Of a stretch of 64,000 nucleotides of DNA, positions 1 to 64,000 are shown piece by piece. The notes beneath the pieces are model-generated. The model did not search any database. It was not told the origin of the DNA and saw only the letters and a program-made list of their open reading frames with translations. This DNA comes from Alitta virens (lineage: Eukaryota > Annelida > Polychaeta > Phyllodocida > Nereididae). Numbering within the stretch: the stretch's first letter is position 1; every line of letters starts with the position of its first letter. The translations under genes were made by a program, and so were the position numbers. Location: assembly GCA_932294295.1 (NCBI GenBank), contig OW028584.1, positions 24,705,138 to 24,769,137 on the forward strand, written 5' to 3'.

Positions 1-3000
1 GACTGTTTCCTTTTATTCTAAGAGGGCAATAACCAACCAAAACGTTAGTTAACTCCCTCCTGAGTGCAAACTGAACTTGTCTTGCATAAAAAAGGCAGTA
101 AAAACAAACAAACAAATTAGTAAACATGATTTTTGGAATATAAGTTATTTATATCTCTCATAGTCGGGCGGGAGTTAACTAACATATTTGTTGCTTATAT
201 CCATTCGCCTTCGGTGTCGGGATATAACCATAAAAAATGTTAGTCAACTCCTTCCTATTTGGGATATAACTATTACGTACAATTCCTAGTATGACAATGA
301 CTATTACAACATTGGCTTCATGGTGATACACAACATTTGTTCGTAGCTTCATAACATGCAATTTGTGGTTTCCAAACATACTGTGCCTATAGAAATGTTT
401 TGCCCATGAAGCAGTTTTGTGTGATGATGTTTCTCTATTTTGTAATCCCACAAAAACGTGTGGTTAACTGCTCAATATTCACCAATGACTATATTCTCTA
501 TTTTTTTTTACTTTTTATACTTTTGAACATGAAAATGCTGTCATACTTTTTTTCTTTTTTAAGATGCCTTCTACAGACATATAAGCAAATGGCACAGTTT
601 CTGGGCCTTCGGTTGGTATTTGTAAACATATAATTTTGTAAATGTACCTTTGAAACAGAATATAATAATATAATATAACAATATATTTATTGTTAAGAGT
701 GCAACAAAATGAAAATTCTCAATCACAACATGAAAATACTGAAATAGAATCTGCGCCACCCATCTTTTTTAACAGCAAGCTCTGCCGACATAACCCAGTT
801 GTAAAATGTATTTCGTAGAAAATATACAACTCAAGGTCATGATATTATGGACGGATATTGCTACTGTATTTTAGTAATTTTAAAGATTGTTGTTTTCTAG
901 CCATGACCAATGGAGAAGAATTAAGAAATTTGTGAAGTAACATTGCAAATTTTTGCTGTATATTCACGGGTATATTTGCACCCTAAGATATGCGTTATTC
1001 AAAGTCGTTCATTGATATTTTTGACAGCCATGCTGGTCAGAGATATTCCAACAGGCTGGTCTGATGAGTATGTCTAATGAGTATGCTTGACTGATCACTG
1101 CTAACTAGGTCAATTAGTGGAAGTCTGGACTGTTGCGCTAGACTATAAAATGAACTACACTTACGGACTTTTAAAAACGCACAGGTAAAACATGTCGTAC
1201 AACCCCGAGATAATGTGTTTTTAAGTCCATTAGTGTATTTTGACATTGGCAGACATATCATTTCTGCTTGGAAAATCATCGTATTGTAAGATATCAAATG
1301 TCTTTTACGAGTACAATTCTTTGTTTTATACACAATGTGCACGTTGCCCAATTAATATATTTTGAATGATATATATTTAGGATGTATGAAGGTCATTTAA
1401 TGTAATTAACAGTTTTTCTGATATTTCAACGTAATATCATCGGTCTGCCAGAGTAGATTGTGCTTTATTTAGACTGCCATTGTCACAGATTTTGCTGTCA
1501 TTTATAAATATTTAATGCCATTATCATAAATTTCATTTACTTGTCGAATTTTCTTAATAATTTATTCTTGTTTGAAGATTTACAAATATCCAAGAATTTG
1601 GTTTAAAAAATTATCAACTGGGGCAACATTTTGAGGGATATTTAAAGTGTATTTTTATTTAATTAGTTTCTGGCAAATGTACATTTTATTGGAGGAACTA
1701 CATCTATTAGATCCGCTTACATTATATTTCACTATTTCTCATAAAATAGATTCAAGAAAATATGATTTTCATTTATATAGCAGTTCATGCAGTGGATGAC
1801 TTTCAGAGACTTCCGTCATAACAAGGACCAACTTTAAAACTCAATGAATATATTTATTTAATGTCACAGATTATACCAACTTTATATGATAACGTTAAAT
1901 TAATTTATGTACATAATTAATTTTAAATGATTAAAATCGGACAAAAACTCAGAGCTATGCAATAAAATATACGCGAAGCAATGACGTTCATAACGCAGGT
2001 CGAACCAGGACTCGCTTTGTCTGACATTTTATTTAATAATATCATCAAAGTTCCTCATGGCTCAAATTAATTGGGAAATATATATAAACTAAAACCACAC
2101 TTATCCCAGATCTGTTTTGACAGATCAGTGACTCGTTTGGTTTTCCTATGATATATACCCGAAGGTATTTTGCGGCTGCACTTGTTTTCGAAATTGTCTG
2201 CTTAGTAATCATAATATTATTGAAATTTCCAACTGGAATTGCTTTCTAAAACAAAACCTAAGAAATTTAAACCATCTGCTTCCTCAATTTCACAGCATAG
2301 CATGGCCTTTGTCTAACTACATATATTTTTTTATGAAAATTAGTTCACTTTTAACCATATTGATGTTGGATTTTGTGCGAGCATGGAGTCACCAGACTCC
2401 ATGATGCGAGATTGTCTGCCGTGCAATTGCAGTCGGATAACTTTTATGTTGTAATTCAATTATTAAGAAATGTGTATGGTAGTAAGTTAGTTTGTACATG
2501 TATATCCTTTCTCAAAAATTGTGTTTAAGTTTGAAAATCAGTCTTTGTAATTATTGTATTCAGTATCTGTTCTATTTATTTCCTGTAATTCATAATTTTT
2601 CTCTGTTTTCCGGACCTGATAATACCTTCTGTCTTTCTTTTATATATTGCCGCTATTTGTTAATTTAACAATTTTAGTTGCATAGAGTCTCGATTCAAAG
2701 TATCTGTCATAGGTTGGTTTTCGATTGCAGGAATCCCTCACCATTTCCTTTTGTTTTGTACATTTAGAATTTTGGTCAATGGATGTCTATGCCTACTCTG
2801 TACCCGAATTAAATCTATTTCTGCTAACTTTAAATTAATTTTCTGAAATTCGTAAAACTTTAATACAGTATATTTTTTCCTGTCCCTCTGTTTTATTGAT
2901 TTATTTATCATCTATATTATTCTTTTTTTCTTTTTCTTAGTCTGTCCTTCATTTTCATTAATTGCCCATGACCTTAAGTACGTTGGCTTCTATTTCATTA

Positions 3001-4480
3001 GCATTTTAAAATAACAAGCAATAACTTCAATACAAAAACATTCAATTTTTTTTATCAATACTAGTAAGCTGACAACTTACCGTTGTAAACCATGTAGGTT
3101 TTTTTGCTGTGGTTGCTTCCTGGACATCCTAGAAGCCCGTTCAGTCCACCAAATATTCCAAAGAAATGTGTTTATATTCCAGGAAATATGTATATCCCAG
3201 TATAAATGGGTGGTGCTTCCAATAATTAATGAATAACTCTGACTATCCTGATCTTCGGAAGCCAGTAATTGGTACAGAAATCTCATAGTTTTCAGGAGCT
3301 CATACAACATGACATCCAGGACGCCATTTTTGATTTTTTTTTTCTACTGACCCAAACTGTAACAACAAAACCTACCACGATTTATCTAATTTTTTATAAT
3401 TTACATAGCGAACCTATTCAAAATTTCGTCGGTAAATTCAGGGAATAAATATAAGAGTCATAGATACTCGTAATAGGCCTAACCCTAAATGCTTCAAACT
3501 TGGAAAACGAATTTACGAAACTATAATTAGATGATAAAAGAAGCCGAAAAATCATACTGTGAGTCATGTGTTAAGTTAAAACGAAAATTGTATCTGCAAT
3601 CACCAACTAATCACATTTTCAAATTTTAAAAGGTTATATATATTTCAAAACATTATTTGCAGTCTTAAACCTATATGCAGCTCCGGATTGTTATTGATGA
3701 CAAACCAGTATATATATCACTTAATTTATTTTATTTTATTATTATTATTTTATTTTTATTTTTTTATTATTTGTCACTATATGAATTTAATTTCAAATAT
3801 ATATATAAATAGCCTTTTTTTTTCATTTATAATTTAAGGGGTGTGCACAATTGTAAAGCTTTTTAGTAAGCTAGTGCAAATCCCCTACAGTATGCTTATG
3901 TCTTTTATTGTTTATGTAATGTACTAACCGTATTGAAGTACTACATACTGTGTACAAATAAAAAAATCTTAAAACTCCAACAGACAACAGTAATCATGCG
4001 TAAGATGAAAAATATTTTTCACGGGAATACTAGCTGTCGACACTAATCTCTGCTTTGATCTTGCCCCATCCGAAGTACGGAATTCTATGTTGGAAGTGAA
4101 AACTTAAGTAGCAAAATTACAAAAGAACATTCAGAATAGTCGCAAATAAATACAATGACCCCACAGATCCAGTATTCAGAAAGTTAGGTATTTTTAAAGA
4201 GTGTATTAAATTCTGCAATTATCGAGAAAATAATCGAAGTGGATTTGAGGCCTTTATGTCAACGACTATTTAAGTATCATTATATGTGTACTATTGGAAA
4301 TTGCTATGTTTACAATTCCTAATAATTACTGTTACAGTGTCATTCTCAGCTTCATCATTCATTTCCATTGCTTCATATTATCTTCTATTCATCTTCAAGA
4401 ATCGGTTTATCAAGTATTGCACTAATGAACCAGATCATTTTCTATAGCATTAAGAGGTCATTCACTATGTGAAATATCAT
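1..4480. other. AT-rich non-coding stretch
   Basis: I see no coding region here. The longest open frames are short, AT-rich and show no domain motif. The stretch contains A/T homopolymer runs and low-complexity patches, for example around 3720-3830. Confidence 0.6.
3830..3975 (+). repeat. Possible LINE 3' end relic
   Basis: A short block reads like the 3' UTR end of a CR1/Jockey-type LINE: a GC-containing stretch with ATCCCCTACAG near 3887, then a T-rich part ending in AATAAAAAAATC near 3966. No coding part is attached. This is a weak call from composition and tail only. Confidence 0.25.
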
Positions 4481-4489
4481 ATGAAATTA

Positions 4490-4770
4490 AAATGCCTAGC
4501 CGAAGATGGCATGTGATTTTCATTCAAAATTTGAAGATTCGATTTAAAATGCCAAGCTAGAAATGGCATGTGAGTTTCATTCAAATAACGATTTTCATAG
4601 AAATTGCTTTTCTTGTATAGCATGTAATTAGTATATGACATATCTTGTTTGATATGTGTAAAATGCTATATCATAACATGCGATTCTCATCTAATAATTG
4701 TTTATATCAAGTGATAATAGAAATCGTTCCATTATATACAGCATGTGATTTTTATCAAATAAATATCAAA
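4490..4770 (+). repeat. Degenerate tandem repeat with core GCATGTGATTTTCAT
   Basis: At least four or five diverged copies of a roughly 60-75 bp unit are recognisable by the core GCATGTGA followed by TTTCAT or TTTTAT, near 4508, 4565, 4620, 4677 and 4742. The same core recurs at 13.56-13.81 kb, so this is a dispersed satellite-like family. No coding potential. Confidence 0.55.
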
Positions 4771-5066
4771 TCATCATTAAATTGGTGGGCTTCCTAATCA
4801 ATTGAATATGGGAAATAATGATTTTGGTCTCGTGTCTCTTAGCACTAGATGTTTTTCATCCGTGTCTGATTTCTTCACTCAAATATATAAATCGTTTCAA
4901 TAATTATGAAATTGATGCATTCTCATTCTAACACTATTTTTGTCTTTACTTAACCATGGGATCATCAGTATATACACCGATTTTCTCATGGGATGTCTGG
5001 TCATAACATTTAACTAACATCATTATCAATTATTATCAACATAAGCATCATTCGAATTAATATGAT

Positions 5067-5277
5067 CACAGCCACTCTAGGGGGTGGGGGCCTAGCTCAG
5101 TGGTAGCAGTAGCATGCTGGGCTTCTAACCACTGGGTCCCGGGTTCAATTCCCGGTCGAGCCTATGTTGGATGGCTGTTTCATTCTTCGTCTCATTGCCA
5201 TGGACCCTACCTGTCCTAATTAGCCCATCAATGCAGAAATACAGGCTAATCCACCACCACCACCACAGCCAGTCTAG
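5067..5277 (+). mobile_element. tRNA-derived SINE, full length, with target duplication
   Basis: The SINE body is about 5081-5263. Its 5' part looks like a tRNA, with an A-box-like AGCTCAGTGGTAG and a B-box-like GGTTCAATTCCCGG; the anticodon-loop position reads CTTCTAA. A non-tRNA body follows, containing CTTCGTCTCATTGCCATGG and CCTGTCCTAATTAGCCC, and the tail is (CCA)n. Flanking direct repeats CACAGCCACTCTAG (5067-5080) and CACAGCCAGTCTAG (5264-5277) differ at one base and are the target-site duplication. The extended D-arm region (GTAGCAGTAGCA) is longer than in the other copies. It is a retrotransposed copy, not a functional tRNA gene. Confidence 0.9.
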
Positions 5278-5383
5278 CCCATATGACAAAGAATTTATAA
5301 AATTTCATTGTCAACAGTGAGTTAACAAGGAAGTGGAGAGAAGGTGGGCAGAACATAGAACATTGCTGAGAAAAGTTTGGAGT

Positions 5384-5710
5384 TTAGAGTTTGATATTGT
5401 AAAGCACACCAATTGTGGACATAGACTCTACTGTTCCGTCACTCCATATCCTGCCTAGGTCACCATAAGATTGCTTGACGTGTGTGACTCTTCCGGGATA
5501 AGTATCATAAGCACCAGGCTCTTGTTTATAATCATCACCATTCCTTTTCTGGGCATACACTTCAAGGAATACAACTGTTATTTCATGCCATTCACCCCTT
5601 TGCACAACAACTATGGTAGGCAGAATGCAGCTTTCCCTAATAGTTCTTTGCCTCATGGCATGGATGGTAACACTGTAGGTGATGAAACCGAACCCTAGTG
5701 GCCAGCACAC
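5384..5710 (-). CDS. Unidentified ORF, possible exon or decayed coding fragment
   Basis: I do not recognise this 108-codon open frame. Its amino-acid composition is mixed and non-repetitive, with charged, aromatic and Gly residues spread evenly, including VVVQRGEWHEITVVF, GDDYKQEPGAYDTYPGRV and IWSDGTVESM. This is unlike the AT-driven frames nearby and suggests real or recently real coding DNA. There is no signal peptide or clear membrane segment beyond a hydrophobic N-terminus, which may be an artefact of start choice. No matching RT or transposase motif is seen. It could be a host exon, a gene fragment captured by a transposon, or chance. Confidence 0.25.
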   Translation of the reverse strand: MCWPLGFGFITYSVTIHAMRQRTIRESCILPTIVVVQRGEWHEITVVFLEVYAQKRNGDDYKQEPGAYDTYPGRVTHVKQSYGDLGRIWSDGTVESMSTIGVLYNIKL

Positions 5711-5734
5711 TGTCTAGCCTATAGTGCACCCTAT

Positions 5735-5805
5735 GCCTAGCACTCCTAATACCTAGTTCTCCCTACACCTAGTTCTCCCTGTGCCTATAGCTCTCCCTGA
5801 ACCTT
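5735..5805 (+). repeat. Short tandem repeat, unit about 20 bp
   Basis: Three to four imperfect copies of a unit like CCTACACCTAGTTCTCCCTG run in a row (CCTAGCACTCC, CCTAGTTCTCC, CCTAGTTCTCC, CCTATAGCTCTCC). Confidence 0.5.
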
Positions 5806-6469
5806 GCGATACATAGTTAGTTTTATTAAAAATGGTCTGTCAAATTGAAGCCAGACAAAGCTAGATAACTTTTGCTATACGATGCTACTTACCACTAAAC
5901 AGAGCTATCTCGCTATATAGCTGGCTACTCAAAGCCAGATCTAAAAGTACATTTACCACCATGTTTTACATAAGTTGACAGTCGCGCATATTCGTAATGT
6001 CTTGTTGAAAAGATGCATGTCTATTCTACACACATATTTATGATATATTAGATAAATTTCTTGCATTTACCAAGGTTTATATTCTTTCAGTGGTGATAGG
6101 TGTAAGCCGACTACAAGCTAGGAGTACACAGAAGCCGCTGGCTTTAGCCAGTTACAGCTACAGCCAGGAACAGGTCTAGAGTCAACATATTTATGAAACT
6201 AACTGTACATGACCCATCTGGGTTATAACTACTTGTAAACATCAAACACACCGAAAAGAATGCAGCTTTATTTTCTTTAGAAAAGCTCTATCTGTAACCG
6301 CCTGTGCGAATGATGATACAAGTCGCTTGTTATTTAGATTGATCATTCACTTTATTCACTCCAGTTACTCCAGTTACTCGAACTCGGTGAATCTGAACAG
6401 GAAAATACAAGCAAAACATAAATAGCTCAGACTCACACTATCACATTAACATCATGAAGCATACCTTTT

Positions 6470-8200
6470 AGAAATACCTCACCATCAGAAACATTATACC
6501 ATACACTAAAGATAAATTTGAAAACTTACAATCGTATACTTAAGCAAAGTATAAGACGTGCCAAAATTGAGCATTATAATTCTTGCTTTAACAAATACAA
6601 AGATGATATGAAAAACACATGGAAAGTAATAAAAGAAATAATAAACAAAAATCCAGATAGGAATGAATTACCTGAGACATTTTTGATAAATAACTTAAAA
6701 GAAAGAGACCCAAAATTGATAGCGAATGCATTCAATGAATAATTTGTAGAAATTGGACCACAAATGGCTAATACTATTATAACAAATTCAGAAAATGCTA
6801 CCTTTGTCAATTACCTCAACAGACCAACTAACTCAAACTTTCAATTTGAAACCATAAATCAAGAAACTGTGGAAAAAGTTATTGATAAACTGAAGCAAAA
6901 AACTAGCAGTGGTAGAGATAGAATGTCAAATAAATTGCTAAAATACATCAAAAGTGAAATAGCTCCTGTCTTAACTCTAATAATAAACCAAAGTCTAAAC
7001 ACTGGTATATTCCCAGACCGATTGAAAATTGCAAAAATACTTCCTATATACAAAAAGGATGATGCAAAGGTATTTGGAAATTATCGTCCCATTTCACTTC
7101 TGCCTAGTGTATCAAAGGTTTTTGAGAGAGTCATACACAACCGAATTAGCAGCTATGGAAATTTCGGACAGGATAGTGAATGCTATGGACAAAAATTTAA
7201 TCCCTTTAATTATTTTCCTAGACCTCTCAAAGACCTTTGATACTCTGGATCACAGAATTTTACTCTATAAACTGAAACACTATGGAAGCCAAGATACATC
7301 ATTAAGATTATTAGAAAGCTACTTGCATAATAGAAAGCAATATGTGATATTTAATGAAACCTGCTCTGATTTATTGACATTAAAAACTGGTGTACCCCAA
7401 GGGTCCATATTAGGACCTTTGTTGTTCATCATCTATTTGAATGACCTAATACAGGCCTGTTATATGTTTAAGCCAGTGATTTATGCTGACGACACTACCC
7501 TTTTTGCAGTAATTGAAGCATTTGGAAATTATAAAGACGAATTAGAAAGAAATATAAATAACGAATTAAGAATGATAAATCTATGTTTCAAATCCAATAA
7601 ACTTTCAATAAATGGTAATAAAACAAAAGCAATGCTCTTTCACTCTGCACAAAAAAAAACCACAAACGATTGAAATTCAGATGGATGGTGCGAATTTGGA
7701 ATTTGTAGATAACTTTAACTACCTTGGTATAAATATCGATTCAAATTTAACATGGAAGCTTCACATTCAAAAAGTATATAATAAAGTCTCTCATACCATT
7801 GGTATTATGTCTAAATTAAAGCAGGTTTTACCCTTGACCATTCTAGTTACAATATATAATTCTTAAAATTTTCCATACTTAAATTATGGCATTCTTGTCT
7901 GGGGAGCAAGTGTAAACAGATTAATTAGACTGCAGAAGAAAGCGGTACGTTTAGCTGCGAAAGCTAAATATAATGCTCACACAGGGCCTATTTTCAAAAT
8001 GTTCAAATTACTAATTGTGAATGATATCCTGAAATGGCAAGAACTAAAACTAATTTACAAATTGGAAAACAAGATCCTACCAGCCTACTTTCAATGCTCC
8101 ATGTTTATTCGACAATCTGAAGTACATGAATATAAAACAAGAAACGCAAGTGACTACAGAAATCCCCGAAGTAGACATTCATTTGTCAAAAATAGCATTA
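6470..8200 (+). pseudogene. LINE-A (CR1/Jockey group) reverse transcriptase, 5' segment
   Basis: This is the ORF2 product of a non-LTR retrotransposon, which would copy element RNA at a nicked target. The pre-RT linker is at 6518-6742. RT follows, with KVIDKLKQKTSSGRDRMS near 6870, IAKILPIYKKDD and NYRPISLLPSVSKVFE near 7030-7125, the LSKTFDTLDHRIL block near 7225, GVPQGSILGPLLF near 7390 and the catalytic YADDT near 7480. The C-terminal domain starts near 7680. Frame changes occur near 6742, 7145, 7660 and 7866, and the conserved fingers segment (expected Gly-Phe-Arg and His-Ser-Thr motifs) between the FERVIHN and ELAAMEI blocks is missing. The endonuclease half is absent, so the copy is 5'-truncated and dead. 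The frame is broken at 8200 by the Harbinger insertion and resumes at 13163. Confidence 0.9.
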
Positions 8201-8249
8201 AGCCCCGTTCCCACATAGCCGAGTCTCTCGTAGTCAACTCGTAGTATTA
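8201..8249 (+). repeat. Harbinger left terminal inverted repeat
   Basis: The 49 bp match the reverse complement of 13111-13159 exactly. Similarity extends about 6 bp further inward with one mismatch. Confidence 0.95.
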
Positions 8250-8299
8250 TGTAACATGCCTCTCGGGCCCAATTCGTACTAAACTCTGCGATTACTCCT

Positions 8300-8637
8300 T
8301 GCACTCGGGAGATACTCGGCGAGTAACTCCTGTGACTCGTAGCGAACTCGTAAGATTTGGAGCCGATAGCCGAGTATGCCGCGCTGCACGGCACACTCGG
8401 TGGATTTTCCCGGAGTTTCAAAAACTCGGTCATGACTCGCCGAGTACCAGGAGTCACTCGGCAAGTAACTCCTCTAACTCGCCGAGTTACTCGGCGCTAA
8501 TTTCACTCGTATTACACTCGGCTGGATGTTCAGGAGTGTGAGGAGTAACTCGCCGAGTTAGAGGAGTAACTCGCCGAGTTGTAGGAGTAACTCCCCGAGT
8601 TGTAGGAGTAACTCACCGAGTTGTAGGAGTGCCAGAA
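8300..8637. repeat. Left subterminal palindrome array of Harbinger element
   Basis: The motif family AACTCGSCGAGTT, often flanked by GGAGT or ACTCC, is repeated many times. The last part is a neat tandem: four successive units of about 22 bp (GGAGTAACTC, then GCCGAGTT or CCCGAGTT, then GTA) between 8540 and 8630. Subterminal clusters of this kind are typically binding sites for the transposase complex, here perhaps the Myb-like protein (inference). Short open frames crossing it are by-products. Confidence 0.85.
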
Positions 8638-8778
8638 TTCAGTCGAGGGGGTTAAAAGTGGCACCCCGTGGGTTTAACCAGTGAATGATGTAGGTCCAAC
8701 GCGCTTGGACTAACTGCAAATGACGCAATGGTATCTGGGTTTGTTATGTCATCACAGCGGGGTACGCTCTCTAGGTAG

Positions 8779-8841
8779 TATATAAAGATTGACCAGTGAT
8801 CAGGAGATCATTCAGCATTTTGCTAACACACATAGAAGACC
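8779..8841 (+). promoter_or_regulatory. Core promoter (TATA, Inr, DPE) of Harbinger Myb-like gene
   Basis: TATATAAA starts at 8779. The initiator-like TCATTC places A+1 at 8810, 31 bp downstream. AGACC at 8837-8841 fits the downstream promoter element consensus RGWYV at +28 to +32. The predicted 5' UTR to the ATG at 8869 is about 59 nt. The arrangement matches that of the transposase gene at the other end. Confidence 0.65.
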
Positions 8842-8868
8842 AATAGACCGCTCCAGAAATTTTTTATC

Positions 8869-10470
8869 ATGCCGATGAAAAAGACCAGGTTCGCCAAAAA
8901 GCCTGCAGTGGACACAGAACAATCTGCTGGATCTTCTGATGACTCTGAAAAGCCGAGAAAGACATCGCAGAAGAGTGCTCTTCCTGTGAAGAAAACGAAG
9001 AAGTCTGCTGCAAGATCTCCTGCCAAGAAGACTGCTGCTGCCAAAAGATCTCCTGCCAAGAAGACTGCTGCTGCCAAAAGATCTCCTGCCAAGAGGACTG
9101 TTGCTGCCAAAAGATCTCCTGCCAAGACGCGTCTGCCAGTGCCAACAAGAACGTCATCAGATGCTGGCAGTAGTAATGATGAGCCTATGCTTGCTACTCC
9201 TGCGTCTGCTGTAGCATCTGCTGCAGCACCTGCTACTTCTTCGCCTGCACCTGCTACTTCGCCTGCACCTGCTCCTGCACCTGCTCCTTCGCCTGCTCCT
9301 TCGCCTGCTCATTTGCCTGTTCCTTCGCCTGCTCCCTCGTCTGCTTCTTCGCCTGCTACTTCCGAAGTGCCTGCTACACTTTCCTCTGTTGCCAGGAAAA
9401 AACAGGACAAGTTGTACCTGTCAGCCAGTGATGAGCAGGATATCGCTGACTGGTTTAGAGACCATCCCATTTTTTATGACCGGTCCTTGAAATCCTACAA
9501 GGATACAGGCAAGAAAATGGCCCTCATCAACGAGATGGCAAAGAAACTGAGTGTCCCCTGCACTGGATTCCAATTGAAGACCTGGATGGAATCCATGCGG
9601 ACTGTCGCAGGGAAACTAGTGCGGCAGGGACCATCTGGAACTGCGAAGAGGAACCCCACAGAGAAGGAGATGTGGATCATAACGAATTTTGGATTCCTCG
9701 TGGACGACATAACACGCATTCCAAGTCGCCGGGGGAACACTGCCCTTCAGAAGAAAATTGGCAAGACACGGGAGACACTTAGAAATCTCGAGGAAGAAGA
9801 AGGGAGCTCTACTCCAGCTGAAGATTCCGGGCCCAAGGAAATTTCGGATCCGGACATTTCTATGGATGTCCCTCCTGTCCGGCAGACGAAGGGTGGTCCA
9901 TACAAGAAGAGGAAAAGGGCAACGCCACCGCAATCTGACATAGAAAACCTTGTGAAAATTGCCAGACAGTCTACTGGAGTCATCCAGCAGACTATGCAGC
10001 AATTGGCCGCTCCTCCAAAGGACATGAAGGAGAGGCGAATCCGTGCGATGGGGGAATTCATTATCATGGAATGCCTGTCCATGGATAATGAAGCATTTGA
10101 AGACCTGCATAGCAACCTGATACCCACATTCATGCAGCTCAAAGCGAATGCCCTGAGAGCCAGGTTCCAGCTGCAGCATCAACCCCAGCATCAACCCCAG
10201 CAATTCATGCAGCACCAGCAGCAGCACCAGCAGCATCACCAGCAGCATCACCAGCAGCATCACCAGCAGCATCACCAGCAGCAGCAGCACCAGTTCTATC
10301 CTCCTTCTGGGTCCCAGCATCAGGTGCACTTCCCACCAATGCTAAGTCCAGAAAAGAATTGGCCAGCGGGAACCTCAGCAATGCCTCCTTCCGGACCTCC
10401 GTCTATGATATCCGAGATTCCCACCACTTCAACTCCTGCTTTGAACATAAGCCAGTTTTTGAATGTTTGA
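8869..10470 (+). CDS. Harbinger-encoded Myb/SANT (MADF-like) DNA-binding protein
   Basis: A 533-residue protein. Harbinger elements typically encode a Myb-like partner that binds the transposon ends and helps bring the transposase into the nucleus. Residues 1-100 are very basic, with four RSPAKKTAAAK-like repeats resembling histone H1 tails. Residues about 105-175 are Pro/Ala/Ser-rich. Residues about 180-275 hold the DNA-binding domain, with a Trp-rich helical pattern (ADWFRDHPIFYDRSLKSYKD, KTWMESMRTVAGKL) as in MADF or Myb/SANT-like domains. A basic patch PYKKRKRA near 348 is a candidate nuclear signal. Residues about 395-430 could be a helical dimerisation segment. About 435-480 is His/Gln-rich. 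AATAAA at 10636-10641 is a candidate poly(A) signal. The frame is uninterrupted. The repeat tracts may vary between copies. Confidence 0.85.
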   Translation: MPMKKTRFAKKPAVDTEQSAGSSDDSEKPRKTSQKSALPVKKTKKSAARSPAKKTAAAKRSPAKKTAAAKRSPAKRTVAAKRSPAKTRLPVPTRTSSDAGSSNDEPMLATPASAVASAAAPATSSPAPATSPAPAPAPAPSPAPSPAHLPVPSPAPSSASSPATSEVPATLSSVARKKQDKLYLSASDEQDIADWFRDHPIFYDRSLKSYKDTGKKMALINEMAKKLSVPCTGFQLKTWMESMRTVAGKLVRQGPSGTAKRNPTEKEMWIITNFGFLVDDITRIPSRRGNTALQKKIGKTRETLRNLEEEEGSSTPAEDSGPKEISDPDISMDVPPVRQTKGGPYKKRKRATPPQSDIENLVKIARQSTGVIQQTMQQLAAPPKDMKERRIRAMGEFIIMECLSMDNEAFEDLHSNLIPTFMQLKANALRARFQLQHQPQHQPQQFMQHQQQHQQHHQQHHQQHHQQHHQQQQHQFYPPSGSQHQVHFPPMLSPEKNWPAGTSAMPPSGPPSMISEIPTTSTPALNISQFLNV

Positions 10471-10766
10471 AGACAACAGTTTTAACCATCCCCGGCCTTT
10501 TTTAAGGCCACCAAATCCTCCCAAAAGAGCACGCCTTGTACACATATCTGTGTAAACAATCAACAAAAAAAAAGTTCCAAAACCCTCCAAACTTTTCTCT
10601 ATCTTTGTCCACGAAAGTATAATATTTTAGTCCAAAATAAATGTCTTCACATCAAGTAACTTGTTCATATTTTCTTTTCATTAGAGCACAAATATTGGTC
10701 CATTATTTTGTAATATTTCTTTATTTACACTTTAACTACTTTTCAGTAAATTGCTTATTATCACAC

Positions 10767-11173
10767 TTTACTAAAGTTTTTATATTTCTTTAGCAAACAA
10801 AATTGCTACTAACTTAAGTGTGATTGTGTCAGGGTTAATAATTTTGATCAAAGAAGACATACTTTTTTTGGTTCAGAACTGCCGTAGTTTTTTCTTGTTC
10901 AGAAGTGCCGTAGGTAAGTCTTCTTCAGAAGTGCCGTATTATTTTTTTCAGAACTGCCGTATTTTTTTCTAGTATACTGCCATGAAAATGAAAATAATGA
11001 AAGTACGGCACTTCTGAACAAGAAATAACTACGGCAGTTCTGAACAACCAACAACTACGGCACTTCTGAACCAAAAAAGTATGTCTTCTTTGCTAAATAT
11101 TAGTAACCCTGACACCACCACACTTAAGTTTATTGCAACTTTGTTTGCTAAAGAAATATGAAAACTTTATTAA
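10767..11173. repeat. Long imperfect palindrome between the two Harbinger genes
   Basis: The left arm (10767-about 10975) and right arm (about 11000-11173) are inverted copies at high but imperfect identity. Examples are TTTCTTTAGCAAACAAA against TTTGTTTGCTAAAGAAA, and AAAGAAGACATACTTTT against AAAAGTATGTCTTCTTT. The arms carry the 15-mer TTCAGAASTGCCGTA: four copies on + at 10872, 10898, 10924 and 10947, and reverse copies at 11004, 11030 and 11056, with another at 11191 just outside. The palindrome lies between the two genes' candidate poly(A) signals. It may be a nested foldback/MITE insertion, or a boundary between convergent transcripts. Confidence 0.8.
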
Positions 11174-11373
11174 ACCCAAAAAAAAACAAATACGGCACTT
11201 CTGAACCAAAAAAAAGTCAAATTCCATGAGAGACTAAATCTATCTGGGATGGTATTTTGTTTTGCGTGGGTTATGACAGGAACATTTTTTTATTACACAA
11301 GAAGTGTACATGGTCTGCTGTTTTGGGAGGATTTGGTGGCCTTGAAAAAGGCCGGGGTTGTTTTGTGGAATCT

Positions 11374-12699
11374 TTATACCATGTTATCTTGCCATGGCAC
11401 TCTTCCTTCGTCTGAATTGACAAAGTCCACCAAGTACTGCCGTTGATTCTTGGCTGCTTCAGTCATAGAATGCCCTCTATTTGTTGGTGGCATTTCAGCG
11501 ATTTCTCCAGCTGCCCTCCAAGTTCCTGGGGTGATACGATGTGTGATTGGATCTTCATGGTCCAGCATGATGTTCTGAGCAGTCGGATAAGTTATTCTCA
11601 TCAGATTGTGGAGGCAGCAACAGGCAATGACTATGGATTCCACTGTCTTAGTTCTTTGTGGCATGGTAGTCAGGAGACACCTGAACCTTGCTGCAAGGAT
11701 CCCAAATGCGTTTTCCACAATTCTTCTTGCCCGGGAGAGGCGGTAATTGTATATCCTCTGCTCTTTGGTCATGTTTCTGAGGGGCAGTGGCTTCATCAGC
11801 CAAGTTCTCAAGGGGAAGGCATCATCTCCGACAATGAAGTAGGGAAGAGGTCTGTGACCAGGAAGAATTGGTTCAGGTGGAGGTAACCCAATGGTCCCTT
11901 CTTCAAGTCCTTCTCTCAGGAGTGTATCATTAAAAACTCCTCCATCAGATCCAGCGCCGTTTGCTCCATAGTCTGCATAGAGGAACTTGTAATCAGCATC
12001 CACAAGAGCCATGAGTACGATGGAATGGAAGCCCTTGTAATTGTAATACACTGAACCACCTTTTGGAGGACATTTGATGGCCACATGCTTCCCATCAATG
12101 GCTCCAATACAGTGAGGAAAGTTCCACCTTGAATAGAACAGTTCCGCAACTTCTCTCCACTCTTCTGGAGTTGTGGGGCATGCCAGGACATCTTCATTAT
12201 ACTCCGCAATGATGGCTTCACAGACTTCACGAATTATCTTGCTGATGGTGTTGTAAGCCACTCTGAAGCCATACATGAGGGACCTGTAGCTGTTTCCAGT
12301 TGCCAAATAGCAGAGGGTGATGGCAAGTCTGAGTCCTGGTTCCAAAGATTTCCTCCAGAAGGTGTCTTCTTTGGTAATCCTATGACCAATTTTGCCAAGG
12401 ATCCCTTGAAACATGGCTGGTTCCATTCTCAAAAAGTTAGTATAACTAGAAGTGTCCTCTTGCATCAGTTCAGTCAGTAGACGCTCATACTGTCCCATCT
12501 GAGGTCTTCGAAGCAGCCAGGGCCTCACCCAACACCTCCTCCTCCTCTTCCTCCTCATGGCTGCTAATTTTCTTTCTTCTTTCTTCTTACTCTCCTCATC
12601 CTCAAGTAATGTTGCTGCAACAACAGCAAGTTGCAGATTCGCATGAGCAGCTAGTAGTACCAAGACTCTATTCTGATGTTCTGTCTGATGCATGTCCAT
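11374..12699 (-). CDS. PIF/Harbinger transposase (HARBI1-like, DDE superfamily 4)
   Basis: A 441-residue enzyme that would cut and paste the element. An Arg/Lys-rich segment near residues 48-66 could be a nuclear signal or DNA-binding tail. A helical region (about 85-165) precedes the catalytic domain. The catalytic signature is clear: GAIDGKHVAIKCP (Asp202), YFIVGDDAFPLRTWLMKP (Asp292) and SRARRIVENAFGILAARFR (Glu329), plus GSDGGVFND near 251 and the CCCLHNLM motif near 360. Length and motif order match the family, and there are no frameshifts or stops. The ATG at 12699 sits directly after a promoter-like GGACC. A candidate AATAAA on this strand is at 11294-11289. It is convergent with the Myb-like gene. 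Confidence 0.93.
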   Translation of the reverse strand: MDMHQTEHQNRVLVLLAAHANLQLAVVAATLLEDEESKKKEERKLAAMRRKRRRRCWVRPWLLRRPQMGQYERLLTELMQEDTSSYTNFLRMEPAMFQGILGKIGHRITKEDTFWRKSLEPGLRLAITLCYLATGNSYRSLMYGFRVAYNTISKIIREVCEAIIAEYNEDVLACPTTPEEWREVAELFYSRWNFPHCIGAIDGKHVAIKCPPKGGSVYYNYKGFHSIVLMALVDADYKFLYADYGANGAGSDGGVFNDTLLREGLEEGTIGLPPPEPILPGHRPLPYFIVGDDAFPLRTWLMKPLPLRNMTKEQRIYNYRLSRARRIVENAFGILAARFRCLLTTMPQRTKTVESIVIACCCLHNLMRITYPTAQNIMLDHEDPITHRITPGTWRAAGEIAEMPPTNRGHSMTEAAKNQRQYLVDFVNSDEGRVPWQDNMV

Positions 12700-12767
12700 G
12701 GTCCTCTCTCTTCAGCAGCTTCAGACAGAATGATCAAGAACAGTAGATGCAGCCCCTATTTATATAT
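12700..12767 (-). promoter_or_regulatory. Core promoter (TATA, Inr, DPE) of Harbinger transposase
   Basis: Read on the minus strand, TATATAAATAG begins at 12767. TCATTC within GATCATTCTG puts A+1 at 12731, and GGACC (12704-12700) lies exactly at +28 to +32 and fits the DPE consensus RGWYV. The start codon follows at 12699. The initiator context GATCATTC is the same as in the Myb-like gene promoter. Confidence 0.65.
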
Positions 12768-12817
12768 TTTTGTTAAACACAGCTATTTGCATAATAAGTA
12801 ATAACCCCGATGGGTAT

Positions 12818-13075
12818 CATGAGTAACTCGCCGACTTTACAAGACTCGGCGAGTTACTCGGCGAGTTACTCCTGGTACTCGGCGAGTTACTCCTGGTACT
12901 CGGCGAGTTACTCCTCTAACTAGCTGACTCTCTCCTCGAAATCGTTCACTAATTGGCTGCAACTCGGCGAGTCACTCCTGGTACTCGGCAAGTCGCTCGC
13001 CGAACCCGCCAAGTAACTCGGCGAGTAACTCGGCGAGTCACTCCTGGTACCAGGAGAGTCACTTTTTCCGCCAGA
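12818..13075. repeat. Right subterminal palindrome array of Harbinger element
   Basis: Repeated CTCGGCGAGTTACTC units, several in direct succession with CTGGTA spacers, mirror the left array. The unit contains the odd palindrome AACTCGCCGAGTT. Confidence 0.85.
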
Positions 13076-13110
13076 ATTCGTCGCCAACTCCTCGAATTTT
13101 GGCCGTTACG

Positions 13111-13159
13111 TAATACTACGAGTTGACTACGAGAGACTCGGCTATGTGGGAACGGGGCT
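13111..13159 (-). repeat. Harbinger right terminal inverted repeat
   Basis: Exact 49-bp reverse complement of 8201-8249, followed by the TTA target duplication. Confidence 0.95.
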
Positions 13160-13292
13160 TTAGACATAGATTGGCTACAGTATATAACAACTGTCCATTA
13201 AATTTCAGGACTAAAATCCACACACACAGTTTCTCCGGATTTGCCAGATATGCCAAGAATGACCTTATTAGTAAATATGACACAAGTTGATC
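13160..13292 (+). pseudogene. LINE-A reverse transcriptase, 3' segment after Harbinger insertion
   Basis: After the Harbinger element the LINE-A frame continues in register and ends with TGA near 13290. The segment includes NNCPLNFRTKIHTHSFSGF, which parallels the C-terminus of the LINE at 58677-58883 (ILNNCPDLVKEKIYTHSIKGF). This shared C-terminal block shows that the two halves belong together. Confidence 0.85.
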
Positions 13293-14098
13293 AATTATAA
13301 ATTGCTACATTTGTCAATATACAGGTTAAAGTAAATCCCTGAAACCCAAACTGTCCTTTTCTTGTCCTGTCTTTTGCAAATTTTCCCTTTTTGTGTTTTC
13401 TATTGTGTTATCAATGGGATTCTTCTTTCCCCCTCCTTATGGTACGCCTTTTTGTGACTGTCGGTTCCCCAGGGATTCTTCTTTTCTTTTCTGATTGAAT
13501 AATCTTTATTGAAAATGTAATGACTTCTATTCATAGATGGCCTAAAAAATTTTTAGCTTAAATAGCATGTGAATTTCATTTACTTAATCCGGCCTTGCGC
13601 AACAATTCAAATATTGTACGATACAATATAATTTTTTGACTCATCAAGTTTGTTTGTGGGAAAGAGACTACTGACTACCCATAATGGCCACCTAAAAATG
13701 CTCAGTCTTATTACAGCATTTGAATGTCATCAAATTGATATGGTCACAATAAAATGCTCATTTGGATAAATAGCATGTGAATGTCATCAAAAAGATAACA
13801 TGGGCTCGGTGATCTCCTTCTTACAACATGCTTGATTTCAATAAACAATCTTAGGGACATCCTTCTTAACATCATCATTTATGTAATGTAAAATAAATAT
13901 GCCATTGTCATTCGCTAATAATGATTTACTTGGATCTCTCGAAAACCAGGAGGGCACTCGATAGCGATACTATTAATGTGTCTTAGAGTGTTCCTCCTGG
14001 CCTCTCATATACACTGTATTAGATTATATTGATTTTTTAACTTTATTATATTATTGTCACCTGTATGAAGGCAAATAAATTCGTCTTGAGTCTTGATA
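13293..14098 (+). repeat. LINE-A 3' UTR with embedded GCATGTGA repeats
   Basis: The sequence from the LINE-A stop codon to about 14098 contains a block with CTCGATAGCG near 13958 and ends AAATAAATTCGTCTTGAGTCTT. CTCGATAGCG also occurs in the 3' UTR of the nested LINE near 58222, which supports a related 3' UTR. Between 13555 and 13810 there are three or so units with AGCATGTGAATTTCAT or AGCATGTGAATGTCAT, related to 4490-4770, probably inserted or captured. Confidence 0.5.
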
Positions 14099-14099
14099 T

Positions 14100-16060
14100 A
14101 ATAACATTACCAAAACAATGAAACTAGATAAACTAGAATTAGCAATTACAGTCCCAAAACAACACATTGCAAGGGCTACAAAGTGTAAAGTTACTTTACT
14201 CAACTTTATGTATATTATTGACTATGCAGATATAATGAATTAACATCAACTCCCATCATTTGAACCTCCCCTAATGTTTCAGCATAATGTCATTTTTGAA
14301 GAAGGTTGCTGCATTGTATTATTAACCATATAGGGTAATACATTTATTTAAGGCATGAAACTGTGGCTGAGATGAGGCAAACTTCCTAGTAAATGACAGT
14401 TTTACATTTTAAAATTTGCAGATTTCCATGCAATTTTTGAAAATATATCAAACATTTTATAAATTTTTTTTTTTTTGAAAGATGCCAGTATTTAATACTT
14501 AATTATTTTGAGTATTTGTGTGTTACCATACGAAATAACTATATTTGGGCTATTTTTATTAAATACATTTAGCAAGTATTACATGCCTATAAAAGATCAA
14601 ATTAGAATAAATTCCTCTCTGGAACCATAATCTGACCAATTCAAAGCCAAAATGTTTACATGTATGTTCAAAACAGTTGTCTTGGTGACCAATGTTTATA
14701 AATTCATAATTTTAGAAATTTAACTTCTCAATTCATATAGAGTAATTTCTGAACATATCTGATTATTTTACTATAATTGATTCAGAAAAGAGGTCATAAC
14801 ATTGAAAAACACCACAAATATGGATATAGTCACCATGGAAACCAAGTTGTATGCACTATTTTGGCAACATCAAGACTGCTTATGTAATTATAGGTTGTTA
14901 TCAATAAAATAATAGATTATTTACTAGAAAACAATAGATGAAATGTCTTGTTGCTTCTAATTCTGATAAGTTCAAGCTGTGTTTGATATCAGAGCATTCA
15001 GAGCAATGTTTGGTTTCTATGGCTATTCTAATCACTTCCTGTGGTACAGAGCAATAAGTAAGATATCATTTTAAAGCTATGATCGATGCCAATGTGTTCT
15101 GTTAAATTTCAATGAGTATTCTCCCATAGGGTATGACCCATGAAAAACTATTAAAAGTAATGTTGGAAAATATCAACCAAATTTGTTTGAAAACATTTCA
15201 TATGCAAATGAAGTTTGCTCCTGATCTAAAAATAGGTCAATTATTTGAAAGGCCGCAAATGATAACATATAAATCGACACTTATTTCATTCCTATATGAT
15301 AAGTAGTTAAGATAATAATAAGTTTTGTAGTTTTCTTTAGTTTCAATTATTATGAATTTTTTGGCCATGGAAACAGGTGGCAATCTAAATCTTGCCTATC
15401 ATTTGATAGAATAAATGCCTGTTATGAGTTAGTCTAGGGTGTTCGTCAATTTTAATGGTCTAATAATTAAATCACGATTAATGAAGAAAAAAAGAAAGAT
15501 TTCAAAATGTGTAAAATTTAATTGCATTTTATGTTCTTTAAATAAAAAAGAACACCCCAATCTCATTTGTTTTTAAGATTATAAGTGTTAATTTTTATTT
15601 AATAACCAAAAAATCAAAGATAAAAACATCACTATGGGAGATGGCAAAGTTACCATGTTTTTGCAGCTTTTCAAAAATTCCGAAAATGGTGCTGAAAATA
15701 GAAAATTGTAAAAAATGTAATATATTTTCATCCTTCTTACTTCAGGGGATTCTTATCCTTCATTTTATAACTGTCTTATATATCTGACATTTTTTTGTCT
15801 AAGAAATTGATACATGAAAATTTTGATCAAAAAGGTAGGTGATATATTGTGCCTAGCTGTGAAAAAACGATTACAGGTATTGAAGTTTTGTTTGCTTTTA
15901 AGTTGGTTTGAGACATCATTCTTTGACTTTGCAAGTTGTCATCATAATCTGAGTAGGGTCATATGTTGCCCACCACATGATTTTCTCACGGACAGCCTAT
16001 TAAAACAATGCTTAATATGGATATATTAGAATATGTAAATGTACCTGGGAAGATGTTCTT
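14100..16060. other. No gene seen; old dispersed repeat
   Basis: I see no coding region. Several stretches resemble 40.0-43.0 kb at low identity: the TTACCATACGAAATAACTAT block near 14523 against TTACCATATGAAGTAACTGT near 40533, and GATTTTCTCACGGACAGCC at 15980 and 42924. Both regions are probably diverged copies of one long repeat. Confidence 0.4.
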
Positions 16061-16069
16061 GATTAATAA

Positions 16070-17290
16070 TAATAATAACAATCATTTTATTCACACAAAA
16101 TTGTACGAGAAAAGTTGAAAAGTTATATGTTGAAATTGTTTGTATAACTGATCCAGAAAAGAATCTTTCTGAATCAATGATGGCAGGATCAAAGATCTGG
16201 CTTTCCAGGGAAGGTGCCAAATTCTTCTGACAGCTTTTCTCCACTGGACATGAAAGAGCTCCAAAGCTCTGCTAAATCCCATTGTTGTGCTCCGTAGAAA
16301 ACATATTGTGAGTCAAACAGTTTATTCACAGCTTCCCTGGGCAGGTTTTAAAATTTACAACTAAACTGTTGATCCTCTTCACAAAGTCATTTGTTTTAAG
16401 TTTTATATCAATTTTTCATCCTTCAGGTCAGCATTCACAATATTGCCAAGATGTTTGACACATGATAACCAAGTGAGTTCAACACCATTCAAAAGCACAT
16501 GTGGCTGTTCAGATTGCGTATTTTTGCTAAATCTAATACACACACATTTGGCACTGTTAAAGATAACAAGTGACCAACAAAATTTGCAGACCTCTTGCCG
16601 TGGGGGCTAGAAGTGTGACATCATCTGCATAAACTAAACTGCCAGTAAACCTGTATCCAATATAGCAGCCAGCTCTACATAATTCCAATCTACGAATCAT
16701 TTCATCAAAATAGACCAAAAACAGAATCGGTGAGAGGACCCCACCTTGTCTCATGCCATTGGTGCATAAAAATGTTTCAGAATGAGCATTTGCCCAAGCA
16801 GTTCTAACTTTCTGTCTTTGGAAAGTATTTAGCAAGATACGCATCACTGGTGCGGGTGTTTGACGACTTCTAAGCATTTCAATCAGCTTGTCCAATCTAA
16901 CCCTGTCAAATGCTTTAGAGGTGTCAAGTAATGCACAGAATACTTCGGATCCATTGGACATATAGTACTTTGTGCACTTTGATGATGAAGGAGATTACAA
17001 TGATGTAGAATGATTTGCTTTATAAGCAAACTGTAAGTCACAAGTTTGAAAGCAGTCTGAGTATTGTCTAAGTATAAACATGTCAAATAGTTGGTTTTTG
17101 CATGAACTTAGAGCAATTCCTCTGTAATTATTGCTGCAACATACATCTTTTGCTTGATCTTTCACTATAGAGATTATTGTGGTCATCAGCAAACACTCAG
17201 GTGTATATCCATGGGCTATCATAGCTGTAAACAGCAATGCAATTCTGTCAATCAAAGTTGGAGAAGCATAGATTAGATGGTTTGACCATA
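16070..17290 (-). pseudogene. LINE relic (non-LTR RT, CR1/L2-like)
   Basis: The minus strand carries a decayed RT. The upstream fragment 16995-17255 has the NYRGIALSSC block. The main fragment 16557-16961 has LLDTSKAFDRVRLDKL, GMRQGGVLSPILF and the catalytic YADDVTLLAPT. After a frameshift, 16560-16440 reads KCVCIRFSKN and KHLGNIVNADLKD. The C-terminal KAVRRIWHLPWKA motif is near 16220-16180. Frameshifts and stops are present throughout, and the endonuclease is missing. This RT type (MRQGGVLSP, YADDVTLLAPT) differs from LINE-A and resembles the relic at 28.1-29.3 kb. Confidence 0.85.
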
Positions 17291-17671
17291 GGCCAACAAT
17301 CAGATTTCAAAAGTTTTCAAGCAGTGAAGAATAAGTTTGATTTTGTGTTTAAATACATAGTTTTATTTATTTATTTATTCTATTGATACATTTTGGTAGC
17401 AATAATCATGATGGCGCTTTGACCAATTTCTCCCAAAAACGTTTTTATATATTTTCATAAATGCACCTGCCAATAACCTAATGAATTGTTCCAAATCAGT
17501 ATATGATGACATGTTTCATATTGCTGTTATCAGGTTAGACATATTTAAATCTTCTATAAAAAAATACATTTCTGAGCTATCATCAGCATACCGTATAACT
17601 GTTGATGGTTAAGCTTTCTACAATTCTTTTCAAAATAATTGCAGACTGTATATTAATGGAAAATTTAAGCA

Positions 17672-18607
17672 TACAGGGTGCGGCCTAAAAACTTGCACCA
17701 GGCATCTCCTCTTTCGGGATAGCTCTAGGTTACTCAAATGCTTATGAAGTCTTTTAAAGTTTTGCCACATTTAGTTAGGGGTATAAGCAATTGGTCATTG
17801 TGATATTTTTGATCTTCTAATGTTAGACAATATTAGTATCTGAATTATTGAGAGGGTGTATGCTGCAGGGCTTGTTCTGAGTGATACACCTCACAGAAGC
17901 CAAATGTCTGTCTGCTTGCATGGTGTCTCTAGTTGCAGAAAGTTTACAAATTAGAGATTTCCTAGTAACTACACCTCTGAAGCCACAGAAAATATAATAT
18001 TTGCACAGAATCCTCCTTCAATGTTTTTTATATGTGCATATATATAGCATGGTATTAGATGATAAGAAGGTTGGTTCCAGTTTTGACTCAGCAAAATCAT
18101 GAAATTAAAACGGAGAAATATACTGGCAATCCAGGGGGACTTCTTGATTTTACAATTAATCTGGAAATAATCACATGATTTTCAGGAGGACTGGCCAGTT
18201 AATTAGACAGAAAAGACAGAAAATTTACCAAAATGGCACTTTCCACCTCAAAGGTGTCAATGCTCTACCTTCTTATTAAAAATGAATCTATTTGCCCTAT
18301 TTTTGGCGGCGAAGGTCAAGAAAGGTGTCTGTAACAATTTTGTATGATCAGTGACATAATCTAATGCTTGTATGGCAAAAACTGAGGTGAAAATCACCCG
18401 AAGGTGTAATAAGTGTGCAAGTGCTATATTTAGATCCATATTATCTATAATTCTTGAGGAAAAAAGAAAATATTATTTATAAAGATAATTTAGACTATTA
18501 TTACTTGCGTGTGTATGATTACAGCTGCATGAGATCACTGTCAATTAAGGTAATAACAAAAGAGGTAGCAGTAGCTGCTGGTGCAAGTTTTTATGCCACA
18601 ACCTGTA
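17672..18607. mobile_element. TA-flanked TIR element (mariner-type MITE), copy 1
   Basis: The element is 17674-18605 (932 bp), with TA on both sides. Its ends are inverted repeats starting CAGGGTGCGGCCTAAAAACT on the left; the right end is decayed (CAGGTTGTGGCATAAAAACT when inverted). No transposase frame is seen. A start of CAGGGTG next to TA is typical of mariner-like MITEs. The same element occurs at 41389 (also 932 bp) and 45612 (internally deleted). Confidence 0.85.
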
Positions 18608-19099
18608 TGCTTCAGAAGCAGTTCATTCTAAATTTCAGTTGGAATTAGAAGTTTGTACTGGACAGTACAGAGAGATTTACAAAATGAAATATATAAAAAT
18701 GTATATAAAAACTATGTGTGCTTTAGTCATCTCGCCTTTGGGGAGCCACCCAAAGGAAATTCCAGTCAGATACTTATTTAAATAGTTATTAAAAATTTTG
18801 TTTTATTTTATTGAATTTTATTATGAGGAATTCCACAAACAAAGCTTTTTTGAATGTAACAGTCAGTCGAATATGATTGTATTATTTAGCTTTTTGCATG
18901 CTTTCTAAAAGTAAAAAAGCTATGGGTGTAAATATTTTCTTTTATTGAATTTACCTTTCTTTCATTTATTTTTGGTATTCGGTAGTATATGCATTGTTTC
19001 GCAAATTCATGTCTCACTAAAGGTTTTCTAAAAATGTTTTGATTTCGAGTATGATATATCAATTGTGATCAACCAGCCTGCAAGTTACTTTTAATCGAA

Positions 19100-22000
19100 T
19101 TGAAATATTTCGGTAAGAGATTGTTTTCAAATTTATAATAGAAAGCAAATTTATGCAGAGTACACAGGTGTTCTAATTTTAGTGTAACTAGTGTTTTGAA
19201 TAATGGGCTTGTATGAGCATAGTACTTGACTTTTTTACACATCTTTTAGCTTTTTTTTGTAGTGTTAATAGCCTACTAGACTGATGTCCCAACACTAGAA
19301 TTCCATAATTCAAGTGAGACAAAATTGGTGCACTGTAAATATTGAATGAAGCATTTTCGGTTGATACATATTTTAGTCTGAATAATATTCCTACTGTTTT
19401 GGCAAATTGTTTTAGCAATCATAACGATATGTGGTAGCCACTGCAAATTTTCTTGTATTGTTATGCCAAGTAGATTGAATTCCTTGAGATATTCAATTTC
19501 AGTACTATCCATAGATATTCTTGGTTTATTAACTTTTTTTTTTGGCATATGGAAAATCATAGCTTTAGTTTTTCTACAATTTAAAGATAGTTTGTTTACT
19601 TTAGTCAGTTGCTTATTCGTTCTAATTCAAAATGGATTTCATTTTCAATATCATGCCCATCAAACACATTAAGAGATGTTATTAGGTAGTGTCGTTGGCA
19701 AAGACGACAGGATGAACAATTTCAGTGGCGCATGCTATGTCATTAATGTTTATAATGAATAATAACGGCCCTAGTATTGAAACTTGTGGTACTCCTATTG
19801 TTAATTTCATATATTTGATTTTGCATTGTTATATTCCACATATTGCTATCTATTTGTCAAATAATTTTCAAGCAATTTTAGTGCTATACCCTGTACTTTA
19901 TAATAGGAAAGTTTGTATAGTAGTATTCTATGATTTAGGGTATTGAATGCTTTTGATAAGCCAATGTATATATTTGTAGGTAGGTTCTTTTTGTCCATTT
20001 CATCTGTTATCTTATTGATTGCCTTTCCTTAATCCATACTGACTTGGTAAAAACAAATTTTGTTGATCAAAATGTTCATATAACTGCAAAGACATTGCTT
20101 TTTTTATACCTGGGCCTAGGCCTTTATCAAGTATAGAACTACCATAGTATATTCTATGATAGACCAGGTATATGCGAACGAACCGTCTGAGGACTGAACA
20201 TTTTTTTGGGTCAACGCAGCAGCAGCGTAGGCAGCATAGGCAGTGAGGGGGATAGTGCGGTTTCACATAATATGGAAATTTTGCCAAAACTTTTAGGTGT
20301 ACAGCTCCAAATTGCACACCATTAGAACCGTGATACAAACGCACAACTAACAAACCAAATTTGACGAAGATCCGACAAGTAGAAACTGATTTGTTTAGCA
20401 TCGTACGTAGCCAGCGTAATCATGGAAGGGGTTGCCTACGCTATTATATATACTTTAAAAGGCTGCTGCTCCCCTAATATTCGTCTGATTTTCGTCAAAT
20501 AAAGACTGAATTGTTTCAGGAAATGTTTAGAATTTATATCTTAGTTCAAACGCTAGATGACTGTACTTTTTCATCTTCAAAATGGTTTGTGAAAAACAGA
20601 ACAAATTAGTAATTATACTATATAGTGTACTTGGGTGGCATATAACAATGCATTTCGTGGTCTGATGGGCAATCCAGGGATATTGTAGTGCTAGTCTGAT
20701 AGATAAATTTGTAAAATTCTGAGTAAAGAATGGAGTATACAAGGCACAAACACTGGTCTTAATGAGGCAGTAGCCATCATACTGTATTAAAGTGTTTACA
20801 TTGTAGGCCTAGTGCTGCTGGCATTCTACACACAACACCAGGTATCATTTTTTTTTTTTTGAAAAAGAATATTTTTGTTAACATAGTGGGAAGGATAGAG
20901 TAATCGTCAAAAAAATGTTTCTCATCTTTCTAATGTATGGGAATTACTTTAGCTATTTTAGAAAATCTGAAATATACCACATTTGAAAGACTGATTAATT
21001 ATAAACATTAGTGGTTCTGCTACTTCGTTCTTTACATATTTTTATATCTTACTGAAGATACCATCAACACCTTGGGTTGTTTTTAATTTAGGATTGTCTA
21101 TGATTTTGATTGTCTGTGTTATTGTGATAGGTTCAAAAGTAAATTGCTGTTTACTGGCAGTTTCAAGTAGTCTTGGAATGATTGGTTAATTGGAACTGTA
21201 ATACTTTCCGCAAGTTGAGGACCTGTTTATGAAGTAGTCATCGAAAGACTGTTATTATTTCAGGTTTTGTAATTTTTGCATGATTGACTACAAAATAAGT
21301 TTGAATGTTTTTAGCATTATATCTATGTTTTTTTAAACTTTATTTATTTCAGACCAATTATTTTTTATGTAATTATTTAACAATTCAAACTGTTTTCATA
21401 ATACTCTTGTTTTGCTACCCTAATAATTTTCCTCAAGAATTTATTGTTAGCATTTAAATTCAACCCATTGTTTTCATGTATTTCTTGTTTTTTTGAAGCC
21501 ATATTTTAGTTTTCTTTATAATTTATCTCTATAATTTATTGATCGTAATATTCCTTCGGTCATCCATTCACACTTTTTATGCTTGTGTTTGTTGAAGCAT
21601 ACATATTTAATAGGAAAACATTCTTCTATAAGTTCTGATATGATTGCATTAAGATTTTCGTAGCTTTTGTTTGGGTCACTTTCTATGAAATTTTGTAGTT
21701 TTGCTGTAGTTTCTGGACTCTGTATTTTGAATTTGAAGGTTTCAAATGCCTTTATTGTATTTGTATCAATTTTGATAATATTTTCCTTCTTTTTCTTGGG
21801 ATATAAATAGTCAAGAAAAATAAAGTATGGCAAGTGATCCGACATGTGTTTTAGTAAAACACCAGTGGTAGTTTTTGAATAATTAGTAGATAATTTAACA
21901 AAGAAGTTATCAATTAGGCTGCCACTAGTGTAGTTAAGTCTAGGAGGTATAGTGATTTTAGGGATATACTTATTTGATAAGATATTGTCCAGAAAATCAT

Positions 22001-22890
22001 TAGCATTTTTGTTTTTTTTGGAATTTCAAAAGATCAATATTGAAGTCTCCAGTAAAGATCACTTTTTTATGGTTTTTAGTCCAATACAGTCTTCATCAAG
22101 ATCATTAGTAAAATTAATTAAATCTTGGACTTTTGTTTTTGGTGATCTATAAACTACTCCGAGAAATTATTTCTTGTGTTGTTTGGATGGTAGTTTGGAA
22201 TTCAGATCTAATGTAATTCCATCATAATATTCAGATTTTTTTATTTGGTTTAGTTCTTTGTAGTTTATTGTGTTTTGTAGATAAAAAGCTACCCCTCCAT
22301 GGACACTACATGATTTGCTTTTTTATTCAAGATTTCAATATTAATTTTGAGTTCATCAAATTTAGCTTTCAGCGACTAACAATTTAAGCTTAATTTTAAG
22401 AAGGTATTTGTTTTAGACTGTAACAGTTCATGAAATGCTTCATTTTTGTAGTAAGAAGAATTTTGAAAAATAATTGGTTCATTGTTATATCAATATTATG
22501 ATGATCTATAGTAGGGTTTGGAATTAAATTAATCAAATTATCCGTTTCTGTTGAAGTATATTGATATCTTTTCCCAATAACTATTGAATTTAATTTCGAC
22601 TGGTCTTGGTTTGGTTTCTGCTTTGTCTCCAATACTTTTCTCTGTATTTTATCAAAGTCTTTTGCATTCAAATTGAATTTGTTTCTTCTCTAATTTTGCT
22701 TCCAAAAAGTTCAGTTATTTTCTTTTTGAGATCTTCATTTTCTTCTTCGGGCAAGCTATTTATGATTACATTGTTCTTTTTTTTCCATTTGTATTTGTGT
22801 ATATAAATTTGTTTGTTCATTTTTCATCTGTTTGGGTTCTTTCTTTTTTTTTTCTGTCAAAGTGCATGTTGTCTTTTCTTACCCCCATTA
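19100..22890 (-). pseudogene. LINE-B (CR1/Jockey group), near full-length but decayed
   Basis: Read on the minus strand from right to left. At 22890-22690 is an ORF1-like piece with NNVIINSLPEEENEDLKKK, which resembles the RRM/coiled-coil ORF1 of this group. At 22671-21850 are endonuclease remains ending in MSDHLPYFIF at 21845. From 21840 to 21516 is the post-endonuclease linker. At 21120-20890 are RT palm remains (IAKVIPI near 20940). At 20130-20020 is LPSQYGLRKGN, from 20000 the LSKAF block, and at 19560-19188 the C-terminal domain (FNLLGITIQENLQW, FVSLELWNSSVG). Many frameshifts and stops are present. An unrelated segment splits the RT at about 20105-20875. Confidence 0.8.
20105..20875. 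mobile_element. Unclassified insertion inside LINE-B RT
   Basis: The RT homology on both sides of this block would be contiguous without it (NYRPISLLP-type block on one side, LYEHFDQQNLFLPSQYG on the other). The block has short inverted ATACCTGG/CCAGGTAT near its edges (about 20106 and 20838), a T-run near 20849, and no coding frame. Exact edges are not resolved, and I cannot name a family. Confidence 0.4.
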
Positions 22891-22894
22891 TCTG

Positions 22895-23279
22895 CCTATG
22901 TGTTAACTTAAGACCAAAGGATTGTGGCTACACACTAAAAGAACCGGAGATGGGTGTAAAACAAAAAATGAGAAGGGACTATAACGACACCCTCCGTAAA
23001 GTATCTGGAAATTTCCCAGGGGTCTATGTGACAAATCTATACAAATGCCTGACAATTACAATTGAAGGAGGTAGAATACCGAACATAAATTGCTACCAAC
23101 CAGACGGCCTTCACCTTTCGAAACTAGGGAAGAAAAATATTGTAAACGGTATCAAGCAAATAATTCATGAAATGAAGTGTATGGTGAAATACCTATCCTT
23201 TTTTAAGGAAAACAATCCCTATTGCTGTGCGTGCATATTGTTAGGATGCCCTCACAGTGATGCCTCTCACACAAAATAG
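22895..23279 (+). pseudogene. ORF1 C-terminus with SGNH-hydrolase-like block
   Basis: The frame from about 22905 to the TAG at 23277 contains RRDYNDTLRKVSGNFPGVYV and then QPDGLHLSKLGKKNIVNGI. Asp-Gly-Leu-His matches the DxxH block V of SGNH/GDSL hydrolases, which carries the catalytic Asp and His. The Gly-Asp-Ser block I is not present because the copy starts inside the domain. SGNH/esterase domains are known in ORF1 of some LINEs, where their role is unsettled. The same block (QPDGLHLSMYGKEHLGIGI) occurs in the tandem units at 30-34 kb. The apparent N-terminal part of the open frame (22797-22900) belongs to LINE-B on the other strand. Confidence 0.65.
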
Positions 23280-23429
23280 AAGATACTGTCAAAACTAAAT
23301 GCTGTTGCTTAAAATGAATATTATGTAATATGATATATTGTAATATACTAAATTATGTTCAAAACTAATAAGCATGTTTTTCCGTTTTTCCATGTAATGG
23401 CTGGAGAGAAATGTGACCATTGCCCAAGG

Positions 23430-23712
23430 GTCATCCGTGGCTGAAACCAGATGACAAATCACTCGTGGCTGAAACCAAGTGATGAAAATACAAGGTAAAA
23501 ACATCACTCGTGGCATAAACCAAGTGATAAACACCCAACTAGTACACATCACTCGTGGCCGAAACCAAGTGATTAACACCAATGGACGACGCATCATCCG
23601 TGGCTGAAACCAGATGATGATGAACATCCATAATCAACATACAAATATCGCTCGTGGCTGACACCAAGTAATGGACTACCAGGAATATCATCCGTGGCCG
23701 AAACCAGGTGAT
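23430..23712 (+). ncRNA. Array of seven covarying 26-nt hairpins
   Basis: Seven 26-nt units begin at 23430, 23458, 23503, 23548, 23593, 23647 and 23687. Each folds the same way: a 6-bp stem, a 2-nt bulge CG on the 5' side, a 3-bp TGG/CCA stem and a 6-nt loop (CTGAAA, CCGAAA, or variants). Units 2-4 use arms ATCACT/AGTGAT, unit 5 ATCATC/GATGAT, unit 1 GTCATC/GATGAC, unit 7 ATCATC/GGTGAT. These are paired substitutions at three base pairs with the bulge kept and the loop near-constant. Unit 6 is the most decayed. Spacers are unrelated in sequence. The array lies between the SGNH ORF1 end and the endonuclease start of the LINE. A structured RNA role, such as protein binding or ORF2 translation, is inference. 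Confidence 0.7.
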
Positions 23713-23887
23713 AAACTGCATGCCTCCTAAGACCTGTCACGACATGAAAAAACCTGCCCTGCAGTTGAAAGGTGAGTAAAACGGGATATTGAATAATGTA
23801 TTGGAATTAAAGGTAATAATAACATGAAAACAGAAACTGTTCCTATTATTAATGCTTTCACCTTACTATCTACTAGCACAATAGCTG

Positions 23888-24660
23888 ATGAATGAACTAG
23901 AGCCTCACAACTTTAAAATAATCACACTTAACTGCAGGGCGGGGATAAACTCTAGAAAGAAACTAGAGAAAGTCACACAATATCTAGGAGGGCAGAAATG
24001 GGATATAGTACTGCTCCAGGAAACATCCAAGCTAGCCGACTTTAATATAGAAAAAATTGAGAGGGAATTAAAATGTAAATTAGCTCATGATAAAAACACC
24101 AAGGCGACACCGGGTAATGGTGTAGCATCTCTAATAAAAGAAAATGGAAATTTCCAAGTAATAGAAACCAAACAAATATTAGAAACTAGGGGAATAGACA
24201 TAAAAATAAAGATCATGAATGAAATTTACAATATAATAAATGTATATATACATACTAAGGTTAAGGAAAAGTAAAAAGATTTTGAGGAGCTAGATAAATA
24301 TATTAAACAAATAGAAAATAACATAATAATAGGAGGAGACTTCAATTCAGTAACTGAAATTGACCAGAGATCCTGTAACATTGAGCAGAAAAGAGTAGAT
24401 CACAACTTTATTAATTTAATCAAAGGAAACTACTTATATGATCTACCAGTAGTTCTAAATTATGTAAGGCCTACGTATGTGGGAAAACAAATTCTGCCCT
24501 CCTGGATAGATTTATAACATCCAGTATCAAAATAGTAAAACGATACAGTACTGAAATATGTCCATTCAGTGACCACATAGCAGTACATATTGATTTTTTT
24601 AATATTAAAGAACAAACACAAGATAATAAAATGAGAAATAAAACATTGGAAACTAAATAC
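23888..24660 (+). pseudogene. L1/Tx1-type LINE ORF2, APE endonuclease domain
   Basis: The ATG at 23888 starts NFKIITLNCRAGINSRKKLE, the first strand of the APE-type endonuclease that nicks target DNA. WDIVLLQET with the metal-binding Glu is near residue 46. GGDFNSV is near 24340 and SDHIAVHIDF near 24570, the latter being the conserved Ser-Asp-His end of the domain. The copy has a single in-frame stop (TAA, 24272-24274) and frame changes near 24490 and 24640, so it is inactive but only lightly damaged. Confidence 0.85.
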
Positions 24661-24685
24661 TGAACTGTTAAAGGACAATATCATT

Positions 24686-26664
24686 GTGAATGAGATAAAA
24701 CACTTCTGGGAAGAATGGCGGGAAATGAAAAGTAGTGTTGAAGATGTTGGTGAATGGTGGGATAAAGGTAAAAAGAAAATTAAACAAATATTTACAGATC
24801 ATGGAATAAAAAAAGCAAAAGAAAGGAAAGTCACAAAAAAAGAACTGACAGAAGTATTAGAGCGACTATTCAGAGAAAAGAATCAAAATTTTAGTCAGAT
24901 TAACAAAATAAAGGATAAACTAAATGAAATATTAGAGTATGAGATCGAAGGAGCAAAAATTAGGTCGAGGCAGCTTTTACTTCCAAATGAGGAAAAGGGA
25001 TCAAAAAACTTCTTAAACCTAGAATTAAAGACCGCGGTAAAAGAAGCAATTACATGTATCTTGGCAAATAATAAGGAAATAATAGATCCCATTGAAATTA
25101 AGCGAGAAATACAAAGCTTCTATCAAGATCTGTATACGACAGAAGGCGCCGATATTAAGTCAGTGGATACTTTACTCCAAAATATGGAGGCAATTAATTT
25201 AAACAATAATGAACGGACAACCCTAGCAAATTCATATGTAAGTATGAAATAAAAGCAGCGCTTAGAAAAATGCAAACGGGTAAATCTCCAGGTAGTGATG
25301 GGCTACCAAAAGAATTTTATGAGGCGCTATGGCATCAAATAGACGATGACCTCACTGAAATGGTTAACAATTGTTTTATAAATGGACAACTCACAAATAC
25401 CCAAAAGGGAGCAATTATTAAACTACTGTACAAAAAGGGAGACAGGAGGCTGCTAAAAAATTGGAGGCCGGTGTCTCTCCTGAATGTTGACTATAAATTA
25501 ATCAGCAGCACTATAGCAATCAGATTTTCCAAAGTAATAAACAAAATTATATCCCCCACACTGGGATGTGCAATCAAAGGTAGATACATTTTTGAAAACC
25601 TAAGATTAATTGAAGACTTGATTGAAAGGGATGAATCAAATATATGTCAGAATTACCCGGGAGAGATGATAAAAATATTAGATTTAGAAAAGGCTTTTGA
25701 TAGGGTAGAACATCAATTTCTATTTAAAACAATAAAAAAAATAAATTTAGGCAACAACCTCACAAAATGGGTAAAACTACTATATACTAATATATATACC
25801 ACAATTTTAACACCTTTTGGACAAACCGATACCATAAAGATATCCAGGTCGGTTAGACAAGGGTGTCCACTAAGCATGATATTATTTATAATAACATCCG
25901 AGCCTTTAATTAGAATGATAGACAACAATACTAGAATAAATGGGATTAAGATAAGTAATGAGGTAAACATTAAAATTATTGCATATGCAGATGACACCAC
26001 CCTGTTCCTTAAAAACGAAAATGATGATATTGAATGTGATAAGATAATCAAGATATATGAAAAGGCAACTGGGGCCAAATGTAATAAAGAAAAAACTAAA
26101 AGTCTATACTTTGCCAAATATAGAGTAGAAAATAAGGTAGAAGAACAGGAGGAGGTAGAAATATTAGGAATATGGTATCACCATAATTTCAATAAAAGAA
26201 GAGAAAAAAACTGGAAAACTGTATCAAATAAGATAAAGGCCAACCTGAATAAATGGCTTAATAGACACATGTCAATCTTAGGGAAATGTACCATAATTAA
26301 TGTTTTTGCGATATCGCAAATACAACATATAAACAGAATAATTCCACCAACAGTCAACATAATGAAAGAAATCCAACAGTTAATCAATAACTTTATATAT
26401 ATGGTCAGGCCTCCAGGGAACAGCAATGACCACATGGCAAGACCCATGCATGAAGGAGGTTTTAACCTTCCAGATATTAAGGCAAGATGTCTCTCTCAAT
26501 ATTATATGTGGGTATATTACTATATCAATAGCAATAAAGACCATCCTTGGACCATAATATTCCAAGAGAAGGTAGGCAGCCTGCTAGAAAGATATAGTTA
26601 CCAGATTTATTTTATTTTTTCTCCCCTTCTCTCATATTCACAAACAGACACCAAATTATCTTAA
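24686..26664 (+). pseudogene. L1/Tx1-type LINE ORF2, linker and reverse transcriptase
   Basis: The charged linker is at 24686-25240. RT follows after a one-base frame change near 25235. The RT frame is intact for 464 codons: MQTGKSPGSDGLPKEFYEAL, NWRPVSLLNVDYKLIS, CAIKGRYIFENLRLIEDL, ILDLEKAFDRVEHQFL, VRQGCPLSMILF, catalytic YADDTTLFL near 25990, then the thumb (VEILGIWYHHNF, WLNRHMSILGKC). Val-Arg-Gln-Gly-Cys-Pro and the Leu-Glu-Lys-Ala-Phe-Asp block are characteristic of the L1 superfamily. SMILF replaces the more usual SPLLF. Confidence 0.9.
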
Positions 26665-27494
26665 ATATTTTTACATGGCAGCCAAAAACTATAAAAAAAA
26701 AAATATATATGTAATGATCACAAAAAGAAAATACAAATCCCAGGTGGCCAAAAATCCAAAAACGATCCCTTAGTCGGATCACTCAATTTTAAGTATCACC
26801 TCCGTTGGAACTATCCATTACTAACTAAGATGCTTTTATTCAATTTTAAGACAAAAAGCACCTGGGAGCACTATGATGAACTTATAGGCTAGTACCAAAA
26901 ATCCCATAATTATGGCAATGTAAGATACAGTCATACCGGAAAATGGGTGTCCGCTAGAAGGCCAGAGACCTTCATTTGCCCCAAGGTACCTGTCGGCCGT
27001 TGACCGAAAGCGGGCAATCAAAAGGGAACATTTATACTTAGTGCAAATTTTAAAAAAAAATCACTAAAACCTACATGTACAAAGGGCTTTGCAGATTAAA
27101 ATTGGGTTGTGGAACAATAGAGGCTTGAACTCTCTACACCTTCTGAATTTGTGAGAAAACCCAGAAGTTAGTTTTACATGGACAGACTACTTCATGCTCT
27201 GCTCATTAGTATTCATATTCTTGTGTGCGTCTCAATGTGGCTATACAAAAGCTTTATTGATAAGTTGTGTATTTTGTGAATCCCCCTGCCACAGATATGC
27301 GCGGACAGTGTCATATTTTTCTCTTGAAGAGTTCATTGGACAACTGTCAAGAGACAAGCTTCTTAAACAAACCAAGACGTCAACACTGGAGGGGCCCTGT
27401 ACTTTTAGTCCTAAAGGTACCTCGCGGTGCAAAGAAACTGACACAGAAAGGTTTCTCGTTTCCATTCGTTGTTAAACATGATATAACTAACTAA
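26665..27494 (+). pseudogene. L1/Tx1-type LINE ORF2 C-terminal tail, frameshifted
   Basis: Homology-like reading continues in shifting frames: LNFKYHLRWNYPLLTKM near 26785, IGLWNNRGLNSLHLL near 27100, and a Cys/His segment with CVFCESPCHR near 27262, as in the C-terminal zinc-knuckle-like region of L1/Tx1 ORF2. The last frame ends at 27494. Poly(A)-like runs at 26690-26705 and 27048-27058 interrupt it. Confidence 0.5.
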
Positions 27495-27639
27495 TTAAAT
27501 GACTAACTCTTACTGGTATCCGGAATCAGGACTTAAGCAGGGTTTGATCAAAGATTGGTGAAGCTTTCTACTTCAATTGTTTCTGAGAATCACAAAAGTA
27601 CTTGTCATCAGTAGAGATTAATGACGTTCTAACCATCAA

Positions 27640-27900
27640 AAGGTCACTCACGTCAGGAGTGGTCTAGTGCAAAAATTATCAAGTCTTTGATATCATAGTC
27701 TCACATTAAATACAACTGTACCACCAATTCTTCAGTTATTTATATTTATCTCATATTTGGTAGATGTTGTGAGCATTCTCTGAAAAGTTGAGGCAGATCC
27801 ATTTAGCGGTTTTGATTTTATAACAAAATGAACAGCAGAAAAATTAAATTTTTTACCATTTTTCGTGTGACATCTTGCTGTGATTGGCTGAAGCAAAGTG
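27640..27900. repeat. Dispersed repeat related to 48.4-48.55 kb
   Basis: Text around 27720-27860 (ACCACCAATTCTTCAGTTAT, GAGCATTCTCTGAAAA, TAACAAAATGAACA) parallels 48430-48550 (ACTACTAATTCTACAGTTGT, GACCATTCTCTGAAAATAT, TAACAAAATGAACAC). GTGCAAAAAT near its edge also recurs near 39260 and, inverted, near 48713. This is an old family without coding potential. Confidence 0.4.
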
Positions 27901-28162
27901 TATCCTAGCAGCAGTATTTTTAGTGCATTTTAATGTATATTTGACATCTTATCATTCAGTTAATAATTTTATTCCTAAGAACATTATATTTATTGAATAA
28001 GTTATGATCTTTCATGTATGAATAGCAAAATGATTAATATAAGTAACTTTTTTTTTTCATACTCATGTATAAACAGAACATAATAAAATGCCAGTAAAAA
28101 AAAAAATCATATTAAAAAGTATAAAAATAATAATAATAATTGTGAGTAAAAAAATATCGAAT

Positions 28163-29280
28163 TTACTTGGTGCAGAGGTACTCTAATATTTCACACACCT
28201 CATCAGCATTTGAAAGCCAAGGCACAACCACCTGAGTATCTCTTATTTGTAGTAGCTCCTTTATCTGAGTGCCTACATGCATACTGTCATCTTCAAAATT
28301 ATCATAATATAATTTAATGCAGTCTAAGACAAACCTCAAGCCCTTTACATCCAATTTGTTGACATTAGCACCATATTTGCAACACACTTTTAAAAAGTTT
28401 GCACTTATTCTTGTATGTCTCTTACAAAGTCTGCTACAATTGAACACAAACGTAACAACTAAATTTCAACTTTCTATTGAAATCTCTTACTACTGGTGTT
28501 ATGACACACATTCAATTTTCTCTCCATTAATAGCAAATGATGGTACAATATCAGATTTGAATTTGTCCAAGACTATTGTTTTACTTTTATTGCCAATAAA
28601 TTTAACTTTAACCTGACTAGCATATCCATCACATAAGCGTAACATTTTCTTCATAGCACCCTATGTTGGGGCTAGCAACATAATGTCATCTGCATAACTC
28701 ACAATCCCACAAAACTTCCTGCCAAGATTGCAACCAACAACTGCTTTTCCTAACCGTTCAATTAAACCATCTATATACACAGAAAATAATGGGGTCAAAC
28801 AAGGTAGGGTACCTTGCCCTACCTTGTTTGACCCCATTATTTTAAGTAAAACAATCAGAAACAGTAGAATTATACTTGACACACATTTTCTGCTTTGTGT
28901 ACAATTCAAGCAATAACCTGATATACATAGAAACAAGACAACTATATTCAACACCGTCAAAGTAATATACTGTCTCGAATACAATAGCTGTTGCTAAAGC
29001 TGTAGAATGCTTCTTCTTGAAGCCATATTACAACTCTGAGGTTGATAATAACACATTGTCTCTGTTAAGTATAAACACATCCAAAACCTTACACAGTACG
29101 CTCTGTAGGCAAATAGCCCTAAAATTATCTGATCTGTCACATTGAGATCTCTTGTTTTTTTGGGATAGGAATTAACAACTAACCATTAACTCAGTAGGTG
29201 TCATGCCATGAATGATCATAGAATTATAAAACTTAATAAGTACATCAAAACATCGACTAGGACAGTGAATAAGAGGAGAA
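28163..29280 (-). pseudogene. LINE relic (CR1/L2-like RT) with unexplained C-terminal block
   Basis: On the minus strand, 29280-29000 has RT fingers remains (FYNSMIIHGMTPTELM, YGFKKKHSTALATAI). 28984-28661 has LTPLFSVYIDGLIERL and the catalytic YADDIMLLAPT. 28660-28450 has INGEKIEC. The RQGG-type motif is scrambled by a 27-bp inverted repeat. A 94-codon frame at 28447-28163 (TRISANFLKVCCKYGANVNK, VLDCIKLYYDNF) follows in the same strand. I do not recognise it; it could be an unusual LINE C-terminus or adjacent unrelated DNA. Confidence 0.75.
28783..28843. repeat. Perfect 27-bp inverted repeat with 7-nt spacer
   Basis: The left arm 28783-28809 and right arm 28817-28843 are exact reverse complements; the spacer is TACCTTG. 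Both arms carry the LINE RT motif that normally reads Gly-Val-Lys-Gln-Gly, so one arm is an inverted copy of the other. Confidence 0.95.
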
Positions 29281-29754
29281 GAAAGACTTATATCTAACGA
29301 AATGCAGGGCTGCTCAGTGAAAAGACTCTATTTAGAAAAATGTGCAAAGGGTACCCTTTCTTGAACGGCCAGTGAACATCATTACGAGCGTCATCGATTC
29401 AAAAAGTTTAAATGAATTGGTGTGGAAGATAGGCTGCATACATTGAACTCAATAATCTTGATGTATAGTGTAGCTCTTAAGCTTTCATTCTGTGTATTCA
29501 GATAAAAAATAGACCAAGTATAAAGCGAGATACGAATAGGAGAAGGCAGATAAGCAGGTTCTGATGCGTCGTGGCCAACGTCATGAAGAGCAATGCTTGA
29601 TTTAAAACTTTTAAAAGTGATCTTACTTTACAGTGTAGCATTCCATCGTTTAGTATAGTGTTTTCTGATCGAAAAAAAGCAAATATTAGGCTAGATAGAG
29701 GAAGGAGAAGGCAGGTAGGTTGGCGGCAAACAGCAATGATTGTAGATCGAACCG

Positions 29755-29810
29755 ATTTTGTTGTGGTGCTTTCAATCCGCCATTTTGCGACATCCGTCAT
29801 TTTGCATGTT
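29755..29810 (+). promoter_or_regulatory. YY1-like motifs at 5' end of retroelement unit 1
   Basis: CCGCCATTTTG at 29777-29787 is the reverse complement of the YY1-type core AAAATGGCGG, and a weaker CCGTCATTTTG follows at about 29794-29804. Such sites near the first bases are known to guide start-site choice in mammalian L1. A role here is inference. Confidence 0.3.
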
Positions 29811-29849
29811 TAAACCTTTATGCCTATGTCTTCCTTCTCTCTCTAGGAA

Positions 29850-30118
29850 TGCCAGCCACTCCTGCAAGGAAGAAGAAGCCTAACCAGCCCAAGCAAAACA
29901 TCAGCCAGAAAAGGCTAAAAAAGATCACATCGGCGCTTGCAACCCCAGGGTTATGGCTCACGGGACACTGCCTGCCTCCCATGGTGGCGTCCCCATGAAA
30001 CCGGCCTGCTGTCACGAGCGCTCCCCCGATAGCAACCCTTCTCCCGCTGCCCCCCTCGACTCTTTAGAAAAGATGGAAACGGCCAAAAAAATACCGACTT
30101 TGACTCCTGGACTGCATT
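29850..30118 (+). pseudogene. Retroelement ORF1 N-terminus, unit 1
   Basis: The ATG at 29850 begins MPATPARKKKPNQPKQNISQ, strongly basic as in LINE ORF1 leaders. It follows TCTCTCTAG, which could be an acceptor-like pyrimidine tract. The frame stops at 29996. An overlapping frame from ATG 29953 (MAHGTLPASHGGV, then LDSLEKMETAKKIPTLTP) continues to a TGA near 30118. A frame change has probably split one ORF1. Units 2 and 3 lack the 29790-30060 part. Confidence 0.4.
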
Positions 30119-30222
30119 GACAAGATGGCTCTCATCATGGAGACCTTCATGGCACAGAGACCCTGGTCAAGGTTATTGCTATGATAAAAGGTTTGAGACT
30201 CTCTGTCACCGCCCCTTCCAAC

Positions 30223-30254
<32 letters not shown>

Positions 30255-30451
30255 CTCCTCTACAGGTTTCCAGCCCAACTGCAACCTCTTCCTCCTCCTT
30301 CTCCTCCTCCTTCTCCTCCTGCTCCTCTAAACCTCCTCATCCTCTGCTTTCCAACACTACTACTACCCCTTCCACCTCCACTAATACCCTACTTTCTCAC
30401 ACAGGTCCCCACAACCAGTAGCCAGAGGCTATGGAAACAGACTTTGCACTA

Positions 30452-30671
30452 CCAAGGAGCCAGAGCGGGGCGGGGACATAGCTCAGAGGTAGCGCTCTGG
30501 GCTTCCAACCGCTGGGTCCCGGGTTCGATTCCCGGTCGAGCCTAAGTTGGATGGCTGTTTCATCCTTCGTCTCATTGCCATGGTCCCTGCCTGTCCTAAT
30601 TAGCCCATCTGGTGCAGAAATACAGGACGTAAAGCCCAAATCACACACACACACACACCAAGGAGCCAGAG
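30452..30671 (+). mobile_element. tRNA-derived SINE nested in unit 1
   Basis: The SINE is at 30466-30657 and ends in a (CA)n tail. Target duplications CCAAGGAGCCAGAG at 30452-30465 and 30658-30671 are identical. It has A-box (AGCTCAGAGGTAG) and B-box (GGTTCGATTCCCGG) motifs, and CTTCCAA at the anticodon loop (UCC-like). The same insertion at the same place in unit 2 shows that it predates the tandem duplication. Confidence 0.93.
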
Positions 30672-30678
30672 AAAGAAG

Positions 30679-31189
30679 ATGCACAAGAGAACCAGGTCCA
30701 ACCAGAACCAGCTCTCCGACTCAGTTCCAGAGTCAGAGTCCCCCAAAAAGGCTAGGACCACAGAGGACTACTTCACAGTGGTCATCATCGGTAGAGGCAA
30801 CAACCTTTGCTACATCAGGCCTCAAAATATAGGAACTGGCTCAAAGATACAGTATATAATCCTTATGGCTGTGCGCATCAGACACAAAGACATTGATTGG
30901 GTACTGAAAAAAAAGTTCCATAACAGAGTCAAGAGAACACATAAATTTAGGACTTAAGAAAGCAGCTGGAAGACATCCTGGTTTCCGATACAAAAACCCT
31001 TATAAGGTGGAAACATATAACACCGACCAAGGAAGAAGGTTAATACAGAATGCCTTCCAGCCAGATGGCCTTCACCTTTCTATGTATGGAAAGGAGCACC
31101 TAGGGATAGGCATACTGAATATAATCTACAAAGACCTTGTAAATTCTATAAACTATCTAAAGATGTATAGTGAAAGCACCAGCCATTAA
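30679..31189 (+). pseudogene. Retroelement ORF1: NLS-like region and SGNH-like domain, unit 1
   Basis: ATG 30679 opens MHKRTRSNQNQLSDSVPESE followed by SPKKARTTEDYFTVVIIGRG, a charged linker leading into a beta-strand-like start. The frame breaks at 30957. Homology-like text continues to QPDGLHLSMYGKEHLGIGIL (31053-31110), where Asp-Gly-Leu-His matches SGNH block V, and ends at 31189. The nucleophile Ser block is not evident. Compare 22895-23279 in the L1/Tx1-type LINE, which has the same C-terminal block. The copy is inactive by frameshift. Confidence 0.55.
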
Positions 31190-31206
31190 GCTGCCCACCC
31201 TGCCTC

Positions 31207-31535
31207 ATGCTCCAGAAGGAAGAATCCGGAAGAGGGGCTAAGTCAAAAGCATATAGGATAAGGCTGATTAATCAAAATCAATGGCATGCCATAAAGGCCG
31301 ACATTATGAAATACATTCTGATGCTGAAAATGGAACAGGATCAGTCCTTCCGCTTCTTCCTTCTGGAAAACAGAGGATATGGTTTGTCTGAAGATACCTC
31401 AGATGAGTTCTGGGCGTTGGGCAGTGGAGCTACTCATGGAGATAAGAGAGCAATGGGCAAACCGAGCAACTTTTAAACAAACCAAAGAACTACTCCTAAC
31501 AAAGATCATCAAATCAATCCTAACCCCCTATTAAC
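31207..31535 (+). pseudogene. NADAR-like (YbiA-type) C-terminal segment of retroelement ORF1, unit 1
   Basis: The frame reads LINQNQWHAIKADIMKYILM, LKMEQDQSFRFFLLENRGYG, then LSEDTSDEFWALGSG. After a frame change near 31415 it reads VELLMEIREQWANR, and the run continues to a stop near 31532. The order Trp-x3-Lys-x3-Met, Lys-x-x-Gln, Leu-Leu, Glu-x-Thr-x-x-x-Phe-Trp, and then a Leu-Met-x-Ile-Arg end is the pattern of the NADAR family (YbiA-like), whose members act on NAD/ADP-ribose-linked substrates. The N-terminal half of the domain is missing. The call comes from motif memory only; chance resemblance is possible. Confidence 0.45.
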
Positions 31536-31629
31536 TTTGTAAATAGACACGAGTCAAATATTACCCAGCCAAATAAATTACCAGCTCTCTACTGCCAAGC
31601 TGGTAGTATACACCCAATCTTATTTATCT

Positions 31630-31910
31630 ATTGCGAGTGACCATAATAAAATGCACTCAAAAAGGTGGTAAACAGTAAGCATACTAAAATGTACTCGAAA
31701 GGTGGTAAACAGAGTAAACATACTAAAATGTACTCTGAATTTAATAAAATGCACAGAAACAAATTAAATGACCAGCTCCCTATTGCCAAACTGGTAGCAC
31801 TTTTCATATTCAATTGTATAAGAAATCGATTGTGAGTGACCATAATAAAATGCACTCAAAAGGTGGTAAACAGAGAAAACATACTAAAATGTACTCTGAA
31901 TTAAATAAAA
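31630..31910 (+). repeat. Direct repeats in 3' region of unit 1
   Basis: Three imperfect copies of a segment with AAAGGTGGTAAACAG, then AAACATACTAAAATGTACTC, lie in the 3' region together with repeated GAGTGACCATAATAAAATGC. The same set recurs in unit 2 (34077-34357). Confidence 0.7.
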
Positions 31911-32416
31911 TGCGCACATACAAGGTACAACACATCACAGGTACCTTACATACACAGATACCACATCACAGTATATCTGCACAACAAACAGACACCAAAA
32001 CTATGCATACAAATACAAAAGCAAAACTGTATAATGATAACACCGTATTAATCAAACAAATGGAAAGAATGAATAAAATTGCACCATTTAATAATCATAT
32101 ACAAAAAACCTTGGGTGATAAAAATACACACATAGACCACCTACTAAATTAAACACACTTATTAAAAGTAAAATGCACAACACAAAACACATGAGGGGCG
32201 ATGATGAAGCAATAGAGTAAGTACTTGGAGCAACTGCCCTGGTGTCCACCAGCAAATGGGATGAGGGAAACCTCACCCTCCTGATGCGGGACATCAAAGG
32301 GTCAGAAGAGTTGGATAGACAGTATCTTTGAAAATGGGATAAACTAACGATGAAGCTCCGGAGATCAAATGAAAATGGGAAAACTCTAATCTGAGCCAAA
32401 AAATAAATAAATAAAA

Positions 32417-32484
32417 ACCGCCAGAAAGTCTACCGGAGGCAAGGTCCCCAGGAAGCAGTTGGCCACCAAGGCTGCCCGTAAGAG
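32417..32484 (+). pseudogene. Histone H3 coding fragment (codons about 6-28) between units 1 and 2
   Basis: The 68 bp translate as TARKSTGGKVPRKQLATKAA followed by RK and two bases of the next codon. This is the canonical histone H3 N-terminal tail from Thr6 to about Ser28, with Val for Ala15. It begins right after the A-rich end of unit 1 and ends where unit 2 begins (ATTTTGTTGTGG). No other H3 codons are found on either side. It may be a target-site remnant of insertion into an H3 gene, or H3 mRNA captured by template switching. Confidence 0.9.
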
Positions 32485-32898
32485 ATTTTGTTGTGGTGCT
32501 CCCAATCCGCCCCCTCGTCTCTGTAGAAAAGATGGAAACAGCCAAAAAAATACCAACTTTGACTCCTGGACTGCATTGACAAGATGGCTCTCATCATGGA
32601 GACCTTCATGGCACAGAGACCCTGGTCAAGGTGATTGCCATGATAAAAGGTTTGAGACTCTCTGTCACTGCCCCTTCCAACTCCTCCTCCTCCTCTTCTT
32701 CCTCCTCTACAGGTTTCCAGCCCAACTGCAACCTCTTCCTCCTCCTTCTCCTCCTCCTTCTCCTCCTGCTCCTCTAAACCTCCTCATCCTCTGCTTTCCA
32801 ACACTACTACTACCCCTTCCACCTCCACTAATACCCTACTTTCTCACACAGGTCCCCACAACCAGTAGCCAGAGGCTATGGAAACAGACTTTGCACTA

Positions 32899-33118
32899 CC
32901 AAGGAGCCAGAGTGGGGCGGGGACATAGCTCAGAGGTAGCGCTCTGGGCTTCCAACCGCTGGGTCCCGGGTTCGATTCCCGGTCGAGCCTAAGATGGATG
33001 GCTGTTTCATCCTTCGTCTCATTGCCATGGTCCCTGCCTGTCCTAATTAGCCCATCTGGTGCAGAAATACAGGACGTAAAGCCCAAATCACACACACACA
33101 CACACCAAGGAGCCAGAG
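32899..33118 (+). mobile_element. tRNA-derived SINE nested in unit 2
   Basis: The SINE is at 32913-33104, with the same target duplications (32899-32912 and 33105-33118) as in unit 1. This is a duplicate by tandem amplification rather than a new insertion. Confidence 0.93.
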
Positions 33119-33125
33119 AAAGAAG

Positions 33126-33636
33126 ATGCACAAGAGAACCAGGTCCAACCAGAACCAGCTCTCCGACTCAGTTCCAGAGTCAGAGTCCCCCAAAAAGGCT
33201 AAGACCACAGAGGACTACTTCACAATGGTCATCATCGGTAGAGGCAACAACCTTTGCTACATCAGGCCTCAAAATATAGGAACTGGCTCAAAGATACAGT
33301 ATATAATCCTTATGGCTGTGCGCATCAGACACAAAGTCATTGATTGGGTACTGAAAAAAAAGTTCCATAACAGAGTCAAGAGAACACATAAATTTAGGAC
33401 TTAAGAAAGCAGCTGGAAGACATCCTGGTTTCCGATACAAAAACCCTTATAAGGTGGAAACATATAACACCGACCAAGGAAGAAGGTTAATACAGAATGC
33501 CTTCCAGCCAGATGGCCTTCACCTTTCTATGTATGGAAAGGAGCACCTAGGGATAGGCATACTGAATATAATCTACAAAGACCTTGTAAATTCTATAAAC
33601 TATCTAAAGATGTATAGTGAAAGCACCAGCCATTAA
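33126..33636 (+). pseudogene. Retroelement ORF1: NLS-like region and SGNH-like domain, unit 2
   Basis: Counterpart of 30679-31189 with a few substitutions (for example KKAKTTEDYFTMVI and RHKVIDWV). The same frame break occurs at 33404, so the damage predates duplication. DGLH block at about 33506. Confidence 0.55.
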
Positions 33637-33653
33637 GCTGCCCACCCTGCCTC

Positions 33654-33982
33654 ATGCTCCAGAAGGAAGAATCCGGAAGAGGGGCTAAGTCAAAAGCATA
33701 TAGGATAAGGCTGATTAATCAAAATCAATGGCATGCCATAAAGGCCGACATTATGAAATACATTCTGATGCTGAAAATGGAACAGGATCAGTCCTTCCGC
33801 TTCTTCCTTCTGGAAAACAGAGGATATGGTTTGTCTGAAGATACCTCAGATGAGTTCTGGGCGTTGGGCAGTGGAGCTACTCATGGAGATAAGAGAGCAA
33901 TGGGCAAACCGAGCAACTTTTAAACAAACCAAAGAACTACTCCTAACAAAGATCATCAAATCAATCCTAACCCCCTATTAAC
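33654..33982 (+). pseudogene. NADAR-like segment, unit 2
   Basis: Identical in translation to the unit 1 segment, including the frame change after DEFWALGSG. See the unit 1 entry for the family argument. Confidence 0.45.
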
Positions 33983-34076
33983 TTTGTAAATAGACACGAG
34001 TCAAATATTACCCAGCCAAATAAATTACCAGCTCTCTACTGCCAAGCTGGTAGTATACACCCAATCTTATTTATCT

Positions 34077-34357
34077 ATTGCGAGTGACCATAATAAAATG
34101 CACTCAAAAAGGTGGTAAACAGTAAACATACTAAAATGTACTCGAAAGGTGGTAAACAGAGTAAACATACTAAAATGTACTCTGAATTTAATAAAATGCA
34201 CAGAAACAAATTAAATGACCAGCTCCCTATTGCCAAACTGGTAGCACTTTTCATATTCAATTGTATAAGAAATCGATTGTGAGTGACCATAATAAAATGC
34301 ACTCAAAAGGTGGTAAACAGAGAAAACATACTAAAATGTACTCTGAATTAAATAAAA
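34077..34357 (+). repeat. Direct repeats in 3' region of unit 2
   Basis: Same internal repeats as in unit 1 at +2447 bp. Confidence 0.7.
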
Positions 34358-34863
34358 TGCGCACATACAAGGTACAACACATCACAGGTACCTTACATAC
34401 ACAGATACCACATCACAGTATATCTGCACAACAAACAGACACCAAAACTATGCATACAAATACAAAAGCAAAACTGTATAATGATAACACCGTATTAATC
34501 AAACAAATGGAAAGAATGAATAAAATTGCACCATTTAATAATCATATACAAAAAACCTTGGGTGATAAAAATACACACATAGACCACCTACTAAATTAAA
34601 CACACTTATTAAAAGTAAAATGCACAACACAAAACACATGAGGGGCGATGATGAAGCAATAGAGTAAGTACTTGGAGCAACTGCCCTGGTGTCCACCAGC
34701 AAATGGGATGAGGGAAACCTCACCCTCCTGATGCGGGACATCAAAGGGTCAGAAGAGTTGGATAGACAGTATCTTTGAAAATGGGATAAACTAACGATGA
34801 AGCTCCGGAGATCAAATGAAAATGGGAAAACTCTAATCTGAGCCAAAAAATAAATAAATAAAA

Positions 34864-34931
34864 ACCGCCAGAAAGTCTACCGGAGGCAAGGTCCCCAGGA
34901 AGCAGTTGGCCACCAAGGCTGCCCGTAAGAG
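34864..34931 (+). pseudogene. Histone H3 coding fragment between unit 2 and unit 3
   Basis: Same 68-bp H3 tail fragment as at 32417-32484, including the Val15 variant and the same junctions. Confidence 0.9.
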
Positions 34932-35126
34932 ATTTTGTTGTGGTGCTCCCAATCCGCCCCCTCGTCTCTGTAGAAAAGATGGAAACAGCCAAAAAAATAC
35001 CAACTTTGACTCCTGGACTGCATTGACAAGATGGCTCTCATCATGGAGACCTTCATGGCACAGAGACCGAAGTCAAGGTGAATGCTGTGATAGAAGGTTT
35101 GAGACTCTGTCACTGCCCCTTCCTCC

Positions 35127-35158
<32 letters not shown>

Positions 35159-35215
35159 CTCCTCTTCCTCCTTCTCTACAGGTTTCCAGCCCAGCTGCTA
35201 CCTCTTCTATGGCTC
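34932..35215 (+). mobile_element. Unit 3 leader, fused to EN-RT LINE
   Basis: The leader of units 1 and 2 is repeated here up to the CTC-rich tract and CTACAGGTTTCCAGCCCAGC, with divergence rising after about 35066. Instead of ORF1 it continues into an endonuclease frame, so ORF1 is missing from this copy. Confidence 0.7.
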
Positions 35216-37830
35216 AAGGGACACTGCCTTCCTCCCATGGAGTATACTCTAACACAGTATGCTAATGAGACCACACCAGACGTCCTCGTCATCAATGAGA
35301 CTCATCTGTCCCCTGATACGCTTCCAAGTTGTATCCATGAATACAAATCCCCCTCGTGTAAGGATGGAGAGGACCGCTAGGGAGGTGTTGTCATATACTG
35401 CAAAGAGGACCTCCCCTTCTCCCCCATAAATATCCCTGTTTTTTTTTTTCAGAACACCGCATCCCCACTCTAGGAGAAGTTGCCATCATTACTCACTACT
35501 TCCCTCCCAACCCCAATTCCCACATCACTAATAACTATTTCCATTTCTTTACATCCAGATTCAAGCACTGCATCTTCCTCGGAGACTACAATGCCCACCA
35601 CCACTACATTAACACCAGGCCCTCAAACCCCAGAGGTTCCCAACTTCACTCAATCCTACAGGTCAACACCAATGGAACACCAATCTTCCTCTGCCAAATC
35701 AGAGGCTTAACCTCCCTCCTCGATCTAGCCATTGCAACCCCAGCAGTGGTTGGCAAGCTACAAGACCTGTGAATTGGTGACGACATCGGCAGTGTTCACC
35801 TTCCCCTCCATATCTCTTTACAACTAGGATACCTTTAAGTCGGAGGTGACCAGTAAGATCAAATCCTGCCCCTCCCCCCCCCCCCACACTAATCACTGAT
35901 TCTAATGTTGCAGATGAACTGGTGGACCTCCTGCATAATTTCCTCAAGACCTCCCTTGAGAAAAAGAAAGAGGGGCGGGGGCCTAGCTCAGAGGTAGCGC
36001 TCTGGGCTTCCAACCGCTGGGTCCCGGGTTCGATTCCCGGTCAAGCCTAAGTTGGATGGCTGTTTCATCCTTCGTCTCATTGCCATGGTCCCTGCCTGTC
36101 CTAATTAGCCCAACTGGTGCAGAAACACAGGACGTAAAGCCCTAATCCCACCCACCATCCCTTGAGAAAGCCTCATAAGGCAGAAACGGAGAGCCAGGTG
36201 ACTCACTTAGAGGAGCCTAGCCTCCATTGTCTTCCGATCTGCCTACAAGAACCTCAAGACCAGAGTAGCTGCCGCCATCTTGGAAGAGAAACGCTCCCAG
36301 TGGAAAGCTGCATCCGACCTCCTGGACCACAGAAATGCTAGCGCATTCTGGAGGCAGTTCCAACATCTGACCAGCCCCAGTGGAGAACGCTGACCACAGT
36401 GAGTCCATACTGCCACTGGCGCGTCAACCACTTCTGATCTTGACACAACCAACATTTTCGCCCAACATCTTCAGAGAGTCCACCAGACCAACCAAGGCCC
36501 AAAAACCTTGACCAGCAACACCTCCGGGTAGTACACTACCTCTTCACTCCACAGTGGGATGTTGGGGATGATGAAGGAGATGACCTTCTCAGGCGACTGA
36601 CCTCAGAGGGAACTCTTGAGGATCCTATCCAAAGGCTGGAACACCTCTCCGGGGGAAGATGGCATTGGGTATGTGATTCTCAAGCCCATCTACAGGTTTG
36701 AGGTTCATAACAAAAGTCTTTCATTTTTATTTTAGAAATAGGCTACTTCCCCACCCTCTTAAAGGGTGCAATTAGAGTGATGATCCCGAAAGCTGGGAAG
36801 GATCCACATGCTCCAGGGAACAACCATCCCATCAGCCTCATCAGGTGCGTAGGCAAACCATTTCCTCCAAACTCATTTCCCATCTCACTATTTCAGGTCA
36901 ACTCAACCCCTGGCAGAGAGCCTACCTACCCAAGAAAGAAGCCAGAGAATAATAAATAAACATATAAAAAAATAATAAATAACAATAAATAAACATAGCC
37001 CATGACAATATCCCAGATCTCTTTACACAATACAGTTGAATTACACCGCCTTGCTCTTGAAGCAAAAACAGCTACCACCCATGGATGGACCACAGGAGCA
37101 ATCTGCGATATAAAGTCAGCCAGCTCTCCTCATACCTCCAAGACAGAACTATAGCTGTAAGATTAGGACAGACCATCTCAGCTCTGGTAACTTGGCTGCA
37201 GGCACTCCCCAGGGATCTGTTCTCAGCCCTGTACTTTTCAATACATTTGTCAATGACCTTCCCTTCTCTCATGCAGGAACAGAGGCAGTGGAGGTGTCCC
37301 AGTGTGCAGATGATCTTGCACTTTGGGTCACTTTCAGAAATTCTAGGTCTACTCCAAGATCCAGAAAGAGCTTCAGGAAGCACTCAACAAACTAGAAGCC
37401 TGGTGCTGCAAATGGAGGATCAAGCTCAACGCTGCAAAGACCCAATTCATCTTCTTTACTGGACTCCGGACACTCCCTGTGTCCACCTTCCGAGACACTA
37501 CTTCACCTCTACAAATCCTTCATCCGTCCAGTCCTGGAGACTGGCTACCCCATCACAGTCCACGCCACGAAGACCGCTGTCCGGCAGCTGCAGATTGTGC
37601 AGAACAAGGCACTCAGGGTGGCCCTGGGCAACGCAGAGTTACTACTGCACAAATACATGAAAAATGGCATCTGGAGCTGATGGACACCAGGCTTCAGGCA
37701 CTCCACAACAAGGCCCTACTGAGATTCCAACAGTCAAACTGATCCCACATTTCAATGACCGGCTAACCAAGACCCGCCGACTCCCCTTCCCACTCTCCCG
37801 AATCATAAGGTAATCTCCTCATCCAATTTA
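35215..37830 (+). pseudogene. LINE-C endonuclease and reverse transcriptase (Jockey/I-like), decayed
   Basis: Endonuclease remains: QYANETTPDVLVINETHLSP near 35250, GGVVIYCKEDLPF near 35380, FLGDYNAHHHYIN near 35577. A SINE interrupts the linker at 35964-36157. The linker KNLKTRVAAAILEEKRSQWK is at 36250-36310. RT remains: VMIPKAGKDPHAPGNNHPIS near 36775, GTPQGSVLSPVLFNTFVNDL near 37200, CADDLALW near 37303 (Cys replaces the usual Tyr), AWCCKWRIKLNAAKTQF near 37395, then LYKSFIRPVLETGYPITVHA near 37515 and VQNKALRVALGNAELL near 37596. Several frameshifts and stops; inactive. It could be the ORF2 of the same family as the tandem units, given the shared leader. Confidence 0.85.
35952..36169 (+). 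mobile_element. tRNA-derived SINE nested in LINE-C
   Basis: The SINE is at about 35964-36157, with target duplications TCCCTTGAGAAA at 35952-35963 and 36158-36169. A-box and B-box are intact; the tail is CCCACCCACCA rather than (CA)n. Confidence 0.92.
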
Positions 37831-38149
37831 AGTTTAAAAAAAATCTCCCTCTCGGGTAACTTCTTCTTCCTTGAAGCAGCTGATGTGGTGATGTTCCAGA
37901 ACCTAGACCAATTGGGCCTTGCAGGCATGATGTCCAGATTCCACCACAACCTACCAGAGGCGATGAAGCTGCTGTACACAGGACCTCACCATCTCTCTAC
38001 ACACACTCTCTACCGATCTGACAGCCAGCTTGTACGTTTTATATAATAACTTCGTCAGTTTTCATCCGATTTTTTAAAATTAAAACATTGTCTAAAAGCT
38101 CAGATCTTCACCTAATAAATACGTAATACATTTATTCTTTAGACGAGTT

Positions 38150-38195
38150 GTGTTGCTGATGAGGCGTTAAACAATAACTCACACACACACTTAGA
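38150..38195 (+). repeat. Short repeat tail with CACACACAC
   Basis: GATGAGGCGTTAAACAATAA followed by CTCACACACACAC looks like the 3' tail of a SINE-like repeat of another family; nothing recognisable precedes it. Confidence 0.3.
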
Positions 38196-38199
38196 CGAG

Positions 38200-41100
38200 T
38201 TGTGGATGCAGCGCTATTTTCATTGAATAGTAGTCAATGATAATGATAATAACGCACTGACATTGGGTTCAGTGGTACAAAACAATTACACAATGATTAC
38301 AGGAGATATATACACCCTCAAATGATATATATGTACAGGCAGGAAGGTTTATCTTTTGTCGGTTAACAGGTAGGCCTAAATGGGGGAGGCTGATCTAAAA
38401 ATTAAAAATGCCCTCTTATGATTTGGCGTATTTACATTTTTTATGTGTTTACAATGCCATGTTTCACATGATAAAGGGCCTTTGGCTTCATGTTTAGGCA
38501 TAAACATATTAATTTGATATTTCAAGCTAACATATTCTAATGTATATTAAGTCTAGATTTCTAAACAAAGAGAATTTCGTAATTATTCTTTGCTCTGCCT
38601 ATTCACTGTTCATCTCACAAAAGAGACTCTCCATACTAAACATTTAAAAAAACTCCATATTAAATTTTTATCAAAGAAATTATGCAAATAATCTAGTATA
38701 TAGATTGCTGCAATTTGGATGTAAGATAGCAATAATAGTTGTGGAAATATCTGTTGCTCAAATTTTAATTTAGCTTTCTCTCTATGCAACTGGTATCTAT
38801 GAATTAGAGGGATGATAATTTTTTCCCGAGCATTATGCTCCATTCATTACTCAGATTTTTACAAATTTATTATATATATATATTTATCTATTAAAAAAAA
38901 AGATAATTGCATAAAATCAGGTGTTATATGTTCTTCATATAATTCCAGACTACTGTCGAAGTTCCTTTTGTTTCTAGGGTAGTGAGAGGCCAAGAAAAAT
39001 AGAAAATGGATGTCCCGAGTGATATGCCCAATTATCAATGTTCTGAAAGCATCTGCCCAAGCCAACAAACTAAACATTCCTTTCACAAAATAATCTAATT
39101 AAAGGACTGAGCAAGCGGTATGCTTGCGTTATAGGCCAATTCGTACAAAGATATAATGAATTTGCATCTTCTACAAAGATATTAAGTGATTGTTGCATTG
39201 TGTTAAAATTTTATAAAATAAATTAGATCATGCGGATTATTGAACAAAGCACTCGGTCCAGTGCAAAAATAATAAAGCCTAAGTGTGACAAGTCGGGATG
39301 GTCAGAAAGCAACAGTATAGGCACAATAATATGTGAAGATATGTAATGGACATGAAAGAGGAAATTTTTGGTTTATTTCCTGTAAAACAAAGGCTTTGGA
39401 AACAGCCCGTTCTAAACTTCAGTATGCTTTGGAGGTAAGCAGAATTTGTAATGGAACAATCGAATAGAATGATGGACATTACAAAGACAATCAAATGGAA
39501 TGTTGGAACAGTGTGATTCACTTGAAAGCAAATGTGTAGAAGAAATGGTCAAATTTGCGAAAGGATGGGTTCATATTTAAAAACACGTATTTTACTTACT
39601 CTGGCTTTTATTTGTGGTGCACCTGATAATGTTTTAAAATAGTGAATGGCAGTTTTACAAGTTTAAGCACAGTGCAATGTTGAGCCTGTAGTTGATTGTT
39701 GATCACAGATGCTGTTTTGACATTTCCTGATTAGCACTGAATGAAATTTAAAGTCAGTCATCATGTAAATATTGAAGGCAAAAGAGCACTGCTTTAGTAT
39801 ATCTTCAATGGACCAACAGTGTATTCAGGGGTGTTATTTTCTTGTTTATTGTACATTTATTACCACATAATATCGGCATAATTTATTTTTATGAGCTATG
39901 GTAAATTTCTATGTTTGAAAATAGTTTGTAACAAATTAATTTATATGATTTAACTGCAATGTAAGAGTTAAGGTTATTTATACTTCACCTTTTTTTACTT
40001 GTACAGGGCAATGGTCGACGTAAATAACTCTAGTGTGATGGTTTATACATACTGGTTGATTGGGTTACCTTGGTAACCATTTTTCATCTAAACATACCCC
40101 TAAAGTCTCAAAATAAGGTATCATTGGAAAGTATATAATATTGGCTTTCTGAACCTTGAAAAAAGAAGCACATTTTGTTTTGATTTTGTGTATCAGTGCA
40201 ATGGCTGATTAAAATTAACTAACCGCAAGTGAAGTCATCACTGGCATTCAAAATTTGATGATTGCTGGTATTACAGGTGTTCAGATTGGCACAATTTTGA
40301 TATAAATGGAAATATACTTTGTTTGTAATTTCATCAATTGGTTGCTATGGATACAGGCTAGTTCCAGAAATGTGACATTTTTGAAAAATATTTAGTCATA
40401 TGAAACTGGCCGATGTACTTTAATGTACATAGGTGAAGAGTATCTTCTAAATATTCCATTTTTTGGCCTTCTGTTGCTCTACTAATAATGATATGTAGGA
40501 TTAAATTTTGAGTATGTGTGTGTTTCCATGGTTACCATATGAAGTAACTGTATTTGGACTATTTTTATTAAATTAATTTTGCAACGTGTTAAAACCAATG
40601 ATCTACAATATACATGTTATGCTATATCTCAATGGAAAGTAGAGATTCCCAGCTTTCAGAATGTTTTGTCCAAACTCTGTATAGCTTTATTATAAATATT
40701 GCAGATGCAGAGTTAGGATCAAATTATATTTTTGGAGCAATACGAGTCCCTGACCTTGACCTAGTGACCGGATATCATAGAGTATGATAACACTATTCTT
40801 GACTGATCAGACATACCATACAGTCATAGAATTATTTTTCATTAAATAAATAAATAAGTGGAAATTCACATTCATTTATATTCAAATTCATACACCAACT
40901 TCACATGGTTTGACCTTAAATTTGACCTTCCCCTATAAGTGAAAGAGTGCATTATTTCCCATTGAAAAATTGATATTTTCATAATTTTGTACTCATTATA
41001 GTTTGATTCATAAATGTTTCAAAAATTTACAAAAAAGTTAGGTAAAAAGTGATCACAGTTCCATATAATGCAGATAAATGTCTTCCATCAAGAAAACTTC

Positions 41101-41386
41101 CAAATGAAAATACTTGATATTAATATATTTTTGAGATTATCAAAAACCAATTATTCCTTTTTTAACACTTTAAAAGAACTCATATTTGACATCAGATTTA
41201 GAGGTTTTGAGTACATGTTTGGGGTAGTATGTTATAAAACAATATTTTGTAGTGAAATACCACTTGTTATCAAATTTTGGTGAATTCTAGAAACTTTAAA
41301 TTCAATTTCTCAAAACCCAACAGTGTAATTGCAGTTATACTTTTCTCCGCTTATTGGGCAACATTTTTTCAGCATCACTTTACCAT
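38200..41386. other. No gene seen; AT-rich with old repeats
   Basis: No coding frame with recognisable motifs. 40.0-41.4 kb partly resembles 14.3-16.0 kb (see 14100-16060). Confidence 0.5.
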
Positions 41387-42322
41387 TACAGGGTGCGGCC
41401 TAAAAACTTGCACCAGGCATCTCCTCTTTCGGGATAGCTCTAGGTTACTCAAATGCTTATGAGGTCTTTTAAAGTTTTGCCACATTTAGTCAGGGGTATA
41501 AGCAATTGGTCATTGTGATATATTTAATCTTATTATGTCAGACAATATCAGAGTCGGAATTAATGATAGGATGCATGCTGCAGGGCTTGTTCTGAGAGAC
41601 GCATATCACAGAAGTCAGACTTCTGTCTGCTTGCATGGTGTCTCTAAAAAGTTTACAAATTAGAGATTTTCTAGTTAGTACAACTCAGAAGCCACAGAAA
41701 TAGTAATATTTGCACAGAACCCTCCTTCAATTTTTTTTATATGTGCATATATATATTATGGTATTAGATGATAAGAAGGTTGGTTCCAGTTTTGATCCAG
41801 CAAGGTCATATAGAATTAAAACGGAGATATATAATGGCATTCCAGAGGGACCTTTCGAATCTACAATTAATCTAGAAAAAATTACATGATTTTCAGGAGA
41901 ATGGGGCCAGTTAATCAGACAGAAAAGACAGAAAATTGATCAGAATCCAGAATGGCACTTTCCACCTGGAAGGTGTCAATGGTCTACCTTCTCATTAAAA
42001 ATTGATCTATTTGCCCTGTTTTTGATGGCAAAGGTCAAGAAAGGTGTTACACATCTGTATGATCGGTGACATAATCTAATGCTTGTATTACAAATGCTGA
42101 GGAGAAAATGACCCGAAGGTGTGGTGAGTGTACATGTGCTATATTTAGATCCATATTACCTATAATTCTTGAGGAAACAAGAAAATATATTCATAAAGAT
42201 TATTTATTACTATTTTTACTTTTGTGTGTATGATTGCAGCTGCATGTGATCACTGTCAGTTGAGGTAATAACAAAAGAGGTAGCTGTCTCCGCTGGTGCA
42301 AGTTTTTATGCTGCACCCTGTA
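41387..42322. mobile_element. TA-flanked TIR element (mariner-type MITE), copy 2
   Basis: The element is 41389-42320 (932 bp, the same length as copy 1), with TA on both sides. Terminal inverted repeats begin CAGGGTGCGGCCTAAAAACT and, from the other end, CAGGGTGCAGCATAAAAACT; they agree over about 30 bp. No transposase. It sits inside the old repeat shared with 14.1-16.0 kb. Confidence 0.9.
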
Positions 42323-44539
42323 CTTTTGGTTTGCTCGAAATCATGATAAAACTTTCAGCATCAAATACGCAAATTTGTTGACCTTAAATTTGACCTATTT
42401 TCATGAAAATATGTCGGATTTCTTAGGAAGTCCTGTATGACCCAATATATGAAAGCATTTGGTTATAGCTACATAATTTATTGAAATATTCCAATTTGAA
42501 ATTCTGAAAATTTCAAGTTCATTTGATATATGACTCTGTGACCCTTACAAAATAGGTTACAATTTTTTTCTGGAAAGTATATTTATAACGTTAAATTTGT
42601 TAATGCCAATTACGAGCAAAATTTACTCCAAAGAAGTTGCCTTTTATCCCTTTTATTCAGATTTTAATAGCTATTGCTTTATTATGAAGCGTCACCATGG
42701 GAGATATAAGAGGGTAAGTTGGTGTGATTTTCTATGCATTTTTAACTAAAGTTATCCAGCAACTACCAACAGCTATCAAAATTTTAACCTGATATTGCTC
42801 AGCCAAAATTACTTCAAATTCACTAAAACTACGCCAGGGTTATGTCTTCAGTGTTATAAGCAAATGGTGTGATTTTGAAGAAAATCTGTGATAGATCATC
42901 TGAACATTTCTTGAAAACAAATGATTTTCTCACGGACAGCCAGTTAAGTAATTGTCTAAAATCTCTAAATACACCATATGACAGATTTTGATGGCATAAG
43001 CATTATTATAGAGGCAATTTGCTGAAAGCAATGACATTATACTGATGGGTACTGAAACGTTTGGGCTGTAGCTGTCCCCATACCTAGCTCCCCTCACACA
43101 TATATACCTACATAGGCAAGACGTCTTTCCGGGTTAAATACAACCAACCTCCCCCTTCTTGGGATTTTCTCTGGTTCTTAATACAGTTTCATCAGCTTCC
43201 ACCTTTGTGCCCTGATACCATGTTACAAATATCGGTATTAATTGTTGCCGTAATTTCTGCTAGTCTATACAATGGATAGAATGTACAATGAAAAAATTGT
43301 TTATGAAGTAAAAGGAAAACACAATTTTGTTTTTAAACTTCACATGATGAAACATGCTACAGTTTACCCTAGATTAAGTCCTCAATACAACACCAGAAAT
43401 CAGAAGAAGCACTCATTGCCTGAATGCAGGACTAAAAGACTCAAAGTTCTTTATGACCAACATTAAACTGTCAACCATTAGATCATAATGTGCTTAATTT
43501 TGCAGACAATTTGTAAGAGAGACGGCACTTTTTCGGCATAGGCCACGATCTTGTATAATTCAATTTATACATTTGCTTTTATAGTAGAATTCAGTTCCTT
43601 ATCAGACAACATAAACAATGGTGGTAGGTGAGTCGTCCAACATACTTTTATGGGCGTCGAAAAAATTATATTGGCCTGCCACAAAACTCTGTTGGACTTC
43701 ACACCATCCACCACTGTAATAAATCAAACATTTTGATCAACAACGGAAGTTGACCACTGAGTGGATTGCTTTGTAATGTCATCAAAACAATGGCCATTGT
43801 GATGTCGCAATTGCATAGTTTGGTTCAGAATGAGACTTGATAGTGAGACACTACTTGAGAAACAGCATAAGTTACTATTGGAATAATAGAAAACAATGTT
43901 ATTTATTTATGAGAGGTGTTACAATTATATAGAAAGTTGGCATTAAAATGATTTCGGTCAACTTTACACTGCTGCACGCTTTTTTGAAAAAAAATTGAGT
44001 GGACACATTTTATGAATATTACTATAGTGAATTACCAGCGTTATACTTCTACTTCACGTTCCTGCCAAGTAGTAATTCGTCAATTTCTACTGTGCCACCA
44101 AAATGTGTATGAAAAGTTGATTCCATTGGTTTAGAGCTGCCCTAGAGCACGGTCTCTGTCTTCCAATGGACAGCCGTGGGCTTCTTTCACTTCTTACTGT
44201 AATCTGCTCTTGGCTTGGATTCATTCCTAAATGGACATTTGGACTTACATAATAATGCAGTTCAGTGGGAATTCGCTGAGCTGTGAAAGAAAGACCAACT
44301 GACCTTTGATTAGGTCCTGCATGACAGCTCACCTTTTCTAGGAGACCAAAGCAATACCATCAACTTTAAATCCATTCAGTTTTTAACACATTTTTGGTCA
44401 AAGCCAATTGGCCGTGTGTGACAAACCAGCGTGAGCTGCCTGTACCTTTCAGAAAAAGCTTTGTCACATGTTTACCTATGAAGTTACTGAAGCAATTTCT
44501 TGGCTTTCTGCCTTATTTCCTATGGGCTTTTAGATGGTA
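42323..44539. other. No clear gene; old repeats
   Basis: AT-rich, with similarity to 15.6-16.0 kb near 42690 and 42924. A 64-codon frame at 43272-43466 is described separately. Confidence 0.4.
43272..43466 (+). pseudogene. Possible LINE C-terminal relic
   Basis: The frame contains QYNTRNQKKHSLPECRTKRL. Many CR1/Jockey-group LINEs have a C-terminal Tyr-x-Thr-Arg-Asn motif followed by Leu-x-x-Pro, so this may be an isolated 3' fragment. No other LINE motif is attached. Confidence 0.3.
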
Positions 44540-44822
44540 CCTTTATTTCTGGTTTCAGTATTGTGTAATGTCATCCTTTATGTCTGGTTTCAGAGGGCGG
44601 GGGCCTAGCTCAGAGGTAGCGCTTATAGGGTTCGGTTGGATGGCTGTTTCATCCTTCGTCTCATCATTGCTCATTGCCATGGTCTCTGCCTGTCTTAATT
44701 AGCCCAACTGGTGCAGAAATACAGGACGTAAAGCCCTAATCACACACACACACACACATTTTTGGTTTCAGTATTGTGTAATGTCATCCTTTATTTCTGG
44801 TTTCAGTATTGTGTAATGTCAT
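44540..44822 (+). repeat. 35-bp tandem repeat, three units, split by a SINE
   Basis: Unit: CCTTTATTTCTGGTTTCAG followed by TATTGTGTAATGTCAT. Units start at 44540, 44575 and 44788; the second is interrupted after CTGGTTTCAG by the SINE and resumes at 44772. Confidence 0.85.
44585..44771 (+). mobile_element. tRNA-derived SINE with deleted B-box region
   Basis: The SINE is at 44594-44762 with TGGTTTCAG repeated on both sides (44585-44593 and 44763-44771). The A-box is present, but the tRNA part from the anticodon arm through the B-box is missing, and a short GCTTATAGGG lies at the junction. The tail is (CA)n. Confidence 0.88.
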
Positions 44823-45609
44823 GATCTGATCCTGGGCACAAAAAAATGAGGCATGATGTGTATCAGTTTAACTACTAACTTGAAATACTGTTTCCCAAGG
44901 AAATCAGTCAATATTTAACATTCCAGGATACCGCTGTCGTTAGTCAAATAGCAAATTTATTTATTTTTATTTTTTGGACAGAGGCCAGTTCTAAACTAGT
45001 ATAATTAGAATTTTATGGACACACCATAAGGACAGGCTAGTAGAGGCAAAAACATATTTAACTGGAAGCCATTCAGAAAACCCTACACTGGTGGGCAAAC
45101 AAAACATGACAAACTAGTTTTTCATAAATTTTAATGTCCCTTATTTTAAGCAAGAACAGACTAGCCAAGACCTTAACACAGTAATATTTCACTAAAACAG
45201 TTGGAAAAGTTCAAAATGGCATAGTGTTCTTCTTTAAGTTTCAAAAGTAGCTTTGAAGTAGCACTCCTCGGCAACCTTCTTTTGACAGAAATTTTTTTTT
45301 TTTTTCAGACTGTAAAAAAGCCTTGCTTACTTGAAAATTTCCCCCTTGCTAATTTTTACTTGTTGAGTGCCCATGACATATTATTCAAGTTGAGATAAAC
45401 TCCTGTTAATGCCAAAATGAAACAAGTTGTTGAATGAGGCCAAAACCCTTTTTTTATCACTTTTGCTGTGTGAGTAGACACAGCGCATCTTCATGAAATG
45501 TTAAAGTTTGATTATTATCTTCAATATTTGAAGGTTGGACAAAAGCCCTTATTACAGAACTTTCAATAATTACGTTGCAATTACAGAACTGGTCGTTGAC
45601 GTACTGATA

Positions 45610-46242
45610 TACAGGGTGCGGCCTAAAAACTTGCACCAGGCATCTCCTCTTTCGGGATAGCTCTAGGTTACTCAAATGCCAATGAGGTCTTTTAAAGTTA
45701 TATATTATGGTATAAGATGATAAGAAGGTTAGTTCCAGTTTTGATCCAGCAAGGTCATATAGAATTAAAACGGAGATATATAATGGCATTCCAGAGGGAT
45801 CTTTTGAATCTACAACTAATCTAGAAAGAATTACATGATTTTCAGGAGGATGGGGCCAGTTAATTAGACAGAAAAGACAGAAAATTGATCAGAATCCAGA
45901 ATGGCACTTTCCACCTCGAAGGTGTCAATGGTCTACCTTCTCATTAAAAATTAATCTATTTGCCCTAATTTTGGTATCAAAGATCAAGACAGGTGCACGT
46001 CTGTAAAACTTCTGTATGATCAGTGACATAATCTAATGCTTGTATTACAAAGGCCGAGGTGAAAATGGCGGTAAGTGTACATGTGCTATATTTTGATCCA
46101 TATTACCTATAATTCTTGTGTAATTTAGTACTATTATTACTTAAGTGTGTATGATTGCAGCTGCATGTGATCACTATCAATTGAGGTAATGACAAAAGAG
46201 CTAGCAGTAGCTGCTGGTGCAAGTTTTATGCTGCACCCTGTA
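45610..46242. mobile_element. TA-flanked TIR element, copy 3, internally deleted
   Basis: The element is 45612-46240 (629 bp), TA on both sides, with the same ends as copies 1 and 2. About 300 bp just inside the left end are missing relative to copy 2: the left 80 bp join directly to sequence equivalent to about 41750. Confidence 0.9.
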
Positions 46243-46978
46243 CATTCGCTTGCCTCATTTTATTTTTTTATTTTTTTTTCGGCCCAGGAGTGTACACCAA
46301 TGTGATAAACAAAGCCTCTCTGGAAAGAAACTGGTCACACTTAGATGAATTCACTTTTCTGAGTATTTCTCCAAACACTGGTCTCCTGTCTTGTTGGACA
46401 TCTCCATCAATAGCCATCAATATTCTGTCTAACTTTCGCATAGATTCCATTTGTGAGATTGCAACCAGGCTAAATGGTCACAGATAGGCAATAGTGTTGA
46501 ATTTACAGGCTAAAGCTTGCTAGTAATAATACCATCGATACTGGGCACTATCTGCCAGGTCATCATACCTCGACCTGTTTGACCAGGGTGACTGCCATTA
46601 AGCCATTTCATGTGACATGTCACTAATTGCACTTACTTAAGAATTTCTTTTCAAATTCTTATCAACTAATTCCCTAATGATTGTGGATAACTAAATTGTT
46701 GGTTTGTCGTGGCTTAAACACAGCAGGCTATATATCATTTGCATGTCTTGCTCTAATTTCATTTGTTACACTAAAAGTTAAGTAATGGCTTAGAATGACT
46801 TAGAATGCAAAAATATGAATTTCATTGTTATTAGCACAATAATATATATTTTTAATTGCTAGTTACATCTAATATATGATTACAATGCCATCAAGCCATT
46901 CATATCAAACGCTACTGATACTCCATGTATACAATTTGTAAGGTATATCCTCGATAAAATGATTTTTATTAATTTGTG

Positions 46979-47870
46979 TTAAAAAATAAGCTCAGAAACT
47001 GTTTGTGCAGGCCCGGCGGGAGTGGGAGTAACTTTGGTGGGAGCAGGATGCGAGCAGGAGTGAGATCCAATTATTTGGTGGGAGAGGATGGGAGTGGGAA
47101 CAGATTTGACAGGACGTGTAGGAGTGAGTCCAAAATTTAGTACTGCAGGTGCAGGACCATCCTCCTTAGCCTTGGCTCCAGGAGCAACTGTAGCCTCAGA
47201 AGTGGCTACCAATGCAGGGCGAGAAGATCCCTTTTTCAACCTCCTCCTCTCCTTCTGCTGCCTTTGATCTGATTGGGCCTTGTTCTCCTTTTGACACCGC
47301 AGGTACATCCTTCAAAGGCTGTGGAGCTGCTTGAGATGCTGGTTTCCCCAGACACTCGGTCTAGGCCACCTGGACACCTGGACAGCCTTGCCATCAGATA
47401 CCTGGTTCCCTACGGACACCAATGGCAATATGTTGACCACCAGCTCGCCCATCTCCTTAGCTGACCACTGGTGCTCATACCTGAGCAAGCCCTTGTGCCG
47501 GAGCTGTGGGCAGCATGGCCCTTTAGCCTTCGCTAGTCTGCGAAGGACTTTGGACATGCCATACAAGCAAACCATGACAGGCTACAGTGGCTCTGACAGT
47601 TCCTGCACTGTCGCCGCATCTACTGACCCTGTCGACCTTGTCCATCAGGGGGAGATCAAGATCAGCGTTAAGCATCCCCACCCTCTGCTGCTGCTTCCTC
47701 AACCTGATTGCCTGCAGAGAATGGTCCGTACCTTCCTTCACATACGTGGCACAAAATGAAGCAAAAGGTCTGAGATAGGAGGTGCTATCCCCCCAGCAAA
47801 AGCTCATACCAATAACTAAGTCTTCCTGTGGGCTTGTTGAGCCCTTTTCCCGAGGGTTTTGCAGCACCCA
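46979..47870 (-). pseudogene. Unidentified GC-rich coding relic
   Basis: Three minus-strand frames follow each other with small shifts: 47867-47523 (TYVKEGTDHSLQAIRLRKQQ, GMLNADLDLPLMDKVDRV), 47575-47312 (AKGPCCPQLRHKGLLRYEHQ, KEMGELVVNILPLVSVGNQV) and 47308-46979 (KENKAQSDQRQQKERRRLKK, then Ala/Pro/Thr-rich). Base composition is much richer in G+C than the neighbourhood. It looks like one decayed protein with a basic, low-complexity C-terminus, perhaps a retroelement ORF1/gag-like product or a processed gene copy. I do not recognise the family. Confidence 0.4.
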
Positions 47871-48239
47871 TTAACCATGTGACATTTAACCCAAATCTAG
47901 ACATTAAGAAGTGACAAAAAAGCTTTTGAGAATGCTAATGATGAACAGATAGGCAAGTTGAGGTTAAGGTTTTCTTTGCTCCTGAGTCTGAATACAAAGA
48001 TAAATCATTATATTCAATAATTTCAGTGCAAAAAATTAAATGCAGCCATATTTGAAGTTTCAATTTAAACGAAGATATTCCTAAATTCATGGGTTTGTAC
48101 TTCTTCAGGCTTGTGTACCCTTTGTGGTTCTGTGCTGTCATTGAGTACCTAAGTAAAGGTAATAACATTAAGCAATAAGTAGCCTAATCATTGTGAAAAT
48201 GTGGCATAATGCACATTGTATCATAATTATATACATATG

Positions 48240-48735
48240 CAAGGTTCTAGGAAACTTAAGTTTATCATTAAACACACATTTATGGGTATGGTAAGGTCGA
48301 TCAAGGACGTGTACAGAGCCTTAAAAGGTCCTGGGCGTCTTCGTTGCATGGGTTGTAACACTGGGTGAAAGTCTTTGCTTTTTCACAATGTACACTGTCT
48401 ATCACCCAGTGCTCACATAAAATGCAGCTATACTACTAATTCTACAGTTGTTATTCATATTTATCTTCTAGTTTGTAGATAATGTGACCATTCTCTGAAA
48501 ATATGTATAACAAAATGAACACAAATTATTATTATTTTTTACCATTTTAAAACAGATTCATGAGCATTACCGTATAGCAGACTAAAAGAAATAATGAAAA
48601 AAGTTAACTTACAATCCTATTAATACGAAAATTGCATTTTTTTATGAAGCGCTAACTAGCAAAAAAACCGCAAAATCTAACTTTCGGGACATGTCACACT
48701 TATTAGGCTTCAATATTTTTGCACTAGGCCCCTAC
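48240..48735. repeat. Dispersed repeat with internal CACTGGGTGA hairpin
   Basis: CACTGGGTGA at 48359-48368 is inverted at 48402-48411. The following 48420-48550 resembles 27720-27860. The right part GTCACACTTATTAGGCTTCA, then ATATTTTTGCACTAGG, is the inverse of text near 39258-39290. Confidence 0.4.
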
Positions 48736-49039
48736 ACTTATCATAAAAGAAACTAAGAATTTGTAATTGGCCATCAATATATGTGAGTAGTTGTGTGGAA
48801 TGCTTGGTCTGTCATCAGTTGTGCAGATTCTTCGATGTTCATCATCTGCTGTATCTAGTTTAGGTTTACTATTAAGTAAGCATATTTCTCAAACAAAAGT
48901 GATGATAGGACATGTCTGATACAGAAATGCTGGGGTGGTGAATACTTTTTTTGCCCTTACAATGATGCCCAAGCCTTGTTCTTCTGACAGATTGTACTTT
49001 ATCTATTAAATTCTTTTGTTGTAATATCGAATTTGCTGA

Positions 49040-49230
49040 GTTTAAGTTAATGTAATGAGTTTTTAAAAATATTAAGTGAAAACTTTATAATGTTTTCATC
49101 AACATCTTTGCCAGTAAGGACTATGTTGGTATCATCCGCAAATATAATCGGTAGAATAAATTTTCTGACATAGGCCCTGTAATTCACGTGTACGAAGAAC
49201 AGTGGAATTTTTGTAAAACCGGTGTCTGCA
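49040..49230 (-). pseudogene. Small LINE RT relic
   Basis: The minus strand reads IFADDTNIVLTGKDVDENI (about 49150-49095), the catalytic palm motif with Phe for Tyr. Surrounding sequence is too decayed to extend. Confidence 0.5.
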
Positions 49231-49319
49231 AAACGTTGGGGAGTGTCTGCTAGTCATAGATCTGCGGAATAGAATAAAATTTGAGTTATTTTATTCCTAG
49301 GCCTATTTATCAGTCTATT

Positions 49320-49512
49320 TCGGAAGAAAATAATAGAACGGGGGCCCGGGGGTGTCTCGGGGAACCTTAGCTGGCCGGCTCAAATATGCCCCGAGTCACT
49401 CTATAAATGTTTGGATGTTTTTATAGGTGTTTTTTTTTTTCCTTTTTGTAGAACTTTTTTTTTTTACTGTATGTGTTAACCCCGTATAATAAATGGATCT
49501 TACAAATAAATA
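49320..49512 (+). repeat. Possible LINE 3' UTR fragment
   Basis: A GC-rich start (GGGGGCCCGGGGGTGTCTCG), two T-runs and a terminal AATAAATGG, then AAATAAATAAG, resemble a LINE 3' UTR and tail. No coding part is attached. Confidence 0.35.
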
Positions 49513-49864
49513 AGATAATATCAATAGCTAAATATGATAATCTATTTGATCACAAACAAAGAAAATCAGACTGAAATATTTTGTACAAGTCACACTTCAT
49601 GTTTTTATTACTGAATTAACCCAACTGGCTTTATAATTATTGAATAATGATGAATGAAAATAAATTAATTAATAATTGGATAGAAATGGTGGATATCTTT
49701 AAATTGCTAATATGTTTTCTTTTTCGGAGCTGTAAAATAGCATGGCGTTTCTTTAGTTCGTTTAATTAAATCAAGATTGGATTTGGCCTTAAATAGACAG
49801 GACTTTAATCTTGCTGTATATCCGGGAATCTCTTACGTCCGTGCTAAAAAGTAAATGAATACTG

Positions 49865-49930
49865 ACCGGTGCTATCTATCTTTCTATATTTCTGTCTATC
49901 TGTCTTTCTGTCTTTCTATCTTTCTATATG
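49865..49930 (+). repeat. TCTA/TCTG microsatellite
   Basis: Interrupted (TCTA)n/(TCTG)n tract, CTATCTATCTTTCTATATTT and related runs. Confidence 0.8.
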
Positions 49931-50073
49931 AATCATAAAAGGGTGGTTTCTCTAATTATATTGACCCTAGAAACCCCAGCCCCCCCCCCCCTTGCCCCCT
50001 ATTTTTCTCATGTGGATTATTTTGATAATTTACAGTCATTTGAATAGTTTCATACCATTCATATTGGTGGGAT

Positions 50074-50096
50074 TTTTATATTTGGCTGGATGTTTT
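50074..50096 (+). repeat. 23-bp inverted repeat flanking LINE-D, left arm
   Basis: TTTTATATTTGGCTGGATGT followed by TTT is exactly inverted at 52160-52182 on the far side of LINE-D. It suggests LINE-D landed in a short foldback or MITE-like element. Confidence 0.8.
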
Positions 50097-50239
50097 GTTT
50101 GGCCAAATTTGAAAAACAAATTGACATGTTTCACATCAGATATTGTTCTTTATATGATTTATGAAATATGGGAAAGTGATTTAAAAAGAAATCCTGAAAG
50201 TCCACTGCAACATCACCCTCTTTTGTGGACATAGCAGAA

Positions 50240-52010
50240 AAATTTGGCTAATCATAAATAATAATAAAAATATATATTTATTCAGGAAATATGCAGTTTC
50301 AGATAAAATCTGTTATTACAAACTGGTCCTGATATGAAAATATATATAAATAAGGACAATAAGTATGTACAAAAATATTATAAAAGTGAGTAAATAGTTA
50401 AAAGAATTATGCAGTTAAAAGGTTGCGTAAAGCAGTTTTAAAAACATTCACATTATTAATGTTCTTAACATGGGCAGGCAGATCATTCCATAAAACAGCA
50501 CCATTGTACATAAAAGATGACTTTAAACAACTGGAATTACCTGATGGCACAATTACATTCAGACTCTGACTAGATCGCAATGAGTAGACACTTCGTAAAT
50601 CACAACTAAGTACAACATTATTACAGAGATAATCAGGAGCATCACCATTTATACATTTATACATCAGTAACAAAGTAAAATAATTTCTTCTTTGTCGAAC
50701 ATTCATCCATTTTAATGTTTTAATGATTTCAAGCCCACGAGAATTGATATAATCAAAATTGTCTGATACAATGCGGGCTGCGAAATTTTGCAAACGCTGC
50801 ACCTTGTCTATGTTATAATTATACGTGAATCCCCATGAACATATACAATAGTCAATAACAGGCTGAATGGAACTTAAATATATCTTATTTAATACATCTC
50901 TGGGGGCAACATTTCTTATCCTGGACAGTTTGTTTACACAGCAGCCCAAAGATGAACACAGCTTTGATACATAAGGATCCCACGAAATGTTGCTATCAAT
51001 TTTGATACCCAAATAATCAATAATATCAACTTGTTTAAGAACATGATCATCAAGAACAACATTCATAATTGAATCATTTCTCACATAGGATGATGATATG
51101 GTCATTACATTACATTTATCCGCATTCAGAACAAGACGGTTTGCATTATACCATTTTGAGACTTCCGTTATACTGGCTTGTAATTTATGTTGTACTTCGA
51201 GAGCTTCGTTACCAGTGCAGTATATGACCGTATCATCAGCATAAAGATTACACGATGACAATGAAACAAACTGGGATAAATCATTGACATATAGCATGAA
51301 TAAAAGGGGTCCAAGCACGGACCCCTGTTGAACGCCAATGTTTAATATAGCATTTTCAGACTTCTTGTAATTAGTAACCACTTGCTGTTGTCTATTACAC
51401 AAATAACTTGAGAACCATCTCAGCTCACAATCGCAAATACCATAATAAGACAATTTTTCCTTCATAACATCATGATTAATACAATCAAAACATTTTTTGA
51501 TGTCTAAAAAGCACAGTCCTGTTAACAGTTTATCACATATATTGTCAATGCAGTCATCAACCACTCTGATGATGGATGTCTGGGTACTGTGGTTGGGACG
51601 ATAGGCAGATTGGTCAATTGAAATGTAGTCATTTATTGTTAAGTAATGCATGAGCTGTTTTTGGATCTGTCTCTCGAAGATTTTCACAATGTGACCCGAA
51701 ACAGCAATAGGACGATAATTGTTCATGTCATGTTTGTGGCCTTTTCCCTTATAAAGAGGTGTGACTCTTGCGATTTTCCAATCTGGTAAAACATGAGCTT
51801 CTTGCAGAGATAGATTGAAAAGCTCAGTCAATATTGGTGCAATTTCGCCAGCAGCCAAAGAGAGTAGTTTGGCATCAAAACCAAGGATGTCTACTGCACT
51901 GTCACTTCCAAGTTGAACAAGAGCCTTAAGAACAGATGAGCAATCAATTTCAGTAAAAACAAAACTTGTCAGACACGGTGGGTTCCTCCATGGAATACTT
52001 GCAATAAATG
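50240..52010 (-). mobile_element. LINE-D (CR1/Jockey group), 5'-truncated
   Basis: The minus-strand element holds a long intact RT frame and a 3' UTR of about 150 bp with a (TTA/TAT)n-rich tail near 50275-50250. The frame stays open upstream of the first methionine to at least 51990 (IPWRNPPCLTSFVF, ILGFDAKLLSLAAGE), so the 5' end is a truncation within the linker. Confidence 0.85.
50407..51990 (-). CDS. LINE-D reverse transcriptase, long open frame
   Basis: The frame is open for more than 500 codons. Motifs in order: NYRPIAVSGHIVKIFERQIQ, QSAYRPNHSTQTSIIRVVDD, FLDIKKCFDCINHDVMKEKL, GVQQGSVLGPLLFMLYVNDL, catalytic YADDTVIYC, WYNANRLVLNADKCNVMTIS, DYLGIKIDSNISW, then YLSSIQPVIDYCICSWGFTY, LQNFAARIV and a C-terminal block ending in a stop at 50407. 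No frameshift is visible, unlike every other LINE here, so this is probably the youngest LINE insertion apart from the tandem array. The endonuclease is lost by truncation, so it cannot move on its own. Confidence 0.92.
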   Translation of the reverse strand, partial: WRNPPCLTSFVFTEIDCSSVLKALVQLGSDSAVDILGFDAKLLSLAAGEIAPILTELFNLSLQEAHVLPDWKIARVTPLYKGKGHKHDMNNYRPIAVSGHIVKIFERQIQKQLMHYLTINDYISIDQSAYRPNHSTQTSIIRVVDDCIDNICDKLLTGLCFLDIKKCFDCINHDVMKEKLSYYGICDCELRWFSSYLCNRQQQVVTNYKKSENAILNIGVQQGSVLGPLLFMLYVNDLSQFVSLSSCNLYADDTVIYCTGNEALEVQHKLQASITEVSKWYNANRLVLNADKCNVMTISSSYVRNDSIMNVVLDDHVLKQVDIIDYLGIKIDSNISWDPYVSKLCSSLGCCVNKLSRIRNVAPRDVLNKIYLSSIQPVIDYCICSWGFTYNYNIDKVQRLQNFAARIVSDNFDYINSRGLEIIKTLKWMNVRQRRNYFTLLLMYKCINGDAPDYLCNNVVLSCDLRSVYSLRSSQSLNVIVPSGNSSCLKSSFMYNGAVLWNDLPAHVKNINNVNVFKTALRNLLTA

Positions 52011-52159
52011 AATATCATGTATAATTTATGATTCACACGGAAAATGTTCCTGAATATTTTTTCTAATACATAGATTAGTATTTTATTTTGTACACATAAT
52101 GTCCAATTTGGAACTCATGAAATTGACAAAATATGTTATATAGAGCGGAAGAGCCTTCT

Positions 52160-52182
52160 AAAACATCCAGCCAAATATAAAA
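52160..52182 (-). repeat. 23-bp inverted repeat flanking LINE-D, right arm
   Basis: Exact reverse complement of 50074-50096. A second short inverted match (AATCATAAAT) lies inside both arms, near 50250 and 52030. Confidence 0.8.
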
Positions 52183-52575
52183 TGCATTTATTAACCCAAT
52201 GTTCTCGTACTGTCCTCTTGTCTGGCATTTTTGTAAGTTGTGTGTAGGAGCTTTATGTTCTTTTCTACATGAGGTACTTCTTGTCTCGTTAGGTTGTAAT
52301 ACACTATTGCTGATGAGACTTCAATGATTAGCGATATTCATGTATAAACACAGCCATAAATCTCCAAAAATTGTTAGATATGTAATGTGAACGAGTTCAA
52401 ATCCTCCTTAGGCACTGAAAATGCTGTGATCTAAACTGTCATCAATGTCATAACTTCACATATTATCCATAAAGTCATTTATCATTGTACCATCATTATA
52501 TTTTATAATATATTTTATCACTTGTTTTATTTGCACTCTCGACTATCAGCCTAATAAGGCTGTTGTGGTTTTTTA

Positions 52576-52603
52576 ACCCTCAGCGAACAAAGTTCGAAAG
52601 GGT
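52576..52603. repeat. Imperfect palindrome ACCCT..CGAAC/GTTCG..AGGGT
   Basis: A hairpin-forming sequence with CGAAC-AAA-GTTCG at its centre and ACCCT/AGGGT at the outside, just inside the left end of the composite repeat. Confidence 0.7.
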
Positions 52604-52640
52604 TTTTGTAATCATCAATGTTCGACGGGCAGGCAGGCGG

Positions 52641-52766
52641 GCAGGCTGGAGGGCGAACGGGCAGGCTGGAGGGTGGACGGGCAGGCTGGAGGGCGGACGG
52701 GCAGGCTGGAGGGCGGACAGGCAGGCTGGAGGGCGGACGGGCAGGCTGGAGGGCGGACGGGCAGGC
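52641..52766 (+). repeat. 20-bp minisatellite (GCAGGCTGGAGGGCGGACGG)n
   Basis: Six full head-to-tail units of 20 bp with one or two substitutions, plus a partial seventh. It is G-rich on + against an AT-rich background and opens frames on both strands that are not genes. Confidence 0.95.
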
Positions 52767-52809
52767 GTTACACTTTCGTTTCTGCAGATGGGCAGGCGTT
52801 ACACTTTTG

Positions 52810-53660
52810 TTTGCGGAGCAGAACTCTAACACTAATGCACTTACCCTGACGAAATTGCACTTTATATGGCCTAGTGGTGATAGTCACATTGACATATGTT
52901 GGCTATGTTTTACAAAATTTGGAAAAAATATTTTATTTCGTTTCCGGAGCAGAACTCTGACACTTCTGCACCTACATGCTTAAAACTTTGTCATAATATG
53001 TCTAAAATAGTGTAGTGGTGCCTTTTGGGGGTCTCATGGCCATAAATACTATAGAATTTGTCAAATTAAGGCAAAATAGGGAAAATTACTACTTTTTCTA
53101 ACCTCCATACAAAAGACACTATTTACCTTTCATGAATGAAATTGTATCAATAACATATCTAAATTATAGTATTTTCCCTTTTCAAAATTCATTTTGATAT
53201 TCATTTCATGCTGATCACATCATAATGGAAAATTTAAAAAAATGCTAATATTTGTGTTAAATTTTGTTTCCCTTACCCTAACAACATTATATAGCATTTT
53301 GATAATCACATTGACAGAGAAAAATGAAAAATACATAAACATTTCCGTTTTCAGAGCAGGAATTACACACTACTTTACCTACATGCATTCAAAACTTAAT
53401 AATAATATGTCTAAAATAGTGTGAAGATACCTTTTTGGGGTTTCATGACTGATAATGACAGATAATTTTATATAAAAGGAAATTTCGGTACTCTTTCAAA
53501 CCCTCATATCAATGATTTCATGATCCTTATATCAGTTCCATTTTGCCAATGATATATGTAGATTATAGTACTTTCACTTTTAAGCTTCATTTTGACATTT
53601 GTTTCATCCTTCTTTGTTTTCATAATGGAAAATCTGGAAAAAAATGCTAAAATTGTGTAC
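52810..53660. repeat. Two tandem approximately 420-bp repeat units
   Basis: Both units contain TATGTCTAAAATAGTGT (near 52997 and 53407) followed by a TTTTGGGG block and TCATG, and both begin with a TTACCCTRAC block. A third, unlinked copy is at 62920-63265. Confidence 0.7.
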
Positions 53661-54829
53661 CTTGTAGTGTCTTATTGTATAATTATCCATATTTAGTTAA
53701 TTGAAGAAAGCTATACTTTCTGTAATATCATTCCATATACTTCATTGTGAACATGAATGCCAGGGGCGGACATCTACACTTTATATAAGTGTTGGTTTGT
53801 GGGTGGCCCCTCGGCAGCGATGACATGATCACCTTAGAGGAGTCAACCTGCTCAGTATTTTATTATTGTAAATGAAACTGTATTCTTAACATGTTTTTGC
53901 AATAATAGTGGGCAAAAAAAAAATTAACCTGAATCTAAGTCCCAAGTTTGACTTCCACAAAAGGAACAACATTTGCTGTGAAATGGAAGAAGTCCGTCAT
54001 ATCCACTTCATCCGCTTATGTGGCTAGCTGATTATAGTCAGGTTGTCAATTTTGTTTTAATTTGACTATCTCAATAACAGCAGAAGAAGCGGGGATCTGA
54101 CGACAACTGTAATATGATCAAAAAGCATGCACGAAAGTTATAAGTCACGTTCGTGCTGGTGATAACTCTGCCTAAAAAGCTGAGGGTTCAGCTCAGCTTC
54201 ACTGCACTCTCAACTGTCAATGAGCTTAAATGAGAAATATTTGCTTAACGATTTAATCAGAACTCTCAAAACACAGAAACATTTCTTATGCATGTATACG
54301 AGTAAAGTACTACCATCTCTTTTTTCACAATTAGAAAACACACCATGGTGCGTTAAAATTATATCATAAGATTCATGTAATATTATATTTAATAAAGGTG
54401 ACACCTCGAAAATAAATACATATCGCTTCTGAGGTGCCAATGATTTCAGAAGATTCTCTTTGAGTGTGGCGTCGCAAGTGCAGCACATATTTGTTTATGC
54501 CTTTAAAATTAGCCTCTTTATTTAAGATTCTTTGTTTGACACTTGATTACTATAATAGATCAATTATCAAGTAATTGATTTTGCCATGTGCACTTTGAAG
54601 CTAAAAATAGTAGAGACTCATTGACAAAAACCTTGTTTTTACTTATTACCCTTGGGTTGTTACCAGTCAACCCTGTTTCCTGTATCTCAAGAATATTTTC
54701 AACACTTCTTGGAATTTATTCATGGCTAGACCTATTCAGGATGTATTTGTAATATGTTTATATAGTTTACATTAAAACGCTACTACATTAGGATTGAAAT
54801 CAATATCCACATGACTTATAATACGATTT

Positions 54830-55920
54830 TTAGGCAAAACATTAAATTAGCAAAGAAACAATATTAACATGATTGCTTTGATAAATTTTAAAATGACATC
54901 AAAAGTACTTGGTCAACTATTAACCATATTATTTCCGAAATTTTTTTCCAATAAATCATTTACAAGAAAGTGATCTACATATAATTGCTTATGAATTCAA
55001 CTCATATTTTACAGAGATTGGACCAAAACTTGCCAACACTATAGTTCCTCTCATTCATAAAACATTTAGTCAGTATCTAATTAATCAGGTGAATACAGAA
55101 TTACAATTTAAAAGTGTGGATGATGATAATTTTAAGAAAGTAATTGACAAATTGAAATCTAAATCAAGTAGTGGTATTGATAGGCTGTCCAATAAACTTG
55201 TGAAACTAATTAAAGATATCTCTGAATCACTAACATTAATCATAAATCAAATCCTATACACTGGTATATTTCCACAAAAATTAAATATTGCTAAAGTAGT
55301 TCCATTGTTAAAAAAATGTCTAGCTGCTTTGGAACTTATTGATAAATAGTAACAAGAATGAATCAAAATGAAATTCATATCAATATTTACTTAGATTTAT
55401 TCAAAGCGTTTGACACCATCCTATTGTTTAAATTAAAATTCTATTATATTAAAAAAAAATTCTTTACTGTTACGAACAGATTACCCATCTAATAGACAGC
55501 AATATGTTGAATTTGGAGATGTACACTATGATTTAAAATGATCTCTACTGGTGTCCCTCAGGGATCTATTTTAGGGCAGCTTTTGTACATAATCTATCTG
55601 AATGACGTTGTCTCAGCAACCAAATATTTCCAACCCGTTATTTATGCAGATGACACTGCTCTGTCTGCAACATTAAATAAATTTGGTAATGCTAATCAAA
55701 ATTGGGCAAGTAAAATAAATGAGGAGTTAAATGATATCAATGATTGGTTTCGACTGAACAAACTTTCCCTTAACATTAATATAACTAAAGCCATGTAATT
55801 TCATAGCCCTAGACAAAAAGTAGATTAAATTAATATTAAGATAAATGACACTGATATTGAATTTGTAAACATTTTTAATTATCTGGGAATAATTCTAGAC
55901 AGCAAACTCTCTTATTTGAC
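54830..55920 (+). pseudogene. LINE-E (CR1/Jockey group) RT, 5' part
   Basis: NEFNSYFTEIGPKLANTIVP is near 54990, KVIDKLKSKSSSGIDRLSNK near 55137, GIFPQKLNIAKVVPL near 55264. A deletion follows, then FKAFDTI near 55398, GVPQGSILGQLLYIIYLNDV near 55553, catalytic YADDTALSA near 55643, NDWFRLNKLSLNINITKAM and finally NYLGIILDSKLSYL near 55880-55915. There it stops at the junction with LINE-F; the frame resumes near 58395. Frameshifts and deletions make it inactive. Confidence 0.88.
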
Positions 55921-58345
55921 TGAATTGAAAATTACAATACAATTATAGAAGAACTTAATATAACTTTGAGAGAATTATGGGGGGAAGTCATAATTTCAGG
56001 GGATTTTAATATCGACTAAAAAAATTATAGAAAAAGCAGTTTTTAACTAATTTCATGATCAATTCTTAGCTAATGGCTATATCCCCAAAATAACTCTACC
56101 AACGCTATTAACAGCAAACTGTGGAACCTTAAGTTATAATCAATTTTGCAGAATGTCCGGTAATTTTTCAGAAACCACTTCAGGGATTATTCTTAGTAAC
56201 TTATCAGACCATATTTAACATACACCATTCAACGTGAAAAAGCAATTCATGATCTTAAGAATTATTTAATTGAACGACAAATAAACTAGACACAGGGCTA
56301 AACGCTAAACCTATAATAAAATTCTTAAAAACTTAATTTGTGACGCTAAGAAATCGTGTTATGAGTTCTTATTCCAAAAATTTAGGAATGACATAAAAAG
56401 TACTTGGATCACAATTAAAGATATAATTACAACATCCAAAACCAAGAATAACTTACCTGACTACTTTAAAATGAATAATAATAATACCACTGATACACAA
56501 GAAATTGCTAATGAATTCAACGAGTTCTTATAATAGAGATCAGCTCTAAACTAGCCTCACAAATTTCTTTAAAACTCAATACAAGTAGAGAGCAACACGC
56601 AGTAAAAATAATTAATGACATGCACAGTAAAACCTCCTCCGTCTTTGATAGAATATCTTCTAGACTCCTAAAAAAAACCTAAACACTGAATTAAGTAAAC
56701 CTCTAACATTAATCATCAATCAAACATTTCAACATGGAATATTTCCTAAAACATTAAAACAGCAAAAGTTATTCCAATCTATAAAAATAATGATGAAACA
56801 CTTACTAACTACCGTCCAATATCACTCCTGCACCTCTATCTCCAAAGTGTTTGAAAAATCAATCTTCAACCAGCTGCATTCATATTTCAAGTCTAATAAT
56901 TTGTACTTCTCTAGTAAATATGGTTTTCGTGAACTACATTCTACCGAATTTGCAGCCCTTGACCTAACTGACAGAATTATTTTTTACAATTAGTATCTAT
57001 AGACCACAATTAATTATTATATAAACTCAAACACTATTGAGTCAGAAGACAGACTCTATCTCTTCTTAGCAGTTACCTACATAACAGATCACAAAAGGTT
57101 AAATTTAATGGCAAAAAATCTCATGAATCGATAGTTAAATCAGGAATGCCTCAAGGCTCAATCTTAGGTCCCCTATTGTTTACAATCTATATAAATGACT
57201 TATCATTGTCCACTGATTCATTCAAGTTCATTAGTTAAGCTGATGATACAACTCTGTTTATCTCTCTAAATACCAAAGACTACAACTCCCACTTTGCGGC
57301 TGAGTACATAAATACACAACTAAGCGAATGGCTGACATTCAATATATTGTCCTTAAATGTAGACAAAAGTAAATGCATGGCCTTTCATAAACCTAAAAAG
57401 ACGGCAACCTATCCTAAACTATCCATATGTAATACGACTGTAGAATATGTTCAACAGTTTAACTTCCTCGGAATCATACTAATAATAATCGATAAAAACC
57501 TAAGTTGGAAAGATCACACAAATTATATATGAAACAAAATATCGACAATTGGCATAATTAATAAACTGAAAAATACCCTGCCAAGACATATATTAAAAGT
57601 TTTATATAACTGTTTAATTAATTCATACCTTAACTATGGTGTTTTATGCTGGGGTTATAATAGCAATGATTAATCACATTACAGAAAAAAGCAGTGCGAG
57701 TGATAAGAGTTAGTAAGTATAATGCACATACAAAACCCCATTAAAAAAACTTTGTATTCTTTTGTTTGATGGTATATTAAATAGGAAAATATACATACCA
57801 CTCATTGCCCATAAGTATGCAGAAAACTGTCTTAGATACCATATCCACACATGTTAAATTGCAATAAATTGCAAATAACTTATAAAGTTCATACCCATTC
57901 AGAATTAGAATTCTCACTTTATGTAAAGAATTACTTCATCAATAACTATTTTGAAGAATGCGAAATATTTGGTTGCTATGTGTGTGGCAGATCATCTCAT
58001 TAATCACTTCTAATTCATATCACATGTTGTATGCTTTATTTTCCCTTTCTTTTTTTTTCTTTTGTTCTCTCTTCCCCCATTTTCTGAAATTATCATTGAT
58101 ACTAAAACTACCATGATCTTTTTATTTTTTATCCAAATATAGAGTTAAATAAGTAACTTATTTTATAAATTTAAAGCAAACCAGAAATTATGCAATTATA
58201 GATTTGTAAAGTTGGGCCCTCTCGATAGCGTCGGTGATAGCTGACTTAGAAAGGGTCTCCCTAGCCACCAACATTCATATATATTGTATAGTTATGTTTT
58301 TTAATATAAATTGTAAATGTTATTTGGCTCAAATAAAAATCATTT
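55921..58345 (+). pseudogene. LINE-F nested inside LINE-E
   Basis: It starts within an endonuclease (EELNITLRELWGEVIISGDF near 55950). The linker CYEFLFQKFRNDIKSTWITI is near 56357. The RT has KVFEKSIFNQLHSYFKSNNL and YFSSKYGFRELHSTEFAALD near 56845-56960, the GMPQGSILGPLLFTIYINDL block near 57145, ADDTTLFISL near 57240 (Ser-Tyr loss before it), LTFNILSLNVDKSKCMAF and FNFLGII. The 3' UTR contains CTCGATAGCG near 58222, as in LINE-A, and ends AATAAAAATCATTTGTCTGTCTGTCT. Many stops and frameshifts. Confidence 0.85.
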
Positions 58346-58900
58346 GTCTGTCTGTCTTAGAAATATCATATCAATATGAGTTCACAAAAAAATGTTGAAA
58401 ACTTTTTGTGATGAACAAGTTGAAAAATTGTATTCCCTCCATAGTCCTTCGAACTCTATCTAATACTTTGATTGTTCCACATATTAGTTATGGAATATCA
58501 GCTTGGGGTACCCAGTGTCAGGTATAATGCGCACACTGAACCTTTTTTTAAACAAAATTTCCTTCTTAAAATACATGACCTATGTGCACTGCAAGAACTA
58601 AAGTTTATTTTCAAATTAAAAAAACAGAACTATACCAAATTACTTTCAAAATTGGCAATATTTAAGACATTCTGATGTGCATTCTTATAATGCAAGACAT
58701 GCAGATTACATAATACCAATACATTGTCACCATGTGAATAATAGTATATGCTTTCGGGTCCCTCATATTTTAAACAACTGTCCTGATTTGGTGAAAGAAA
58801 AAATATACACTCACAGTATTAAGGGATTCACAGCATATATTAAAAAATACTATATAAGTATTCAACATTTGTCAAAATTCTGAATGACAATGGTAACCTT
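58346..58900 (+). pseudogene. LINE-E RT, 3' part after LINE-F
   Basis: VMNKLKNCIPSIVLRTLSNT is near 58410, LIVPHISYGISAWGTQ near 58465, ALQELKFIFKLKKQNYTKL near 58592, HSYNARHADYIIPIHCHHVN near 58680, and the C-terminal ILNNCPDLVKEKIYTHSIKG. This continues the interrupted thumb and C-terminal domain of LINE-E. Confidence 0.85.
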
Positions 58901-61005
58901 AGTTTAATTAAAAACTGTATACTTTACCTGCAGCAAGGAATTACGAATTTGGCTAAATTAATATTTTGGACTGTTTGGCTCATGCACTTAGTGAAATTTT
59001 GGGTTTTGAGTCTAGGATGCACTTAGTCAAAATTAAGTGTGCAGGATAATTTTGTTTAATAAAACAGTATTATGTTGTTCATACTGTATACCTCAAGATT
59101 CTTTGGTGGGATAGCTGGGTATTTCATGGATATGCTCAGGTCCTATAGCAGAATGGTTAGAAAATGCTACACTATACAAAGCTTGTGAATTAATCAAAGT
59201 GACCTGCTCATTGTCTTCTTAACTACCTAGTTACCCCACCTACAGTGCAATAATGTCATCTTAATACATGTGAGTGGTTTTGTGGGGCTTGTATCATGCC
59301 ATCATGTTTTTATTGCTTTGTGCTCCCATATTTCCTCCTATATAGTTATTTGGTTCACCTAAAACGTTTTTTTTTTTAAATCGAAAATACTTTAGTTTTG
59401 TAATGCTTTTTGTTGGAGTCTCTCTGAAGTCCGGGGGACACCTCAGCAGTGACACACCATGTTTTGGAGGTGTCCCCTCATATTACATATACAATGAATA
59501 TAATTATTTTGTACATATATGTCATGATAAAATGTAGTTGATATATGTAATATGAAATAAATGATTCTGAGTTCTTTGGATTTTTGTTAATTATGATCTC
59601 TGTAAGAAAATAAAACAAGCAGTGCATGTATGGTTCATCAAACAGTTATACAGCACGAAAATAAAATACTTACCTCATTTAGAAAAACTGATGATTTTTA
59701 GTTGAAGTAGGCTATACATGTTTCGGCGAACTTCAATTTTACTGGCTCCATCCCAAGTTATATGAATAATCCCTGAAAGTTTGAAGCAAATTTCAAGAGT
59801 TCGAATTTACTTTGTAAGAATATGATTTTAGATAACGATTTGTTGGATTGTTAGGTGTTGGTATATGTTTCTCTTATCCCACGACTGTGTTTTTCAAGAA
59901 CTGGTGGGTAATTTTCACGACGCCATGACAGTTTTGACGCAAGTCTTCTCTGATATTTTCACTTCTGTTGGTCTTCAAGGTTAATAACTTGATCCATCAA
60001 TATTCACTCTCTGGTAAATTGAGATAGTTTTTGTGCATTCACTATAAGCACATTTAAAAATCGAATATACAATATTTCCATTTTCAAGATTCTGTGAGGT
60101 AACAGACGTATTACATGCTAATGTATGCAAATTTGGGGCGGGCTTAACATAATGAGGGCATAAAAAAAAACATAGGTCACTGAGTCCACTTGCAGCTGCG
60201 GTTTTGAATTTGTTGTTAAATATGTCAGTTTTGACGAAAACATTTCCATCATGGGGGGGGGGGACACAACTATATCATAAATAGTTTATTTAATAAGAGA
60301 TGTTTTCTTGTCTATCTGCACTTGTCTAAGGAGCAAATTGAACAACCTATAGGCCATTTGCATTGTACATGTACCTAAGAGTGTGTTGTGTACGATACAA
60401 TACCAAATGAAAATCTTTTTTGACGAGTTAAATACATACAACTAAAAAAAAATAATAATAATAAAAATCACAGCCCAAGTGGACTTATTTGTCGCTACAA
60501 ATCAATTAAACTTAAGCGGATAATGTAAACATGAAGTGTAGAAAAGAAAATCTAATTATGGTATGAGATATTTTTCCTAAATTGGTAACAAATCTACTGG
60601 TTTTAAATTGTTCATTAATCGTTTTTTTTTTTTTTTAAATAAGTAAATTTGTTTTGAAAACTTAAAACAGGGAAATTTGGATTCACAGATGATACACAAT
60701 CTAAAAATTAATTTCTGATTTCCATATATAGTTCGCATTTACAAATAAAGTGGAATTCATCTTCTATCTCAGTCAGATTGCAAACCTCACAAACTCTATC
60801 TTCTATAGCTAAATTAATTTGGCCATAGCGGACCTTACGTTATTGGCTAAATTATTACATACATAGTTTTCTACTTTTAGATCAATTTTAAATGAGATAT
60901 ACATATTGTAACTAACTTAATTATGTATCAAAATCCTCTCTCAGTACCACATGAAAGAATCATTTTAATAGTTAAACTGCTCACTAGGTGGAGCATGTTG
61001 TCGGG
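58901..61005. other. No gene seen
   Basis: AT-rich sequence without motif-bearing frames. Short homopolymers occur at 60254-60262 (G-run) and 60623-60636 (T-run). Confidence 0.55.
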
Positions 61006-61009
61006 GCGG

Positions 61010-62050
61010 CCTCTGGTGTGTGTTTTGCACCATACTACCTAAAATAAATAGGAAATATAATGAAACATAGGCTGTGCGGCAGCAAACCCTCCGCGAAATC
61101 TCCTCAGTAAATAGTTTCATTGGTTTTGGTATATGTTCTTTGTTTTCTACTGTAAAGACTGAGGCAGGATCTGCTGTTCTTGTGTCACCGTAACGGTCTA
61201 TCTGTTTTCTTTATGGGGTCCAACCACTGGGTCCCGGGTTCAATTCCCGGTCAAGCCTATGTTGGATGGCTGTTTCCTCCTTCGTCTCATTGCCATGGTT
61301 CCTACCTGTCCTAATTAGCCCTTCAGGTGCAGAAATACAGGACGTAAAGCCCTAATCCACCACCACCACCATCTTTATGGGATTGACTTACTTACTTCTC
61401 ACATATTTGTAGTATGCCTTGAAATCGGTTTTGATGTTCTTTGCCAGTTTTCTTTCCAGCTTAATTTTGGCCTTCCTAACCTCTTCTTTGTTCCGATTTA
61501 GTATAATTGATAGTCTAATGCTGTCTTTGTGGTTTTTCATTAATTCCACAACTTGATATTCTGCTTCCGTGACCTTCGGATGATGTCGTTCCACCAGGGT
61601 GGTTGCTTTCTTCGGCTTCTCATTTTAGTGGGTAAGTATAATAAAATTAAAAAGTTCCATATCGAATGTGCTGTAGATTCCATGTCGCTACTTAACTCCA
61701 GTCAATGGTTTTGAGAAATCTTGCCATGCCTTGGTTGTCTCCTTTTCTGTAATTTCTGTACTCAGTCTTCCATGGTTGTGAATCATGTTATGGTCACTTT
61801 GAAACCCAAAGGTTCCTTGACCAGTACGCTGTCTACTAGTTGGTCATTGGATGTAAGGATTAAGTCTAGGATGTTCTCACCTCTGGTTGGCTCTTCTACA
61901 TGCTGGGTTAGATAACAGCCTTAAACTATGGCCTTCTCTCTGAATGTTGTGTAGTCCATGGTTTTATTATTAAAATCTCCTGTTTGTGTTACCCTAGTGT
62001 ATATATCTTTGTATATTGTACTCATTGCTTCTACTGTGTTGTATTAAATG
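61010..62050 (-). pseudogene. LINE relic (CR1/L2-like), endonuclease end and RT start
   Basis: On the minus strand: TGDFNNKTMDY near 61970, YLTQHVEEPTRGENILDLIL and TSNDQLVDSVLVKEPLG (61915-61800) are the last blocks of an APE endonuclease. WWNDIIRRSRK and VVELMKNHKDSIRLSIILNR (61590-61500), then YYKYVRSK, are the linker. After the SINE the reading PASVFTVENKEHIPKPMKLF (about 61160-61100) marks the start of the RT domain. Frameshifts present. Confidence 0.8.
61208..61381 (+). mobile_element. 5'-truncated tRNA-derived SINE in LINE relic
   Basis: The SINE body is at 61218-61371, starting in the tRNA anticodon arm (TCCAACCACTGGGTCCCGGG), with B-box and full 3' body, and a (CCA)n tail. Target duplications TCTTTATGGG are at 61208-61217 and 61372-61381. 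Truncation together with a duplication shows that it was cut short during insertion. Confidence 0.92.
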
Positions 62051-62919
62051 TATTGATTGCCACAAGAGTGAGCTTTTAGCTATTAATAATGATAAATGTC
62101 CATAGAGCCCCTCAGAAATGTGTAGTTTGGGTCACTGAACAAGGAAAAAATTGTTATTGATAATTACCCGCAATGTAAATATTGCGATTGTGTATTGTTA
62201 ACTTATATTACATAACAGGCACATCTGGTGTTGATATTTGGTTTCTGTGCAAAAAAATCTTTTAAAATGAGTACTATTGATCCATATACTTGTAATGTCA
62301 GCTTGAATTTCAAACATTAGGGAATTTTTAACTCTTTGATTGACCTTTAACAGTAGACCAGTGGCACTACTGGCACATTATGCATCATCATATAACTTAA
62401 ATTTACATTAGATAATATCCTTGGCATGCATTTTTTAGTTTTCTAATAAATATGAGATACAAATCAGCTCATCAGCAAATCCCTCGAGGTTTTTTTTTTG
62501 AAAGGTGGAGTTTGATCATGCCTATTTTTCTAACTTTGGGAGCTCTGATAGGTACTAATCTCATAAATCCAATCATGAACATCTTGGAAACTTTGATCCA
62601 CTTCATTTAACTTCCACATCTACAACTGATGCTTCTTGATACAATATGATATTCAGATGAAATCTCTTGAGCATTGTTTTAGACAACGTACATATATGGA
62701 AAGGAATGTTTTAAATTGCCAATTCTAGCTGTTGCGCTTGAGCAAAAAAAGGGACATATCTCTGGATTTGGAAAAGTACAGTGTAGATTTGTTTCTACCT
62801 CGACAGAAACTGGACTATGTGCCAGTGAACAACATTGCAGAAGATATCTTCATATACTACAAACTTAAAGTTCACATAGCTCAGAAAATGATTTGTGCTA
62901 ATGGACTTGTCCTAAGAAA

Positions 62920-63265
62920 ATTGCTTACGGTATTACTCTATAAAGCCTAGTTGTGCCTTTTGATAGTAACATTGATATATCTTGGCTGTGTTTAACAATA
63001 CTTACCAGTTTATGAAAATTTGTCAGAATATGTCTAAAATAGTGTAGAGATGCCTTTTTGGGGTTTCATGACTATTAATGATATATGACTGTTATATAAG
63101 AGGAAAATTAGGAAAAGTTGATACCTGTTATAAAAGGGTGAAATTTTGAAAATCGCATATCAAAATTATAGTGCTTTCACTTTTTAAACTAAATTTTGAC
63201 ATTCATTTCTTCCCTTTTTAAAAAAAGAAAAATCTGAAATAAATTGCTAAAAAATTGTGTTTCCT
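62920..63265 (+). repeat. Third copy of the 52.8-53.6 kb repeat unit
   Basis: Shares AATATGTCTAAAATAGTGTA near 63026, the TTTTTGGGGTTTCATGACT block near 63055, and the start of the ATTGCTAAAAAATTGTGTTT block near 63240 with the units at 52810-53660. Confidence 0.75.
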
Positions 63266-63311
63266 GCATAGCCCCATACATAGCATCACATACTTTGCAA
63301 TGACAGCCATA

Positions 63312-64000
63312 ATATTTATTTATTTATTTACCATATTCTTTGTTTATGAGGCATTACAGACAAAAAGATGCAACAATAGATTAAAATTGGCAAAACGGAT
63401 TAATAACATATTATGACACAGGGAGATGCATCAATGAACTCCAGGTGTCTTGCTAAAGGTGTTATCTAACAACTGTTATGCCTTGTGCATTGGTTATTAA
63501 GACTGACAGGACTCTTCCTACATGCAGGTTTTTTGTTTTTTTTAGTGCATAAAATATATTAATAATATACAGGCACAAAAAAATATTTACATATATGTCA
63601 GGTTAAGAGAAATTGTGAAATATTTCTACAATTCATGACATTGATTTTTTTTTTTCAGCTACTTGTATTGTTTTAACCAAACTAGCTGAGATGAGATGCC
63701 CTTGTGTCCCAGGTTTCAGCCACAATGACACTTCACATAGTATGAGGTATGAGATGACCTTTCTTCGTAGTTTCAATTATTAAACTTTGTGTCACAGGTT
63801 TCGGTTACAATGACAGTTCATGAAAGTAATGGTTGCGCATCTGTGGTTTATTCCAATCTGACACACATGACCTATTGACCTTAATTCATTTGAGTAACCT
63901 TTGTGTCAGTGGTTTAGTCCATTCTGACATGTATAATCTTATTCTTTTGAATAACCTTAATTTATGTCAATGGTTTAGTCCAAGCTGACATACATGACCT
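63312..64000 (-). mobile_element. 3' end of a minus-strand retroelement, running off the window
   Basis: On the minus strand the sequence ends in (TAAA)n (about 63333-63312), a LINE/SINE-like tail. Upstream lie the hairpin array (63990-63705) and no recognised coding frame. The 5' end is beyond 64000. The assignment to one element is inferred from strand and tail. Confidence 0.35.
63705..63990 (-). ncRNA. Second array of 26-nt hairpins, minus strand
   Basis: Five 26-nt units at 63705, 63790, 63838, 63904 and 63965 (plus-strand starts). On the minus strand the unit at 63904 reads arm TGTCAG, bulge AA, TGG, loop ACTAAA, CCA, arm CTGACA: the same 6-bp/2-nt bulge/3-bp/6-nt loop plan as the 23.4 kb array but with a different stem. 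The unit at 63965 is TGTCAG/TTGACA with a G-T pair. The unit at 63705 has the inner sequence TGGCTGAAACC as at 23.4 kb. Units at 63705, 63790 and 63838 are partly decayed. Confidence 0.6.

Follow-up and report, generated by a model that had tools for sequence, protein, structure and literature searches.

The DNA analysed here, which we call the window, is a stretch of 64,000 nucleotides from the annelid Alitta virens (GCA_932294295.1, contig OW028584.1, positions 24,705,138 to 24,769,137, forward strand); all coordinates are counted from its first nucleotide. It contains two LINE copies, both broken, each of which has a row of short predicted hairpins after an ORF1-like end. Element 1 has an open frame at 22950..23279 (+) that encodes YQPDGLHLS and stops with TAG at 23277-23279. 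The first row of hairpins, array a, starts 150 nt past this stop, occupies 23430-23712 (+) and ends 172 nt ahead of the point where the ORF2 frame opens. The broken ORF2 extends over 23885..26664 (+). The original prediction placed the hairpins between ORF1 and ORF2 of a LINE, and this location holds for array a, with an ORF1-like end before it and a broken ORF2 after it.

The ORF2 of element 1 consists of an endonuclease-like part, a linker and a reverse transcriptase (RT), whose RVT_1 domain is in frame at 25213-26664 (E 7.9e-33). It contains an in-frame stop at 24272-24274 and frame changes further on, and we found nothing that corresponds to the C-terminal ~200 aa of the nearest relative. 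The three closest relatives of the RT are all unnamed proteins with 51-52% identity. Among solved structures, the RT matches the LINE-1 ORF2 protein with an E-value of 1.8e-40 (frame residues 8-446), compared with 5.1e-19 for R2, while the top match (6.5e-41) is to a chain whose only name is RNA-directed DNA polymerase. The endonuclease-like pieces match Exo_endo_phos_2 (E 4.2e-4) and Exo_endo_phos (E 0.035), both under the curated cut-offs. Because the RT is nearest to LINE-1 ORF2, with the endonuclease-like part below cut-offs, element 1 is, judged by its sequence, an L1-superfamily LINE copy, and the predicted LINE setting of array a is borne out as far as ORF2 is concerned. Element 1 resembles L1-superfamily LINEs also in the A-rich composition of its sense strand. 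This bias runs from 23401 to past 26400 and is absent from 23201-23400, between the ORF1-like end and array a.

The ORF1-like end of element 1 yielded nothing above thresholds in Pfam, PDB or the protein database, where none of its 4 candidates reached an E-value of 0.1 or better, and the upstream part of this ORF1 was not found. A structure predicted from the single sequence had a mean pLDDT of 47.1 and was set aside. The identification of ORF1 in both LINE copies is based instead on the homology of their ORF1-like ends to each other. The corresponding frame of element 2 lies at 30944..31189 (+), encodes FQPDGLHLS and stops with TAA, and 30 of 78 residues are identical between the two (38%, E 4e-15 as a single comparison). 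Among all six frames of the window, the DG-x-H motif occurs in four places, namely 23103, 31064, 33511 (a duplicate of 31064) and 51135, the last of which has stops all around it and looks like chance. We take YQPDGLHLS to resemble the last motif of GDSL/SGNH esterases. In some fish L2 elements, ORF1 is reported to carry an esterase (PMC7140322).

Array a has seven units of exactly 26 nt, and their number, length and positions agree with the original prediction. Each unit is laid out as an outer 6-bp stem, a 2-nt CG bulge on the 5′ side, a 3-bp inner stem (TGG/CCA) and a 6-nt loop. Unit 1 (23430..23455) has the arms GTCATC/GATGAC, while ATCACT/AGTGAT is found in unit 2 (23458..23483), unit 3 (23503..23528, loop CATAAA) and unit 4 (23548..23573, loop CCGAAA). 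Unit 5 (23593..23618) has ATCATC/GATGAT. Unit 6 (23647..23672) is decayed, with one C:A mismatch and one G:U pair, and unit 7 (23687..23712) has ATCATC/GGTGAT with one U:G pair. All seven are on the + strand. Thus, there are two types of arms, ATCACT/AGTGAT (type A) and ATCATC/GATGAT (type B), with GTCATC/GATGAC a variant of type B. The loops are CTGAAA (three units), CCGAAA (two), CATAAA (one) and CTGACA (one).

The bulge and inner pairs had been described as constant in six of the seven units, which was an error: both CG and TGG/CCA are constant in all seven. The CG is kept in every unit although CpG in the element is at about half of expectation (0.49). The core CGTGGCNNANACCA occurs without mismatch at the seven units, while the 10 other permitted matches in the window have 2 mismatches each. 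Similarly, a covariance model built from array a gives its units 38.8-45.9 bits and the next-best match in the window 10.6 bits. No Rfam 15 family reaches its gathering score within the window; the best match at array a scores 20.3 bits, below its gathering score of 38. We rejected the possibility of a snoRNA, CRISPR or microRNA, for which Rfam scores were only weak. Stops in all three + strand frames exclude array a as coding sequence, and its antisense open frame gave no candidates in the protein database.

The spacers were described previously as irregular, and this is true only in part. From unit 1 to unit 7 they measure 2, 19, 19, 19, 28 and 14 nt, such that units 2-5 repeat with an exact 45-nt period. 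The three 19-nt spacers of units 2-5 are 49% alike, compared with 33% for shuffled letters, and 0.6% of 20,000 shuffles are as high. The regular period and the faint similarity of the spacers imply that an old tandem duplication contributed to array a. This raises the alternative that a palindrome was duplicated in tandem by neutral processes, in which case the units would pair through common descent, template-switch correction of quasi-palindromes or gene conversion.

The changes within the stems bear on this alternative in both directions. Stem pairs 1, 5 and 6 had been predicted to change on both sides together, and the count of pairs confirms this: 98.4% of the pair cells in array a are standard, and 3 pairs and 6 cells are changed on both sides. 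In 500 shuffles, none reached the observed number of standard cells, the number of both-side cells or the covariation score, while 37 matched the three both-side pairs and 482 matched the number of further pair types. When right arms are permuted among units, 0.95% of all permutations pair equally well. The right arms have a mean energy of -6.2 kcal/mol with their own left arms, compared with -4.19 kcal/mol after arm exchange. However, the units fall into two classes, and so there were few change events. The change from type A to type B amounts to four transitions. Random transitions leave every pair Watson-Crick in 3.0% of cases with 4 of 12 arm sites changed and in 2.2% with 6 of 12, and a model allowing any substitution at four arm sites keeps all pairs in 0.33%. 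With only three both-side pairs and odds of 2-3% for the transitions, a neutral origin gains some ground, and the pair changes of array a taken alone are modest evidence for selection on structure.

A better sign of selection than these counts is that conservation ends at the edges of the hairpins. Units 2-4, all of type A, differ only in loop columns 13-14, and the 19-nt spacers around them are 42-58% alike. In comparisons of neighbours among these units, 4 of 52 hairpin positions differ as opposed to 18 of 38 spacer positions (p 3.3e-5). Decay of the spacers but not of the hairpins argues against a purely neutral history, and one would perhaps expect palindrome correction to affect the bulge as well, yet its CG is intact in 7/7 units.

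All units were predicted to fold into one shape. For five of the seven, this is indeed the fold of lowest energy, but units 6 and 7 differ: unit 6 adopts another fold that is no better than those of shuffles, and the best fold of unit 7 has a divided bulge and two displaced pairs. Correspondingly, the fold z-scores are 0.05 for unit 6, -0.92 for unit 7 and -2.0 to -3.3 for the remaining five. The 361-nt region of array a as a whole folds no more stably than shuffled sequences (z -0.31), of which 41 in 100 are equally good. In this context, arms of like units pair across between units. The unit's own outer stem has a mean probability of at least 0.6 in 3/7 units without a distance limit (1, 3 and 7), in 2/7 within 150 nt (3 and 7), in 1/7 within 80 nt (4) and in 5/7 within 40 nt (1, 2, 3, 4 and 7). 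On the antisense strand, all seven units fold more stably, by 0.4-2.1 kcal/mol, and often into another shape. The wobble pairs of array a scarcely favour either strand (41/42 outer cells are paired on + and 40/42 on -). Given the z-score of the region, the weak units 6 and 7, the cross-unit pairing and the better antisense folds, our reading of these predictions is that free array a RNA would hold the bulged shape poorly on its own.

We found the second array by scanning the window for the bare geometry (6 bp, 2-nt 5′ bulge, 3 bp and 6-nt loop), with no letters specified; comparing the LINE sequence with the window had not revealed it. The scan recovered five of the seven array a units and matches at 31711, 31833, 34158 and 34280. 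Four single matches occur elsewhere, at 8514, 15279 and 46962 (+) and at 63904 (-). Array b, at 31634..31897 (+), starts 444 nt past the ORF1-like stop of element 2 and has five 26-nt units, which start at 31634, 31672, 31711, 31833 and 31872; units 2 and 5 are decayed. Examples are GAGTG-AC-CAT-AATAAA-ATG-CACTC and GAGTA-AA-CAT-ACTAAA-ATG-TACTC. The positions 30051-32708 and 32510-35153 form a tandem duplication with 98.6% identity, which contains second copies of the ORF1-like end (33391..33636, +) and of array b (34081..34344, +). Because the second copy of array b lies within this duplication, it is not independent, and there are only two independent arrays. Using five RT proteins as queries, we found no ORF2 of element 1's family after array b in the window, and therefore a location between ORF1 and ORF2 is valid for array a only.

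The region of array b is a 38/39-nt tandem repeat, in line with tandem duplication of a palindrome, and the internal covariation of the array is weak, in that 24 of 120 arm exchanges pair equally well. Within 40 nt, the outer stems of three of the five units have probabilities of at least 0.77, with 0.59 and 0.05 for the other two. As in array a, the antisense strand folds slightly better for all five units, often into another shape. Array b sits in a higher-order repeat (31540-31925) with two copies 161 nt apart, which includes inverted pieces of greater length (ACCAGCT...AGCTGGT) as well as half-units that lack the 5′ arm.

The comparison of the two arrays is more informative. They have the geometry, the strand and the side of the bulge in common, while all nine base pairs differ. 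Their consensus sequences agree only at positions 1, 15, 16 and 17 of 26, the last three of which are the AAA of the loop. When the 7 + 5 units are placed in one gapless register, 103 of 108 pair cells are standard and 9/9 pairs are changed on both sides, although the register is set by the geometry and these counts therefore lean towards structure. Sliding the partner by 1-3 positions reduces the standard cells to between 23/72 and 35/108 and the both-side pairs to one or two. A MAFFT alignment of both arrays placed four-column gaps inside units and was not used for counts. What the arrays show independently of the register is their location downstream of ORF1 and the constant spacing of their parts (a 2-nt bulge on the 5′ side, then 3 bp, then a loop of 6 nt), and this evidence comes from one window and two broken elements.

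We defined a cluster as three or more matches in a span of 400 nt, each with a minimum of 5 outer pairs. Clusters in the window occur on the + strand at 23430, 31635 and 34082, and there are none on the - strand. All three (two independent and one duplicate) follow a DGLHLS ORF1-like end and are on the sense strand of ORF1. Nine other geometries gave no + strand cluster in the window. Besides the array geometry, with its nested forms and reverse complement, a grid of 288 geometries on the two strands gave two more clusters. These have other geometries, with 2 inner pairs, and lie at 49008 and 49067, apart from both elements. Control strands comprising 1,322,980 bases from 78 loci had 101 single matches and no cluster, even though 76 of these loci had been fetched by a loose hairpin pattern and are, if anything, biased towards matches. 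A Markov control gave a cluster in one of 60 sequences of 64 kb. Since a tandem repeat multiplies one lucky match, the odds for a single random 39-nt unit constitute a fairer control; at the local composition, the geometry was present in 70 of 100,000 trials. By contrast, it is held by 3 of 22 tandem arrays that we checked, namely array a, array b and its duplicate (the 22 were merged from 41 rows of a tandem-repeat list).

A second array whose geometry is kept while its letters have changed, after a homologous ORF1-like end, points to selection on RNA shape. The bulged shape itself has therefore probably been kept by selection, and the original prediction's preference for such selection over simple tandem duplication is supported, mainly through array b. 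Recurrence of the geometry in unrelated sequence in this position, and its frequency among tandem arrays, speaks against duplication of a palindrome under neutrality, and we regard that account as quite improbable.

Short conserved inverted repeats in a row could alternatively act as DNA, for example as transcription-factor sites or an internal promoter. The fact that antisense RNA folds equally well is compatible with this idea. However, the one-sided 2-nt bulge sets the outer and inner arms off-centre, which is meaningful for a single strand and not for a dyad in a duplex. Moreover, position 1 and the loop AAA are all that the two array consensuses have in common. A function as DNA is thus very unlikely in our view.

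If the function is in the RNA, the array might control translation of ORF2, with weak hairpins that slow, reload or recruit ribosomes and so yield a low level of ORF2 from the same RNA. The position of array a, soon after the ORF1-like stop and ahead of the ORF2 frame, would suit this role, and the stops in all three + frames mean that ORF2 would require its own start. Such control has no need, however, for a fixed bulge, 3 bp and a 6-nt loop across two arrays with different letters, and element 2 has no ORF2 of element 1's family after array b in the window. We consider control of translation unlikely. At 23769-23777, 56 nt downstream of array a, lies AAGGTGAGT, which we take to agree fully with the 5′ splice site consensus; GTAAGT also occurs at 32217, after array b.

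The hairpins could also bind a host protein with a role in RNA stability, export or germ-cell localisation. Their apical part is conserved, and the lower stem varies without losing its pairing, which would suit any RNA-binding protein that recognises both shape and sequence. On the other hand, a host protein common to both elements would lead us to expect the bulge, upper stem and loop to be alike, and only the loop AAA is. Recognition by a host factor is accordingly a reading that we doubt.

The reading that we favour is that array a is a candidate multi-site tag in the RNA of the element that would be bound by the element's own protein. This role, proposed by analogy, is plausible, and we would give it a little less than an even chance. 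It is suggested by a shape that is kept while its letters are free, in several copies, on the coding strand and after ORF1. The + strand RNA would form the hairpins in the cell, and the binder would be the ORF1 protein or the linker of the ORF2 protein. This protein would read the bulge, upper stem and loop, and the lower stem would need only to pair. Several sites would provide avidity for RNP assembly and self-recognition. Co-change of the protein and its hairpins would explain the turnover of letters from one lineage to the next.

A broader version of this proposal is that there is a LINE lineage with a self-recognition code after ORF1, in which the geometry, with a loop ending in AAA, is fixed and the letters are rewritten as the protein co-changes, and which serves as a multivalent packaging or cis-preference signal. 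We put this forward tentatively and would sooner expect it to fail than to hold. If true, it would add a third type of cis-element in LINEs to 3′-tail stem-loops and poly(A) tails. Hairpins repeated after ORF1, constant in shape and variable in letters, would make a ready test case for how LINEs choose their own RNA, and the geometry is usable as a search term for further arrays.

The best comparison is with stem-loops in the 3′ tails of LINEs. ZfL2-1 and ZfL2-2 each recognise their own 3′ stem-loop, mainly through the loop, while the stem is required structurally, and whole stem-loops are not exchangeable between the two (PMC4176376). The ORF2 protein binds the 3′ stem-loop via the region between endonuclease and RT (PMC4176376). 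LINE 3′ stem-loops are described as having a loop of 5-7 nt on 8-10 bp, interrupted by an asymmetric bulge at a distance of 4-6 bp from the loop (PMC5135761). How LINE proteins choose their own RNA is described in the same paper as open, above all for elements thought to depend on a poly(A) tail (PMC5135761).

As described, the 3′-tail stem-loops (UnaL2, ZfL2-1, ZfL2-2 and SART1, with proposed examples in human L1/Alu) are similar to the array hairpins, which have 9 bp, a 6-nt loop and a 2-nt bulge. The array hairpins lie within the size range given for the number of base pairs and the loop (PMC5135761). Their bulge is closer to the loop, at 3 bp in array a and at 3 or, when slid, 4 bp in some units of array b, as opposed to the 4-6 bp in those descriptions. 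The 3′-tail stem-loops are at the 3′ end of the element, whereas array a is before ORF2, and so by position it is not a member of this group. In addition, one stem-loop and no row is described for the 3′ tails, as opposed to seven and five units after ORF1 in arrays a and b. Among the matches listed in our literature searches, which covered mostly non-subscription literature other than Repbase reports, no title or abstract opening mentioned a hairpin array between the ORFs of a LINE. We class arrays a and b as candidate LINE cis-acting stem-loops in a new place and number.

The phage coat-protein operator hairpin and the lentiviral TAR element also consist of a short stem, a small bulge, an upper stem and a short loop, and are bound by protein. 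The likeness of the array hairpins to them is in shape alone, with no link in sequence or protein. We also searched viral contigs. The hairpin letters had no matches there, and a query consisting of two cores in a row retrieved 76 stretches with one match each. With the covariance model, three matches had E-values of 1 or less, the strongest of them scoring 20.8 bits (E 0.033); we judged these to be chance. The viral contigs contained no geometry cluster, no RT of element 1 and no ORF1-like end. Two genome contigs from animal-symbiont assemblies, L001 and L002, encode LINE-type RTs with 33% and 21% identity (best segment), respectively, and neither has a hairpin match or cluster. These two contigs come from assemblies of symbionts of the bivalves Taylorina and Monitilora and are probably host contamination.

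We now note other elements in the window. The duplication at 30051-35153 has a unit of 2.45 kb, with a third partial copy from 34957, and contains a tRNA-like stretch that recurs elsewhere in the window. Inside it, in the vicinity of 32411-32480, is a stretch that we presume to resemble a histone H3 fragment. Other LINE remains occur at 19276-22025 (-), 6743-7673 (+), 16557-16994 (-), 50407-52014 (-) and 54924-55349 (+). RVT_1 was confirmed at 7026-7670 and 50410-52014, and the remaining ones were judged by translation. No hairpin cluster of the array geometry is associated with these remains in the window. A whole-looking PIF/Harbinger-type DNA transposon occupies 8201-13159. Its ends are inverted, 98% identical over 56 nt and flanked by TTA on both sides. 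It encodes a 445-aa DDE_Tnp_4 transposase (11377-12711, -) and a 544-aa MADF/Myb-like protein (8836-10470, +), and it has inner 21-nt repeats.
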